A stretch of DNA of 64,000 nt from Gambelia wislizenii (Eukaryota > Chordata > Lepidosauria > Squamata > Crotaphytidae), in contig JAUMIR010000005.1 in assembly GCA_030847615.1 (NCBI GenBank), positions 112,931,116 to 112,995,115 of the forward strand. The letters are read 5' to 3'. Shown here piece by piece: positions 1 to 64,000 of the stretch. The first letter of the stretch is position 1. Each line of letters starts with the position of its first letter. The position numbers and the translations under genes were made by a program. The notes beneath the pieces were generated by a model, which was not told where the DNA came from, did not search any database, and saw only the letters and a list, made by a program, of their open reading frames with translations.

Positions 1-65
1 GCTCCAATGACAATGGGAGGGCAAAGGGAGGGAAGGAGAGGTCTCATTTCCCTTCTCCCTTTGCC

Positions 66-196
66 CAGCAGGATGGCTTCTGTGGTGCCATAGGTGACTG
101 GAGGGGGGGGGCTTTTGCTATTATCTGTGGAATTTGTTATCCATGGGGGGGGGCTGGAACCAATTCCCCATAGATATGGGGGTCCTACTGTATGAC
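66..196 (-). mobile_element. Mariner/Tigger-like terminal fragment
   Basis: Read on the minus strand, the segment begins CAGTAGGACCCCCATATC and continues with a stretch like the terminal inverted repeats of Tigger/mariner-type non-autonomous elements. Long G runs (about 106-113 and 146-154) have expanded inside it. I see only one end and no partner repeat, so it may be a fragment. The family is assigned from general resemblance only. Confidence 0.35.
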
Positions 197-969
197 CAAA
201 TAATAATAGCCATCTTATCAAGGACTAATTGAAATGTTATGCCTATTACTCTTTCAGACTTCTGACACCATATAAAAATGAATGAAGAAAGAACAGCAAC
301 TTATTTGTGATTAATTCATTCTCAACCTTTAAAAAACAGAGAAAAAGTTTAAAAACTACATAAAAACAAAAGCAAGAGAAGACATTGTGAGACAAAAAAG
401 AAAATTAATCAATTTACATCAGAGGCCTAAAATCTATCTTAAGTATTATTTTAAAATGCATTTTAGCAGTTCGTCCTCAAAATTATAGAATCCATTTGCA
501 GTATATGAACACCCTCCTATGTCCCTAAATTAGAGGATAATCGTAAGAAGAAAGAAAGACAGATTAGTGTGAAGCAAACTGTTCAAAGAACTTGGGGCAG
601 TGAATGAAATACTTTAAAAAATGCAATTCTCTGAAATGAACTGACTACTTTCCAAGGGAAAGAGCAATACAAATTACTTTTCTTAGCAATCTCCCACTCA
701 TATCTTGATTGGAAGTCACACCATGGTTGTCATGGTAGCCTGCATGGGAACAGTTTTACTGTGCAGAGGAAAAGGTAATCAGTAATCAATTACTTTCAAA
801 TAATCATTATTACACACATCTTAACACATTACTTTTCAGATCCAGTCATCAGCACTGTGATACATCTGTTTCCTCAAATTACTTTGATAACTGTGTGCAG
901 AAGGCTTGCTCTTTGGGTTTGTGCTAAGAGGTCACTCTGATTCCTAAAATAGGTAGCCCAAATAATTTA
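197..969. other. Unrecognised AT-rich background
   Basis: No open frame with recognisable protein content, no clear repeat family and no microsatellite is visible here. It is ordinary AT-rich intergenic sequence. Confidence 0.5.
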
Positions 970-1125
970 GAGCTAAAGTGGACAATCTTTGCCTGCCAGA
1001 TGTTTTTGGACTGCAATACCCATTGCATGTATTCTGGCTAAGTCTGATGGGAATTGTAGTAGTCCGATAACTGCTGAAGGGCTGCACTTTGCACACTTCT
1101 GGAGCATGGATTTTTAGTCTGTGGT
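970..1125. repeat. Palindromic DNA-transposon remnant
   Basis: A left arm around 982-1020 (agatgtttttggactgcaat) is matched by an imperfect reverse-complement right arm around 1048-1078 (gggaattgtagtagtcc). This is the layout of a short palindromic element that I know as widespread in reptile genomes. The arms have diverged, so the insertion is old. Confidence 0.5.
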
Positions 1126-1902
1126 ACAAGTAGGGGATCGTGGCTTCTTTGGAAAGGAGCAGAGGAGCCCATGGAAAGATTTGCCAGCTTTCTTTTGGCT
1201 AATAATACTATCCTATACATATTTACACAGCTGAAAAAGCCATTAATTTCTATGATGGTTATTCCCAGATGAATACATACAGGTTTTCAGTTTTACATTC
1301 TGTCAGCTGGGAGTTGTACCTTATAAAGAAAGGAGCTAGAAGGTAGCCAGTAGAAGTGGCATGGGGTGCCATGTATAGACCAGGACGCTTTAGAATGGGT
1401 TCTAGTGAACCTGAAGGCAGAAATGATGGGATCATGATTGAGGGAAGAGAAATTCAAGATAAGCAAAAAAACAGAGCTTGTTCCCTTGGTTCTCTTTTTT
1501 AAATTCTCAACATGTGATTCTTCTCCTGATCCTGTATGTATGACCAATAAAATAAGGACATATAATCCTCCAAGGGCAAGAATCTTGGAGGATGGATGTG
1601 TGGCTATGACCCACTATCCCCAATCGGCTCTGGTCTCTGCGCATCTGAAAAAATGGGAGACCAATTCTTTTGCCCACAAACGACAAATAGCACTCTTTAA
1701 AGCTTCCAAGAGAGGGACTACTGGTCATGTTACTGCAATTAGGGGTATGTTTGACCCTTCTCACCTTTTATTTGGCCTACAGATGCCTTTTTTTCAAAAC
1801 AAGAAATTATCAGAAAATTGCAGCAAAGTGCTTGCCAGCATCCATAGAGATATTCAGACTACTCTGTGTGCGCACATGCACCTGGGCACATTGAATCTTC
1901 TG
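1126..1902. other. Unrecognised sequence
   Basis: A chance open frame runs through here on the plus strand (1438-1944), but its translation resembles no family and ends inside a SINE. I see no other feature. Confidence 0.5.
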
Positions 1903-2098
1903 TTGTCTTATGGTCACCCCATGAATCCCATAAGGTTTTCTTAGGCAAGGAATACTCAGAGGTGGTTCCTTCCTCTTAAATATAGCCTACATCACCTGTT
2001 TATTTGTTAGAGGTCATCCAAGTATAAACTAGGGGTGACCCTGCTTAGCTTCCAAGATCGGACAGGACCTGGTGCCTTTGGGATATTTAGACCTCTAT
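1903..2098 (-). mobile_element. 5S-rRNA-derived SINE with BovB-like tail
   Basis: Positions 1985-2085 correspond in reverse complement to 5S ribosomal RNA: the blocks tatagcctac, catccaagta and accctgcttagcttccaaga match the 3' half and the internal promoter region. Positions 1903-1980 (accccatgaatcccataagg, ggcaaggaatactcagaggt) are the shared 3' tail of squamate SINEs. It lies on the minus strand, tail first. It is a degenerate SINE copy and not a functional 5S gene. Closely related copies lie at 16735-16935, 18895-19022 and 44605-44725. Confidence 0.75.
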
Positions 2099-2826
2099 CT
2101 ACTGGATTTTTACTACTAGGCTTTCCTTTTTTTTTTGTACAGGGTGTAATCCCAATTTTAGGGTTAGGGGTGCAGAAGCAAACATGGAATGTGTCCCATG
2201 GATGGGCCCCAAGTTTCCATGGTTGAAGAAAATATCTCCCAGCACACCATAGTTGCCAATCCCTACTGTAAATTTATATAAGGTGTGGCCAATCATCAGA
2301 GGTTTTGAATGCTGTGGTCTCAACTATCTGAGTGGCTCCAGGATAGGAAAGGCTACACTGGGTATAACAGAAAAATAATGAGGCACTATCCTAAGGGGAG
2401 ATTGAAATAATGTTAATATCAAGCTTTAAAGATAACAACTTTTATCTTGAAGACGTATCACAGATGTTTAGAATGTTATTAAATTACATTAAAAGATGTT
2501 AAAAGGCCTTCAGAGAGCGGTCTCCTCTGAGCCACTTCCTAAGAGGAAATGTTGCTATACTAAAGTAATTAAAGTGCTTTTAGGTACACAAGGCATTTGT
2601 CTGAATTATTCAGGGCCTTTAGATGAGCTGTATGAGAGGAGTAGGTCCTAAATATGAGAAGTTGATAGATGTTGTGAATTCCACCACTACTTTTCAATGA
2701 ACTGGCTTTGTCCTCCAATCCACTCTGTTACTCTTTTGGTTGAATGGCCATTTTTATAAATTAATTTCAGAGTTTGCATATGCTCAGTTTACTACAATTT
2801 TCATTTGGAACGTACAGTTGCACAGA
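2099..2826. other. Unrecognised sequence
   Basis: Contains a 10-base T run near 2127 and otherwise AT-rich DNA with no gene or repeat that I recognise. Confidence 0.5.
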
Positions 2827-2834
2827 GGTGTGTG

Positions 2835-3630
2835 CAGGGCCGGTTTAAGGAATTTTGGGGCCCCCTGCAACACTTTATTTTGGGGCCCCATATGGGCCAG
2901 TTAAGGGATTTTGGGGGCCCCTCCAACACTTTATTTTGGGGGTCCCATATGGGCCAGTTTAAGGGATTTTGGGAGCCCCATATGGGCACGACCTGTCAGT
3001 CATCTCCCCCCTAGCTCACAAGCTCCCCACATAAGATGCCCTTCTTCCCCCGCACCATCCCACTTCCCCCCAGGTCTGCACAGAGGCACCCCACATTCCC
3101 AAAAGAAGCCTCCCCAGAACCTCCCTCACACCCCTCAGGCGGAGGCCCCAGGTGCCTCACCTTGGCTCTCTGCAGGCGGCTCAGCTGCAAGACGAAGGGG
3201 TTAGGAGCAGGGGTGGGGTGGGGGCCTCCCACTCCTCCTCCTCCTCTTCCTTCGGGGGCCCCGGCTCGAGCCACTGCCATCTCCCCCTCCCCACTCCATG
3301 GCCGGCCCTTCTTCCAGGCTCAGCCTGGGACTTCTCCCCAAGGCTGGAGCCAGGGTGGGGTGAGGAGACTGAGAGAGGGGGGGGGACAGCCAGGCAGGCA
3401 GCAGGAAGGCGGCTGGCTGGAGGGACGCCCTGGCACCCAACCCTGGTGGGAGAGAGCCAGGATGCTGGAGGGATGAGGAGGAGGAGGCGGGACCACAGCT
3501 GAGCTGAGGTGGGGGGATGGGCTTTGGGTTTGGAGGGAGGAGCAGATGGGGGAGGAGGACTCATGGGGCCCCCACTGTGGCTGGGGCCCCCTGCCAATGC
3601 TGATTTGGCAAACAGGTTAAACCGGCCCTG
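2835..3630. mobile_element. Non-autonomous hAT transposon, 796 bp, 8-bp TSD
   Basis: The element begins CAGGGCCGGTTTAAGG and ends with the reverse complement of CAGGGCCGGTTTAACC, giving about 15-bp terminal inverted repeats that start with CAG. It is flanked on both sides by GGTGTGTG (2827-2834 and 3631-3638), an exact 8-bp target duplication as hAT transposases make. Just inside the left end is a roughly 60-70 bp unit repeated about three times (2848-2985), each with a gggccccatatgggc-like core. The interior is GC-rich and purine/pyrimidine skewed. Long open frames in it look compositional, and I see no transposase, so it depended on an enzyme supplied elsewhere. Confidence 0.88.
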
Positions 3631-3638
3631 GGTGTGTG

Positions 3639-4984
3639 TGGGCACATTGCTTCTATCCTGGCACAAAAAGGAATCAGTGCCATCACTGAAGTAAAAGGAA
3701 TCCAGATGTTGAAAGCAGATCCAAAATGGGGCAAGTACTACTTGTCCCTCATGGTGCTTGACTTCCACAGCCCCATTTTCTAAAATCCATGCAGTAGATG
3801 CCTGAGACAGTGAAGGCTGGACTGCTATGTCCAGAGGCTCCAACAGCACCTAAAACACCAACTTTGCACAATGCAAGGATGTTGGGAGAGGGAAACAGGG
3901 AAGATGTGCAACATTGGGGGTAACTTAGTAAGATAACCTGTCATGTACCTGCATTCCCAGACTCACTGAACAGCAGTTTCAGAGTTCATCAGAAAAATTT
4001 ATTGTCAGAAATTCCAGAAGCGTAGCAGACAAGGTTGTTGCTGAGAACTGAAACTTAAGGACTACACACTATATTAAAAGCATATTAAAATCTATAAAAT
4101 CTGGCATGCTCTAATACCATTGGCTAACCACCATCCCCTGACATGGCATTCCCTTACACCAGCCAGACTCCTCTTCCTAGTCTGATTATGCAACTGCATT
4201 CTTATCTGTCCCCAAACCAGCCAAAACTGTTACTGCCCCCTTCCACAGTTGGGATAGAACTTTTGTTAGGAAGTACCAAAAAACAAAACACAATGAGTAT
4301 CAAGGTTACAGAAAAATAGCTGAAAATGACAGGATTAGGCACCTCAGGGACCAATCCTAACATAACCCTACCTTACATTTCAAGTGCACAGTCCCTTTAT
4401 TTGTTTAGCACACTGATGGAGGTGGTAGTTGTGGTGGAGAAATAAAGATTCATTTTTATCATGTTTTTAGCAATAGATGTATATGGTGTTTTTTTTTTTT
4501 TTTTTTTTTAATGCTGATGAGAAAACACCAAACTAAACATTTGATATTGGACTCTTCTTTTAACAATAAAAAAAGCTGGGTGAAAGAAGCTGAGCCTGGA
4601 AGGCAGGATCCCCCCCCCTCGCCCCAGGTTGTCATTCCTATTATTAGACACTCAATACTTTTTGGTAGTATAGCAGAATACAAAGATAAATGCAACATGA
4701 GCAGCAATATTTGGAGCAGCAGATGTAATCCTAAATTTATATTCAGAAATTCTAAAAAGTTGAAATTTACTACTCAGGATTTTTTTCTAATACAAGGTCA
4801 AAGGGGGAAACAGAGAATTTTCAATTCAATCCCACCCTAAGATAGGGATACAAATCCTTGCAAATATTGTTCTTGTGGGACAAGAAGAAATAATATAACT
4901 GGATTTTTTTTAACTTACTGCAAGAAAGTTCTTGAAAACTGTGTAGTTTTGAAGGACTTTTCACAGTTTGGGATTTTGTTGTGT
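3639..4984. other. Unrecognised sequence with a T-run
   Basis: No gene found. A run of about 20 T lies at 4490-4509 and a C run at 4611-4617. The T-run could be the minus-strand poly(A) tail of a retroelement, but I cannot identify its body. Confidence 0.45.
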
Positions 4985-5133
4985 TTGTTCTGGTGTGCCT
5001 TCAAGTTTTTTTCTGACTTATGGTGACCCTAAGGCAAAACGATCACAGGGTTTTCTGAGGCTAAGAGTGTGTGACTTGCCGAAGGCCACCCAATGGGTTT
5101 TCATGGCTGAGCGACAATTCAAACCCTGGCAGG
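4985..5133 (-). mobile_element. Sauria-type tRNA-derived SINE, partial
   Basis: On the minus strand this is a tRNA-like head containing ccagggtttgaattgtcgct (a Pol III B-box-like ggtttgaat) followed by a body and a BovB-like tail whose complement is tcaagt...cttatggtgaccct. The A-box end is missing at the right, where L1 sequence begins directly. It may therefore be truncated by, or lie at the breakpoint of, the adjoining L1. Confidence 0.65.
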
Positions 5134-7312
5134 AAAGGAAAGATAAGGAAGAAATACAAAATTATCACCCAATTTCACTTCCAAATCTAGACTACAAAAT
5201 CTACACTTCTGTATTAGCTGACAGACTCAAGCAAATTCTGACAGGAATAATACATGAAGATCAGAGCAGCTTCTTACCACGAAGACAGATTTGACACAAC
5301 ACAAGGACAATACAGAATTTAACTGAATACTCTGAGAGCCATATTGAAAAAAAGATGACAATGATTTTTACTGATACCAAAAAAGTATTTGGTAATGTTC
5401 ACTGGAACTTCTTGATTGAATTATTGAAGAGAATGGCAATGGTAAACAAATTCATAAAAGGAATTGAACAGATTTATGTAAACCAAAATGCACAATTGAT
5501 CAACAATGGAGAAAAATCCAAAATTATTCTGGTGAGGAAGGGAATAAGAAAACGTTGCCTACTCTTGCCATTAATATTCATATTAGTTCTTGAACTTCTC
5601 AATAGAAATATTGAGAAGGTCAAACATGAATATTCTGGGAGTCAAAATTAAGGGTCACATGTACAAATTAAGGGCTTTTGTGGATGACCTGCTACTATTC
5701 ATGGAAAATCCAATTAATAATATTGAAGATTCTGGTGATTTATCAGGATTTAACATACACAGAGGAAAAACAACAATTTTAACTAAAAACATGACAAGAA
5801 TGGAAGAAAAAGGATTTATGACTAAATCAGGATGTAAGATTGAAAGGAAAGTTACGTATTTAGGAATTTGGATTACAAAAAGAAATGCAGACCAATTTGA
5901 CAATAATTATAAAAAGACCTGGAGAGAAATTAAAGATGACCTGGAAAGATCGTCTAAACTGAACGTATCTCTACTGAGGAAAATTCAGTAGTGAAAATGA
6001 ATGAAAATAACTACTATTTTTATTCCAAAACTTACCAGTAATCACCAATGAGAAACCTTTCATGAATTGACAAAAAGATCTTAAATCTTTCATTTGGGGC
6101 AAAAGAAAGCCAAAATAAAATGGTCAAACTTAAAAGAGGAAGAGCAAGGGGTAGCAAGCCCCTATATAGCCTCTGACTCCTCCCCTTGCTCTCCAAGCAC
6201 TGGCACAGGCACCCTAGTGCTGTTAAACGGGTCTCCTCTCCCCTCCTGTCCAGCAAGGGCAGCTCTCCCCCGCACGGCTGTGCTGAATGGGGGGTTGAGC
6301 TGGAATAGACTCTAAAAGCAAGGGCAGTTGCGAGCTTCCAGATTTAAAGACCTACTTCTATGCCTCTTCACTAATTTGGATTCAAGACTGGATTATCTTC
6401 AAAACAAAGACTACTTAATGTCAAAGGCTTGAATTAAACTTTCGGGTGGCTTGCCTTTATTTGGTATGGGAAAGCACAACTAAATAAAGAATTCAATAAT
6501 CACTTTATTATGAAAGCATAACTAAAGTATGGGTGATTCAAAAAAGCAAATTTTATAGAAAAATTCCCCTTTGGCTTCCAGTTCTATGAGTCTATTATTC
6601 TATAAGCATTTATGGCTGGATGGAGAAGTACCAATAAACAGATAAGATACAAGACCTACTGGGGGAAAAAAATCAATGAAACTATAATCTAAAATCGAGA
6701 GAATACCTGAAGAGAGCCAAAAGATCCACTGGTTTACCTACATGCAATTAAATGAAAGATTTAAAGAAGATTTTTAAAAATGAAAGCTTTGAAGAAAAGG
6801 GCAACGAAGTTGACAAACTACTTTGTGGAGAAAATAAAAATAAAATATCCACATTCTACAAACTAACACTGTACTAGCAAGAAACTAGACAAAGATTTGA
6901 TCAAAGATTCAGTGATGAAGTAGGCAAAAGATTTTGGTTTTCCTTTAAATTTAGAAGCTTTGGAAAATGCTCTCAATAAGACAAATGAATTTACAGCTAC
7001 CCAAAATGTAAAAGAAAACTATTTAAAATTAGCTCATAGTACTCATCAAGAAAAATCAGAAAAATAGTAAAATCTTCAAACAATAAATGCTGGAAATGTC
7101 AGAACACTCCAGGTTCACTATATTACATGTAGTGAAGCTGTGATCAAGTCAAGAGTTACTGGGGAGAAAGTCCTATGAACAGTAAGAGGATTCTTCAGAT
7201 CCAATTTCCCATAAAACTAGAGCTTTATCTCCTCAACATGACTAACATATTGGGGGGAAAAAACAGATGAAAATCATTACTGGAAAATTTTGTTATACAT
7301 GATTACTGCTGC
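5134..7312 (+). pseudogene. Decayed L1 LINE, ORF2 reverse transcriptase to C-terminal part
   Basis: The plus-strand translation shows successive pieces of L1 ORF2. NYHPISLPN-LDYKIYTSVLADRL (5160-5230) is the early RT block, FTDTKKVFGNVHW (5365-5405) the palm A-like region, then AFVDDLLLFMENP (5680-5715), a change from the usual YADD active site, and the thumb region to about 5990. After a frame-broken stretch, LKTYFYASSLIWIQDWI (6340-6400) belongs to the region after RT. Homology continues weakly to WKCQN and LLYMITAA at about 7090-7312. Endonuclease and ORF1 are absent, so the copy is 5' truncated. It has several stops and shifts and is old. A 166-bp insertion splits it at 6151-6316. Confidence 0.75.
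6151..6316. mobile_element. 166-bp insertion in L1 with 8-bp direct repeats
   Basis: The L1 translation KWSNLKEE is interrupted by GC-rich unrelated sequence and resumes near 6325. AGCAAGGG occurs exactly at 6143-6150 and again at 6317-6324, consistent with an 8-bp target duplication of a hAT-like non-autonomous element. I do not see convincing terminal inverted repeats, so the class is inferred from the duplication length alone. Confidence 0.55.
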
Positions 7313-7649
7313 AAGGGGCTTGGCTAGACGGTGAAAATACTACTAATAGAATTTGAGGAGAATATCTTTTGTCCCAATGGGAACCCACAGTGATTCAATG
7401 TATCCAGAAGGGGAGGGTCACCAAATACTCCATGGGGAAAGCCTTTGTGGCTTTCCCCAAAGTTTAAAATCCCCATGAAGAAAATGTGCATTCCTGCTCA
7501 TTGGGACAACCAATGTGATTTGTTGCACAGTCTGGAGAGAGCGGAGCTGAATGTTTGATTGGTTGGACATGCTCAGCGGCAGACTTGTCATCAAGGGATG
7601 ATGGTAGCTTGATCAGCAACATTTGGAGGGCAACACATTCTGCATCTCC
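7313..7649. other. Unrecognised segment, possible DNA-transposon remnant
   Basis: It starts ggggcttggctagac, which resembles the left ends at 19617 (gggcttgtctagaccag) and 61613 (ggggcttgtctacactgg). All three may belong to one family of non-autonomous transposons. No matching right terminus was found. Confidence 0.35.
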
Positions 7650-7816
7650 TTTTGTTGTGCGACCTCAAGAGGGGGGTTGCCTTTGCCTTCCTCTGCGGCT
7701 GAAAGAATGTGACTTCCCAAGGTCACCCAGTGGATTTCCATGACTGAGCAGGGATTTGAACCCTGGTCACCAGAGTTGTCCAATGCTCAAACTACTACAC
7801 CATCCTGGCTCTCATG
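7650..7816 (-). mobile_element. Sauria-type tRNA-derived SINE
   Basis: The complement reads as a tRNA-like head: gagagccaggatggtgtagt (A-box region) then ccagggttcaaatccctgct (B box), followed by the body that includes tcacccagtggatttccatg on the plus strand. Both promoter boxes are near consensus. The 3' tail is short and diverged. Confidence 0.75.
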
Positions 7817-7884
7817 TAATTATAATTATCAAAGAATTCAGTGGAAGAAAGTAATTTAATGCACGAAGCATGGGTATATCAATA

Positions 7885-8492
7885 GAAAGCTAAAAAAGCC
7901 AATGCGATTCTAGGCTGCATTAATAGGAGCATAGTGTCTAGATCAAGGGAAGTAATAGTGCCACTGTATTCTGCTTTGGTCAGACCTCACCTGGAATACT
8001 CTGTCCAGTTCTGGGCACCACAATTCAGGAGGGATATTCAGAAGCTGGAATATGTGCAGAGGAGGACGACCAGGATAGTGAGAGGTCTGGAAGCTATGTC
8101 CTATGAGTAGCAGCTTAGGGAGCTGGGCATGTTTAGTCTGGAGAAGAGACGGTTGAGAGGGGAAATGATAGCCATGCTTAAATATTTGAAGGGATGTGAT
8201 ACTGAGGATGGGGCAGGCTTGTTTTCTGCTGCTCCAGAGACTAGGACACGGAGCAATGGGTACAAACTACAGGAAAAGATTCACCTAAACTTTAGGAAGA
8301 ACTTCCTTACAGTAAGGGCTGTTTGGAAGTGGAATACACTGCCTCATAGTGTGGTTGACTCTCCTTCTTTGGAGGTTTTTAAACAGAGGCTGGATGGCCA
8401 TCTGTTGGGAATGAATTGAATATATATTCCTGCATGGCAGGGGGTTGGACTGGAAGGCCCTTGAGGTCACTTTCAACTGTATGATTCTATGA
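7885..8492 (+). pseudogene. CR1 LINE 3' end
   Basis: Plus-strand translation gives [19 protein letters not shown], then [20 protein letters not shown], then the terminal [20 protein letters not shown] block of CR1 ORF2. The 3' UTR follows with ggcagggggttggactggaa and ends in the CR1 terminal tatgattctatga. One in-frame stop lies near 8107. It is the common 5'-truncated CR1 form, and the same region of the longer CR1 at 19936-20498 is clearly homologous. Confidence 0.85.
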
Positions 8493-8725
8493 AAGCATTT
8501 TCATAGTGGCCCTGAAGCATCACATTATTGGATTATGATAAAAATCGAATGTAGGAACTAATAACAATATGAAGTGTTGTTTCCTTGATTAATTTATTTT
8601 CCAGAATAGGACGGTGACTGCATTCTAAACTTGTCTTCTATGTGCATGTATTTGCTAGTTTACTTCTTCATTACATGCATTTATTCATTGCTTCTCTGTC
8701 CATATGGGACCCAATGGAGCAAGGT

Positions 8726-9003
8726 AGTTTTCTGCTGCTCCCGAGACTAGGACAGGGAGCAATTGGTTCAAACAACAGGAAAAGAGATTCCACCTAAACA
8801 TTAGGAAGAACTTTCTGACAGTAAGAGCTGTTCAGAAGTAGAATACACTGCCTCGTAGTGTGGTGGAGTATCCTTCTTTGAAGACTTTTAAACAGAGGCT
8901 GGGTGGCCATCTGTCGGGAATGATTTGATTGTGTATTCCTGCATGGCAGGGGGTTGGACTGGATGGCCCTTGTGGTCTCTTCCAACTCTATGATTCTATG
9001 ATA
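8726..9003 (+). pseudogene. Short CR1 LINE 3' end
   Basis: A second CR1 terminus: the last coding block (a [18 protein letters not shown] segment at 8799-8850), then ggcagggggttggactggat and the terminal ctatgattctatgataaat. It is shorter than its neighbour at 7885 and has the same orientation. They could be two independent truncated insertions or one duplicated piece. Independent insertion is the simpler reading. Confidence 0.8.
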
Positions 9004-9905
9004 AATGAACAATAACCAAGATAATTCATAACAATATAGGTGTAAAAGTTCAGTCTAAATTTCAAATCACTCAGACAATAATAACTATTTACGTGTTTTA
9101 CTGCAAAGGCATCAAAGTGAAGGTCATCAATTCATCAAAGTGAAGGTCATCAATTCATTGGCTGATCTAAAGGTTCAAAGCATCAGGTCTAGGTCATACA
9201 GAGGCTTGACTTTCAGTTTCCTACTCTCTTGGGCACATATTCCACCCCCACCAATTCCCACATCTTTCTTCCCAGGCAGCTCACATCTGCATGGCCTTGA
9301 GATGCCCTCCCTGTAGGCTTCCAGTAGACACACACATTCCATGACCAATCACTTAGCAATCCTATCCCCCCTCCTGCTCTCCATGGCAGGTACCTGTCTG
9401 GACTCAAAGCCCAAGACAGACAGGCTACCTGACGATAGGCAAAACTGTCCAAAACAGATTTTAAAAACAACTTCCAAAAGCCAGTTCTAAGAAGTCAATA
9501 TTTTTCAAAATATATCTATTCAAAATCAGATTTTTTTAAAAAAAGCTCAAAGGCCCTTTGGGAAAATGTAGTCTTGGCAGCCCAGTAGCAGCTCAATGGG
9601 GGCATATAAAGTCTGTCTTCCCTTGATTCTGCAATCAAGCTTCTGTTGCAGAGAACACCCTATCTTGTACACTGATTAAACTAGTTTCTCAGGGGGGTCA
9701 GCAGGACAGGAAAATTAACAGCGGATAATTGTGCATTAACTCAACATTGCAGCAGCATTCATTGGTCTTCACAATTTTTTCTCAAGATTGCTAGCATGGG
9801 AAGCTATCAGTGTTTGATGTTCACATGCGTGACTGACCAATCACATTTCAACTTCTGGAATGTGCCCTGATTTGAGTTGGTTGTTCAAACAGTCAGGAGT
9901 TTGCA

Positions 9906-9907
<2 letters not shown>
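9004..9907. other. Unrecognised sequence with a 22-bp tandem duplication
   Basis: No gene. At 9108-9153 the unit atcaaagtgaaggtcatcaa-tt is present twice in tandem. The rest shows no family that I recognise. Confidence 0.5.

Positions 9908-9939
<32 letters not shown>
9908..9939. repeat. (AT)n microsatellite
   Basis: About 15 uninterrupted AT dinucleotides. Confidence 0.95.
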
Positions 9940-9940
<1 letters not shown>

Positions 9941-11006
9941 TGCGAGAAACAGTGAAGGCCATTATTACAGAGTACATGGAGTTTTTGCTTCCCCCTTCCT
10001 ACTATGGCAAATCACCATGGGATCTCTTCAGGACAAAGAGTATTCCCCTTGCATTCTATGAGGAGTTTTTTCATTGTCTAGATAACCACAGTATGCTAGG
10101 ACACACAATAGCACCTTAGTTGAGGATTTAAGATTCCAGTTACATTCATACAGGAGAAGGCAGTCTTTCAGATACCCTGGCCCCAAGCCATTTAATGTTT
10201 TAGAGATCAAAACTAGCACCTTGAAAACTAAACTCAGAATCAACATGGAAGCCAGGTTAGTGGATTCATCACTGTTGATATGTGGTCTGCAATGTGCATA
10301 CTGGACAACACTTTGTTGCATTTCTCATAAGCTGTACCTCCCAAGCACTTTTTATGAGTCCTAGCAGAGTGTATAATTTTAGTCTAACTTGGTAGTAATT
10401 AAAGAGTGACTCACTGTGGTCTAAGGTCCCATTGTAGGAAAAGGACTTAATTGTCTGAAAGTAATATCCATGCAACATAGAGATAAAACAATATTCCAGA
10501 TGAAAATAAAATGAGTTATGCATTCTTTAAAAAAAGTTTATTCATCCAAAGCATTTCTTAATTAGGCTATCCTTCGTAATTATAATCTTTGCTCTTTCAC
10601 ATGTTCAGCAAAAGAAGAAATTGGAGAAATTCCAAAAAATAATGAGATATAATATAGGATAATTGCTTTTAAAAAAGCTGGCACATTGTCTTGACTCTTG
10701 ATGGATGTTAGATGACTAGTAATGTTGATAATGAAAAAAGGAAGTAAAAGAAGGTAGGAAGAGATTAGACATCATGATTCTCAGCTATTTAAGTTCATTT
10801 GGAGTATGTGTGGCCAACAACTTTTTTTGTGACTCAACATTTCATTCTGAATATGTAGTGTTATCCTTTCCTACTATTGGAAGTGAGTGTTTCATCAAGC
10901 ACAATTATTCAGAAAGAAATAAAACTAGATAAATCAATCATTGAAAGCACATGTAAATAAAATAGTTTTGGATGGTTCCTAAATGATGCTAAGCTATCAT
11001 AGTGTT
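9940..11006. other. Unrecognised sequence
   Basis: AT-rich with no gene, repeat family or long palindrome that I can support. Confidence 0.5.
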
Positions 11007-11009
11007 TAA

Positions 11010-11319
11010 GAACTTTATCAGACATGGCAAAAACTGCATCAGAAGAATGCTACACGAACAAGAATGGGCAACATTCTCAGACGTTGTTATCCTTCAGCCA
11101 TTCTGGGGGTGTAGCACAGGTGTGAATAACACACCCCTTTTTATTGATGGCCTAGTCATCAATAAAAAAGGGATGCTTTATTCACGCCTGTGCTACATCC
11201 CCGGAATGGCTGAAGGACAGAGGCATCTGGTAATGCCACCCTTTCTGTTCTTGTAGCATTCTTCTAATGCATTTGGGGACACACTTTTGTACCACATTCC
11301 CCTGCATCTGATAAAGTCC
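11010..11319. mobile_element. Palindromic MITE, 310 bp, TAA flanks
   Basis: The two halves are reverse complements for most of their length. The left end (GAACTTTATCAGAC) pairs with the right end read backwards (GGACTTTATCAGAT), and the central arms pair closely (ccttcagccattctggg with its complement; centre near 11150). TAA lies directly outside both ends (11007-11009 and 11320-11322), suggesting a 3-bp target duplication as in PIF/Harbinger-type transposition. There is no coding sequence. The terminal motif GGACTTTWTCAGA is shared with the MITE at 42766-42982, so the same transposase family probably moved both. Confidence 0.8.
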
Positions 11320-11362
11320 TAAGGCACTCGTCCTAATCATCTTAATGGTTGGAAGTTCAAAT

Positions 11363-11606
11363 CAGCATGGTGTAGTATAGTGTAGTGGCTAGAGTGTTGG
11401 ACTCCAGGAGACTCCAGGGTTCAAAACCCCACTCAGCCGTAGAAACCTCGTGGGTGATCCCAGGCATGCCACACTCTCTCAACCTAAAAGGAAGGCCATG
11501 ACAAACTTCCTCTGAATAAATTTTGCCACAACAATCCTATGATAGGGTTGTCATAAACTAGAATCGATCTGAAGACACATATCAACAGCAGCAGCAGCAG
11601 CAAGAA
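11363..11606 (+). mobile_element. Sauria-type tRNA-derived SINE, near complete
   Basis: It starts cagcatggtgtagt. A tRNA-like head follows with A-box tggctagagtgttgg and B-box gggttcaaaacccc, then a body, then a tail with gggttgtcataaactagaat that matches the 3' end of BovB (compare gggttgccataagtcaagga at 62647). It finishes in a CAG/CAA-type trinucleotide run (11586-11605). The tail match explains mobilisation: these SINEs use BovB reverse transcriptase. Confidence 0.85.
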
Positions 11607-12211
11607 CAAAATTTAATGTAGGTTCTTCCCTGACTTGTCTGAGGAAGTCATCCCATAAGAAGAAACTCTCTATTGGAAGATATTATCATATTATGCCTGA
11701 ACTAACTGCACAAACTCTTTGTATCTTTTTGAACCCAGTTAGATACTGCTGGTTTTGATATTTAAAACCTTCATGGCTTAGATCTTGGATACTTCTCTCA
11801 ATATTATCAATTTGCACAGTAAGATCCTTAGTGAAAACCCTCTTGAAAGTGACCCCACCTTTAAGGCAAGTAGATAACCAAGAAAAAGGCCATCTTCTCA
11901 GAGGAGGTGCCCCAAGCCATAGAGTTCTCTTCCCAGTTCTCAGTGGTGCAAGAGCTCACCACATGATCGTACCAACAGAGTCTGCAATCATTTAGTACAC
12001 CATTTAGCACACCAAGACCACCAAAAAGACCATGGTCACTTTCATTTTTGGAAACTGCTCTGGGAATACAATTGAATCATTGTTTTGGGACCCTTTCTCA
12101 TCAAGTATGGCAAATATTTAAAATACTCTTTATATTCTTATGGACGGGTAGCACAACCCTATTTATAATTAATTAATAAAACTTAATATATAATAAATAT
12201 ATTATAATCTA
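11607..12211. other. Unrecognised sequence
   Basis: AT-rich DNA ending in a run of taat/tata motifs. No gene or family recognised. Confidence 0.5.
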
Positions 12212-12891
12212 TCTATATATAATTCTCTTGGGTATGTTGCCATTTCCAGTGTGCTGACCGGCCACTCAGGAAACTGACCAACCAATCAAAGTTCAGTTGG
12301 GCAGCCAATTAACACAGGGGGGCAGGACCATGTGGAAGTTTCAGGCTTGTCTAAACATGGCTGCAGCAGAGGTGTGAATAGCATGGGGGGATGTGATGTG
12401 CGTGTGTAGTGTGTGCCTGGTGATGGGGGATGTCAGGGGGGTGAGCCTGATGGGGGGCAAGCCTGGTGATGGGGGTGGTGAGGAGGGTGAGCCTGGCAGC
12501 AGCAGGGGTTGCAAGCTTGGGGGTGGGTGGAAGGGGACATGAACCTGATGGGGGAGGGGCAAGCCTGGTGGTGGTGGGTGAGCCTGACAACAGGGGGTGC
12601 AGGCCTAGCAGGGGACAATGGGAGAAAGGTGAGCCTGGTGACGGGGTGTGTGATCCTGGTGGAGGGCACAACCCTGGCAGGGGAAGGGGCAAGCTTGGTG
12701 AGGGGGTGACAGGATGACCCTGATGGGGAGGGGAGACCCTGGTGGGGGGTGTGAGCCTGATGGGGGATGAGCAACCCTGGCAGGGAGGTGCAAGCCTGGC
12801 AGGGGAGGGGAGAGCCTGGTGGGGGGCAGCGGGGTACAAACCTGGCGGCGTGTGTGTGTGTGAAGGTGTATGTTACACCAGGTAGAGCTAG
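12212..12891 (+). mobile_element. Candidate non-autonomous Helitron with G-rich minisatellite
   Basis: The segment starts TCTATATATAATTCTC after an A and ends GAGCTAG before a T. TC...CTAG ends between A and T, without target duplication, are Helitron hallmarks. Inside, 12370-12845 is a G-rich minisatellite of degenerate ~20-30 bp units containing gagcctggtgggggg-like cores, which produce long chance open frames on both strands. I do not see a strong hairpin just before CTAG, so the call is tentative. Alternatively it is just a minisatellite in unrelated DNA. Confidence 0.4.
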
Positions 12892-13021
12892 TATATTATA
12901 TAACTAGTATGAACTTAAGATTTTTAGTAAGGTGTAACTCTATCTGAACCATTTTCTTCTGAATCAGAAAAGAAAGCTTCTTTCTGTACTAGTATGGCTG
13001 ATTAGGGCTCAAAGAGGTTAC

Positions 13022-13640
13022 TTGTTTTGTTAATTGCTGTCAACTTGACTTTGACTCATGGAGACCCTGTGAATGAGAGGTCTCCAGTACATCCCTCTAT
13101 AACACTGCTGCTAAGGACTCAGGGCTGTGGCTTCATTGATTGAGTCTATCCCCTTGTAATGCCATTTACTGCCATCTATCTTACCAAGCATTATCATGTT
13201 TTCTAATGTCTCATATGAGCAAAGGACATAGCTTCCGTTTAGTAATCTTGGCTTCTGTGCTTGATTTGCTCTGGGACCCATTTATTCATCTTTTGGGCAG
13301 TCCATGGTATCTGTAGTACTCCCCACCAGCACCACATTTCAAATGAGTTTCTCTTCCTGCCAACTTTCTTCATTTTCCAGCTTTCACAACCATACCTAGA
13401 AATTGGAAATACTATGGCATGGGCAATCCTGATTTTGGTAGTGAATGATATACCTTTACACTTGAAGATGTTATCTAGTGCCTTCAGAATTTCCTTTCCA
13501 AGTCCTAGCATTCTGATTTCTTGATTACAATAGCCATCTTGAGTTATGACTGATCAAAAATGTAGAAAATCTTTAACTATTTGGATGTCTCCATCATCTA
13601 CTTTAAAGTTATATAACATACAAATTCTGAGACTATAAGA
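13022..13640 (-). pseudogene. BovB/RTE LINE C-terminal fragment
   Basis: Minus-strand translation at 13239-13511 contains IAHAIVFPISRYGCESWKMKK and SFEMWCWWGVLQIPWTA, the conserved region of BovB ORF2 after RT (typical form YGCESWT...W..RR.L.+PWTA). The sequence continues leftward to a 3' tail near 13030-13090, where the complement of gactttgactcatggagacc is the BovB/SINE-shared terminus. It is 5' truncated and interrupted by stops. The same protein region is present in the larger BovB copy at 62260-62440. Confidence 0.75.
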
Positions 13641-13669
13641 TATATTTGCTTCTCCCCTTGTGAGAAAGC

Positions 13670-13856
13670 TTTTTAAAAATTATGTATATATTTGTTTTTA
13701 ATGTGTTTTTTAGTTAGAAGGTTTTAATCTTATTGTGTTTAATGTCTTTTTATGGGGGTGGGTGGGGGTGGGTGGTGTTTTTAGTCATTATTATAATGTT
13801 TTAATTGTTGGAAGCCGCCCCGATTGTTTTTAGCAGAGGGGCTGGGTATAAATAAA

Positions 13857-13891
<35 letters not shown>
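13670..13891 (+). mobile_element. L2-like LINE 3' end with (TTA)n tail
   Basis: The block gaagccgccccgattg followed by gggctgggtataaataaatt, finishing in about 11 TTA/ATT units, is the typical 3' terminus of squamate L2-type LINEs. No coding part is visible. Related tails occur at 27225-27400 and 51538-51606. Confidence 0.65.
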
Positions 13892-13895
<4 letters not shown>

Positions 13896-14816
13896 ATTAG
13901 ACAGAAGGAAAACAAGAAGAGAGGCCAGGGACTAGGCAAACAAAATACATTGTTGTTTTACTTAATTAAATCTTTTGGTATATGTAACAGGTATAAGGTA
14001 ACTAACTAGATGAAGTTTTGGGCAAAGATTTGAATCCAAAGAGAAAAGCATCTTGTTGGAACAGGCAGGTGCTGTTTACTATGGAAAGCAGCAACCACAA
14101 TACAGACTAGATGACCTGCAGTAGAGAACAGACGTTCTACCACCCACAGAACTGAATTGCATATGCTAGAAAGGTTGTGCTGTATGTTTTGCCCCTAAAA
14201 TATGTATAATGCATGTACTTTTTTGTAATCAGGCATTTCTCTGCCTTTTATTTTTATACTTTCATCTCCCTGTGAGATGCTTTTACAGATGTTTCAAAAA
14301 GGTACAAGGTATCTCCCTTGACACTCTATGTGGGTGGATTCCAAAGATGTTCACTTCCATCACATTCATTCTTTTCATCAAGAACAGAGGGTGGCAACCC
14401 CTTATCTGTGTACTGATGAAAAAACTGAGTCTTGAGGTTGACTAAAATGTTCAGATCAATGAGGTCCCCAAAGGAGCTAACAGAAGAGGCTCAGAGAACC
14501 AGGTAAAATTTCTGTAAAAACTTCCTACTCATTTTTGATAAGTCCCCAAGACTTGTGAAATGCATGAATATGAAGAGCGCTAGAGCAAAAGAAAGATATG
14601 GTGGTGTTTAGTTGCTGCATTTCAATCTCTCATCACTGATCAGATCAAAACACTGAAGAACAATTAGTGTTAGTGATGGAAAGATGGATTCCCAGGCTGA
14701 CTGGGGACCATGCTAATCTGAATATTATTTACTCCAGATGGTTTTGCAAACTAAAGGAGTCATCTTAAAAGTAGAAACAGATCCAATGGAGACATCCTGT
14801 GTCATTGCTGGTTATT
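13892..14816. other. Unrecognised sequence
   Basis: No gene or repeat that I can name. Confidence 0.5.
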
Positions 14817-14824
14817 GGCTAAAA

Positions 14825-15221
14825 CAGTGGTTCTTAACTTGTGGTCAGAGGACCCCTACGAGCCCACAATGTCCTCACAGAGGGTCTGCGAAGGCTTAAA
14901 GGCTGCTTGGCTCCCCTCCTGCCTGCAGTAAAGTGGCCACGTGACAGGAGCCAAGGCAAAGTCTGGCCAGCTAGCCTGGCCTGCACATTGCCATTAGAGC
15001 CTCTCCAGACATAAACTTGCAGGAAGAAGCAGGAGAAAAGTCTTCCCTCCCCCTCCAGTGCCTTTGAGGGAAGGTTTCATGGATGGTGTAATTGTATTAT
15101 TATTAGTACTATTAGTATTAGTATTATTGTTGTTTTAAATCTTGAGGTAAGTCTTGGGGGTCTACAGCAACAAAAGATATTTAAAGGGGGTTCCTGCTAA
15201 AGAAAAGGTTAAGAGCCACTG
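14825..15221. mobile_element. Non-autonomous hAT (Charlie-like) MITE, 397 bp, 8-bp TSD
   Basis: The left end CAGTGGTTCTTAACTT matches the reverse complement of the right end (CAGTGGCTCTTAACCTT). GGCTAAAA lies immediately outside on both sides (14817-14824 and 15222-15229), an exact 8-bp target duplication. TIRs beginning CAGTGGTTCT are typical of hAT-Charlie-derived elements. The interior has no transposase and includes a short TTA/TAG-rich tract near 15098-15135. Confidence 0.88.
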
Positions 15222-15229
15222 GGCTAAAA

Positions 15230-16734
15230 CACTCAGTTATGCTATCATATGTATATGGACTTTGAAAGGGTAAGACATAGGCCTCAAAGTGTAAGAAGAA
15301 CAAATTGCCCTTATTTGTGCAATTTTGGGATATTAGAAAGAGGATAATGAGTCACAAAAAGGTAAGAAGAGTCATGGTAGATCAGACCAAAAGCCTGACT
15401 CATCCAACATTCGATTTATCCAGCAACTGGCTAGCTGCCTATGGAGGGCTACAAGCAATGACTGTATTAACACCTTTTAGTAATGGCTTAGACTGCTGTT
15501 ATCAGTGGGGCTGCCAGGTCAGGAGTATCTCTGCCCCTGAGATTTCAGGGTCCTGGTAAAACCCAGGGGTGGATTCTGGTGATGTCATTAAGCCACATAC
15601 ATTAAACATCAACTACAGATGTTCAGATCATGTTTGGAAACAAAGGTGCCCAAGATGTACTTTGAACAGGAAACAAAAAGAGCCTTATATTAGTTTTCCC
15701 AACTCTTTTTAAAGTACCTTTGTGGGCATTGCTTTTAAGATGATTTGGGTTGCAGGTTAACAAAATAAAAATTTGTTGCAGGTCAACTAAATAAAGTTTT
15801 CAATGCTCTTATTTGAATAGATCCAACTTTTCCCAGACCTGTTTTGATGCTTTTGCAAGTACTGATTTTAACATATGGGAGTTGTTGTCTATTTAAAACA
15901 AAAACAAAAAACAAAAAACAAAAACAAAAACTCTTCCAAACAAAAATAAAGTTTCCCAATTTCTGCTTACAATTGGATGCTTCCATAAACGAATGCCCCT
16001 CACTGGCCACATTTTAAATATAGTATAGTTGAGTAATCTTCCCTTACCCTATAGAAATCTTAATCTATGTATGTTTATTCAAAAACCTGTCCTACAGAGT
16101 TTAACTGGACTTACAGCTTTAATATGCTAAGAATCTGGTATATCTCAATCTTAGGACTTTTTCAAATGTGTGGAAAACCATCCGAGGAGGTCGGGAGAAG
16201 AACAGGGCTGTCAAGTTTACAGAGCCCCGTTTCAGATGATGCCGTCCTCCTCCATCCTTCCCCTGTGCTGCAGGTGCCACTTTTATTGACAGATGGGGAT
16301 TAAAGGAAAGCGTTAGAGAAATTTAGATGAAAGAAAGGAAAAGGAAGATGAAGACTACAGCTAAGGAAAGTAGTGACGGAAGGAGGAAAAGCATAGCAAT
16401 TGAGAAACAAAAGGATGGGGAAGAAGGAATGGGGCAAATGTAGCCATAACTGGGCAGAAGGAGAGAGCAAACAAGAAAGAGCAGAAGTGGAGGAAGTGGC
16501 TTTCTGAACCCTGTGGAGAGTCTACAGTGTGTACTCTAAAGCAGCCTGCGGCAGTGAGGGCTAACAACATGTAGAAAACTATTATTAACAAGGCCACACT
16601 CTCCCCCTGAACTTTCCCCCATTACTTTGAGAACTGGAGAAGAGGGCCCTGGACTTGAGACTTGGGACCAGGTCCTGAAATCTAGCCACTGGAGAAGAGA
16701 TCCTTGCTATTTCCTGTTTACCATCTATGTGTAT
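15230..16734. other. Unrecognised sequence, (CAAAAA)n tract
   Basis: No gene seen. A CAAAAA-type simple repeat lies at 15896-15932 and a purine-rich stretch at about 16320-16500. The latter creates chance open frames on the complementary strand. Confidence 0.5.
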
Positions 16735-16935
16735 ATGTGTCTTCAGGCAGCCTGTTAATTTATGTTGAACCCATGAATTTCACAGAGTTTTCTTAGAGAA
16801 GGTATACTCAGATGTGGTTTTTCCAGTTCCTTCTTCTGAAATATAGCCTACAGCACCTGGTATCCATTGGCAGTCTCCCATCCAAGTACTAACCAGGGCT
16901 GTCTGTGCTTAGCTTCCAAGATCAAATGGCCTCCG
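16735..16935 (-). mobile_element. 5S-rRNA-derived SINE with BovB-like tail
   Basis: This is the clearest 5S-type copy. On the plus strand 16845-16930 reads tatagcctacagcacctggt, cagtctcccatccaagtact and aaccagggctgtctgtgctt, closely matching the reverse complement of vertebrate 5S rRNA including the internal promoter region. Left of it, 16735-16840 is the shared squamate SINE tail (cccatgaatttcacagag, tatactcagatgtgg). The 5S part is incomplete at its 5' end, so I call a SINE and not a 5S gene. Confidence 0.85.
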
Positions 16936-17099
16936 GCCCCTTTAGTGTATTTATGCTCTTTCTGCTCCTGCTAACATCCAAGCCTGAGGATTACTTCAAC
17001 AACCCTCTTCAGGAATTTGAAAGGGATTGCTCTCTTGCTATATCCTAAGATAGAGGCAGTTATACTCTTGTGAGTAATTGAATCACCGATTGTGATATA

Positions 17100-17569
17100 C
17101 AGGTCATCCCCCCTTCCCATATGTGCAGGACCAGTACCCACGGTTTCGATTATACATCATCTGAAAAGTATGGTCTCTCTAGGCATTTCCTAGGTCCTTC
17201 ACTGCTACTCTGTGGTAACTGTAGCTGGAAGTTGCCATACAGTTGTGCTGGAGCTGCCCAGAGAAGAGTAATCTCTAGGCATTTTCTAGGCCCTCTAGCA
17301 TGACTCTATGGTAACTTCCACCAGAAGATGTCCTCTCTAGGTCTTCCAGTGCCACTCTATGGTAACTTCTACTGGAAGTTACCATAGAGTCATGTTGGAG
17401 ATTCCTAGAGAGGCAGCCTCTCTGGGCATTTCCTAGGTCCTCTACCATGACTCTTTATGCATTTCCTAGGTCCGCAAGTGCAATTCTATGGGGTTTGCAA
17501 TTACTTGTGGTTTCAAGTAGCCACAGTAAATTTGTGAATGTGTTACCTGTGGATATGGCAGGCAACCTG
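17100..17569. mobile_element. Mariner/Tigger-like element, 470 bp, TA flanks
   Basis: The left end CAGGTCATCC...CCCATATGTG and the reversed right end CAGGTTGCCTGCCATATCC form imperfect terminal repeats, with TA directly outside both (17098-17099 and 17570-17571) as in Tc1/mariner insertions. Internally a roughly 90-100 bp degenerate unit (tctctaggcatttcctaggt, then ctctatggtaacttc and its complement) is repeated about four times, partly as inverted copies. There is no transposase. Confidence 0.7.
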
Positions 17570-17849
17570 TATTGATTTTATTTTATTTTAATTCTGAAAC
17601 TGGTTTTTAATTGTTGTATATGGATAACATAGATTGTCATTTACAAAGGGAGAGCTGTATCAGTTTGTTTTCAGCAATTACAACAGAGTCCTGTGAAACC
17701 TAGAGACTGGTAAGTTTTATTTGTGATCAACTATAGGGAAAAGTAATAAGTGCCAAAATACTTTTCATATTTGTTACATACGAGTTACTTAAATCGGTAG
17801 TATACAGCTGCCCTTCAGATTATTACTTATATATACTGTAAATCCAAAG

Positions 17850-18420
17850 AGTCTGCAGTTGGATTGGGATTACTGTACATGGAAAAAGGTATTTAAATGT
17901 TCTATACATGATTTGCCTAGGGTGCAGCAGATCCTGGTATGTCCTATAAAAGACATTGATACACAATTTTCTTTATCCTCTGCCTGCACCACCTGTTCTC
18001 CCATCAGTTTAGGAGTGCAGTTCAATTTTGAGAGGAAGGCACACTATTTACAAAATCTGACCATCCCAAAATATCGAGCTGTGTTTACTAAAGCAAGATT
18101 TAATCTTATCCCATCTGCCTTGCTAGAAGGCTGCATTAAAGGAACTTCCTACTGCGAATGGGTCTGCCCTTGCGGTGAAGGTTCTATTGAGTCTCTAGAG
18201 CATGTTCTATTTTTCTGTATTTTTTATAGGGACTAGAGACTAAGATTAATTTCTTCCCTCTTGCTTAAGTTTCCAGGTAGGCCAATTGATTGGTACCTGG
18301 TGTATCTGTTAAATGATTCTGAGACAAGGAAAACAGAAACAGTAGCTAAGTTTTTCCTCTCTGCTGTTAAAGTTTGTAAAATTATGACCCATGTAAATTA
18401 AATAGCCCTGCCTATTGTCT
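17850..18420 (+). pseudogene. LINE ORF2 C-terminal fragment with zinc-knuckle-like motif (Vingi/I-like?)
   Basis: The translation at 17859-18236 has IPKYRAVFTKARFNLIPSAL, then CPCGEGSIESLEHVLFFCIFY. This gives the C-x-C...H-x4-C pattern found at the C-terminus of several LINE ORF2 proteins. A single stop follows, then LLKFPGRPIDWYLVYLL and VAKFFLSAVKV continue the same protein. I recognise this C-terminal protein from reptile LINEs, but cannot settle the clade by eye. Vingi/I-type is my best guess, with an L2 relative as the alternative. RT is absent, so the copy is 5' truncated. Confidence 0.6.
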
Positions 18421-18894
18421 CTTAAATATTCATATAAATACCCATCTTGTCCCAGTATCATATGGACTAGTATCACCTAATATATTGTAAATGACTTCGT
18501 ATATGCATATATGTATGTACATATGTATGCAATATGCGCATGTTATGTATTCTTGGTTGTTGTTTTTATTTATTTAAATGTTCCTCCAGCCAGTGGTGGC
18601 ACTAGGGGTATGTGGCACTAGGGGCACTAGGGGTATGTGGACAGACCTAACTGTATCATGTGATGTGACACCAGCCTTAGTGACACCACAGCCTCCAGCT
18701 ACACCCCTCTCAGTATCACATACGATACTTCCACCATATGTGTTATGAAAAGAAAAACTCTCAGTTCCTCATAGTGCTTCTTGTTGATTTGGGGGATCTT
18801 CCCAAAGCCTCCCTCCACTCCACAGGCCACCCATTCATCTTGGTCTCTCAATAATCTAGAGGAGCAGTAATGAGGACAAAGTAGAATAGAAGCA
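18421..18894. other. Unrecognised sequence with short tandem units
   Basis: A 9-16 bp unit (ggcactaggggtatgt) is repeated at 18597-18640. Nothing else is recognised. Confidence 0.45.
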
Positions 18895-19022
18895 TACCAG
18901 GTGCTATAGGCTATATTACAGAAGAAGGAACTCACAAACCACCTCTGAATATTCCTTGTCCAAGAAAATCCTATGAAATTCATGGAGTCATTGTAAGGCA
19001 ACTTGAAGGTACATACACACAC
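18895..19022 (+). mobile_element. 5S-type SINE, 3' part
   Basis: The plus-strand blocks ggtgctataggctatatta, ccacctctgaatattccttg and atcctatgaaattcatgg, ending in an ACAC tail, correspond to the 5S end plus shared tail seen in reverse at 16735-16870. The upstream 5S portion has decayed beyond recognition. Confidence 0.65.
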
Positions 19023-19499
19023 AAATATATTTGCCAGCCCTGTGCATATACTCATATCTTCACTGAACTGAAAAAATGATGGGTTGCTGCCAGCATTGTG
19101 CATTCTAACTCATTTACACTAATCCTATTCTCATCTTCAGGTATGAAACTCATAGCCTCTGTCTTGAAGATGTTTCCTCTAAAAATAGTGGCAGCTTTTG
19201 AAGATCACACAGTAGCAAGGGAAAAGAAGCAGTGTGCTAGTGCTCATGTCCTTTAGTATTACCTCACCTAACATGTATCATTCAAGTCAAAGCCACACAC
19301 TATTCATATAATTTCTGGAACTCTCTTCTGGTAAATGTTCAGTTAAATTAAGTGGCTCAGATCAAAGTGTTAGTACAAAAGATGCCCACATCTACACCCC
19401 TGATAAAATCTGTTTCCCTCACCCAACCCCCCCCCCCTGAAACAAATAAAAATGCTAGACTAAAAGCCAGCATGGAGATGGATGTACACAATTTTGGGA
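19023..19499. other. Unrecognised sequence
   Basis: Contains a C run at 19430-19437. No gene or repeat family was recognised. Confidence 0.5.
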
Positions 19500-19850
19500 C
19501 CTAGTCAGACCTTGAAAAAGTTACTTTTTGGACTACAAGTCTCAATTCTTCAGCCACCAGGGCCAGTTTTCTGAAAGTTGTAGTATAGTGGGGTAGTATT
19601 TCAAAGATTTCATCCTAGGGCTTGTCTAGACCAGTCAGAATACAGTGCCTTTTGGCCAGCACATTCTGGCCTCAGAATTGGCCCATTTCTCCCTCCACTC
19701 CATTACCATGTCAAAATGGGCAGAAGTCCACATGCACATGCTGGCTGCTCCGAGGACATATTGGCTGGCATCAGTCAGCCAGTGGCATCACTCCCACTGT
19801 TGTGCATCACTCCTTCTGAAGCCAGGCGGGGGGGGGGGCTCAGCATGTAG
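19500..19850. mobile_element. Two DNA-transposon remnants
   Basis: Positions 19505-19590 (ttttggactacaagtctcaa ... ttctgaaagttgtagta) are an imperfect palindromic remnant like that at 970-1125. From 19617 a second piece starts gggcttgtctagaccag and continues with gccagcacattctggcc. It resembles the insertion beginning at 61613. Termini cannot be fixed here. Confidence 0.4.
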
Positions 19851-19935
19851 AATCGTAGAGTTGTAGAGAATTGTAGAGTTGGAAGAAACCACAAGGGCCA
19901 TCCAGTCCAACCCCCTGCCATGCAGGAATACACAA

Positions 19936-21938
19936 TCAAAGCAACCCTGACAGATGGCCATCCAGCCTCTGTTTAAATACCTCCAAGGAAGGAGACCCCA
20001 CTACGCTCCGAGGGAGTGTGTTCCACTGCCGAACAGCTCTTACTGTCAAAAAGTTCCTCCTCATGTTGAGGTGGAATCTCTGTTCCTGGAGCTTGCAACC
20101 ATTGCTCTGTGTTCCAATCTCTGGAGCAGCAGAAAACAAGCCTGCTCCATCCTCAACGTGACACCCCTCAAATACTTAAACAGGGCTATCATATCACCTC
20201 TTAACCGTCTTTTGTCCAGGCTAAACATACCCAGCTCCCTAAGTCTCTCCTCATGAGGCATTGTTTCCAGACCTTTGACCATTTTAGTTGACCTCCTCTG
20301 GACACGCTCCAATTTGTCAATATCCTTTCTGAATTGTGGTGCCCAGAACTGGATACAGTATTCTAGGTGAGGTCTGACCAAGGCAGAATAGAGCAGCACT
20401 ATTACTTCCCTTGATCTAGATACTATACTTCTATTGATGCAGCCCAAAATCGCATTGGCCTTTTTAGCTGCCAGATCACACTGTTGACCCATGTTCAACT
20501 AGTGGTCTACTAGGACTCCTAGATCCCTTTCGCACGTAGTCTCGTTCAGCCAGGTCTCCCCCATCCTAGATCTATGCATTTCGTTTTTCTGCCCTAAGTG
20601 AAGTACCTTACATTTCTCCATATTGAATTTCATTTTGTTAGCTATGGCCCAGCTCTCCAGTCTATCCAGGTCATTTTGAATTTTGATCCTGTCCTCTAGG
20701 GTATTAGCTACTCCTCCTAATTTGGTGTCATCTGCAAATTTGATAAGTATGTCCCTAATTCTGTCATCCAAGTCATTGATAAAGATGTTGAATAGCACTG
20801 GGCCCAGGACAGAACCCTGTGGCACCCCACAGGCCACATCTTTCCAAGACAAAGAGGAGCCACTGCTGAGCACCCTTTGGGTTCGGCCGGTCAACCAATT
20901 ACAAATCCATTTTACAGTTAATTTGTCTAACCCACATTTTACAAGCTTGTTTGCAAGAATATCATGGAGAACCTTGTCAAAGGCCTTGCTGAAATCAAGG
21001 TATGTGATATCCACAGCGTTCCCTTCATCTAGCAAGCTGGTAATTTTATCAAAAACAGAGATCAGATTAGTCTGGCATGACTTGTTTCTCTGAAACCCAT
21101 GTTGACTTTTTGTGATTATGGCATTGCCTTCTAAATGTTCACAGACTCTCTGTTTAAGGATCTGCTCTAGAATCTTCCCTGGTATTGATGTCAGACTAAC
21201 TGGACGGTAATTGTTGGAATCCTCTTTTTTCCCCTTTTTGAAGATGGGGACAACATTTGCCCTCCACCAGTCAGCTGGGACTTTTCCTGTTCTCCAGGAG
21301 TTCTCAAAGATTATTGCCAATGGCTCTGAGATCACATTTGCCAGCTCTTTTATTACTCTTGGATGTAATTCATCTGGACTGGGAGATTTAAATTCATTTA
21401 GATTAAGAAGATATGTCTGTACCACTTTGCTTATTCTGTGCTAGATTTCCCCTATTGTGTCCTCTGTTCCATTATCCTCAGGTGGCTCACCCTTTTCCTT
21501 TTCTGAAAACACTGAGGCAAAGAAGGTGTTGAGTAATTCGGCCTTTTCTCTGTCCCCTGTTAGCATTTTGGCATCTTCTCTGTGTAGTGGCCCTACCATT
21601 TCCTTCTTCCTCCTTTTGTTGCGGACATACCCCCTCCCCCAAAAAACCTTTGTATTGTTCTTAACCTCTCTAGCAATCCTGAGCTCACTCTGCACTTTAG
21701 CTTTTCTGACTTTACTCCTACACATGTTCGCTATCTGTTTGAATTCTTCTTTGGTGATTTCCCCTTTTTCCATTTCCTATACATGTTCCATTTAAAACTT
21801 AGCTCCGTTGAAAGTTCGTTAGTCATCCATCCTGGCTTCTTGAGACACCTCCCATTTTTCTTCCTCAATAGTATTGTTTGAAATTGTGCCTTCAGTATCT
21901 CTCTTTTGAGAAAGTCCCATCCATCTTGAGGTCTGTTC
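19936..21938 (-). pseudogene. CR1 ORF2, reverse transcriptase and C-terminal domain
   Basis: Minus-strand reading from 21938 gives WDFLKREILKAQ, the linker, then RT proper at 20499-21425. This includes VVPIFKKGKKEDSNNYRPVS, the palm A block YLDFSKAFDKV, GVPQGSVLGPVLFNIFINDL and the CR1-type active site FADDTK, followed by the thumb and KFNMEKCKVLHLG. A single stop after LVDH (near 20499) is in the same frame as the next block, [16 protein letters not shown], and the C-terminus. Another break lies at 21426-21440. With so few lesions it is one of the better preserved LINE proteins here, but as it stands it is not functional. Confidence 0.88.
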
Positions 21939-22188
21939 TCTTTTAGTATTCCTTTTTTTTTCCTTCCTATTTTATTCCTTTCATTCTCTCTACCTTCCTC
22001 TTCTCCATTCAGCCTCTTCACTTCATGCTCACTTTACTTCAAATTAGTTCATTCGTTGTTTCCCATTAAGATTAACCCATAATTTCACTTTCCAAAATTA
22101 TATTGTCTTTCTAAGGCGAGACTTCTTTGGATCAACCTCCCCTTTTTTCCCTCCTTTATATTAGGTTGTTGCAGGTATTAGGTTCTTT

Positions 22189-23352
22189 TTAAATAAGTAA
22201 TCCCCCTTCAACCCATTTTCCCCAAATTTCCTGTAAATATGATTTTATTTCCTTCCATTCTGCTTCAAAGTTCTCTAAATTGTTTTCTTTTATGACCTGG
22301 GTAATTTTATCTAAATAAATCAGTTCTACTATCTTAAGGTACCATTCATCTATTGATGGTATACTTTCTTTTTTCCAATGCCTTGCGAAAACTATTCTTG
22401 CTGCCAAAATTAAATTGAATAGTATTCTCTGTTGGGGTTTGGTAACCTCCTCATCTATTATACATAATAAATAACATTCTGGGCACATCTGTAATTGGAT
22501 TTTTAAGATTTTCTCTATTTCTTTATGTATTATAGACCAGTATTTGTATGTTACTTTACATGACCACCAACAGTGATAAAAAGTACCAACCTCTTCTTTA
22601 CATTTCCAACATTTATTTTCATTGTGTTTATATATTCGTGCTAACTTATCGGGTGTTAAATACCACCTGTAAATCATCTTCCAGCAATTTTCCTTCAGAT
22701 CTTGTGAAGCTGTTAGCTTCATGGTTTTATTCCACAGTTTTTCCCATGCTTCCATCATTATTGGATGTTTAATGTTTTGTGCCCATTTTATCATGGGCTC
22801 CTTGATTGTTTCCTCCTCACAGTCCCACTCTAATAATTCTTTGTGGATCCTAGACAAATCTTTCTGCCTTTCCGAGGTCAGTATTTCTTCCATCATTGAG
22901 TTCTTATTCTTATTACCGTATAATTTGATGTCTAATTTTAATTTTTCCCATATTTGTCTATATAACCACCAATGACAAATTATGTGTTGTTCTTTTAGTT
23001 GATCTTGAGTTTTTATTGTTAATTGATTTTTCTTCCAATCTATAAGGTCTTGATATTTTAACCATTTCACACCTGGAATCTGCTCTCTTCTATAAAAGGC
23101 TTCCTGGGGCGATATCCATTTCGGGGTGTTAGACACTATTCTGGCCTTATATTTTTTCCACACCCTTAGTAGAGATCTTCTTATACAGTCGTCATTTATC
23201 TCCTTGTTAACTATGTCCTTATTAAACCACAAATAGGCGTGCCACCCGTATCTCAAATCTTCTCCTTCAATTACTAATATGTCTTCCTTGTCAAGTTTTA
23301 TCCAACTTTTAATCCATTCTAAACAGCAAGCATGGAAATATAATTCGGCCAT
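22189..23352 (-). CDS. L1 ORF2 C-terminal segment (uninterrupted)
   Basis: 387 uninterrupted codons of L1 ORF2 downstream of RT, including the cysteine motif CWKCKEEVGTFYHCWWSCK (C-x2-C ... H ... C) typical of the L1 C-terminal zinc-knuckle-like region. The reading frame ends EGGLLI before the 3' UTR. It cannot make a working protein on its own, because the RT half lies inverted next door. The intact frame suggests a fairly recent insertion. Confidence 0.8.
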   Translation of the reverse strand: MAELYFHACCLEWIKSWIKLDKEDILVIEGEDLRYGWHAYLWFNKDIVNKEINDDCIRRSLLRVWKKYKARIVSNTPKWISPQEAFYRREQIPGVKWLKYQDLIDWKKNQLTIKTQDQLKEQHIICHWWLYRQIWEKLKLDIKLYGNKNKNSMMEEILTSERQKDLSRIHKELLEWDCEEETIKEPMIKWAQNIKHPIMMEAWEKLWNKTMKLTASQDLKENCWKMIYRWYLTPDKLARIYKHNENKCWKCKEEVGTFYHCWWSCKVTYKYWSIIHKEIEKILKIQLQMCPECYLLCIIDEEVTKPQQRILFNLILAARIVFARHWKKESIPSIDEWYLKIVELIYLDKITQVIKENNLENFEAEWKEIKSYLQEIWGKWVEGGLLI

Positions 23353-24582
23353 AAAAAGAGGGAAATTAGGTAAAACACCCGGGCTGGACGGATTATCTAT
23401 GGCTTATTATAAGGCTTTAGAACATCAAATAATCATCCCATTTCAAACATTATTAAATAAGATAAAAGACAAAGGCATGCCAACTTCTTGGAAACAAGCT
23501 CAAATTAGTTTAATACATAAGGAAGGAAGAGACCATCATGATGTAGCCAATTATAGACCTATATCTTTGTTAAACCAAGATTACAAGATATTTACAGATA
23601 TACTAGCACATACATTAAAGTCTGTGTTAACAAGTTGGATAAAGGAAGAGCAGAATGGGTTTCTGCCGAATAGACATATTAAAGAGAATACGAGGACCTT
23701 ACTGAACGCCATAGAATATTATAGAAAACATCCTGATAAAAAGGCCACAGTGATTTTTTTTTGATATTGAGAAAGCGTTTGATAGTGTGAGTTGGCCCCT
23801 GATAATTAAGATCATAGAAAAAAATAAATTGTGGAATGGAATTCACCAAATGGGTCAAAGCCATATACTCAGCTCAAAATGCCACGATAATCATTAATGG
23901 AGAAAACACCAAAAAAAATTGACATATCAAGGGGAACTAGACAAGGCTGCCTGATCTCTCCATTATTATTTATTTTGGTGATGGAATTATTGATTAATAA
24001 CATTAAAAACTCACAAATCAAAGGAATAAAAATCAAGGGAAGGGAGATTAAAATAAGAGCCTATGCAGATGACGTGATGTTAATTATCGATAACCCTGTA
24101 GAAAAGATGGCAGAAATGGTTAAATTATTGAATGAATTCGCAATTATTTCAGGGTTGAAAATAAATAAGAATAAAACAGCGATGCTGGCTTTCAATTTAA
24201 CAAAAACGGAAAAAGAGTAGATTACAGAGATGTCGGGATTTATCTGGGAAAAGAAAATAAAATATTTGGGAATTTCCATCACAAAAAATAATAGCGATTT
24301 AATGAGAAATAATTACCAGAAATTATGGAAAAATATCAAGGAAGATCTGCAGAAATGGTCAGGATTGAAATTAACCCTTTTAGGGAGAATATCAATAATA
24401 AAGATGAAGGTGCTTCCGAAAATGCTCTTCTTCTTCCAGACAATTCCCATTATTAATAATGACAGTATTATATATGAATGGCAAAAAGAAATAACTAGGT
24501 TTATATGGCAGGGAAAAAAGCCAAGAATAAAATTAAAGAACTTACAAGATGTAAAGAGTAGAGGAGGTTTAGGATTACCTAA
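23345..24582 (+). pseudogene. L1 ORF2 reverse transcriptase segment (inverted half)
   Basis: On the plus strand: KTPGLDGLSMAYYK, then ISLIHKEGRDHHDVANYRPI, QNGFLPNRHIKENTRTLLN, then after a frame change at about 23764 DIEKAFDSVSWPL, then RGTRQGCLISPLLFILVMEL, the active site RAYADDVMLII and the thumb to GGLGLPNL. There are two frame breaks, near 23764 and 23890, and a stop near 24218. This is the half inverted by twin priming. Confidence 0.88.
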
Positions 24583-24597
24583 TCTTTTAGTATTCCT

Positions 24598-25298
24598 GAC
24601 CATGGGATCACCCCCAGTATTTCCTTGAATTTATTGAAATCAGCTCTCCTGAAGTCAAGAATGTGTGTCTGACTCTGCCTGGCTTCTCCTTTCCATTGTA
24701 TAACAAACTCCAGGAGAACATGTTCACTCTCACCTAAAGATCCCACCACTTGCACCCCATTAACAAGGTCATCTCTGTTGGTTAGGATCAGATCTAAAAT
24801 AGCTGACCCCCTTGTTGCCTCTTCCACCTTTTGGACCATGAAATTGTCTTCCAGGCAAGTAAGGAATTTGCTAGACCTTGAAGTTTTGGTTGAGTTAGAT
24901 TTCCAGCAAATATCAGGATAGTTGAAGTCTCTCCTTTCTCTGTGTGTGGTCATCTGTTCTAGAAAGGCATCATCCAATTCCTCCATCTGACTTGGGTGTC
25001 TGTAGTAGAGTCCAACAATACCATCCCTGTTGTTTCCCTCCCTTTTCATTTTTATCCAGATGCACTCCACCTGGCTTCCAGTATTGATGTCATGGATCTC
25101 TTCACTGGTATAAATATATCTGACATATAATGCTATTCCTCCTCCTTTCCTGTTTGGCCTGTTTCTCTTATAAAGGTTATGCCCCTCTATTCCTACATTC
25201 CAATCATGTGATGCATCCCACCAGGTTTCAGTAATGCCTATTATATCATATTTGTTTTGTAGTGCTAGGAGTTCAAGTTCATCTTGCTTATTTCCCAT
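24598..25298 (-). pseudogene. CR1 ORF2, apurinic-like endonuclease domain
   Basis: The frame starts at an ATG at 25298, though CR1 ORF2 normally starts slightly upstream. It shows the EN blocks YDIIGITETWWD (catalytic E), GGGIALYVR, IWIKMK, VGLYYRHPS, ILDLILTNRDD and an end block ESEHVLLEFVI. The canonical GDFN catalytic Asp/Asn block reads RRDFNYPDI here: the metal-binding D and the N are kept but G is changed. The frame runs into the L1 at ILKD, and its natural continuation is at 21938. Nicking the target DNA would have been its role. Confidence 0.85.
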
Positions 25299-25491
25299 GC
25301 TCTGTGCATTACTGTAGAGACATCTAAGACCATGTGTTCCCTTTACTTGCTGCCTGTGACAGTTATTTTATTTTATTTTTGCCTCCCACTGTTGGGTCCT
25401 TGTGCTGTTTGCCTTGTTCCCTCTAGGACCATTTGACTATTTTCTCCAACCCTTTTGCCTTCCAGAATACTAACTCGCTCCCCCATATGAC

Positions 25492-26465
25492 TCAGTTTAA
25501 AGCCCTCCTGATCAAATTCTTGAGACTGTAGGCAAAAACGTTTCTGCCAACTGTCGTGAGATGTACCCCATCTCTTGCCAGAAGTCCCCCCTCATGGAAG
25601 TGCAGCCCGTGGTCCAAGAATCCAAATTGTTCTTGGTGACACCATCTATGGAGCCAGTTGTTTACATCGGCTATTTTCCTCTCCCTTCCTGGACCATGCC
25701 CTTCAACTGGCAGAACTGACGAGATGACAACCTGTGCATCCATTTCTTTCAGCTTCCTCCCTAGAGCCTCATAATCTCTTCTGATCTTCGGAAAGCTGTG
25801 CCTTGCAGTATCATTGGTTTGATCATGGATCAAAAGGAAGGAGTAATGATCTATAGGCTTGACAAATCTTGTCAGCCTCTCTGTCACATCACAGATCTTT
25901 GCTCCAGGGAGACAACACACCTCCCGAGACATCTTGTTAGGCCCACAAACCACTGCTTCTGTACCCCACAGCAAGGAGTCCCCCCTACCACACACCTCCC
26001 CCAAAGCTTCACAGGTGCTGTCCCTTGCAGTGGTACTCTCAAGGTCCCCTGGTCTGCCCCTGAACTCTATCCATGCTGTTCTTCCTCATTGTCCTTGATA
26101 AGGGAGAGGGCTTTAAATTGATTCTGTAGCTGCAAGCTGCTTGAAGAATCCCTGGATATTCTTGTTTTGTGTGTGACATTCCTCCAGCTATCTACCTCTT
26201 GTGTCTATGAAGTGACCCTCTCCTCCCCAGCCAGTTCCTCTGTGCGGTCCCCATCCAAGACTGTTCATTCTGTTCTGTCCAGGAAAACCTCTTGCTTACA
26301 AATATGTTAAAGTGTAGCTACCCGTGTCTCCAGCTGCTGGACTTTCTCCTCCAAGAGGGCTACCAACTTGCACTTGGTGCATGTGAAGTTCCCCACATCT
26401 GTAGACAAGAAGACAAACACCCCACAAGTGTTGCAGGTGACTGCAGCAGTCCCCTCAGTGTCCAT
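25492..26465 (-). pseudogene. CR1 ORF1: zinc-finger plus SGNH esterase
   Basis: The minus-strand ATG at 26465 opens a short N-terminal frame with CNTCGVFVF...FTCTKCK, a C-x2-C / C-x2-C zinc finger, followed by a leucine-rich LVALLEEKVQQLE coiled-coil-like run. A stop follows ATL, and there are several breaks over the next 400 bp. The C-terminal frame (25492-26004) carries the SGNH-type esterase: TNDTARHSFPKIRRDYEALG (Asn block) and DGVHLTTVGRNVFA (Asp/His block). The glycine usually preceding TND is replaced (HDQTND), and the serine block is lost in the broken region. Esterase-bearing ORF1 is known in CR1 LINEs. This copy is inactive. Confidence 0.82.
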
Positions 26466-26985
26466 GGTGAGAGCTTTTAGGTAATCTAAGAACTCTTAGG
26501 TAATGCTGAGAACTCTAAGCTGTACTTTTAGGTATGCTGTATTTTTGTTTGGTTACTCAATTTGCACACTGTTAGGCATGTGCCTCAGCAACAAACAGCC
26601 CCTCCCAACAGTTTAAAAAAAATTCAAACTCACCCACTCAAAATGGCTGTCCAGAAGCTGCTCTCCTTCTTCTTCCTGGCAGGAATCTGGCCTGGAAATC
26701 CTCTGCAAGGAGTTATATAGAGCTAGGCTCCCAGCTCCACCCCCAAGTGACTCACAGATGTGACTCACAGAAGCCCTACCCCCTCAGCAACAAGCACACT
26801 CTCCCAAGAGTTTTTTTTTAAAAAAATCAAACTCACAGAAGCTCCACCCCCTCAGCAACAAGTAGCCTTTCCCAACACTTTTTAAAAAATCCAAACTCAC
26901 ACACTCAAAATGGCTGTCCAGAAGCTGCTCTCCTTCTTCTTCCTGGCAGGAATCAAGGCTAGTCACATGCAGGAGGCCTCGATGC
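26466..26985 (-). repeat. CR1 5' UTR with 267-bp tandem repeat
   Basis: The block ccctcagcaacaa...aaaatggctgtccagaagct...ttcttcctggcaggaat occurs at about 26583-26693 and again at 26848-26955, a 267-bp period, with a partial extra copy at 26780-26850. Repeated promoter-like monomers in a LINE leader are plausible here, since the leader drives transcription, but that role is inferred. Confidence 0.7.
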
Positions 26986-27224
26986 AGAGTGACTCTAGCA
27001 GTGGTGGTGGTGTCTGGCTATACAGGCTGGCTGCAGGTATGGACATTGTTCTCCCATGCAGGACCCCTCTGGGTTTTCCCACATAATGTGGATTTTTCTC
27101 TGTGTTTTATTAACATGTTTTAAATGGGTTTACTGTGGCTTCACCCCAGCTTTGCCTTGGGCATTGTCAGGCCTGTCTGGGGATTGAATGGGGCAAGATC
27201 CCTGCACTGTTAGGATGTTTTAAC
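26986..27224. other. Unrecognised sequence
   Basis: No gene or repeat family recognised. Confidence 0.45.
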
Positions 27225-27400
27225 TTTTATATGTTTTTATATAATTTAAAATTATAATGAATATAATTGTTTTTAACCTTTTAACTGTTGTATCTTTTAA
27301 ATTGTTTTTATGTGTTGTGAGCCACTTTGGATCCCAATCTGGGAGAAAGGCAGTATAGAAATGAATCAATCAAACAAATTAATAAATGGGTGCTTCAGGG
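27225..27400 (+). mobile_element. L2-like LINE 3' end
   Basis: A T-rich lead-in (taacttttatatgttttta) followed by gttgtgagccactttggatc, ggagaaaggcagtatagaaa and an ATAAAT-rich end matches the general form of L2-type 3' termini (gccgcc...gggcggtataaataaa). No coding part. Confidence 0.6.
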
Positions 27401-27585
27401 GCAAAAAACACTGTCAAGATGAGTTGCTGCTGCTGCAAAATGCCATTGCTGAGAGGTACTGTGCCCCCCTCCTCATATAGACCAGCCTATAGTCTCTGAT
27501 TCTTAATTTTCTTACTCAGGGTCTAGATTTCCTAAGAGTAGCATGTACAAATCTACACATATTTTTGACTTATATTACATGTGCT

Positions 27586-27664
27586 ACATTATATGTGCAG
27601 TAAAGGAAGCCCTGAGAAATGATACAATCATTTCTCAGGGCTTCCTTTGCTGCAGATATAATGT
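27586..27664. repeat. Long near-perfect hairpin (38-bp arms)
   Basis: The arms at 27586-27623 and 27627-27664 are reverse complements with only two or three mismatches, separated by 3 bases. The stem contains aaaggaagccctgagaaatg. Weaker pairing continues outward by about 40 bp per side, as in a palindromic MITE. No target duplication could be fixed. Transcribed, it would fold into a single long hairpin. Confidence 0.8.
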
Positions 27665-30620
27665 ATGTGTAGTCAGACTTAACTGTGTGTAATTGTTGAC
27701 AGGATTGGGTAAGTATGCATAGGATTTGCTTTTCCTTTATCCTGCACATGCAGTTCCAACTGAGCTCCAAGCTGAGGCCATCACAAGCAGCCTTCTGGAT
27801 TTTTCTTGCAGTTCCTCTTCATTGCTACCATCTGGACTTTCATTTCTCCAATTAACAGACAAGCTTCTGGCATATGTTCAAGGCAGTACATATAAACACT
27901 GGAGGATGTCTCATTTTTTTCTGAAAGAGTCTATCTCTCTCTCAGCAGTTTACAGGGTGTGCTTCAGTCTATTTTGGTGTCATGATATAATCACTACATA
28001 GGGACACTATCACTGTTAATTCTATTATGTCCCGGTACTGCTCAGCACTGAAACTATAGCCTATCGCTGGATGGAAAGCAGGGAATACATGGGAAAGTAT
28101 AATGAACTCAAGAGGGCTACTTTGGAATGCAATCCGGTTCTTGTCTAAAAAAAAATAATAATAACAAGAGCTGAATGGAACTTACTCCCTGAAAGACTAC
28201 ATAGGATTAATTGCCCACATCTATGTGATGTCATCCTGACCCACAACTAACACACACACTCTGTGTGTGTGTGTGTTCTTTTGCTCCCCATTACACACTA
28301 TGGAGAAATATTAACCTGCAGTACAGGATTTTTGTTTCAAGGATTACGAAAGTAACCACAACTGAGTAGAGAATTAGATCAAACTATTTTTAAGCTTGGA
28401 ACATGGAAATAGCATATCACAAGTAAGGATTTTCCCCGTAACATATTACTTGGGGAGGGGGACATGAAGACTTTTTGTTTTGTTTTGTAAAACATAACAT
28501 AACCACTGGTGTCATGTGTTTTTCTGTGTCAAAAATAACAATTGCCCGCTACTTTTTTTTTTTTTTTTTACCCTTCTAAGAGACAAAACTGCTTTAGGTT
28601 GTTGTGGGAAGAGCGCCCCCCCTCACATTTCAAGTGATTTTTTTTACTTTTCAGATGGATTTCTGTTTCTTTAAAAAATAAACTCTTTTTAAAAAGTGTT
28701 TTTAAACTGTATATTAAAAGGCTTTGATATAATTTGACTAATTCAGATTAGTCAAATTATAGTAGTGATGATGGTAGTGGTAGTGATGATGGTGGTGGTA
28801 ACAATAATGAACAACAACAACAACAACAACAACAACAAAAGAACAGCACAATGAGTACTGTTACTCTAAACTGGGCTACCTGCCACCCACATTCCAAGTG
28901 CCTAAATGGCAACCAATGTCATCCATATATAACAGAATCACCAACGCATTAAAGATTCATATTTAAAAGTTTTGCCTTTGAAGAGTATAAAAGCACTACT
29001 GTAACATGTCAATAGGTTTTATAGATATCCATACTTAACTTATGAAAAAGGCTCTGTTTTTCCTCTCCAGGCTTTAAGTATTTTGAGACATTAATTTACC
29101 ACTACAATGTGTACATAGGCTAGATGATGGATGTAATTATCTGAGGAAAAGCACCTGTAAGGGCATTAACTTATTTCACCTATATCACCTATAAGGACTA
29201 TAGGGTCCAAGTTATATTTTAGAAAATAGTATCAAAAAGCTGCCTAAAGTCCCTGAAGGCTGTTCATATTCCAGGTGACCCAAAAGCAATTTTATATAAC
29301 TAGCTTGCACAAATACCAAAATGACATTGTAGCCATCTCACTGGGTTGCATGGAAATAGAACAATTTTCAACAGTTTTTGAACCAAGGTTCATGCAATTG
29401 ATCGAAAAGCCTTCTTTCTCTGCTGTTTGAAATTGTACTATCTAGATAATATTCCCCACTCCTTGATGAAAATATCCCTAACAGTCAAGACACAGATATA
29501 CAGATATGAAAAACCTGGTCTATTCAAAGGAGCCATAGATACAACATATGCTAACCAGGAAAGTAGAAGCTCTGTCAGTTTTTGTCTAGTCACCATAAAT
29601 AGCTAAGTGCTACCCACCTACACACATGAAGATGAACAAGTTCACTTATACATAATGGTTGCACTTACAAGTTCTTAAAGTATTGATTTCTGGAGTCAAA
29701 ATTATGGCTGTACTTTTGAGAATGTGGGGGTGGGGACATTCTATGGCTCTTTTAGCAACAGTATAAAATAATGTAAATAGATTTGTTTTAAATAAAAATA
29801 TTAAGCTCTCATCCCAATGCTATTTTACAGTTGTGGGAACTGGGTCATACTTTAATAGGCTAGACCTACATCCATTCTTTTACCAATAAGCTAGCCAAAA
29901 TATATAGCATTATTTGTACCACTGCAGCAATCTGTATAGAAGAAAGGAGGAAGTGTCATTACTTGTAACTCTATTGCTTGGAGAACAGTTATAACTTGAG
30001 TGTCTCAGATTGATCTTGCACCTCGTATGAATTCTGTCAGGGTTTGTAGATTTCCCAAATATATGAGAAATGGATTTTACAGATGTTAAACAGAAAAGGA
30101 ATCTTAGAGACAAAGTGTATTCAGCCGAGACGACCTTGAAATGTCCAAGCCAATTTGTCCAAGGCCAAATATAAAGGCAGCAGTTAATTAGGATCACCTG
30201 GATAAGATGAGCTCATGGCTAGATCTGATGCACCTGTTGCAATGACTAGGCAATTTCAGAGGCTTGCATCAGCCAATTTGGGTCTATAGAAAACCACGAG
30301 GCTCTGCACAAACAGTAGTGAGATATTCAGTCTGTGGAGTTAGTTGCCAATATTTACTCCTCCTGTCTGCTGTTGTACTTAGTAAACTTCTTTTAACCAA
30401 GAAGTTGTTACTTTGCTGAATCCTTACTACAGATGGAAGTTAGTAAGTGCCTTGCATCACAGTGCTTGTGCTTGAACTCTGCACATGCACTGGAGGATTT
30501 CATTTCATAACCCCTGACAGATATCACAGGTTTAAATGGAGACCATCATGGTCAAGATTAGGGCAAACTTACCAGACTAGTAAGTAGCATGTTTAAATGC
30601 CCATTCTGCACTTTTCTATT
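27665..30620. other. Unrecognised region with small simple repeats
   Basis: About 3 kb with no gene or repeat family that I can name. It contains a short ACAC/TGTG inverted microsatellite (28250-28276), a T run at 28553-28569, a perfect 15-bp-arm hairpin (28728-28761, loop TCAG), a tgatggtggtgg tract (28764-28800) and (CAA)n at 28809-28839. This is the longest stretch without recognisable transposons in the window. Confidence 0.5.
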
Positions 30621-31064
30621 GTTTTTTTTTTAATTTATTTATTTAGATATACAAGCTTACAACATAGCAAAGAGAAATTTCCTCATATCCAGTTACAATC
30701 CTAACAATTTCCCCTCCCTCTTCCTCCCTCTGACTTCCCCTGATTTACTAGCATGAAGCTTTTCTCTCATTTACAAGGTTTTAAACTTCCCTCTCTTCCC
30801 TAATAAAGTATGCCATGTTCTAAATTCCTTATAACCTATCTTCCCACTCTAAAAAAAATTTCATAGTAATTTTGCCATTCTTCTGCTGTTGAATTACCCT
30901 ATTTCTCTTTGTCCCTCCAGATATCAACATCTTTAATATCACACATTATTCAAATTAACTGTCATATTTCCCCGTTTATCCAAGTATTCCATTACCAGCT
31001 TCCATTCTTTATTCAGCTCAGTTGTTTTCCTTTCCTTTATCACTCTTGTCAACTTATCATTATC
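30621..31064 (-). other. L1 3' UTR and poly(A)
   Basis: It follows the end of ORF2 (...GWLDKLNEM then stop at 31065) on the minus strand, is pyrimidine-rich on the plus strand, and ends in a T run that is the poly(A) tail. No gene lies within. Confidence 0.7.
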
Positions 31065-31910
31065 TTACATCTCATTCAGTTTGTCAAGCCATCCTTCAAC
31101 CTCCAGAGCCTCTTTCCTCTTCCAATGAGCAGCGATTTTAAGTCTGGCTGCCATTACTACATATAATAGGATCCTCCAGACTTCTTTTTCAACATGCCTC
31201 TCTAGCCCCGAAGTTATATTTAAAAGATATAACTTTGGGTCCATAGTAAAATTTACGTTTATCATCTTCTGTATTATTCTATGTACTCTTTCCCAGAATT
31301 TTTCAATAATTGGGCACCCCCACCACATGTGGTACAATGACCCTATTTCCTTTTCACACCTCCAGCACTTCTTGTTCTCTAACTTATGGATCTTACTCAG
31401 CCTTGCTGGTGTGAGGTACCACCTATTAGCGATCTTAAAGTAATTTTCTTTCAGATCTTGGCTTGCCGTAAATCGGTTTGTCTTACTCCAAGCATTTTCC
31501 CATTCCTCTAGACTAATTACTTTGCCAATATCTTTCGCCCATTTTATCATTTAATCTTTTATCAGTTCGTTTTCTAATTCTCTCTGCAGTAGTAAGTTAT
31601 AGAATTTTGTTATTTTACCTTAATCCGTAGCCCAGACTATTTTATCAATTTCGTTCTGTTCTTTCACAAAGCCATATTGAGTTTTATCTTCTTTAAATTT
31701 CTCCTCTAGCTGAAGATATCTAAACCAGTTTATCTTAAGCCCCTGTCTCTGTAGTTCCTCTCTCATAAGTATCCTACACTCTTTTTCATTTACCCACTTT
31801 ATCAATTCATTATATTTGGTCCATTCTTCCTCTCTTGTCCATCTGGCTTGAAATGCCTCAACCGGAGACAACCACATTGGAATGCCAGTATAGAATTTCT
31901 GTTTTACATT
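31065..31910 (-). pseudogene. L1 ORF2, C-terminal part (distal to Ngaro insertion)
   Basis: It continues the ORF2 frame from the other side of the inserted element (KIWD | NVKQKFYTGIPMWLSP, the junction codons using the shared ATCC). It covers the post-RT region and the cysteine motif CWRCEKEIGSLYHMWWGC (C-x2-C...H...C). Stops after VWATD (31620) and LIKD (31551) break the frame. The homologous region of the L1 at 22189-23352 is uninterrupted. Confidence 0.88.
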
Positions 31911-32092
31911 ATCCGGCTCCTCGCCTTGCGGCGGAGCCGCTTGGGCAGAGGAGCCGCCTTTGCCGCCGTTTGCGGCTCAGGAGACCCTGTTTTGATCGCA
32001 GGCGGCGTCGCCTGCGACAGAGGTGAGGGGCGGGGCCGGAGGATATAAAAGGCCTCCCGTCCCTCGCCTCCTCCTTCTTTGCTGGCGATCGA
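31911..32092 (+). repeat. Ngaro split direct repeat A1 (5' copy)
   Basis: 182 bp, GC-rich, starting ATCCGGCTCCTCGCCTTGCG and identical by eye to 38093-38274. It can fold: ggctcctcgcc pairs with ggcggagcc, and gcaggcg (31998-32004) pairs exactly with cgcctgc (32009-32015). It carries a GC box (ggggcggggcc) and a TATA box, so it probably contains the promoter. The two copies diverge right after ggcgatcga. Confidence 0.9.
32028..32050 (+). promoter_or_regulatory. GC box plus TATA box promoter in A1
   Basis: The run ggggcggggcc (an Sp1-type GC box, about 32028-32037) is followed by TATAAAA at 32044-32050. The spacing fits a Pol II core promoter with transcription starting near 32075-32080. The same pair occurs in A2 (TATAAAA at 38226-38232). 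Starting inside A1 would lose upstream bases from the transcript. Those are present again in A2, which is how split repeats allow regeneration. Confidence 0.65.
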
Positions 32093-33179
32093 TCGAGCGA
32101 GCGAGCTGCTTTGCTTTGGCAATCTGCCTTTTTTCCTCTGGCGATTGAGCGAGCGGGAGCATTCAGCGGTGGCTGGATTAGTTGTGGCCGCTCGGACGAT
32201 CGTGCCACGGAGCCCATTTGGGCAGCGGTTTGATTAGGGGTGCTTGGGGGGTGGGGGGGGAGTTGGGTGGTCGGGGTCTGCGTTGGGACCATTTGGGGGT
32301 CTGTAAGCCACAGGGCCACACCTGGAGTGCAGGTTTGGGCAGGGGGTCGAGCGTCCCGGGGGGGAGCTTTGGCTCTCCTGTCAGGCAGTAGTAACTTCTG
32401 GGTTTGGACTTGCATCAGGGAATACTTTAAACCCCCCCCCTCATCCATATTAATTCTTACCTTCGTTGTAATCTCTTGTAGCCTAAGTTTATTGTGCAAG
32501 TTGAGCAGGCTGCCAACAGAAACCTCCTCCCTCTAGTTGTTTGTAGTCATTGTAAATTTCACATAGGGGCATTCTGTTGGCGGTTTTTTCTGGCGGGCCA
32601 CCAGGGGGCCGGGATCCTTGCTGTTTTGGAGAGCCTCTATAGTAGGCTATGAGGCGGCCATTTTATGGGAGGCATTTAGACTAGTGTGTTGGCAGCCATT
32701 TTGTGAGGCTTTTTATAGAATTCAAAGGTGGCCATTTTGAGGCCATTTTGAGGGTTCTCTTTGAAGTTTATTTAACAGTTCTTTAGCCATTTCCTGAGGG
32801 GTACTAAGTCTAGTGTAGTGGCGGCCATCTTGTTGGGGTTTTGTATAATTAAAGGCAGCCATTTTGTGGGAACTCTTTTGGAATTTTATGAACAGTTGGC
32901 TTACTTAGTGGTGGATCAAATGGTAGTACATTAGCAACAATAATATTAATAATTCTTAATAATAATAATAAAAATTACGTCAGCTTTTGCTGGACAGTTG
33001 TTAGATTATACACTGTTTTTCTAGAATTGCATTGAAACTCATAGTAATATCAGCATCAATAATAATAATAATAATAATAATAATAATTGTTAACGGCAGT
33101 TGTTTGCCAATTGGGTTCAGGTCATACCGTTTCTTTGAGTTATATTGAGGGGGTAGTTTCCTTTTGTATCATTGTTGCA
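32093..33179 (+). other. Ngaro leader (5' UTR)
   Basis: About 1.1 kb between A1 and the Gag ATG. It has a short gagcga repeat (32091-32105), a G-rich part (32225-32370), the YY1-like cluster described separately and AAT-type microsatellites (32935-32975 and 33058-33087). No open frame with recognisable content starts here. Short upstream ATGs exist, so leaky scanning, re-initiation or splicing may be needed. Confidence 0.7.
32653..32870 (+). promoter_or_regulatory. Cluster of YY1-like motifs in Ngaro leader
   Basis: The core GCCATTTT or GCCATCTT, usually preceded by ggcg/ggca/ggtg, recurs with CCAT near 32658, 32696, 32732, 32743, 32787, 32825 and 32859, all in one orientation. This is the complement of the YY1 consensus AAGATGGCGGC. 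YY1 sites are known to direct transcription in human L1 leaders. A similar role here is an inference from motif density. At 32787 the downstream bases differ (gccatttcc). Confidence 0.55.
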
Positions 33180-34544
33180 ATGGCCTCCAGGAAAGGGAAA
33201 GGCGGTCAGAAAGGCAAGGGGAGGGCTACCAAGCCACAACAACCCGCCTTACCGGCGCCTGATATTGAGTCATCCAGTGATGATGAAGATCAGTTGCCTT
33301 GGAATGCGATTATGGCACGGATTCAACGTTTAGAGAAGTTGCAGGGTGTTCAACAAGAAGAGGTTGTGGTTGCTCACTCTCAAGGTAAAAAAAGAAAGAT
33401 TGCTGATGAGATTCTTTCCCGTCTAGATGCTCTGGAGCGTAACATCAATCCCGACGGGGCTACAGGGTCCTCCCATGTCGAGGATACTTCCAGCAGTGTA
33501 CCTCCTTCATGTAATCCGGTGGATCAGCCAGCTAATGACAACACCATGCCTGGAACGCCAGGTGAGCCAGTTAAGCCAACATTTAATCCTTATGCAAGTA
33601 CATCTTGGCCCTGGGGGACATGGGACAGTGCATCGAGTGCCCAGGCTGTGCTGGGGACCTGGCCAGGGCAGCCGACCGTTAATTGGATGCCAGCTCAATG
33701 GTCTCCTTGGTCGCCTTATGGGTTAGGTACAATGGTTCCCCCTTTTGGGATGGCGCAGGGGTCACCCAGCACTTCTCAGGGCACAGGATATGATTCCATA
33801 GCTTATTCAGCAATTCCCTTCGGAGAAATGTCCCTTCCTTTGGGTGATCATCTGCTTCAATCCACTAGGGATAAAATAGTTAAAGGCGAATATGTGGATC
33901 TTTTTTCTTTGCTTTATAGGGAAGTGGAGAAAAAAGATAGGGAGGAAATGGATGAGAAGGAGAAAGAAAAATTGAAAAAGAGGAAAGTGGAGAGGAACTG
34001 GACCAATTGGCTTTCCGGTTTCCTCATTTATGCGGGTGTGGTGGTTAAGGCACACCCTCATCGAGCAGCCTCACTGTTCCAGTATCTTGATATAATTCAC
34101 AGGGCTTATGGTGATTTCGCAGGTCCTGCCTGGCTTCTTTATGATGAGGCTTTTAGGATGAGGGCGGCAATTTATCCTTCTTTGAGGTGGGACATGATGC
34201 ATCCTCAGTTATGGATGCAGCTTATGACCCCGGCCCGCCCAATACAGGGGGAGAGGACACACAGTGGACACTTAGTCAGGTCATCCAACACCACGGGGCA
34301 GCGAGCCACAGCGGGCACGGCTGCGGCTGTGAGGCAGGTATGTTGGGAGTTTAGTTCACATGGCTTTTGTGCTAGGAAGCCCTGCAAGTATAGTCATGAG
34401 TGTTCCATTTGTAGTGGTGGGCATTCCTTTCGGAACTGCCCCAGGGGAAAACAGGCTACCCGAGGTGGTAGGCCCAATCCAGGAGGTAGGGGCGGAGCAT
34501 CTACCGCTCATGCTCAAAAAGGGGCCCAGCCCAATCAACAATGA
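33180..34544 (+). CDS. gag: Ngaro Gag-like nucleic-acid-binding protein
   Basis: 454 codons from the ATG at 33180 (context caATGGcc, MASRKGKGG). Upstream codons are open but contain no ATG. The N-terminus is basic (residues 1-20), then acidic/polar with a possible short coiled coil. A Pro/Ser/Trp-rich middle (about 130-210) is followed by a highly charged helix (EKKDREEMDEKEKEKLKKRK, about 263-282) and a conserved globular part. At the C-terminus CWEFSSHGFCARKPCKYSH is a C-x8-C-x4-C-x3-H finger, directly followed by CSICSGGHSFRNC, a C-x2-C-x3-H-x4-C knuckle. This pair suits binding of the element's RNA in a Gag particle. It overlaps the RT frame by 185 bases. A consensus-like splice donor, CAG|GTGAGC, lies at 33561/33562. 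Confidence 0.88.
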   Translation: MASRKGKGGQKGKGRATKPQQPALPAPDIESSSDDEDQLPWNAIMARIQRLEKLQGVQQEEVVVAHSQGKKRKIADEILSRLDALERNINPDGATGSSHVEDTSSSVPPSCNPVDQPANDNTMPGTPGEPVKPTFNPYASTSWPWGTWDSASSAQAVLGTWPGQPTVNWMPAQWSPWSPYGLGTMVPPFGMAQGSPSTSQGTGYDSIAYSAIPFGEMSLPLGDHLLQSTRDKIVKGEYVDLFSLLYREVEKKDREEMDEKEKEKLKKRKVERNWTNWLSGFLIYAGVVVKAHPHRAASLFQYLDIIHRAYGDFAGPAWLLYDEAFRMRAAIYPSLRWDMMHPQLWMQLMTPARPIQGERTHSGHLVRSSNTTGQRATAGTAAAVRQVCWEFSSHGFCARKPCKYSHECSICSGGHSFRNCPRGKQATRGGRPNPGGRGGASTAHAQKGAQPNQQ

Positions 34545-36117
34545 TGTTTTACAGCGTTGGTTGAAGATATATCCAGATAGGCATGCAGCCGAGTACCTTC
34601 GTAACGGTTTTCAGTTTGGGTTTAGGATTCCATTTCAAGGGGTTCGACGGCCATTTTGGGCCCGCAATTTGAAATCTGTTTATGGTTTGGAACAAGTTGT
34701 TAGGGATAAGATTACAAAAGAGGTAAGTGAGGGTCGAGTTTTAGGTCCCTTTTCGAGTCCTCCGGTACCCAACCTGCGGGTATCTCCCCTGGGGGTTGTC
34801 CCTAAGAAGGCACCAGGGGAATTTAGGCTCATTCATCATTTATCATACCCCAAAGGGGATTCGGTGAATGATGCTATTCCTCATGAGCTGTGTTCGGTTA
34901 GGTATACTTCTTTTGACGCCGCGGTTCGGGTAGTTCGCCTTCAGGGTTGGGGGGCTGAGCTGGCAAAGTGTGATATAAAATCCGCTTTTCGACTTTTGCC
35001 AGTTCATCCGGATGACTTTGAGTTATTAGGTTTCCACTTTGAAGGGCAGTTTTATATGGATCGAGCTCTCCCTATGGGATGTTCGGTTTCGTGCAACGCT
35101 TTTGAAACCTTTAGTACCTTCTTGGAGTGGGCGTTGAAGACTAGAACTGGTTTATGCAGTGTGGTTCACTATTTGGATGATTTTTTAATGATTGGACCTT
35201 ATCAATCTGGCCAGTGTGCATATTTGCTGCACCAGTTTGAGGCTTTAGCGGGGGAGCTTGGGGTGCCTCTTGCACCTGAAAAAACAGAAGGCCCTGCTCA
35301 AGTTTTGACCTTTTTAGGTGTGGAAATCGACACCATTAATCAACAATGTAGACTGGCTGAAGCTAAAGTTGCTGATTTAAGAGATAGGGTATCCCAGTTT
35401 CTTCTTATGCGTAAAGCTACTTTACGAGAGTTTCAGGTCCTTATAGGTCATTTGAACTTTGCGTGTAAAGTGGTGGCGCCCGGGAGGGCTTTTCTTCGTC
35501 GGTTGTGCGACGCTATTAAAGGGGTGCGGCAACCATATTTCTTAATCCGTATAACAAAGGATATACGGGCAGATTTGCTCGTTTGGCACCAGTTTCTGGA
35601 CCAATTTAATGGCGTCTCCTTTTGGCGGGAGGATCGGAAGCTCAAAAGTAATTTTCAGATAGCATCTGATGCAGCTGGTTCTACTGGGTTCGGGGTTTAT
35701 TTTGGTGGACGGTGGTGTGCGAGTAAGTGGCCTTCTGATTGGGCGGCTTCAGATATTGTGGCCGATTTAACATTTCTAGAATTCTTTCCCATTCTTGTTG
35801 CGGTCACTATTTGGGCGGATGAATTGGGAAATTCAACAGTGCACTTTTGGTGCGATAATATGGCCACCGTCCAGGTGATAAACTCCCTTACCTCAAAGTC
35901 CCCTCGGGTGATGGTGCTCGTTAGGGCCTTCACGTTACAGTGTTTGAAGTTTAACATTCTATTTGTTGCCCGGCATGTGGCGGGCGTTGACAATGGTATT
36001 GCTGACGCTCTTTCCCGCATGCAGATGGAGCGATTCAGAGAGCTGGCCCCCGACGCAGCACCCGAGGGCGACCCAATGCCGGTAAGCCTGTGGAGGCTTG
36101 GGAGCCAGAACTTGTAA
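34360..36117 (+). CDS. pol: Ngaro reverse transcriptase / RNase H
   Basis: 585 codons, in the +1 frame relative to Gag and overlapping its zinc-finger end. The ATG at 34360 or the later one at 34510 could start it, or it may be reached by frameshift or splicing. RT blocks: SPLGVVPKKAPGEFRLIHHL (about 146-166), the catalytic Asp in KCDIKSAFRLLPV (about 204-216), MGCSVSCNAFETF, and the YLDDFLMIG active site (YLDD at residues 271-274). The RNase H fold follows, with Asp in IASDAAGSTGFGVYF (D437), Glu in FLEFFPI, Asp in FWCDNMATV and the final ARHVAGVDNGIADALSR. All expected metal-binding acids are present. There is no protease or integrase, as usual for this order. It makes cDNA from the element's RNA. 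Confidence 0.93.
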   Translation: MAFVLGSPASIVMSVPFVVVGIPFGTAPGENRLPEVVGPIQEVGAEHLPLMLKKGPSPINNDVLQRWLKIYPDRHAAEYLRNGFQFGFRIPFQGVRRPFWARNLKSVYGLEQVVRDKITKEVSEGRVLGPFSSPPVPNLRVSPLGVVPKKAPGEFRLIHHLSYPKGDSVNDAIPHELCSVRYTSFDAAVRVVRLQGWGAELAKCDIKSAFRLLPVHPDDFELLGFHFEGQFYMDRALPMGCSVSCNAFETFSTFLEWALKTRTGLCSVVHYLDDFLMIGPYQSGQCAYLLHQFEALAGELGVPLAPEKTEGPAQVLTFLGVEIDTINQQCRLAEAKVADLRDRVSQFLLMRKATLREFQVLIGHLNFACKVVAPGRAFLRRLCDAIKGVRQPYFLIRITKDIRADLLVWHQFLDQFNGVSFWREDRKLKSNFQIASDAAGSTGFGVYFGGRWCASKWPSDWAASDIVADLTFLEFFPILVAVTIWADELGNSTVHFWCDNMATVQVINSLTSKSPRVMVLVRAFTLQCLKFNILFVARHVAGVDNGIADALSRMQMERFRELAPDAAPEGDPMPVSLWRLGSQNL

Positions 36118-36128
36118 GGGCTTTAGGT

Positions 36129-37004
36129 ATGTCTATGGCTCCCAGCACGTTGAAGGGATACACCAGGGCGTTGCGTGAATTTTTTCAGTTTAGGGAGCAG
36201 TTAGGTGTTAGTCACAGTGTTCCAGTACCTTTTGATCAGCTTTTTCAGTTCTGCTTGACACTGTATCATAAGGGCTTGGCCCCACAATCTATTAAGGTTC
36301 GATTGTCAGCCATTGCCTTTTGGCTCAAAGCCCAGGGGGCTCCTGACACTACTGGGGATTTCCGCATCCGAAAGGCTTTGGAAGGTTGGTCGAGAGAACG
36401 TGGGCGTAGTAAGGATAGTAGAGTTCCAATTTCGCCAGCTATTTTGAAGGGGTTAGCCTCAACTTGGGTTGGCATTTGTAGGTCACCTTATGAGGTGCTG
36501 CTTTTCCACGCTGCTGCTTTGACAGCCTTTTTTGGTGCTTTGCGCATCAGTGAGCTAGTGCAGGCATCCAAGACGGACACTTCACACAGAGCGTTGGAGT
36601 TTAGAGATGTTATCATGGAGAGGTATAGGGTCACGCTGATTTTGCGCTTTTCTAAGACGGATCAGCATGGGAAGGGTAAGCAGTGCTCTTTACTGCCTTG
36701 TAGTGACCTTGAGTTATGCCCAGTTCGGGCGTTACAACAGTTTTTTGTAGTTCGGGGGCCACGGGCAGGTCCACTTTTTGTTCATGAGGATTTTTCCCCC
36801 CTTACTAAATATCAATTTTGGAATGTGACGTCTAGAGCGCTAAGTAAGCTGGGTCTTCAGGGGGTTCGCTTTGCAACCCATTCTTTTCGCATAGGAGCTG
36901 CTTCCACAGCTGCGGCTATGGGCATGACATCTGCAAGGATTCAAGGTATTGGCCGGTGGAGGTCCTCCTCTTACCGGCGTTATGTGCGACCGCTCACTTA
37001 CTAA
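36129..37004 (+). CDS. Ngaro tyrosine recombinase
   Basis: 291 codons if started at the first ATG (36129). The frame is open a little further left but only from a GTG, and the recombinase core-binding domain (APSTLKGYTRALREFFQF) begins right after this ATG. The start lies 11 bases past the RT stop, in the -1 frame. The catalytic domain shows Arg in GALRISELV (R139), H-x-x-R in THSFRIGAAST (H251, R254) and a C-terminal tyrosine in SSYRRYVR (probably Y285), so the R-H-R-Y set is complete. It would join circular element DNA to the genome by strand exchange with no target duplication, matching the observed insertion site. A donor-like AAGG|GTAAGC lies at 36675/36676. Confidence 0.93.
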   Translation: MSMAPSTLKGYTRALREFFQFREQLGVSHSVPVPFDQLFQFCLTLYHKGLAPQSIKVRLSAIAFWLKAQGAPDTTGDFRIRKALEGWSRERGRSKDSRVPISPAILKGLASTWVGICRSPYEVLLFHAAALTAFFGALRISELVQASKTDTSHRALEFRDVIMERYRVTLILRFSKTDQHGKGKQCSLLPCSDLELCPVRALQQFFVVRGPRAGPLFVHEDFSPLTKYQFWNVTSRALSKLGLQGVRFATHSFRIGAASTAAAMGMTSARIQGIGRWRSSSYRRYVRPLTY

Positions 37005-37011
37005 CTGTTGT

Positions 37012-37031
37012 ATTCTCCTTTTGTTTTGCAG
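37012..37031 (+). promoter_or_regulatory. Splice-acceptor-like site before the hydrolase frame
   Basis: A pyrimidine-rich tract and terminal AG (ttctccttttgttttgcag, ending at 37031) make a near-consensus 3' splice site just after the recombinase stop. The exon would start at 37032, two bases before a codon of the hydrolase frame, so a phase-1 donor is needed. CAG|GTGAGC (33561/33562, Gag frame) and AAGG|GTAAGC (36675/36676, recombinase frame) are both phase 1. Confidence 0.5.
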
Positions 37032-37633
37032 ATTCTAGTTCGTTGTTCGTGAGGCTGCGGGTGCTGATTTGTGGCCACAGTATGGTGTACTGGGCGGCCC
37101 GGCAGGCCCGGATGAGTCACTATGGGGCTCACTTATGTTTGGGGAATGGGGCAACAGTTGAGTGGGTGGGGAAAAGGGGTTTACGTTGGCGTGGCCTGTT
37201 GCCACTGCTTTTTGGGGAGCGCCAAGGGCCTCCGCCAGATGTTCTTATCCTGCATTTGGGGGGGAATGACTTAGGGTTATTGAAGGGGAAAGCTTTGGTC
37301 CTGCAGGCACTACACGATATACGGGTAATCAGGTCGCGTTGGCCTGGAGTTACCGTAGTGTGGTCAGCAATTCTGCAACGGAGGCAATGGAGGGGTGAGG
37401 GTGATCCCCGTGCTCTTGAAAAAGCCCGTAAAGGGGCTAACAGGGAAATTAAGAACGCAATGCACAAGGGTTTGGGTTACTATTTGCCTCACCCTGATAT
37501 TGTGTCCAGAAAGCCCGAGCTCTACAGAGCTGACGGGGTACACCTTTCGGACGCTGGAAATTTGATCTTTTTGAAGGATCTTCAGCAGGGGTTGAGGGAC
37601 CTATTGGACGAGCTGGTGGGGGAAAGGGACTAA
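37032..37633 (+). CDS. Ngaro SGNH/GDSL-type hydrolase domain
   Basis: The frame is open from 36848 and ends TAA at 37633, but no in-frame ATG precedes the catalytic serine block. I therefore start the feature at the proposed exon boundary. Block I reads RVLICGHSMVYWAA (Ser codon 37079-37081), a block II-like GNGATVEW follows, block III is ILHLGGNDLG (Asn codon 37265-37267), and block V is YRADGVHLSDAGN (Asp 37532, His 37541). All four catalytic positions of an SGNH hydrolase are therefore present. About 200 residues fits one such domain. The substrate is unknown; an acyl-ester hydrolase acting on lipid or a modified protein is the family expectation. It overlaps the recombinase frame if read from upstream. 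ORF1 of CR1 in this window carries a related fold. Confidence 0.82.
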
Positions 37634-37658
37634 GCGGACGCTTGCCCCTTTCTGTGGT

Positions 37659-38096
37659 GGAAAAGGGGGAGGTGTTTATTCGGTGGGCACCTTGGCACCA
37701 ATTTTTGGTGAAGGTAGGGTCTCTGGAAGGGCCACTTCAGCCCGTGGGGCCTGAGTGGACAGAAGGAGACCCGCCTTGAGGTTGGCCTAAAGGATAATCC
37801 TTCACCTCAATCCGTGGGGCTTGGGTGAAGGCCTTTTGGGTTCACCTTCCAGACGCGGGTCGGCTGGTGAGCAACCCCAGTCAATTGGGGTTCCTCTCCA
37901 GGACCCAGGTGTTCGCCAGGGAAGGCTGAGGGGTGTGGTCTAGGATAGACCTACCGCCTCAGCTGGTCCCTCACCAGGTTGCCTCCCCCTGCTGAAGATT
38001 TTAGAGGGAATTAAATAGGTTGAATTCAATAAAAGCATTTTATTTCACCCCATGTTATGTGTGTGGTCTCTTTATTCCGCAATCGACCGGCAATCC
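37659..38096 (+). repeat. Ngaro split direct repeat B1
   Basis: 438 bp starting ggaaaagggggaggtg just after the last ORF stop, identical by eye to B2 (offset exactly 780 bp). It contains a poly(A) signal AATAAA at 38028-38033 followed by a T-rich stretch. It ends gaccggcaatcc, overlapping the first four bases of A2. The junction reads CCGG-CAAT-CCGG, a small inverted repeat at the presumed recombination point. Confidence 0.9.
38028..38033 (+). terminator. Poly(A) signal in B1 (copy in B2 at 38808)
   Basis: AATAAA within tgaattcaataaaagcattt, with a T/GT-rich stretch (tgttatgtgtgtggtctc) about 20 bases beyond. The identical signal at 38808-38813 in B2 is the likely end of a full-length transcript. 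Use of the B1 signal would give a shorter RNA that lacks A2 and B2. Confidence 0.6.
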
Positions 38097-38274
38097 GGCT
38101 CCTCGCCTTGCGGCGGAGCCGCTTGGGCAGAGGAGCCGCCTTTGCCGCCGTTTGCGGCTCAGGAGACCCTGTTTTGATCGCAGGCGGCGTCGCCTGCGAC
38201 AGAGGTGAGGGGCGGGGCCGGAGGATATAAAAGGCCTCCCGTCCCTCGCCTCCTCCTTCTTTGCTGGCGATCGA
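38093..38274 (+). repeat. Ngaro split direct repeat A2 (internal copy)
   Basis: 182 bp identical by eye to A1, including the GC box, the TATA box (38226-38232) and both hairpins. It lies between B1 and B2 and supplies a template for rebuilding the 5' end of the cDNA. Confidence 0.9.
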
Positions 38275-38438
38275 CCCACCCTCCCGCCGCTTGAATAGTG
38301 TGGTAATGGTCGCTTAGGGGCCGGGTAGGAATTTTTTCCCCCCTTTTCTCGGGGGGTTTTTCGCCTACCCCATACTAGGATAGCGGCATTTGGGAAATTG
38401 GCTTGGGTGGTGTCTAAATAGGTTACTCCCAGCAAGGC
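38275..38438 (+). other. 164-bp spacer between A2 and B2
   Basis: GC-rich sequence (cccaccctcccgccgc ... agcaaggc) with a C-run/G-run hairpin (ttttttccccccttttctcggggggttttt, roughly 38331-38360). It is not present after A1. No coding content. Confidence 0.7.
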
Positions 38439-38876
38439 GGAAAAGGGGGAGGTGTTTATTCGGTGGGCACCTTGGCACCAATTTTTGGTGAAGGTAGGGT
38501 CTCTGGAAGGGCCACTTCAGCCCGTGGGGCCTGAGTGGACAGAAGGAGACCCGCCTTGAGGTTGGCCTAAAGGATAATCCTTCACCTCAATCCGTGGGGC
38601 TTGGGTGAAGGCCTTTTGGGTTCACCTTCCAGACGCGGGTCGGCTGGTGAGCAACCCCAGTCAATTGGGGTTCCTCTCCAGGACCCAGGTGTTCGCCAGG
38701 GAAGGCTGAGGGGTGTGGTCTAGGATAGACCTACCGCCTCAGCTGGTCCCTCACCAGGTTGCCTCCCCCTGCTGAAGATTTTAGAGGGAATTAAATAGGT
38801 TGAATTCAATAAAAGCATTTTATTTCACCCCATGTTATGTGTGTGGTCTCTTTATTCCGCAATCGACCGGCAATCC
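38439..38876 (+). repeat. Ngaro split direct repeat B2 (3' terminus)
   Basis: 438 bp identical by eye to B1, ending ggcaatcc where L1 sequence resumes. The final ATCC (38873-38876) equals the first four bases of A1. Confidence 0.9.
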
Positions 38877-41670
38877 CAAATCTTCAACAAGGTGCCTCTC
38901 ACTGTATAGTTTCTAAATTCCTTATCTATTTTTGCTTTCCTGTACCACACATGAGTGAATACCAAATTTGATGTTACAGCATTACAAATTTCGGAGTCTC
39001 GGATTTTCTAGCTTAATCCAATTAACAATCCATTTTAATCCACACGCCATGTAATACATTCTAAGATTAGGAAGGGCCATCCCGCCCCTCTCTTTAGCAT
39101 CTATTAGAGTTGACCATTTCAACCTTGGCTTTTGGCCATTCCAAATAAAGTTCTTTAAATCCTTTGTCCATTCTACAAAGGGTTTCTCATTGTTCAAAAT
39201 AATTAAATTTTGGAACAAAAAGATCATCCTCAGTAAAATGTTCATTTTGACCGTGGCAATCTTCCCCAGTATGGATAAGTTTAATTTCTGCCACTTTTCC
39301 AAATCTTCCCTTACCTTCTTCCAAGCTCTTTTATAGTTGTTTTCATATAGTTCCCTATTTCTTTTACTGATCCATACTCCTAAATACTTTGCTTTACTTT
39401 CAACTTTACACCCAGAACTGCCTCCTAATTGCCTTTCTTCTTCCTTTGTTAAATTCAGCAGAATTATAACTGTTTCCTCCTTATTAAGCTTAAAGCCTGA
39501 TAGTAGGCCGAATTTACTTATTATTTCTAATAATTTCCTCATGTTATCTAAAGATTCCTGAAGTATTAATAAATCATCAGCGTAGGCTAGTGTCTTATAT
39601 TCTTGTCCTTTAAATTTTAAACCCGATATTGTCTTATCTTCTCTAATTTGCTTATTTAATAATTCCATGGATAATATAAACAAAATAGGTGAGAGTGGGC
39701 ATCCCTGCCGTGTTCCTTTCTGAATTTTAATCTCCTGTGATCTCTCTCCATTCACCACTATTTGTGCCTTTTGATTATGATATATATGTCCAATACTCTG
39801 TAAGAACTCCTTTCCTACTCCTATCTCTTCTAATACTATTTTCATAAATGGCCAGCGTAGGTTATTGAAAGCTTTCTCTGCATCTGCTAATATTAATGCA
39901 GCTTTCTTATCATTATTTTTCCCAAAATATTCCAGAGCATTCAAAGTCATCCTGATATTATACGACACTGTCCAGCCTGGAAGAAAACCATTATGGTCCG
40001 GATATATAAATTCAACCAGTATTCTTTTAAGTCTATTTGCTAGAATTGATGCATAGATCTTATAATCAATATTTAATAGTAATATGGGTCAGTAATTTTT
40101 AATCTCTGTTAGGTCTCTCCCTTCCTTTGGAATCAAAACTATTTCTGCTTTTTTTTCATGTTTCGGGGATACCTTCCTCTCTTATCTTGTTGAGCATCAC
40201 ATGTAGGTATGTCACAATATCTTCCTCAAATGCTTTATAATATTCAGCAGTAAGTCTGTCAGGTCCCAGGGATTTCCCATTTTTTAACTCCTTTATAGCC
40301 TCTGCTATTTCCTGCGTTGTTATTGGTTTTTCTTGATTCTTCCTCTGTTCCATTGGGATAGTTCCTATGTTACTCATAGAGATATAATTTTTAGTTTCTG
40401 CTTCACTCTCAGCTTCATTTGTTTCCGAATATAGTTTTGAATAGTACTGACTGAATTTCCCCATTATCTCTTTTTGTGATGTGTATATTACCTGATCTTC
40501 TTCATCCTTAATTCTAGTTATAATTTTCTTCCCTGTTTCCTTCTTGAGCTTGTACGTTAGCCACCTTCCGACTTTATTCGCATTAGTGAAATAATATTGT
40601 TTGGCCTTTTTTAATTTATAACCTATACCTTCTATTAACTCTTGATTTATTTCTGCCTGTATCACTTTTATCTCCCTCAAGATCTTTGCGTTTCTAGGAT
40701 TCCATCTTAACATGTTTTCTTTTTCCATAAGGGCCATTGTTAACCTTTCTTTCTTTTTTTTCTTTGTTTCTGCACTTCAGCTCCTCTCTGTAGGAACCTT
40801 CCCCTCATAGTTGCTTTAAAGGCATCCCATATGGATTTACTCAGAATATCCTCTGTGTTGTTTATCTCGAAAAACGTTTTTATCACAGCCTTCATCTTTT
40901 GTACAAATAACTCATCTTTCAGTAATTTTTCCTTAAATCTCCAAGTAAAGGCTTTCTTCTGAATATGTAATGTCAATCTTAAAGGATTATGGTCCGATAT
41001 TAGGTTGCACATCAACATCTCTTATTTTCATGCTAAGTTCTTTGGCTACCCAGAACATGTCTATTCTAGACCAAGTGTGATGCACCTCTGAATAAAAAGT
41101 ATATCCTTTCTCGTTTCCTTTTTTATGTATCCATGCATCTATTAAGTTGTGTTCTTCTAAGATCTGACAAATGAATGGTAAATTATCATGGTCTCTTTTA
41201 CTTTTGCTTTTCTCTCCTGCTGATCTATCTTTCTGCTTATCAAGCACCCCATTAAAGTCACCAGTTATGATAACATTACCCGTTTCTATTTTCCCTAATT
41301 CCGAATTCAAGGATTTATAAAATTGATTTTTTTTCTCTAGCGGGGCGTAAATTGCTATCACATTTATTATCTGGTGTACTAACATCAGTTCAATTCCCAC
41401 GAAATGCCCATTCTCATCTCTCATAATCTCCTTTGCGTCATATCTATTGTTTACATAGACTACTACTTCTTTTTTCTTCTGTGAGGAAGAAGAGTGAAAT
41501 AATTGGCCTAATCTTTTATTCTCCAAATATTTTTTATCTTGTTCTCTTATCCTTGTCTCCTGAATTGTTATTATGTCTGCTTTCTGTTTCTCTAAAAGAT
41601 AGAATACTCTTTTCCTCTTTTCTGGTGTGTTTAATCCTTTAACATTCCATGTTATAATTGAAAATGCCAT
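38877..41670 (-). pseudogene. L1 ORF2, endonuclease and reverse transcriptase (proximal to Ngaro insertion)
   Basis: Starts at the ATG at 41670 with AFSIITWNVKGLN, two bases after the ORF1 stop. Endonuclease blocks include QETRI (catalytic E), GDFNGVLD (D, N) and SRIDMFWV. RT blocks are KSLGPDRLTAEYYKAF, DAEKAFNNLRWPF, KGTRQGCPLSPILFI and TLAYADDLLIL (active site YADD). Frame breaks lie near 40990-41018, 40738, 39970-40155 and 38985. At the left it runs into the Ngaro-type element at GTLLKIWD and continues in frame at 31910. Its damage is moderate, so it predates the pristine element inside it. Confidence 0.88.
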
Positions 41671-41672
41671 CT

Positions 41673-43029
41673 TTATTCTACTTCTTCAGCACTGATCTCT
41701 CTTTCTTCTTCCACTTCGTCTTCCTCTTCTTGAGCTTTCCCATCGCTGTCTACATTCTCTTGGTCTTCTTGATCTTCTATTTTCCTTTTCCGTAATTTCT
41801 CCTGATCCCTAAACTTCTCCAAGTTTCCTCCTGATCCTATATCACCTTCTTCCAAATCATCTCCTTCCTCACCTGCTGTATCTTCTCCTTCTTCAGTTTC
41901 TAATTCCGTCTCTTTATTTGTATGTTCGTTATTCTTTTTAGCTTTTTCATCTCTTTTTTCCCATTGCCTTTTAAAATTATGTTTCCTTTCATCCTGATCT
42001 ATTTTCTCCATAAATTCTTTAGCTTTTTCTATCGTATTAATTCTCTACCTCCTCTGATAATATATAAATGAAAGACCTTCTATCCATTCCCATCTATAAG
42101 TGATACCAATTTTTGTCAGTTTTTGTGTCAAAGGTTTATACTCTTGTCTTTTTCTTAATATTTCTGGGGAGGTATCTTTGAATATTTGAATGTCTTTCCC
42201 ATCTATCTCTTATTTTGATAACTTTTTTCACGATCTCATCCCTAAAAGAAGCTTTGGTGTATGTTATTATTACATCTCTTGGTACTTTTTTTTCTCTTTG
42301 GCTGCCACTGTGTTTATTCTAAACATTTTATCTGTCAATTTTAATAAAGCCTCTTCAGACATTTCCATAAATTGTGCCATTTGAGGTATAATCCTGTTGT
42401 ATAAATTTTCCTTAATCATTTCCGGTATTCCTCTTAATTTGATACACCTCTCCCAATATCTTAATTCCTGTAACAAATTAAGATTTTTCTCTTTTTCTTG
42501 TTCCATCTTTATGTTTTCTGTATAGTTTTCTAATGCTTCAGTTCAATTTTTAACATCCTCTAAATCACTTTTCATCTCTTTTATTTCAAATGTTAATTTC
42601 TCTAGTCTTTTCCCCAGCTTCTCCATGTCAGATTTTAATTATTTTCTAAGACTCTTAAAATCCTCTTTCATTTCACGCTTAAACTCCCTCAATTCCTGTA
42701 AAATTTGGGTGTTTATATCCGCTTGTTTAGGTGTCATCTCAATGGATCCTCTCCTCATCAATGTAGGACTTTTTCAGACAATGTAAAAATAACGCTAGCA
42801 GCATCGCCAGGTTGCGATGCTGCAGCGCAAGAGGGCGTCAGTTTCGTACGACGCTCCTTCCCAGCGGTACTGCAACAGTACCGCTGGGAAGGAGCGTCAT
42901 ACGAAACTGACACCCTCTAGCGCTGCAGCGTCGCAACCTGGCGACGCTGCTAGCGTTATTTTTACATTGTCCAAAAAAGTCCGTAGTTTGAGAGACTGTA
43001 TGAGCCCTAGATCTAACTCCAGATGCCAT
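41673..43029 (-). pseudogene. L1 ORF1, coiled-coil RNA-binding protein, split by a MITE
   Basis: ATG at 43029 (MASGVRSRAHTVSQ), then the MITE (42982-42766), then MTPKQADINTQILQELREF and a heptad-rich coiled coil with internal stops. An RRM-like part follows (RYWERCIKLRGIPEMIKENL, 42270-42506), then a broken region. The tail at 41673-42011 is extremely acidic and charged (runs of E and D), ending SAEEVE. The stop at 41673-41675 is followed by two bases and the ORF2 ATG, an arrangement that suits re-initiation. The related ORF1 start at 56143 begins MASGVRS too. Confidence 0.78.
42766..42982. mobile_element. Palindromic MITE, 217 bp, in L1 ORF1
   Basis: The halves are reverse complements for nearly the full length (centre near 42874, gtactgcaacagtac). 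The ends read GGACTTTTTCAGACAATG and, reversed, GGACTTTTTTGGACAATG. GTA lies directly outside both ends (42763-42765 and 42983-42985), suggesting a 3-bp duplication. CpG-containing arms differ mainly at CG/TG positions, as expected from methylated-CpG decay. It shares the terminal motif GGACTTTWTCAGA with the MITE at 11010-11319. Confidence 0.88.
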
Positions 43030-44550
43030 ATTAAGTCTTTGTTACCCACTTATCAGTTCTTTAACCATTGGTTTGCTTTTTCTATATATCTCCTTCTGCA
43101 CTTCCCCCTCCTTTAAAGAGCTCTTATTCTCAGCTACTTTCTCCACCTCTCTATATTCTCCTTCTATTTATATTTCACTCCTTTCACTCCTCTCACTCCT
43201 ATCATAACTGTTATTCTTAAATACTTCCTCTAATCCTCTAACCCTCAACAATTTCATAAATCACTCTATATACCCTACCCTATATATCATCCACGTTTCC
43301 CAAAATTTCATGAATTCTTCAAGTCATCCATTCATACATAACTACATAGATAGACATATATGCAAATTCATCCATTTATGAATTCATTCATATGAATTGT
43401 AAGCTCATAGACTCATAAATTCATAAATTCATTCATATGAATCGTGAACTCATAAACTCGTAAATTCATTAAACTCCTTAAATTCCTTGAACTCAATGAA
43501 AATTACTAAATCAATAACTAATCAATTACAATAAATCCATTAAGTTCCTTAAATTCAGTGAGAATTACTCATCAGTAACTAATCAATTGCGTTTACTACT
43601 CAGTTGTGATAAATTCATTAATTTCTTTAAACTCAGTTAAAAATTACTAGCCAATTAACAATCCATTACCAAACTTAATCGCAAAGCTCTAGACACAATT
43701 TCATTTGATTACTCAGATACTCAATTCCTCGATTCATCATTTTTAAATTAACTCTTCACAAATTCATTAAGTTTTCACAATTCCTCAGACTCCTTTGAAA
43801 TAATTTTAACCAAACCCACTTAGACTGTAATTATATAATTTCTAACTATAATCTTAAATTAAACTCCTGCCTTATTTCCTCTAGCTAGTATATCCAATTA
43901 TTTTGTTATCTTCAACAACAGAGACAGAAATAATATAAAGCTCACTCTTGACTTTGCTGTTATATCCCACTTATATTCTGATTAATTACAATTGCACTCA
44001 GTCCTATCTCCTTTCTCCTCTCCCATCTTCTAGTCCGTCTTTCTTCTTTCTAACTTCTTCTTCAAACTTCCACTTAGCCTCATCTCTTCATTCTTACTGT
44101 TCTCTCTCTCTGCGTCCGGGACTTTCGTGCTGTGTTCCTTCCTTTCTGCTCCTCGTACTCCATCTCTCCTTCTGTGTGACTCCATGTAGCCATCTCTTAT
44201 ATCGCCCCCTCTAACTCCACACAGTTCTTTTCTTTCTTTCTTTTCCTCCTGTACCCCAGGAACTACTTTCCATCACTCTCTGTAGAATGGCTTCTTTCTC
44301 CTTCTCTTTCTCCTTCTCGCTCTCCCCTTCTCAGCTTGTATTTGTACCGTATTCCTTCAATTTTACCACCTCTTCTTCTTCGTTCGCTGATATCCCATTC
44401 TAAATCACTACTCCTGACTGCGAGCCTCCCACTGGCAAAAGTAACAAACCCTGAGGGTTCTATTATGTTTAACATAATGGAAACTGGCAAACATTCAATC
44501 CAGATTTTACTCAGGTTTTTTTTCCCTCTTTCCAAGCTTGTTGTGTTTGT
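43030..44550 (-). other. L1 5' UTR
   Basis: About 1.5 kb of pyrimidine-rich (plus strand) leader upstream of the ORF1 ATG. Positions 43370-43680 hold degenerate tandem units of about 60-70 bp (aaattcattaaactccttaa, then a tcaataactaatcaatta core). The outer boundary is placed near 44550 by the end of the pyrimidine-rich stretch and is uncertain. Confidence 0.55.
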
Positions 44551-44604
44551 CAGTCACAAAAGATTATGGTAGACTTCTTTCTATCTGAAAGCATCTTAAT
44601 AGAA

Positions 44605-44725
44605 TTATGTGTGTTTGTGTGCCTAGAAATTGCCTGTTGACTTTATGGTTGCCCCATGAATTTCATAGTGTTTTCTTAGGCAATGAATACTCAGAGGTGG
44701 TTTGCCAGTTCCTTCTTACATTGCA
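44605..44725 (-). mobile_element. Squamate SINE tail fragment
   Basis: The plus strand reads tgttgactttatggttgccc, catgaatttcatagtgtttt, ggcaatgaatactcagaggt and ggtttgccagttccttctta, the shared tail of the 5S- and tRNA-type SINEs on the minus strand. The head is missing. Confidence 0.7.
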
Positions 44726-46290
44726 TCACGATGCTATGTTCAGGTTTTTCTCAGTCCCTCCCTGATGCACATCAATCCTCAGGCCATAGTGCCTTTCAAG
44801 GCACAGAAAGTATGTAACATTAGTCCTTGTGGTTGCAAGGGAGTAAGAAGTGTCTGGATTGGACTAGCTTGGACTAAGGAGACTGGTTCTCTAATAAATA
44901 GAGCAACATCTAAATATGCCTATAGCACTTCTGATTCTGCCTTAGGCTTCAGCTCTAATTCCAGCAGCTAATTTCAGGACGCTTAGCACAGAGAACTTTC
45001 CCTTGAAGTCCAGATTCTTTCACTTACCTATCCATAGCCATGTCCAATGTCACAGTGATGCATTTTTAAATGCAGGGTCCTATCATGATAGTTCCTATAT
45101 CCACAGTTCCAAGCAGACCTATAGCCATCCTTTGGGCAAAGATAAGCACATATTCAGGATCAGAGGGCCATTTTTGTGTCTCCAGATTCCATGCAGACAC
45201 CAGGCACTACATTTTAGCACTAGGAGGGCATTTTGGGCAAACAGAAGTCAATTTGAAACATTTTTAGACCTGTAGAAACAGCATTTGGAGCAAAACTATT
45301 TTGTCTAGAGGCTATTTTGGAAGGGGAAAACTACATATTTTCAGCCTTTTTAAAATGGTTTGGAAGTTTGTGGGTTACAAGGACTGCATGTGGTACATCT
45401 CCTCCACATTTCTATTTATTTAACTCCTTTTGTGGAGTAGACATGTACACAAAGGGTGCATGGAAAGAGAAATATCCAGCCTTTGTTAATTTTTCAAATT
45501 TCCCAACCCCCTTTATGTGAATCTGTCAAAAATGTACAATCCTGATTATCACCTCATTATTTGATAAAAATTGTTTGGTGCACCAGCAAAATACATTATC
45601 ACTCCTCTTCTTAACAAAAGGCCTAGAGATGCATGCCATTGCATTTCTGATCCATTAAAACATTATTCCCCTATTGTTCAACCCACAAAGCCATTATTGG
45701 TTCTTAGCACACCTTAAGTGTTAGCATTCGGTCAGTCAACGTCTGAATTTATGCTGTACACAAACTTTTTTAAAATGACATTATTTGGTGTCCTTTCTTG
45801 ATCTCACAGCATTCTCTACACTTCCTGGGTTTTGTTAAATTTAATGGACCATATAATAACCTCTCTCTTTCTCTCTCATCCTCCACCCCCATCTTCTGCA
45901 AGTTAAATGAGAGGATGCTTGAGTCAATATTCCTTCCTCAAATTGAAAGTGCTTCTTGGGAAATTTGCCAGATATGCTCTAGGGGACTTGCTTATCTTAA
46001 AAAGATGTTTAAAAAATATGAAAGGGCAAGAAGAAGGAGCAAATTATCCAGATTCTCCTCCTGCACAATAATTTCAGAAAAATGCTGTGCATGTTGTATT
46101 AACTTCCAACAATGTCAACGGTAGGTCACAATATGTCTCATAAATCTAATGATTTTGCTGTTAGTATCTTTATCATCATATTTAATAATTACATTATTTT
46201 GGTGCCTCAAGACCCCCCCCCCCAAATGCTAACATTGTAGCCCACAAAGATAGACTTCACAGGTCAGGGTAAGTGTTTCCTTAGTCTTCA
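44726..46290. other. Unrecognised sequence
   Basis: About 1.5 kb with no recognisable gene or repeat. Short chance open frames only. Confidence 0.5.
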
Positions 46291-46524
46291 ACTGCATTCA
46301 GCTTGATCAGCCTTACTCAGACATTTTTTTTTTAACCAGGAAGAACCTTGCAATTATTGTCAGGTCTCAGGGAACCCCTGCATTAAAAAAACAAAACAAA
46401 AAAACAAAACACTATTATATGTATAGCTAAATCCCCCCCCCCGCCCAATCACAACCTTTTGCAGAGCCCCAGTGACCTCTCATGGAACCCTAGGATTCCA
46501 GGGCAGCCTGGCTGAGAAACCCTG
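46291..46524 (-). mobile_element. hAT-like remnant
   Basis: The minus strand begins CAGGGTTTCTCAGCCAGGCTG at 46524, a hAT-style CAG start, and continues through a diverged interior with an A/C-rich simple repeat (46385-46412) and a C run (46433-46442). The other end is not clear and no target duplication was found. Confidence 0.45.
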
Positions 46525-47224
46525 AGCTACATAATCCTTTCTGCAAGATGTGGTGATGGCTGTAGATTTAGACAGCTTGAAAAATGTGAGAAAGTATCAG
46601 AGCAAGGGTGAAGTAAGAGGGAGAGCCTGAAACACACACAAAAATACAACTGATTCAGCTGAACACTTTTTGAGGCCTTCCAACCATTCTGGACCATAAA
46701 AACATGGACAGCAGCTGCAGTCCTAAGAGATCATGAACAGGACCTTGAAGGGATTTATGGGTGGAAGGACTACTACCACTTTCCAGAGGAATAGGGGATA
46801 GTAATTACAGGTGACTCCCTGATAACAGGGACCTAACAGGATGTCTGTAGAAGGATGTCTTCCTGGTCCAAGACACAATAGAAAGTCTCATATCAATCCA
46901 ATTGACCTTCCTTCTAATCTGAAAAAACACAGTCTCCAACATATTGCAAGCAATTCTGAAGCTCTTGTTAGGACCCTGGGGCACAGGTTATTAATGCACC
47001 TCTCAAGCCTCGCAACAATACAGGAAAACAATCAATGGTGACCCACAAAACACAAGTTCATCTTCCCTTTCCTCAGAAACTTCATGTACCCTGATAGCTG
47101 TTGAAGTAAAATTCTGTCAAGTCCAAATAATTCCTCATTTGCCTTGCTGGCAGCTTCATTTTGCAAAAGGTTTAGGTAACAATGAGGGATCAAGCTATTT
47201 TGGACCTGATTCTCATCAATGGGG
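46525..47224. other. Unrecognised sequence
   Basis: No gene or named repeat visible. Confidence 0.5.
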
Positions 47225-47905
47225 TCATAGAGTCATAGAATCATAGAGTTGGAAGGGTTCCCATGGGCCATCTAATCTTCTGATCAATGTAGGATCTCCA
47301 GCTAAAGCATCCCCTGCAGGTAGCTCTCGAGTCTCTCTGTGAAGATGTCCAGTGAAAGAGACCATACTACTTCTTTAACCAATTGATTCCATTGCTGAAT
47401 CACTTTTACTGTGAAGAAGTTCCTTCTAATGTTCAATCAAAATCTATTCTCCTGTAACTTTAAACCATTAGACCTGGTCCTATCCTTTGGGGCAGAAGAG
47501 AGCAGGCTTCCCCACTCCTCTCTGTGGCTGTGCAGTCTTCTCTTCACCAAGAAGAACATGCCCAGATCCTTCAACCTTTCTGCATATGTTTTGTTCACCA
47601 TGCCTGTTATCATCTTCATTGCCCTTCCCTGAACTTGTTCCTGCTTGTATATATCCTTTTTTTAAAATGAGGCACCCAGAACTGAATGCAGTACTCTAGA
47701 AGAGGCCTGACCAGCACAGAATATAGTGGGACTATTATTTCCTCCACTTAGTAACAATGCTTCTATTAATGCAGGCTAAAATAGTATTTGCATTTTTTGC
47801 TGCAGCATCATACTGCTGGCTTATGCTCAGTTTATAATCAACAGTAATCCCAAGGTCTTTTTTGCATGTAGTATTTCTGAGCCAAGTATTCCCAATCCCT
47901 CCATG
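47225..47905 (-). pseudogene. Old CR1 LINE 3' end
   Basis: It starts with the terminal CR1 motif seen in reverse (catagagtcatagaatcata, then gagttggaagg). The minus-strand translation resembles the CR1 C-terminus: NRFDHLKLQENRF-like and LKDLGMFFLVKRRLHSHREE at 47440-47600, then a piece matching KKCKYYF..INRSIV-type sequence to about 47780. It is more diverged than the CR1 copies at 7885 and 19851, so probably an older subfamily. Confidence 0.75.
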
Positions 47906-48029
47906 CTATGTTATGGCAGGACTTAGGAAAGACCCAGGACAGAGTTGTGATGATTGATTTAAAATCAAAGCAAACACAAATCAGGTCAAGAGCTGTGCCA
48001 GAGGTGCTGACTGTTTGCAACAGGAAATA

Positions 48030-50508
48030 TTAAATATTTGGCAGAATTTATATATAGTTCTTCAGAATGGCAGTCTAAGGAGACTGAAGCAATATATAGA
48101 GGCAAAATTCTGCTTATGTGCAGAGGGAAGAAACTTCCAAAAGATGTGATAATTCATTTTACACAGAAAAGCATCACAGATGAAATGTTGAGAATGCATT
48201 TTAAGAATCAAATAATTCTGAGAATCAAATAATAATCAAATAATCAAATAATTATGCTTTCAGAAATTCTAGAAAGAATGCTGAGGAAACAAAAAGAATA
48301 CAAGTCGCTCAGAAAATGATATAGTTTTTCACTGGATAGTCCCATAGGGTTTGATAACTACTTATGCAGGCAACAAATTATCTGAAGAGAGCAAAAATAT
48401 GTTCAAAAAGATGAAGGAGGCCCCAGAAGGAGATATGCATAAAGCTGAGAGGTGTTAAGCAGAAATAAGAATAACAATAAACATATTTTAATAAAACAAC
48501 TAAAATGCATCTAAAGACAGTATCATAGAATGTAAATAGACTAAATTCACCCCAGAAAAAGAAAAAAATTGGCACTTTCTAAAAAAATATTGAAACTATT
48601 TTTTTCCGAGAGTTCAGATAAGAAAAAGAGTTTGTTGGCTTTTGCAGAATGGAAATTTGGGTCAAGAATTTGTGTTTGCAAATAAGAATAAAAGATAGGG
48701 AGAAACTTCTTTATAAACCAGAAACTATGAAGTAAATTGTTATTTCATTTCGAAGATCGTGTTAGTCTTTAATCCCTTTTCAACTGATATTTCAAGGTGA
48801 ACAACGTAGATGTCTAATTGTGGAAATCATCTGGAATGGCAATATAATATATGTAATGGGCATCTGTGCCAAATAATGAGAAATCAATGTTTTATGAAAA
48901 TTAATTTAAAAAGACATCAGAATTGGACTCAAAAAATCCAATTTGCATGGGTGAGTGGAATGAAGCTATGGATCCTAATAATGAAAGGTGTTCCAGTAAA
49001 GGAATTAAGGAAGATCAAAGAAGACTACCAAGAACCTTTTTAAAATATACAGAGTACTTTGGGTTAATAGATGGTTGGAGATATTTACAACCAAATTCTA
49101 GAGATTATACTTTTTTCTCAAACTGCCACATCTTTCTCTAGAATAGTAATGGATTTCTAAGAATATTGTCAATTTAGTAAAGGAGATGGACAGTTTCTAA
49201 AATCTTTTTCAGACCATAATGACACAGTGGATTCTCTGAAAATAGAGCAAATGCAGTTTAGACAGAGACTTAATGCAAACCGTGCAAATTTAGTTTAGAT
49301 GGAGAGTTCATGAATATCTACTTTTGAAGATGGAAATATTACAAGAATGTTTAAAAAATTAAGCAGAACTTTTAAACTTAATTTAATAAAGACACAGACC
49401 ATACATTAGTTTGGAAAGCAAGTAGATAATAAAATATGGATCCAGACTGGGGGGTGGGTGGGGAAAGAAACAGAAGCAAAAAAAAAATGCTGGAGGAGAA
49501 ACAAAATCTAGAATGAAAATTGAAGGAAAATTTTTATAGAGACTAAATAAAAGATGAAGTCACTTCAACAACAGTTCTAACTGTTTGCAGTCCAAGAAAT
49601 GAATGACAAACTACTATATCAAAAACAAAAGAATTTCAAATTTGCAAATAAACCTGGGAAGTAACTCTATTACAAGTTGAGACAGGAAAGGATAAAGAAA
49701 TCTGTCACAAAAATTGGGAAGTGAGATCAGTATATAACTAATAATATGAAAATATTAAAGTCTTTTGAGGAGTATTACAGAGATTTAGATGTGAGGAGCA
49801 ACAAAACAGTCACAGATATGTAAGACTATTTGGATAGACTCTAATTGGACAAACTATGTCTGTAACAAAAGCAAAGTCTGAATGGTCCTGTGACAAGAGT
49901 GACACTTCTTGAGGTAATTAAAATGTTTAAAGTTGGAAAAGTTCCAGGCCCAGATTGACTATCTGAAATATAGTATAAGAAATTTGAAGATGCATTATTT
50001 CAGCCATTTAAGATGGTATGTGATGGAGTCTTAGGGAAAGGACAGATGCCAGATTTGTGGGAAAACACCTATCTTACACTGATAACAAAGAAGATACAGA
50101 TGAAACATTAACAAAGAATTATAGACCTATTTCATTACTAAACAATGACTATATGATATTTATTATTATTTTGGCAACAGACTGAAGAAACATATCTGTC
50201 AGAATATTCATGAGGGTCAGCATGGATTTTTGGATAAAAGACAACTAAGGCATATTATAAGAATTGTTTTGTATACCATCAATTATTTGGAATATCATAA
50301 TTACAAAATAGTTGGTTTTGATTTTTTTTTTTAGATGCAGAGAAAGCATCTGATAATATCTCTTGGAATTACTTATTTCAAGTATTGGAGAGAGTGGACT
50401 TTGGTGAAAATATTATTTGAGCTATAAAGACAATATATTCAGTTCAAAAAGCTCAGATTTTGGTAAATGCAAAACAACACAGATTGAGATTTTAAAAAGG
50501 TGAACTAG
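48030..50508 (+). pseudogene. Old L1 LINE: ORF1 C-terminus, endonuclease, part of RT
   Basis: RGKKLPKDVIIHFTQKSITDE at 48120-48185 is the ORF1 C-terminal domain. ORF2 endonuclease pieces follow (MDPNNERCSSKGIKEDQRRL near 48966-49040, YTEYFGLIDGW). RT pieces follow: GKVPGPD near 49936, WENTYLTLI..K near 50060, and AEKASDNISWNYLFQ at 50338-50385. The copy stops at KGELD near 50508, in the KGTRQGCPLSP block. Many stops and indels make it the most decayed L1 here. The abrupt end coincides with the start of the next L1. Confidence 0.72.
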
Positions 50509-51025
50509 ACTGAATTGATTGGCTTCTGGTTTGGGATGGAGTGGCAACAAGAAGGATTGTAAATCAGCTCTGACCCTATTCTCTCCTGAAGGGCTGAAAA
50601 GGAGGAGGTAAGAACTTAATCCCCCCCAAAATACGAGGTGCCCAGGAAATAGGGCATCCCGATCGAAGCTGCTAAAAGGCTGGGACCCATGCACCAGAGA
50701 GATAAATTGCTTGCAAAAAAGAGTAGTGAGAGGTGATGGGCAGTGCTGCAGCAAGACAGCCATTGGAGGAGAAAGCAAGTGGGAGGAAAGCCCTGCTTGC
50801 TTAACTGCAATAAGCTGCCAAATCTCCTCGGAATTGTAAGAGAACTAGCTTTGATTTATTGGTGTGAGTATTCACAGGAAACCTCTTTCTGAAAGGAAAT
50901 TAAGCCCCTTGAAGATGTAACAGGCTTCTCAAAGATTTATGTGAAATTATTGCTATTTTTTTTCTAATCCCTCATTTTTTTCTTATTATTGATTTTTTAC
51001 CATCACCATTTGTGGTGGAATTGTA

Positions 51026-51065
51026 TGTCGGGATGATAGGACACTCAATCCCTGGCAGAAGACAA

Positions 51066-51104
<39 letters not shown>

Positions 51105-51302
51105 TCAGCAGGCTCAGTAGTAATCCATTCCCACACTCACACACAGATACTCACACACAGAGTTTTTGATGTCCAAATAAGCAGGAGACACTTTTTTCTT
51201 CAAAGTTGCAATATGTACAAATAGTTACATTTGAAGGAGAAACTGCTTCACCAGGCCTCAGCATTCACAGGAAGAGAAGTAAGTGAGCTTTGTTCTGAGC
51301 TC

Positions 51303-51356
<54 letters not shown>

Positions 51357-51447
51357 TTGCCCCCTAGTGGTCTGACTAGGCAAGACTTGGTAGTTCATGC
51401 AACATGGTTCTGCAGTTGTTTGGCCATTTTATAATGGAGTCCTGACA
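51026..51447 (-). repeat. Copia LTR (3' LTR of minus-strand element)
   Basis: 422 bp, homologous to 55567-55939. It is longer because of (TAA)n at 51066-51104 and (TA)n plus (GA)n at 51303-51352, which the other LTR lacks. Shared blocks include gatgtccaaataagcaggag and ccccctagtggtctgactag. Confidence 0.9.
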
Positions 51448-51537
51448 ATCCCCTCCAAAATGGTCAAACTACTGCACAAGACAAATGTTTTCATCACAGC
51501 ATACCATCATTAACATACATTGTTGGACATCAATTGT

Positions 51538-51606
51538 CTGTCGGTTGACCGATTGCGTTGCAGAGGGGCGGGATAGAAATAAAATTTTATTATTATTATT
51601 ATTACT
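51538..51606 (+). mobile_element. L2-like 3' tail inside copia
   Basis: gttgcagaggggcgggatag followed by aaataaaattt and (ATT)n is the L2-type terminus, like 13820-13891. It lies between the RNase H remnant and the 3' LTR of the copia element, so it inserted later. Confidence 0.6.
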
Positions 51607-51854
51607 TCCCTTTTGACACCTTTCACTTTACACACTAGTGACGAGGCCCAGCCTCTTTGCCAACTCCTCATGGCTTCCTGCTGGAAGGGATTTTGTGACA
51701 TTGTCCTCAGATGGACAGTACTTCAGACACAAGACACCTTCCTTCCTGTATTAACCACTTCACATTTTGGTAGTGTACCGCAATGTAATTGGTCCTGCAG
51801 TTCAGATTTTCTGCTTCTGCCATAGCTATGCAGGCTTGTGAGTCCTCAAGCACC

Positions 51855-53247
51855 TCAACAGGCATTTGGCATGGCTCCCCAAGGTCTGCGAGCATCTACC
51901 TTACCCACTGTACCTTCACTTGCCATCTCAGACAAGGCTGCAAATTCAGCTTCAGTGGTACTAATGGCCACACAGTTCTGCTTTCTTGATATCAACACTA
52001 TGGGGCTCTCTGTATACCTGACCACCAACCTGGTCACTGACTGTCTGAAGTCTTGACAACAAAAGAGTTGTCCACATAGCACTCCAGAGTCACCTGACTT
52101 CCTGTCAGCTTCAAATGCATGTCCCTAGTCTCTCCCTTTGAGAAATCTAACTACCCTCTTCAGGGCTACCCAATCCACCCTCCTTGTCTTTGAGACCCTT
52201 CTGCAGAGCACCTCAACTGCAAAACTGATGTCAGGCCATGTGTTGTTTGCAATAAACAACAGACTGGCCCCCACTAAGTGGTATAAGTCTGGCCTCTCAA
52301 ATTCCTGTTCTGCCTCCAAGTTCACAAAATCAGTGGTCATTGGTTTCCTGATCACTTTTGCCTCACTAAGCTCACACGTGGCCACAAGACTGTCAATTTT
52401 CTTCTGCTGGATTAGGAAAAATTCTCCAAGATCGGTTTTTTTCTACCTCTACTCCTAGATAACATCTCAGGCTGCCCAAGTCCTTCAACTTGAACTGGTT
52501 TTCTAACTCCACCTGCACTTTCTTGACATCACTGGCACTCTTTGCTGCCACACAAAAGTCATCCACATAGATAACTAGCATGACAGAACTATCACCTGCC
52601 CCCTTGTTGTATACACTCCTTGTGACACTCCTTGTGTAACGAAGTGACACCAAAACTTGGTGTATGTTCTTGTTCCAGCAACATGTGCTTTGTTTCGAGC
52701 CATAGAGTGCTTTGCATAACAAGTACACCTTGCTCTCACTTACACTGTCCTACCCTGGGGCCTGTTCCATGAACACTGTCTCTTAAAGATCAGCATTCAG
52801 GTATGTTGTTTTAAAGTCAAAGTGTTGCACAACCATCTACCTCCTGGCTGCTACAGCTAACACTAACCTAAGACTTTCTGGCTTTGCTGTGGGCAAAAAG
52901 GTTTTGTCAAAATTGGTGTAGTGGTCCTGCAAAAAGCCTTTCTCAACCAAGCGTGCTTTATACTTTTGTGTCCCACCAGGCATGTCCTTCAGCTTGTACA
53001 CCTACCTGCAACCAACAACGTTTTGGTCTTTGGACCTCTTTACTACCTGGAACACTTTCCTCTCAACTAGTGACTCAAACCCAGAATCCATGGCTGAGTT
53101 CCACTTCTCCTGCTCTTCCTCAGGAAGTTTTAGGAGATCCTGAAAACTTGCAAGCTCCTTTGCCATGACATTGCATAGCCTGGCTTCCTGAACAACAAAT
53201 CTGTCAGAAGCCTTTCTGACCCTCATTGACCTTCTGGGGATGAGCAC
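51855..53247 (-). pseudogene. Copia reverse transcriptase and RNase H
   Basis: Minus-strand pieces: EEQEKWNSAMDSGFESLVER (53080-53140), the start of the copia RT domain; QHFDFKTTYLNADL (about 52785-52830), the first catalytic Asp block; YLLCKALYGSKQSTCCWN and the active site VIYVDDFCVAAKS (52555-52595); LGSLRCYLGVEVEKN; then WPDISFAVEVLCRRV (52210-52260); and the RNase H block ISTTEAEFAALSE (51930-51970). Stops and shifts at about 52740-53000, 52390 and 52090 break the frame. The active-site residues survive but no continuous protein is possible. Confidence 0.9.
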
Positions 53248-53593
53248 CTAGTTCTGCCTGACTCATCCTCACTTGCACTGCTGCTGCAGGTTCAATGCTT
53301 TTTTGTGGTGGTGTGTGTGTTAGAGTGGCAAGGGGAGTGTCAGGCTTTTCTTCCTCTGCCTCCCCTTCATTATAAGGTATTACCACTCCTCCATTTGTGG
53401 GACTTTTGGGAGTTATTGGGAGTTATTTGGGAGCATCCATCCCCAAGGGAACAAACACCTCCTGATTGCAATGCAATCTGTCACAACCTGAATGCATTTC
53501 AAAGTTTGCACTCCTGGAAAACACCATCTTTCCAGGATGGAGAGAAAACACATACTTATTACCCTCATAGTCTGGGAAACACAGCCTCTTAGT

Positions 53594-54363
53594 TTAAGGT
53601 TGCCCAGAATTCCTTAGGTTCGGGTGAATCAGTTCATTTGCATACTGTCCAAAAACCCTCAAGTGCTTGAGGTTTGGTGCTCTACCATACAATAGATAAT
53701 ATGGGGTCTGGTTGACGCTAGACGTCCACGGTCTATTTAAATGGTAAACAGCCATCTTCACTGCCTCCCCCCACAGCCCAACTGGGGCTATGCATCTTCC
53801 ATCATGCACTCCATCATGCACTTCAACATCCCAGTTTTCCCTTCTGCAAGCCCATCCTCCCCTGGAGATGCTGGGTTTGTGGTCTTGTGTCTAATGCCTC
53901 TCCTACGCATCCAGGTCTGCAGACTGTTGGATAAGAATTCCCCTCCCCTATCCGTCACTAGACTTGAAACCTTATGAGAAGGAAATTCATGTTCCACCAC
54001 ATTCACCAACTCACAGATCCTGTCTGCAGCCTGATTTTTTTCGTTTAGTAAGTATACGTAGGTGTACATAGTGTGTCTGTCCACTATCACAAATAAATAG
54101 TGATTACCTCCTTCAGTGGGTTTATAGGGGCCTAGACAATCAGCATAGACAACTTCAAAGGGTCTCTTGGTGGCACATTGGGTCTTTTTGGCAATAGGGA
54201 AAGCCTTCACCTTAACTTTCCTGCACACTGCACATTCTAAGAACCTTGGGCAGTGTTTCATGCTTAAACCAGGGCACATTTTTGCTAGCTGCTTTAACTC
54301 TTTGTAACTAGCATGTACCATTAGCCTGCAGTTGTAATGTACACACTGATCATGTAGGGACAT
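53594..54363 (-). pseudogene. Copia integrase
   Basis: It starts with a zinc-binding pre-integrase piece (VHYNCRLMVHASYKELKQLA ... CAVCRKVK). The catalytic core follows: first Asp in VVYADCLGPYKP, second Asp in SLVTDRGGEFLS, and Glu in GEDGLAEGK, where the usual NGLAER has become DGLAEG. The frame then shifts near 53800, and the downstream core continues as WGEAVKMAVYHLNRPW and YYLLYGRAPNLKHLRVFG. Its role was inserting element cDNA with a 5-bp stagger, matching the flanks. Confidence 0.88.
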
Positions 54364-55414
54364 TGTCTGCAGGGTTCACATTTTTCAACTTCCCTTTAGG
54401 CAACATGTAATACAACCCATATTTCTTTATCCCTTTTGCACAGATATTATTCATGCTATGCCTTTCTGTTAATGTACAGTGTTCCCCCTCAAATATCACT
54501 TTATAAGCATCAGTAGTCATTTGGGACACACTTAATATACAATTCTCTAGTTCGTTAACACATAACATATTTTCAAAATCTTTACCAAAAGATGGCACAA
54601 ATGCAGTTCCCATTTTCTGCACCTTGATGGGAGCACCATCTGCAAGGATAATATTGGTTACTGAATCATTTTTGACATTGCTTAACAACTGTAAGTCATT
54701 AACCATATTGTGCATGTCCCCACTATCAAGTAAACAAATTCTTTCCTCAGTACCATCAGGATGGTGCTGTGCTATGAAGGCATGGCTAGAATCCTGAGAG
54801 GATGTACCCCTCCTATCCAGTGCAGGCATCTTACAATCCTTCTGAAAATGTCCAGGCTTTTTGCATCCAAAACAGCATTTCATGTAGCTGCAGGCTCCCT
54901 CCTCCACTGGTGCCTCTGTTTCAGTGCTCTCCTGATTGTGTCTGGTAATTTGTGGCTGTTTATACCCCTCCATCCAGGAATCAAAATGCTTGCATTAGAC
55001 TTCTTCAAGAATATGCCCAGCTACCAGGTCTACAGACAAATCACTCCATATCATCTTTGAGAGGCAGGATGAATTCTGATCAACTATTTTCAAAGCTGTC
55101 CAAAGCTGAAAGGCTCTCTTTGCTGGGGCTGCATGTATTAACTGGGAGGGGCTGAGCGATAAAAGAATTGCAGGTCTAGCCTTCTGGCCTGCTAGTCTAA
55201 ATGCTACTATTTCATCTTCTGAACCCTCTGGGATCACATTTTCTTTCTCCAACACATGCCACAAATTGTCTTTAATTAATAAAATTCTCCATGTATAAAC
55301 TCCATGCTGAATAATTTCCATCAGCCAGCTTTTCAAAGATGAGACTATTATCTGCCATTCTGCTGAATGAGTCAACAATTCTCCAGCTATGAAAACACAA
55401 ACAACTGGCAGCAC
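54350..55414 (-). pseudogene. Copia Gag and protease
   Basis: The Gag part at 54995-55414 has the copia capsid pattern (LLIKDNLWHVLE, ARPAILLSLSPSQLIHA, AFQLWTALKI). The next frame (54350-54973) has a zinc knuckle CFGCKKPGHFQKDC (C-x2-C-x4-H-x4-C) and then ICLLDSGDMHNMVN, the retropepsin-like aspartic protease site (D-S-G) in copia context. A break between 54974 and 54994 separates the two. Confidence 0.85.
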
Positions 55415-55566
55415 TTCAAGGTTACTTGAAGATATTAAAGGGCCTGGCTGAAAATTAACTGTTTCTCAGCCAACTAGCCAAAAACACTCAAAACAAAAGA
55501 GTTTCTGGGAAGTTTTCTAGGTGCACCTTATCTAATCTGAGATCAATCAGCTGGGCCTATAACCAC

Positions 55567-55939
55567 TGTCAGGGGATGATAGGACACACACTCCCCAGAA
55601 TAAGCCAAAAAACTATCTCAGCAAACTCAGTAGCAACCCATTCCTGAGAATACTCACACACAGAGTGTTTGATGTCCAAATAAGCAGGAGGCACTTTTAT
55701 CTTCAAAGTCAAACAGTTGTAATATGTACAAATATGTACAATTGAAGGAGAAACTGCTTCAGCAGGCCTCAGCATTCACAGGAAGAGAAGGTAGTGAGCT
55801 CTGTTCTGAGCTCTCTTATGTATATCTACAGGACATTGCCCCCTAGTGGTCTGACTAGGCATGACTTGGTAGTTCATGCAGCATGATTCAGCAGTTGTTC
55901 AGCCATTTTATAATGGAGTTCAGTCTCTAACTCCTGACA
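55567..55939 (-). repeat. Copia LTR (5' LTR of minus-strand element)
   Basis: 373 bp, homologous to 51026-51447 but without the microsatellite expansions. Apart from those, several substitutions and small indels separate the pair (for example acactcaatccctgg against acacacactccccag). The insertion is therefore much older than the Ngaro-type element. Confidence 0.9.
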
Positions 55940-56142
55940 TTGAAGACTAAGTAAAGCTAGAAGCCGACAGATATATTTTGAAGGACTTCTTTTGAAGGAC
56001 TAAGTAAGCAGAAGATGGTTAGAGGAAGTTGTTGAAATAGAGGAAAGATATTTTGGAGGAAATTGAAAGAAGAGGAAAGAGTTGGAAGAGAGGAGGTATA
56101 GAATTGAAAGAAGGAAAAGATATTTGAATCCCGTAAAGTAAA

Positions 56143-57085
56143 TATGGCATCTGGTGTGAGAAGCGATGATGACATGATACATATAACAACCAAGGAAGAA
56201 GATCCTCAATGGAAGAAAGCACTCCCCATTATGTGAAGAAACTGATGGATGAAATCTGGGTATTCAGAAAATAAATGAGAATAAATCTAGAAGATAGGAA
56301 CACAAAATTTAATGCATTACACTTCCTACTGGTACAGACAAAGATGGAAGTTAAAGTGAATAAAGAGGATATTCAATGGTGGAAAAGAGAAAATAAATAA
56401 ATAAAAATAAATAAAATAAAAATTAAATAAAAAATCAAGAGAAGGAGTTGGAGCTCAAAAAATTAAGAGATCAAGTAGCGTTAGCAGAAGCAAGAGAAAA
56501 GGAGGCTTGGCTGAGAATACAAGGTGTGAAAGAATAACCTGTGGAGAATATAAGGGACAGAATGGTATCGTAGTTAGCCAAGAACTTGGACTTGGATGAG
56601 GAAATGGTGGAGATAGAACTGGACAGTGTTTATTGAGTAAATTCAGAGTATGCAAAAATGAATAGATTACCCAGAGATATAATAATTCAGTGTGTTATAA
56701 AGAATTTTAGAGATATTGTCCTGGGAATGCATTTTAGTAAAGGAATCTGGATGGATGGTAAATTGAAAAATATTATGAAGGAAATCCCAGAAGTCTGAGA
56801 ATGTGAAAGGAGTATAACTTCTTGGTTGAGATCTTTAAAAAGGAAAGAATCACATTCAGTTGGAATAAATTGGACGGTGTTCATTTTGTGTCTAAGAACG
56901 AAAGACATAAGATAGACTCAGTTGAAAAAGCCAAGTACTTCATCAGAAGAAATAAATCAGAGTTCGGAGTGAGCAGAAGCAAACAAGCAGAAGATACAGA
57001 GGTGGCGGAAGAGGACTATAAGGTGGGTGAAAATAAAGTAATTGAAGAAAAAGATGGAAAAGAAGATAGGAAGAAGGTGAAATGA
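56143..57085 (+). pseudogene. L1 ORF1 (second L1)
   Basis: Begins ATGGCATCTGGTGTGAGAAG (MASGVRS), like the ORF1 start at 43029. A decayed coiled coil follows (charged, Lys/Glu-rich, 56280-56520), then the RNA-binding piece MNRLPRDIIIQCVIKNFRDI (56658-56720), a SWNKLDGVHF piece, and an acidic, lysine-rich C-terminal tail to 57085. There are several stops. Confidence 0.72.
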
Positions 57086-57455
57086 AAAAAAACTGTAAAG
57101 AAGAAAGAAATTTACAGAGACAAGCCTGTTAAGATTTGAGTTTATCAGATAAAGAATAAGCTATTAGGAATGGAGTTGGTATAGCAAGAGAGAAGACGGA
57201 GAAAGAAGGGGGTATTAGTAGAAAAGGAGTAGCAATATAGAAAGGATTTATTATGAATGTTTTTGATAGAATAGTAGGTAAGGAGAGGTGGGAAGTGGGA
57301 ACTACAAGGAGGAAAGAGAAAAGTCATATAGTAATACAGAATTTTCAAATAATATTAGAGGTAGAGAAAAGAGACAAGATTATTTAATATTGTTTGAAGG
57401 GAATACAGGAAGTTGTATTGTTGTATTGCATTGATTGACTATTTAAAACATACAA

Positions 57456-59515
57456 ATGGATAATAAAATTTTAACATGGAATGTAGAAGGGTTAAATTCT
57501 GGAAAGAAACAGGAGATAATATATCAATATATTAAGAAAATTCATGCAGACATTAATTGTTTTCAAAAGGTGAGGAAAAAATATGCCCACTTACTAACTC
57601 AAAAAAATTTAGGGAAAGAAGTTGTATCCCTAGGTGATACTAATTAAAATGGCATGCCTAATGTATATAAAAGACAATCTACAACCAAAATTAATCTTGG
57701 TAAATAATAAAGGAAGATTTGTAGTGGTAGAAGTAAATAAAAAGGAGAACAGAATGGTGGTGATTGTAATTTATGCTGCAATAAGTGAAAAGATATATTG
57801 TACAAAGAATTAAAGATAAGTTAACACAATTAGATTATAAAAATTGGTTTACTGGGTGACTTTAATGGGGTTGTGAACACATAATTGGATAAGTTTTTGG
57901 ACCAAAAAATTATTTTAAAAAAACAAGGTAAATCAAGAAAGGATTGTTTCAATTTGGTAGAAGAACTATAACTGGAAGATACATGTAGAGAAAAAAACAA
58001 TGATAAAAAATTACTTACTTTTTTTCAGCTGTCCATAAATCTTTGTTCAGCATAGATATGATTTGGATCTCAAAAGAACTGACTAGTTGCAGAAAGAAAA
58101 CTGAAATTTTAGCAAAAGGATTGATAGACCACAATCCGGTAGTAGTGTATTTTAGAGGACGGAGACAGAATTATAGAGGGAAATTAAATGAGAGGTTAAT
58201 ATATAAAGAGGATATAGTGAAGGAGTGCAAACATAAGTTTAAGGAATATTCTGAACTAAATTTGGACAATGGGGTGGAAAATAATGTTGTTTGGGAAGCG
58301 GTCAAAGCAGTTATAAGGGGAATATTTACAGAGATGAATATAAATTGGAAAAAGAGGAGAGCAGAAAAATGGATAAACTTAATGGAGAAATAAAAGAAAA
58401 GGAATTGGAGCTTGTTAAGGAACCTTTGAGTAAAAAGATACTTAATCATTTGAAAATACTATGAGAACAATTAAAATTGTTCTCATAGTATTTTAGTAAT
58501 TGATGAGCTTAAATTGAAATTAGATTATATAAAACAAAAATATTATGAGGAAGCTAACAAACCTGGTAGATGGTTGGCATATAGATTGAGGAAAGAAAAG
58601 GTTTTAAAAATAATTAAATTAAAAGTTGGGGAGAGGTGGATCACTAAAGAACTGGAAATACAGAAATTATTTCAAAATTATTTCACATCATTATATAAAA
58701 GAGAAGAACCAGTATTACATGATTTGAAAAACTATATCCAAAACCAGAATATTATAAAAATATCCCCAAAACATAGAGAGGAACTAAATAAAGAGATTAC
58801 CTTGGAAGAAATTTTAGAAGCAATTAAAAAAACTAAATTAGGAAAGTTGCCTGGTCCAGACAAACTAACAACACTTTATTACAAAAAAATTTCTGAAGTT
58901 TTTATTCAACCATTTCAACTGATTATTAATGAGGTCTTGCAAAACAAATCAATCTCAAAAAGCTTGGGGGAGGACAATATAGTGTTATTACCTAAAGAAA
59001 ATCGAGACCCAATGAATATTAAAAATTATAGGCCTATCTCTCTTTTAAATGAGTTCTACAAAATATTTGCATCAATTTTGGCTAATAGAGTGAAGAAATA
59101 TATTCATGAATATGTGGGAGGGGATCAGAATGGTTTTACCCCTAAAAGGCAAATTAGAGATAATAGAAGGATGGTAATTAATGTTATAGAATATTGGAAT
59201 TAACATATTGAAAATAAAGGAGCATTAATTTTTCTTGACACAGAGAAAGCTTTTGATAATTTGAATTGGCTATTTTTGAAAAAAGTAATGCAACAAATGG
59301 AATTTGGAGGTAAATTTCTTATGTGAATAGGCGTGATATATTCGGAGCAAAAGGCAAGATTAGTTATTAATGGAAATATAAGAGAATATATCCAGATTGA
59401 GAAAGGAACTAGACAAGGATGTCCCCTATCCCCATTGTTGTTTATATTGGCATTGGAAGTACTAAATTTAGAGATCAGGGAGGATAAAGAAATTAGAGGG
59501 GTAAAATCATGTCCT
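57456..59515 (+). pseudogene. L1 ORF2, endonuclease and part of RT (second L1)
   Basis: Starts MDNKILTWNVEGLNS at 57456. Endonuclease pieces are broken: VTGDFNG-like GDFNGVVNT near 57858, SIDMIWISKEL at 58048, and KGLIDHNPVVVYF at 58112 with the conserved DHNP. RT follows at 58514-59203: LGKLPGPDKLTTLYYKK, NYRPISLLNEFYKIFASILA and NGFTPKRQIRDNRRM. Then FLDTEKAFDNLNWLF and KGTRQGCPLSPLLFILALEV follow in shifted frames. The YADD site and everything downstream are missing. A 20-bp-arm hairpin lies at 58453-58494. Confidence 0.82.
58453..58494. repeat. Perfect 20-bp-arm hairpin within L1 ORF2
   Basis: aaaatactatgagaacaatt (58453-58472), two A, then its exact reverse complement (58475-58494). The left arm fits L1 coding sequence, and L1-like sequence (VIDELKLKLDYIKQKYYEE-type) resumes after the right arm. 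The right arm therefore looks like an extra templated inverted copy. Confidence 0.85.
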
Positions 59516-59934
59516 TTGATTTTGAGTAATGTTTTGGGAAGCATGGAATTTTAATCCAGTTGAAAATCTTCTGCTGCAGATTTTGAATGCCGAAGAGATA
59601 CATCCTGAATTAGTTGATACTATAGCTTGTGGTGTTGTTTGATTCACACAATCAGATGTTCATGTCATTCTATTTGACAGACACAATGAAAAAGTACTTT
59701 TGAGTATAGAGCGGAAATGTTTGTGTGTGGGCATGTCTACTTAGAAGAAAACACTGGTTTTTTTAAATTTCTGTAAGGCACATTGAGTTCAGTAGAGCTT
59801 ATTCCCCTGTACTATGTCTAGAAATAACCCACTGCTGAGGGGAGAAGGAAAGTGGAAGAATATCTAGCTTTGATTCATAAAGAAAATCCCAAGTAGGAAA
59901 GTGTAACTATGGCTGATCTAAATAGGTGTAGGTC
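59516..59934. other. Unrecognised sequence
   Basis: No gene or repeat that I can name. It separates the truncated L1 from the BovB remnant. Confidence 0.5.
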
Positions 59935-60138
59935 ATTACATGACTAAGTAGAAAAAAAGATGATGGAAACAATACACTGAAGAACTATATAAAAGAGTTG
60001 AAAGGATGACAGGTTCATTCAAAGAAGAACTATTTGAAGATGTACCTACTATTTTAAAAGGTGAAGTGGAATCTGCACTCAGAGCACTTAGGAGAAATAA
60101 ATCACCAGGAACAGATGGCATAGCAATAGAGCTGCTTC

Positions 60139-60741
60139 CACCTACAAAGGAAATTTTCAGACAGGAATGAAAAAAAAACATTCCCATCTTGAAATTTCTT
60201 CTCCTGCCCCTCTCCCATTCCTGTAACACCCCAAAATAAGAAGTTTTCAAACCTGCCTTTTTTGTGCGTCATTCCTTTGGTAGGGCAGCCCAGGAGTGAA
60301 AGGAGCTCCAACAGACCTGCTTTCACTTTCTGGATTTAAATCCTGGCTGCTATTGCGAGAAGATGAGAGTGCAGGAAATTCAAAGTTTAAAGCAAAAATA
60401 AAAGACAAAAAGTTACACCAAGCACCTAAACATACTTAAAAACTTTACAAGTAACCTGGGGAGGGAACAAAAAAGTGTGTCACTTACCTCGATGTCCTGA
60501 TCTCACCTGGAAGTGTTCTGACACGGAACTCCTAGTGATGCTGGCATTGCACCAGCATAACGGCACCATTACAATTACAGAAATGGAATGGGGGATTAAT
60601 TGCCAGCTTAGCCCATCAATAAAAAGAAGCGCTGGTGTAATGACAGCTGAATGTGAGCATGACGACATGGGAATGACGCTGTATGAAATGCAGGCCCTTA
60701 CCGATCTCCTGGTATCATTACCATGTCATATTTAGAGTGTC
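60139..60741. mobile_element. ~600-bp unidentified insertion in BovB
   Basis: BovB coding homology stops after ELLP and resumes at about 60745 (LTKICQQIWK region). Between lie 600 bp unrelated to any LINE here, with an A run at 60168-60176. I found neither terminal repeats nor a target duplication, so a transposon is only the most likely explanation. Confidence 0.4.
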
Positions 60742-61612
60742 TGATAATCTCCAAAACCTACTCCAGTTCTAACTAAAATCTGTCAACAAATATGGAAAAT
60801 GAAACAATGGCCCACAGTTTGGAAATGCTCAATATACATTCCAATCCCAAAGAAAGGGGACACCAGGGATTATTACATTAATCTCACATGCAATCAAAGT
60901 GATGCTCAAAACTTACAACAAAGACTTTTACCATATTTGGGGTGAAAAAAGCCAGTTGTCCAAATCAGGTTCAGGAAAAGAAGAGGCACTAAGGATCATA
61001 TTGCAAACATATGTTGGATAAAGATGTGTGCCAAATAATTTTTGAAGAAAATTGGTCTGTGCTTTATAGATTATAATAAAGCCTTTGATTGTACAGATCA
61101 CAAAAAACTATGGATCAGTCTTAAAGAAATGGGTGTGCCACAACATTTGAATGTCGTAGTGCAGAACCTCTACTCAGGACTAGAGGCTACCATCAGGACA
61201 GAATGCAGAGAAACAGAATGGTTTCCAAATGGTAAAGGGGTCAAACAAGGCATTTTATTACCCTGTCTGTTTAACTTTCATACTGAATGTATCATATGTA
61301 AAGCAAGATTAGACTCAGAGGAAGAAGGTGTGAAAATTGGGGGAAGAGACACCAACAATTTAAGATATGCAGATGATGCCATACTATAAACAGAAAATAG
61401 CAAAGACTTGGAACAATTACTGAAGAAGTAAAAGAAGATTGTGCAAAGGCAGGTTTACAGTTGAACATTATGAGAACAGAAATAATGACTACATATGATT
61501 TACATAATTTTAAAGTAGACAGTAAAGAAATTGAAATAGTTCATGATTTTCAATACCTTGGCTCAGTCATGAATCAGAATGGAGACTGAAGTCAAGACAT
61601 CAGAGGAAAACT

Positions 61613-62168
61613 AGGGGCTTGTCTACACTGGCCAGAATGCTCCATGTTCTGGCCAGAGTATTCCAGCCCCAGGCCCATGGTGTCCCCCCCCCCGCCATTA
61701 CCTCTCCTTCCATTACCTCTCTGTGGTAACAGAGGGATGTCTGCACACCCACAGCCTTTGCATGAGCCAGTGCTTCTCTTCCTCATGCTGGTCACATCTT
61801 CCAAGGCAAGGAATAAGGCACCTGGCCATGGTCATATGACTGGTCCCTTCTGGTGACCTCAGCAGATGTGATGTGCATGACCCAGGTGTGAAGTGGCTGT
61901 GCCAGGCACCACACAGGCCATGTGTGCAGACACCCTTCATTGTGGTAATGGAACTCAACATTTTTTCTGGAAGAATTGCAGCAAATGGTGAGGGCTTTTT
62001 TTAACTACATGTCTGCTCCATTTTAAAAGTTATTTGCCCTGGGTTCTCATTGGAACTGCCCATACATCATCTGGACAGGTTGGACTGGAAATAGGGCCAA
62101 ACCCTTGCATCATCTGGACAGCCAGGTGCAGGAATGGGGGAAGGCCATTTTATTTGGCATGTGTACAT
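61613..62168. mobile_element. ~555-bp insertion in BovB, hAT-like start
   Basis: BovB sequence (QDIRGKL) is interrupted at ggggcttgtctacactggcc and resumes at ggacttggaagggcagct (62176 on). The left end resembles those at 19617 and 7313. The interior is GC-rich with a C run (61686-61694). No clear matching right terminus. Confidence 0.45.
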
Positions 62169-62710
62169 AAGGGTTAGGACTTGGAAGGGCAGCTATGAAA
62201 GAACTAAACAAGATCCTGAAATGTCAAGATATATCCTTGAATACAAGTCAGGATTGTTCATGCCATCATATTTCTAATTTCCATGTATGGTTGTGAAAGC
62301 TGGACAATGAGAAAAGCTGATAGGAAGAAAAATCAACTCATTTGAAATGTGGTGCTGGAGAAGAGTTATATGGATATTGTGAACTGCTAAAAAGACAAAT
62401 AAATTAGTTCTAGAGCAAATCAAGCCTCAATCCTTCAAGCTAAAATGTCTAAAGTGAGACTGTTGTACTTTGGACATATGAGAAGATATGAAAAGACAAT
62501 AATGCTCAGTAGGGTAGAAGGCAGTAAGAAAAGAGAAAGACCATATTCCAGATGGATAGATTCAATCAAGGAAACCACAGTCCTGAGTGTGCAAGACCTT
62601 GGCAGGGATGTTGATGATAGGGTGATTTGGAGGTCTCTCATTTATAGGGTTGCCATAAGTCAAGGATGACTTTAGGGCAGATAACAACAACAACAACAAC
62701 AACAGGGACA

Positions 62711-64000
62711 TAACCTTTTTGTCCTAACAGCTGGAGCTGTTTACAGAGTAATATCACTTATGATTATTTATACAGCCTATCTGGGAAGTGGATAGCTTTC
62801 CTTCAGCCATTACAGAAAACTTATATAAAATGGTGCCTTTCAAGTTCTCCTAAGCTAAATTTCATTGTCTGTTCAAGTGAGGCTATTTTGAGGATGACAA
62901 GGTGAATTTTATCATCTCAGGTCATCTTCACTGAAATGCCAAAATGTTATTAGTTTCTGATATATTTGACAACATCTTTCATTCCCCCTTTACAAAGAGT
63001 TATTCATTTTTTTTTAATTTTAGCACAGACTGGTGCAAAGAAGATCTATTTTCTTGTTATTACTCAGTGGATTATCCTTTTACTAAAGCTTAGGGGTTAG
63101 GCAACAATCCTAGCCATACTTATTAGGAAGCAAGTTGTTCAACTCAGGGTGTCTGACTTCATAGTAAATTTGTTTAGGATAAACTGAAAGTGGAGAACAC
63201 TTGGCTCTATTTGTATTTATGCAATTACAGCTTTAACAATGCAATGTCACAGAGATATCTTCCCTAAAGTGGAATTCTTTATAATTCCAGGATGAGAGAA
63301 GCAAGAGAATAGCTCTGAACTTCATTTTCTCCTCTCTAATAATTTAAGTCACTTTATTTATTTATTTAATTACTATTTTAAAATATATATACCATCTTTT
63401 AGGAGTATTTGTGCAACAACTAACCAAAAAGAGCTTAGTATATAATAATCACTGCATAGTAAAATCACAATGCATTTATAAGGGGAGCCCCCACCAAGAA
63501 AAAGTTTCCCTTGTTATTGAAGATGCAGTGTTGGTGAAAGGTTGACCTCTCTGAGAAAAGAGTTCAATAAACCGGGTGCTACATCCAAGAAGGCATCTCT
63601 TAATACTACCTAACTCACTTGAAAAGGTATAAAGACCCAGAGTAGACATTCTAAAGTTTAATGTAATGCAGAGATAAATTGATTGGGAAGTAACGAATCT
63701 TTCAGATCTCTGTGTCCCAAGCATTTTGAACTCTGCTTGGAAACCAGATAGAAGCCACTGAAGTTCTTGAAGGAAATATTTTGGTTAGCTTAGGGTAAAA
63801 TGCTTGGGGCCTACTGGGACTTTGGCAGGCCCACCCCCAATCCAGTGTATGAACAGAAATTTTATATATATTCAGTAGTGCAACACTCCAATTATTTATA
63901 TGAACAAAAATGTGTGTATTAGGGATAAAATGCACACAGAAATGTGTGCATTAGTAATAATTGCAGTCAAGCAAATAGCTTGTTCACACAGTTCTCCCTT
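62711..64000. other. Unrecognised sequence
   Basis: AT-rich DNA with a TTTA tract (63353-63372). No gene, and no repeat family that I can support. Confidence 0.5.

What the first reader, a model, noticed from the sequence alone, without database searches (positions are those of the whole stretch)
31911..38876. Complete, apparently intact Ngaro-type tyrosine-recombinase retrotransposon
All parts are visible: split direct repeats, promoter, Gag with paired zinc fingers, RT with YLDD plus RNase H acids, recombinase with R, H-x-x-R and Y, and SGNH hydrolase with Ser/Asn/Asp/His blocks. None of the four frames has a stop or shift. Nearly every other element in the window is broken. A possibly active member of this order in an amniote is the strongest candidate here for something new.
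Basis: partly seen in the sequence, partly recalled or inferred. Interest (0 to 1): 0.9.

Follow-up and report, generated by a model that had tools for sequence, protein, structure and literature searches.

The report
Lizard Ngaro element with spliced esterase
This stretch of what is likely a lizard genome is a complete mobile element of the known Ngaro type, and its fourth gene, a predicted esterase, is likely made by splicing its message onto the start of the element's Gag gene, which my limited paper searches did not find described for such elements.

Summary
In detail: 31911-38876 is a full-length Ngaro-type retrotransposon with identical split direct repeats and four open frames (Gag, RT/RNase H, tyrosine recombinase, SGNH hydrolase). 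Being in an amniote is not new: relatives are annotated in geckos, anoles, lacertids, a snake and others, and Xenopus Ngaro elements have the same four genes. The family is recent here, with many near-identical copies. Two results go further. (1) Empty sites in 20 L1 copies show exact insertion: the element, cut at its own junction CCGGCAA|TCCGG, sits between A/T bases with no target duplication and no loss. (2) The SGNH frame has no ATG before its catalytic serine. A donor in gag (33562) and a branch point, pyrimidine tract and acceptor at the recombinase stop (37031) are phase-matched and kept in nearly all other copies examined (donor 33 of 35, acceptor 35 of 36), while the recombinase-SGNH reading frame is not kept. 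Fifteen of 43 homologous SGNH proteins, from five squamate species, carry Gag N-terminal sequence in front (4 of 43 at stricter settings). So SGNH is likely made as a spliced Gag-SGNH fusion; RNA reads were not available. About half of the copies (15 of 28) lack the internal A2-B2 unit.

The parts
31912..38873 (+). Inserted element, 6962 bp, TCCGG...CCGGCAA (31911-38876 with the shared ATCC on both sides)
   Evidence: Empty L1 sites read ACATTATCCCAAATC; termini constant in other copies
31911..32092 (+). Repeat A1, with TATA box at 32044
   Evidence: 182/182 identical to A2; TATAAA by pattern; promoter role inferred
33180..34544 (+). Gag-like ORF, 454 aa, zinc-finger-like C-terminus, helical core
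   Evidence: Open frame; 8 homologs; core model pLDDT 79.5; dN/dS 0.07-0.29; zinc fingers by eye
33562..37031 (+). Predicted intron: donor CAG|GTGAGC in gag, acceptor with TACTAAC branch and CAG|AT at the recombinase stop
   Evidence: Gag-SGNH homologs
34474..36117 (+). Reverse transcriptase/RNase H ORF (frame open from before 34360; no conserved ATG known)
   Evidence: RVT_1 1.8e-10; YLDD and RNase H acids; tree
36090..37004 (+). Tyrosine recombinase ORF (open from GTG 36090; first ATG 36129)
   Evidence: Phage_integrase 2.3e-6; R36543, K36654, H36879, R36888, W36957, Y36972 codons
37032..37633 (+). SGNH hydrolase coding exon (frame open from 36956)
   Evidence: Lipase_GDSL_2 7.3e-10; nearest solved structure 4c1b, ORF1-encoded protein, E 0.0011; S37079, N37265, D37532, H37541 codons
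37659..38096 (+). Repeat B1, polyadenylation-like AATAAA at 38028
   Evidence: 438/438 identical to B2
38085..38102 (+). Internal B1|A2 junction GACCGGCAA|TCCGGCTCC, the sequence expected at the closed junction of a circular form
   Evidence: Sequence; matches the two outer ends of the copies; circle itself inferred
38093..38274 (+). Repeat A2, TATA box at 38226
38275..38438 (+). Unique spacer between A2 and B2
   Evidence: absent from the 15 short-form copies
38439..38876 (+). Repeat B2, AATAAA at 38808
31065..31910 (-). Left flank: interrupted L1 ORF2 (host of the insertion)
   Evidence: ORFs; joined flanks; 39 other L1 places
38877..41670 (-). Right flank: remaining part of the same L1
   Evidence: ORFs; empty-site alignment

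Best explanation
This is a complete Ngaro-type tyrosine-recombinase retrotransposon with identical split direct repeats, and its fourth gene, an SGNH-hydrolase domain, is predicted to be made from a spliced mRNA that joins it to the first 127 residues of Gag. Life cycle, with status. Transcription would start at the TATA box near the end of A1 and end at an AATAAA in B2 (inferred from motifs). The unspliced RNA would serve Gag, RT/RNase H and recombinase and act as genome (inferred); the spliced RNA would give Gag-N/SGNH, whose Gag part could carry the hydrolase into the Gag complex (inferred). The RNA lacks the outer ends of A1 and B2, and internal B1-A2 would restore them during cDNA synthesis (published model for these elements, seen in outline in PMC6681497), closing a circle at CCGGCAA|TCCGG (inferred). 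The recombinase would then insert the circle by crossover at an A/T dinucleotide (inferred). The exact result, no duplication and no loss, is shown by empty sites.
For: Identity: repeats, Pfam domains and no methyltransferase, protease or DDE integrase match, catalytic residues, RT tree in which the row sits with four Anolis rows at 98/96. Splicing: no ATG before the catalytic serine; acceptor score 14.3, above the best of 40 shuffles (14.2), and a phase-matched CAG|GTGAGC donor. In 20 older copies the highest-scoring donor of the 160 nt lies at the same base in 20 of 20; in the aligned part only 1 of 129 eight-base windows has at most one change, and it is the donor core. The acceptor is the best of the 300 nt in 19 of 20, and the frequent changes in its tract are to pyrimidines. 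In the 18 copies where the recombinase tail and stop were read, exon 2 begins 27 nt (5 copies), 28 nt (12) or 29 nt (1) after the stop, so the recombinase-SGNH frame is not kept. 15 of 43 SGNH homologs carry Gag N-terminal sequence in front. Insertion: 20 of 20 empty L1 sites, joined frame in L009, A or T at 43 of 44 central positions against 58% A+T in flanks.
Against: No RNA was seen; the Gag-SGNH proteins are database gene models whose transcript support I could not check. The count of 15 rests on a lenient comparison (E 0.01, no composition correction); with default correction and E 1e-5 it is 4 of 43. Higher-scoring single sites exist elsewhere in the element: donor 34723 (11.6) and acceptor 33919 (15.0), and the best donor of shuffles reaches 12.6. 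Exceptions: L022 reads GTGTGG, c12 GTGGGT, and c04 has no homologous acceptor. One model joins recombinase to SGNH (P0156) and one RT to SGNH (P0092). The RT tree has no DIRS or PAT rows. Gag's capsid role is unproven: no structural match. The circle was not observed.
Confidence: 0.8

Rival explanations
1. The element is an ordinary four-gene Ngaro in which SGNH is translated from the unspliced RNA by ribosomal frameshifting from the recombinase frame or by reinitiation.
For: Frames overlap, as reported for Xenopus Ngaro-like elements (PMC9210276). In the window the SGNH frame is open upstream into the recombinase ORF. One partial gecko gene model joins recombinase to SGNH (P0156), and similarity of two homologs to the window frame begins upstream of exon 2 (P0142 at residue 3, P0148 at residue 8).
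Against: No ATG before the catalytic serine. The stop-to-exon distance is 27, 28 or 29 nt in 18 copies, so the relative frame changes. Similarity to the window SGNH frame begins at residues 25-36, at or just after exon 2, in 29 of 43 homologs (12 begin later). Conserved splice signals would be unexplained.
Confidence: 0.08
2. The splice pair is real at DNA and gene-model level but is a by-product, such as exonisation or an inhibitory splice, and the Gag-SGNH protein has no part in transposition.
For: Only gene models were seen. Spliced RNA would lack RT and recombinase (from coordinates).
Against: SGNH is under strong constraint (dN/dS 0.03-0.17 in the 12 comparisons with five or more synonymous changes) and has no other visible start. 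Both splice sites are kept in nearly all copies examined. The same kind of fusion occurs in models of four genera.
Confidence: 0.1
3. It is a PAT-like or DIRS-like element rather than a Ngaro.
For: PAT elements also have split direct repeats, and some derived ones lack the methyltransferase (PMC4157794, passages).
Against: No Dam-type methyltransferase match at E 0.1, no inverted repeat of 20 nt or more at the strict setting, SGNH present as in Xenopus Ngaro-like elements (PMC9210276).
Confidence: 0.02

Closest known systems
Xenopus Ngaro-like elements DIRS-53_XT / DIRS-54_XT (PMC9210276)
   Same: Four ORFs (Gag-like, RT/RH, YR, SGNH) with overlapping frames, A1...B1A2B2 repeats 100% identical in DIRS-53_XT, recent copies
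   Different: A and B lengths differ (236/152 bp there, 182/438 here). No splicing is mentioned in that paper's text (0 occurrences of 'splic'). Xenopus RT relatives here are about 50% identical; which of them are DIRS-53/54 was not checked
Squamate Ngaro-type gene models (RT: Anolis, Eublepharis, Hemicordylus, Rhineura, Erythrolamprus and others; SGNH: Eublepharis, Anolis, Rhineura, Heteronotia, Gekko, Erythrolamprus)
   Same: RT up to 69% identical, named SGNH models 51-67% identical; 15 SGNH models carry Gag N-terminal sequence
   Different: Annotated only as uncharacterized or similar; no whole element was read here from those species
Cafeteria burkhardae Ngaro elements (PMC8547959)
   Same: A1-[ORFs]-B1A2B2, Gag/RT-RH/YR order, insertion into other mobile elements, reduced repeat forms (solo AB)
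   Different: No SGNH mentioned there (0 occurrences); the reduced form found here keeps A-ORFs-B, and solo A-B units could not be searched
ORF1-encoded protein 4c1b (a zebrafish LINE esterase domain; that identity is recalled)
   Same: SGNH-type domain attached to a retrotransposon's ORF1 protein; best solved-structure match (E 0.0011)
   Different: There the domain lies in one ORF of a LINE; here it would be attached by splicing in a tyrosine-recombinase element

Membership tests
Ngaro (DIRS order) | Split direct repeats A1-ORFs-B1-A2-B2, internal repeats downstream of YR | tested here: met
   182/182 and 438/438 identical
Ngaro (DIRS order) | Tyrosine recombinase with R, HxxR and Y | tested here: met
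   Phage_integrase 2.3e-6; residues located
Ngaro (DIRS order) | RT with YxDD and RNase H | tested here: met
   RVT_1 1.8e-10; YLDD and RNase H acids located by motif; no Pfam RNase H match
Ngaro (DIRS order) | No methyltransferase, no aspartic protease, no DDE integrase | tested here: met
   None among Pfam matches to E 0.1 in the four ORFs
Ngaro (DIRS order) | RT grouping with Ngaro rather than DIRS/PAT references | tested here: inconclusive
   Tree holds only the window and 35 of its homologs, no DIRS or PAT row
Ngaro (DIRS order) | Insertion without target-site duplication (expected for the recombinase mechanism) | tested here: met
   20 of 20 empty L1 sites; L009 joined frame
PAT-like | Methyltransferase domain in pol | tested here: not met
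   No Dam-type match at E 0.1
DIRS-like | Inverted terminal repeats plus internal complementary region | tested here: not met
   No inverted repeat of 20 nt or more with seed 12; at seed 8 the longest pairs are 28 nt at 75% and do not join the two ends
SGNH hydrolase | Catalytic Ser, Asn, Asp and His blocks | tested here: met
   Lipase_GDSL_2 7.3e-10; residues located; activity not testable
Retrovirus-like capsid (Gag core) | Capsid fold | tested here: inconclusive

The most novel reading that the evidence does not exclude
Squamate Ngaro retrotransposons use retrovirus-like alternative splicing: one unspliced RNA for Gag, RT and recombinase, and one subgenomic mRNA for a Gag-N/SGNH esterase fusion that rides into the Gag particle. 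Beside this, their recombinase produces a second, A-ORFs-B circle, by joining the two identical B|A junctions of one cDNA circle, so that about half of all insertions are born without the parts needed to replicate again.
Probability: 0.4. Interest if true: 0.75.

Novelty: new variant of a known kind. Interest (0 to 1): 0.58.

Why it matters
How the SGNH domain of vertebrate Ngaro elements is expressed, and what it does, is not explained in the papers I saw. A conserved intron that attaches it to Gag's N-terminus makes a concrete prediction: the enzyme travels with Gag, as an accessory protein might. It would be a case of alternative splicing in the tyrosine-recombinase order, comparable in logic to subgenomic mRNAs of retroviruses. 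The empty-site series defines the integration product of a vertebrate Ngaro to the base, and the near-equal mix of full and reduced insertions in younger and older copies gives a handle on the circle model.

Tried and rejected
Gag as a retroviral capsid: whole-Gag model poor (pLDDT 51.9), core model good (79.5), no convincing match in PDB or viral libraries; the absence does not show a new fold.

A 3-nt overlap crossover (AAT) with heteroduplex resolution: it fits each single site but would need the type of target to predict which junction keeps it; a fixed cut at CAA|TCC explains the sites more simply.

Target-site duplication ATCC in the window: rejected, because other copies have different flanks and no duplication.

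Short form as slow decay by recombination between B1 and B2: not excluded, but the share does not rise with age (5 of 10 youngest, 4 of 7 middle, 6 of 11 older readable; small numbers) and short and full copies lie side by side in the gag tree, some forks weakly supported. Short form via random use of either circle junction: it predicts permuted A-B-A-ORFs-B insertions; none among the 15 other copies with a readable left end. The search for solo A-spacer-B units did not complete.

RT by frameshift at the gag end: the overlap in the +1 frame is nearly invariant, no clear slip site recognised by eye; left open.

RT tree against DIRS, PAT and VIPER: not done, no references fetched.
Full report
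What is there. The element fills 31911-38876. A1 (31911-32092) and A2 (38093-38274) agree in 182 of 182 bases, B1 (37659-38096) and B2 (38439-38876) in 438 of 438. Between A1 and B1 lie Gag, RT/RNase H, tyrosine recombinase and SGNH frames, all open. Pfam supports RT, recombinase and SGNH and finds no methyltransferase, protease or DDE integrase; Gag has no Pfam match. Catalytic residues are in place. The nearest solved structure to SGNH is 4c1b, an ORF1-encoded protein (E 0.0011).

How new it is as an element. The RT search listed 120 of 2032 hits; the best named ones are Anolis, Eublepharis, Hemicordylus and Rhineura at 59-69% identity, followed by a snake, lacertids and frogs. In a tree of the window and 35 named homologs the window sits with four Anolis rows (98/96; a fifth Anolis row lies elsewhere), so the host, which is unnamed here, is likely an iguanian lizard. 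Xenopus Ngaro-like families have the same four genes and repeats, and some copies were called potentially active (PMC9210276; abstract, section 5 part 1, sections 8 and 9 read). Ngaro fossils are reported even in human (PMC9004415, passages). An amniote Ngaro is therefore not new.

Copies. In the host genome (2.47 Gb) a 1001-base gag query gave 41 rows, with 40 scored of 1662 first-look candidates, so counts are lower bounds. Ten rows, the window included, are at 98-100%. I fetched 16 other copies at 90-100%. Six of these 16 also have all four frames open; the others carry stops, shifts or deletions. Against the window, dN/dS is 0.07-0.29 for gag, 0.08-0.28 for RT (three copies had no substitution at all), 0-0.31 for the recombinase and 0-0.31 for SGNH, so all four genes, SGNH included, were kept by selection between insertions. 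RT of L010, L011 and L012 shows no substitution against the window over at most 1545 bases compared (L010 has a 48-base loss and a stop), while their gag differs at 9-10 sites, which suggests mosaic copies. Identical repeats and short gag end branches (0.0007-0.005 in 9 of the 10 youngest, L014 being the exception) point to recent insertion; I give no date because no rate was tested.

Exact insertion. The element interrupts a minus-strand L1. Of 39 other L1 places hit by the left flank I read the site in 20: 20 of 20 have four bases, ATCC in 19 and CTCC in one, between the two flanks. The filled site reads ACATT-ATCCGG...GGCAATCC-CAAATC. Copy L009 lies inside an older Ngaro RT gene, and its joined flanks restore that gene's frame (read by eye). 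In the 16 left ends and 28 right ends read (window included), the element runs from TCCGG to CCGGCAA (only GCAA kept in some older copies), and the flanking base is A or T in 43 of 44 cases, against 58% A+T in the flanks; the central pairs in 16 sites with both ends are AT 7, AA 7, TT 2. The internal B1|A2 junction reads CCGGCAA|TCCGG, so the ends fit a circle opened at that point and crossed into an A/T dinucleotide, with no duplication and no loss. For DIRS1 a crossover between circle junction and identical target bases without duplication is described (PMC3266345, passages). The circle here is inferred.

Two forms. Nine of the 17 copies including the window, and 6 of 11 readable older ones of 12 fetched (L063 unreadable), end after the first B and lack A2-spacer-B2: 15 of 28 in all. 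The share is 5 of 10 in the youngest, 4 of 7 in the middle and 6 of 11 in the older group. Short and full copies lie next to each other in the gag and SGNH trees. Both forms end in A/T targets, with one exception (L071). A short copy cannot restore its RNA's missing ends by the published scheme, so it would be a dead end (inference). Recombination of B1 with B2 in the cDNA circle or soon after insertion fits best; slow decay fits less well, on small numbers. A circle with two equal B|A junctions should also give permuted insertions, and none was seen in the 15 other copies with readable left ends, which speaks against free use of both junctions. The search for solo A-B units, known in Cafeteria Ngaro (PMC8547959, passages and section 11), did not complete.

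Splicing of the fourth gene. The SGNH frame (36956-37633) has no ATG before its catalytic serine: the serine codon is at 37079 and the first ATG at 37082. The recombinase stop lies inside TACTAAC, followed by a pyrimidine tract and CAG ending at 37031. This acceptor scores 14.3 bits, above the best of 40 shuffles (14.2), second in the element to one inside gag (15.0). A CAG|GTGAGC donor at 33562 in gag (11.2, second to 34723 at 11.6; shuffles reach 12.6) is in phase: one base from exon 1 plus AT gives GAT, and the frame runs on into SGNH. Among the 16 closer copies CAG|GTGAG is kept in 14 of 15 readable and the acceptor in 16 of 16. I then fetched both sites in 20 older copies. The best donor of the 160 bases is at the same base in 20 of 20, CAG|GTGAG in 19; the best acceptor of the 300 bases is this one in 19 of 20, c04 having no homologous sequence there. 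In the aligned gag stretch only one of 129 eight-base windows has at most one change in 20 copies, and it starts at 33559, the donor core; the acceptor region as a whole is more conserved, with 19 such windows of 268, so there the test is weaker. The three third-codon positions in the donor core never change, against a mean of 5.2 of 20 elsewhere, though 12 of 49 others also never change, half of them at the poorly covered end. The sixth intron base changes in 12 of 20, in 11 to the consensus T. In the acceptor tract the frequent changes are A to C, T to C and G to T. Exon 2 begins 27 nt after the recombinase stop in 5 copies, 28 in 12 and 29 in one of the 18 in which the recombinase tail and stop were read (c04 and c15 not measurable). 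A fixed frameshift cannot serve all of these; splicing can. Exceptions: L022 (GTGTGG), c12 (GTGGGT), c04.

Independent support. A search with the SGNH frame found 43 proteins. In 15 the window's Gag N-terminus matches in front of SGNH: Eublepharis 8, Anolis sagrei 4, A. carolinensis 1, Heteronotia 1, Gekko kuhli 1 (E 0.01 without composition correction; 4 of 43 at E 1e-5 with correction; Eublepharis Gag matches more of them). Similarity to the window's SGNH frame starts at residues 25-36, at or just after exon 2 (residue 25.3), in 29 of 43, earlier in 2 and later in 12. The Eublepharis model P0141 is 94% identical to Eublepharis Gag (P0006) over residues 97-146 and then becomes SGNH; this point is 9 residues before Gag's SWPWG motif, against 14 in the window's prediction (sequences; counted by eye). 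These are gene models; whether RNA reads support them I could not see. In the paper library one paper holds both Ngaro and SGNH, PMC9210276, with no 'splic' in its text. 51 papers hold Ngaro and 'splic' (40 listed); I read passages on splicing only in PMC4157794, where it concerns other things, and the listed titles name no splicing of such elements. A search for DIRS, spliced, gag and tyrosine recombinase gave 13 papers; passages of PMC5633606 concern a reporter intron. Most subscription papers are not in the library.

Mechanism and certainty. Shown: anatomy, copy structure, exact insertion, conservation of the splice sites, fused database models. Inferred: promoter and polyadenylation use, splicing in this species, packaging of the fusion with Gag, restoration of ends from B1-A2, the circle, and recombinase action. 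Not tested: current mobility and esterase activity.

Noticed in passing
window 34490-34560: The RT frame has no ATG near its conserved KGPSPI start; it overlaps gag in the +1 frame at AAAAAGGGGCCCAGCCCAATC, which is nearly invariant in 16 copies. How RT is translated is open.
   Followed up: partly
window 32093-33179 and copies L009-L024: The 5' untranslated region diverges far faster than the genes (70-98% identity in pieces, while the genes are mostly 94-100% except in L023) and holds length changes; it looks like a fast-evolving control region.
   Followed up: no
L009, L025: A copy close to the window's is inserted inside an older Ngaro RT gene: Ngaro within Ngaro, with the target frame restored when flanks are joined.
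   Followed up: yes
window 20061-26004, minus strand: ORFs resembling a CR1-type LINE: RT pieces and, at 25492-26004, a fragment with an SGNH-like DGVHLT block. Judged by eye only.
   Followed up: no
window 53788-55414, minus strand: Broken ORFs resembling a Copia-type element (CCHC knuckle, integrase core). Judged by eye only.
   Followed up: no
window 5590-7039, 58514-59467: Further broken L1 pieces related to the L1 that holds the element (66-68% identity in blastn).
   Followed up: partly
window 36112-36117: The window's RT ends ...TTG TAA where the 15 other copies readable there have ...TCG TAA: a private change in the last codon.
   Followed up: no
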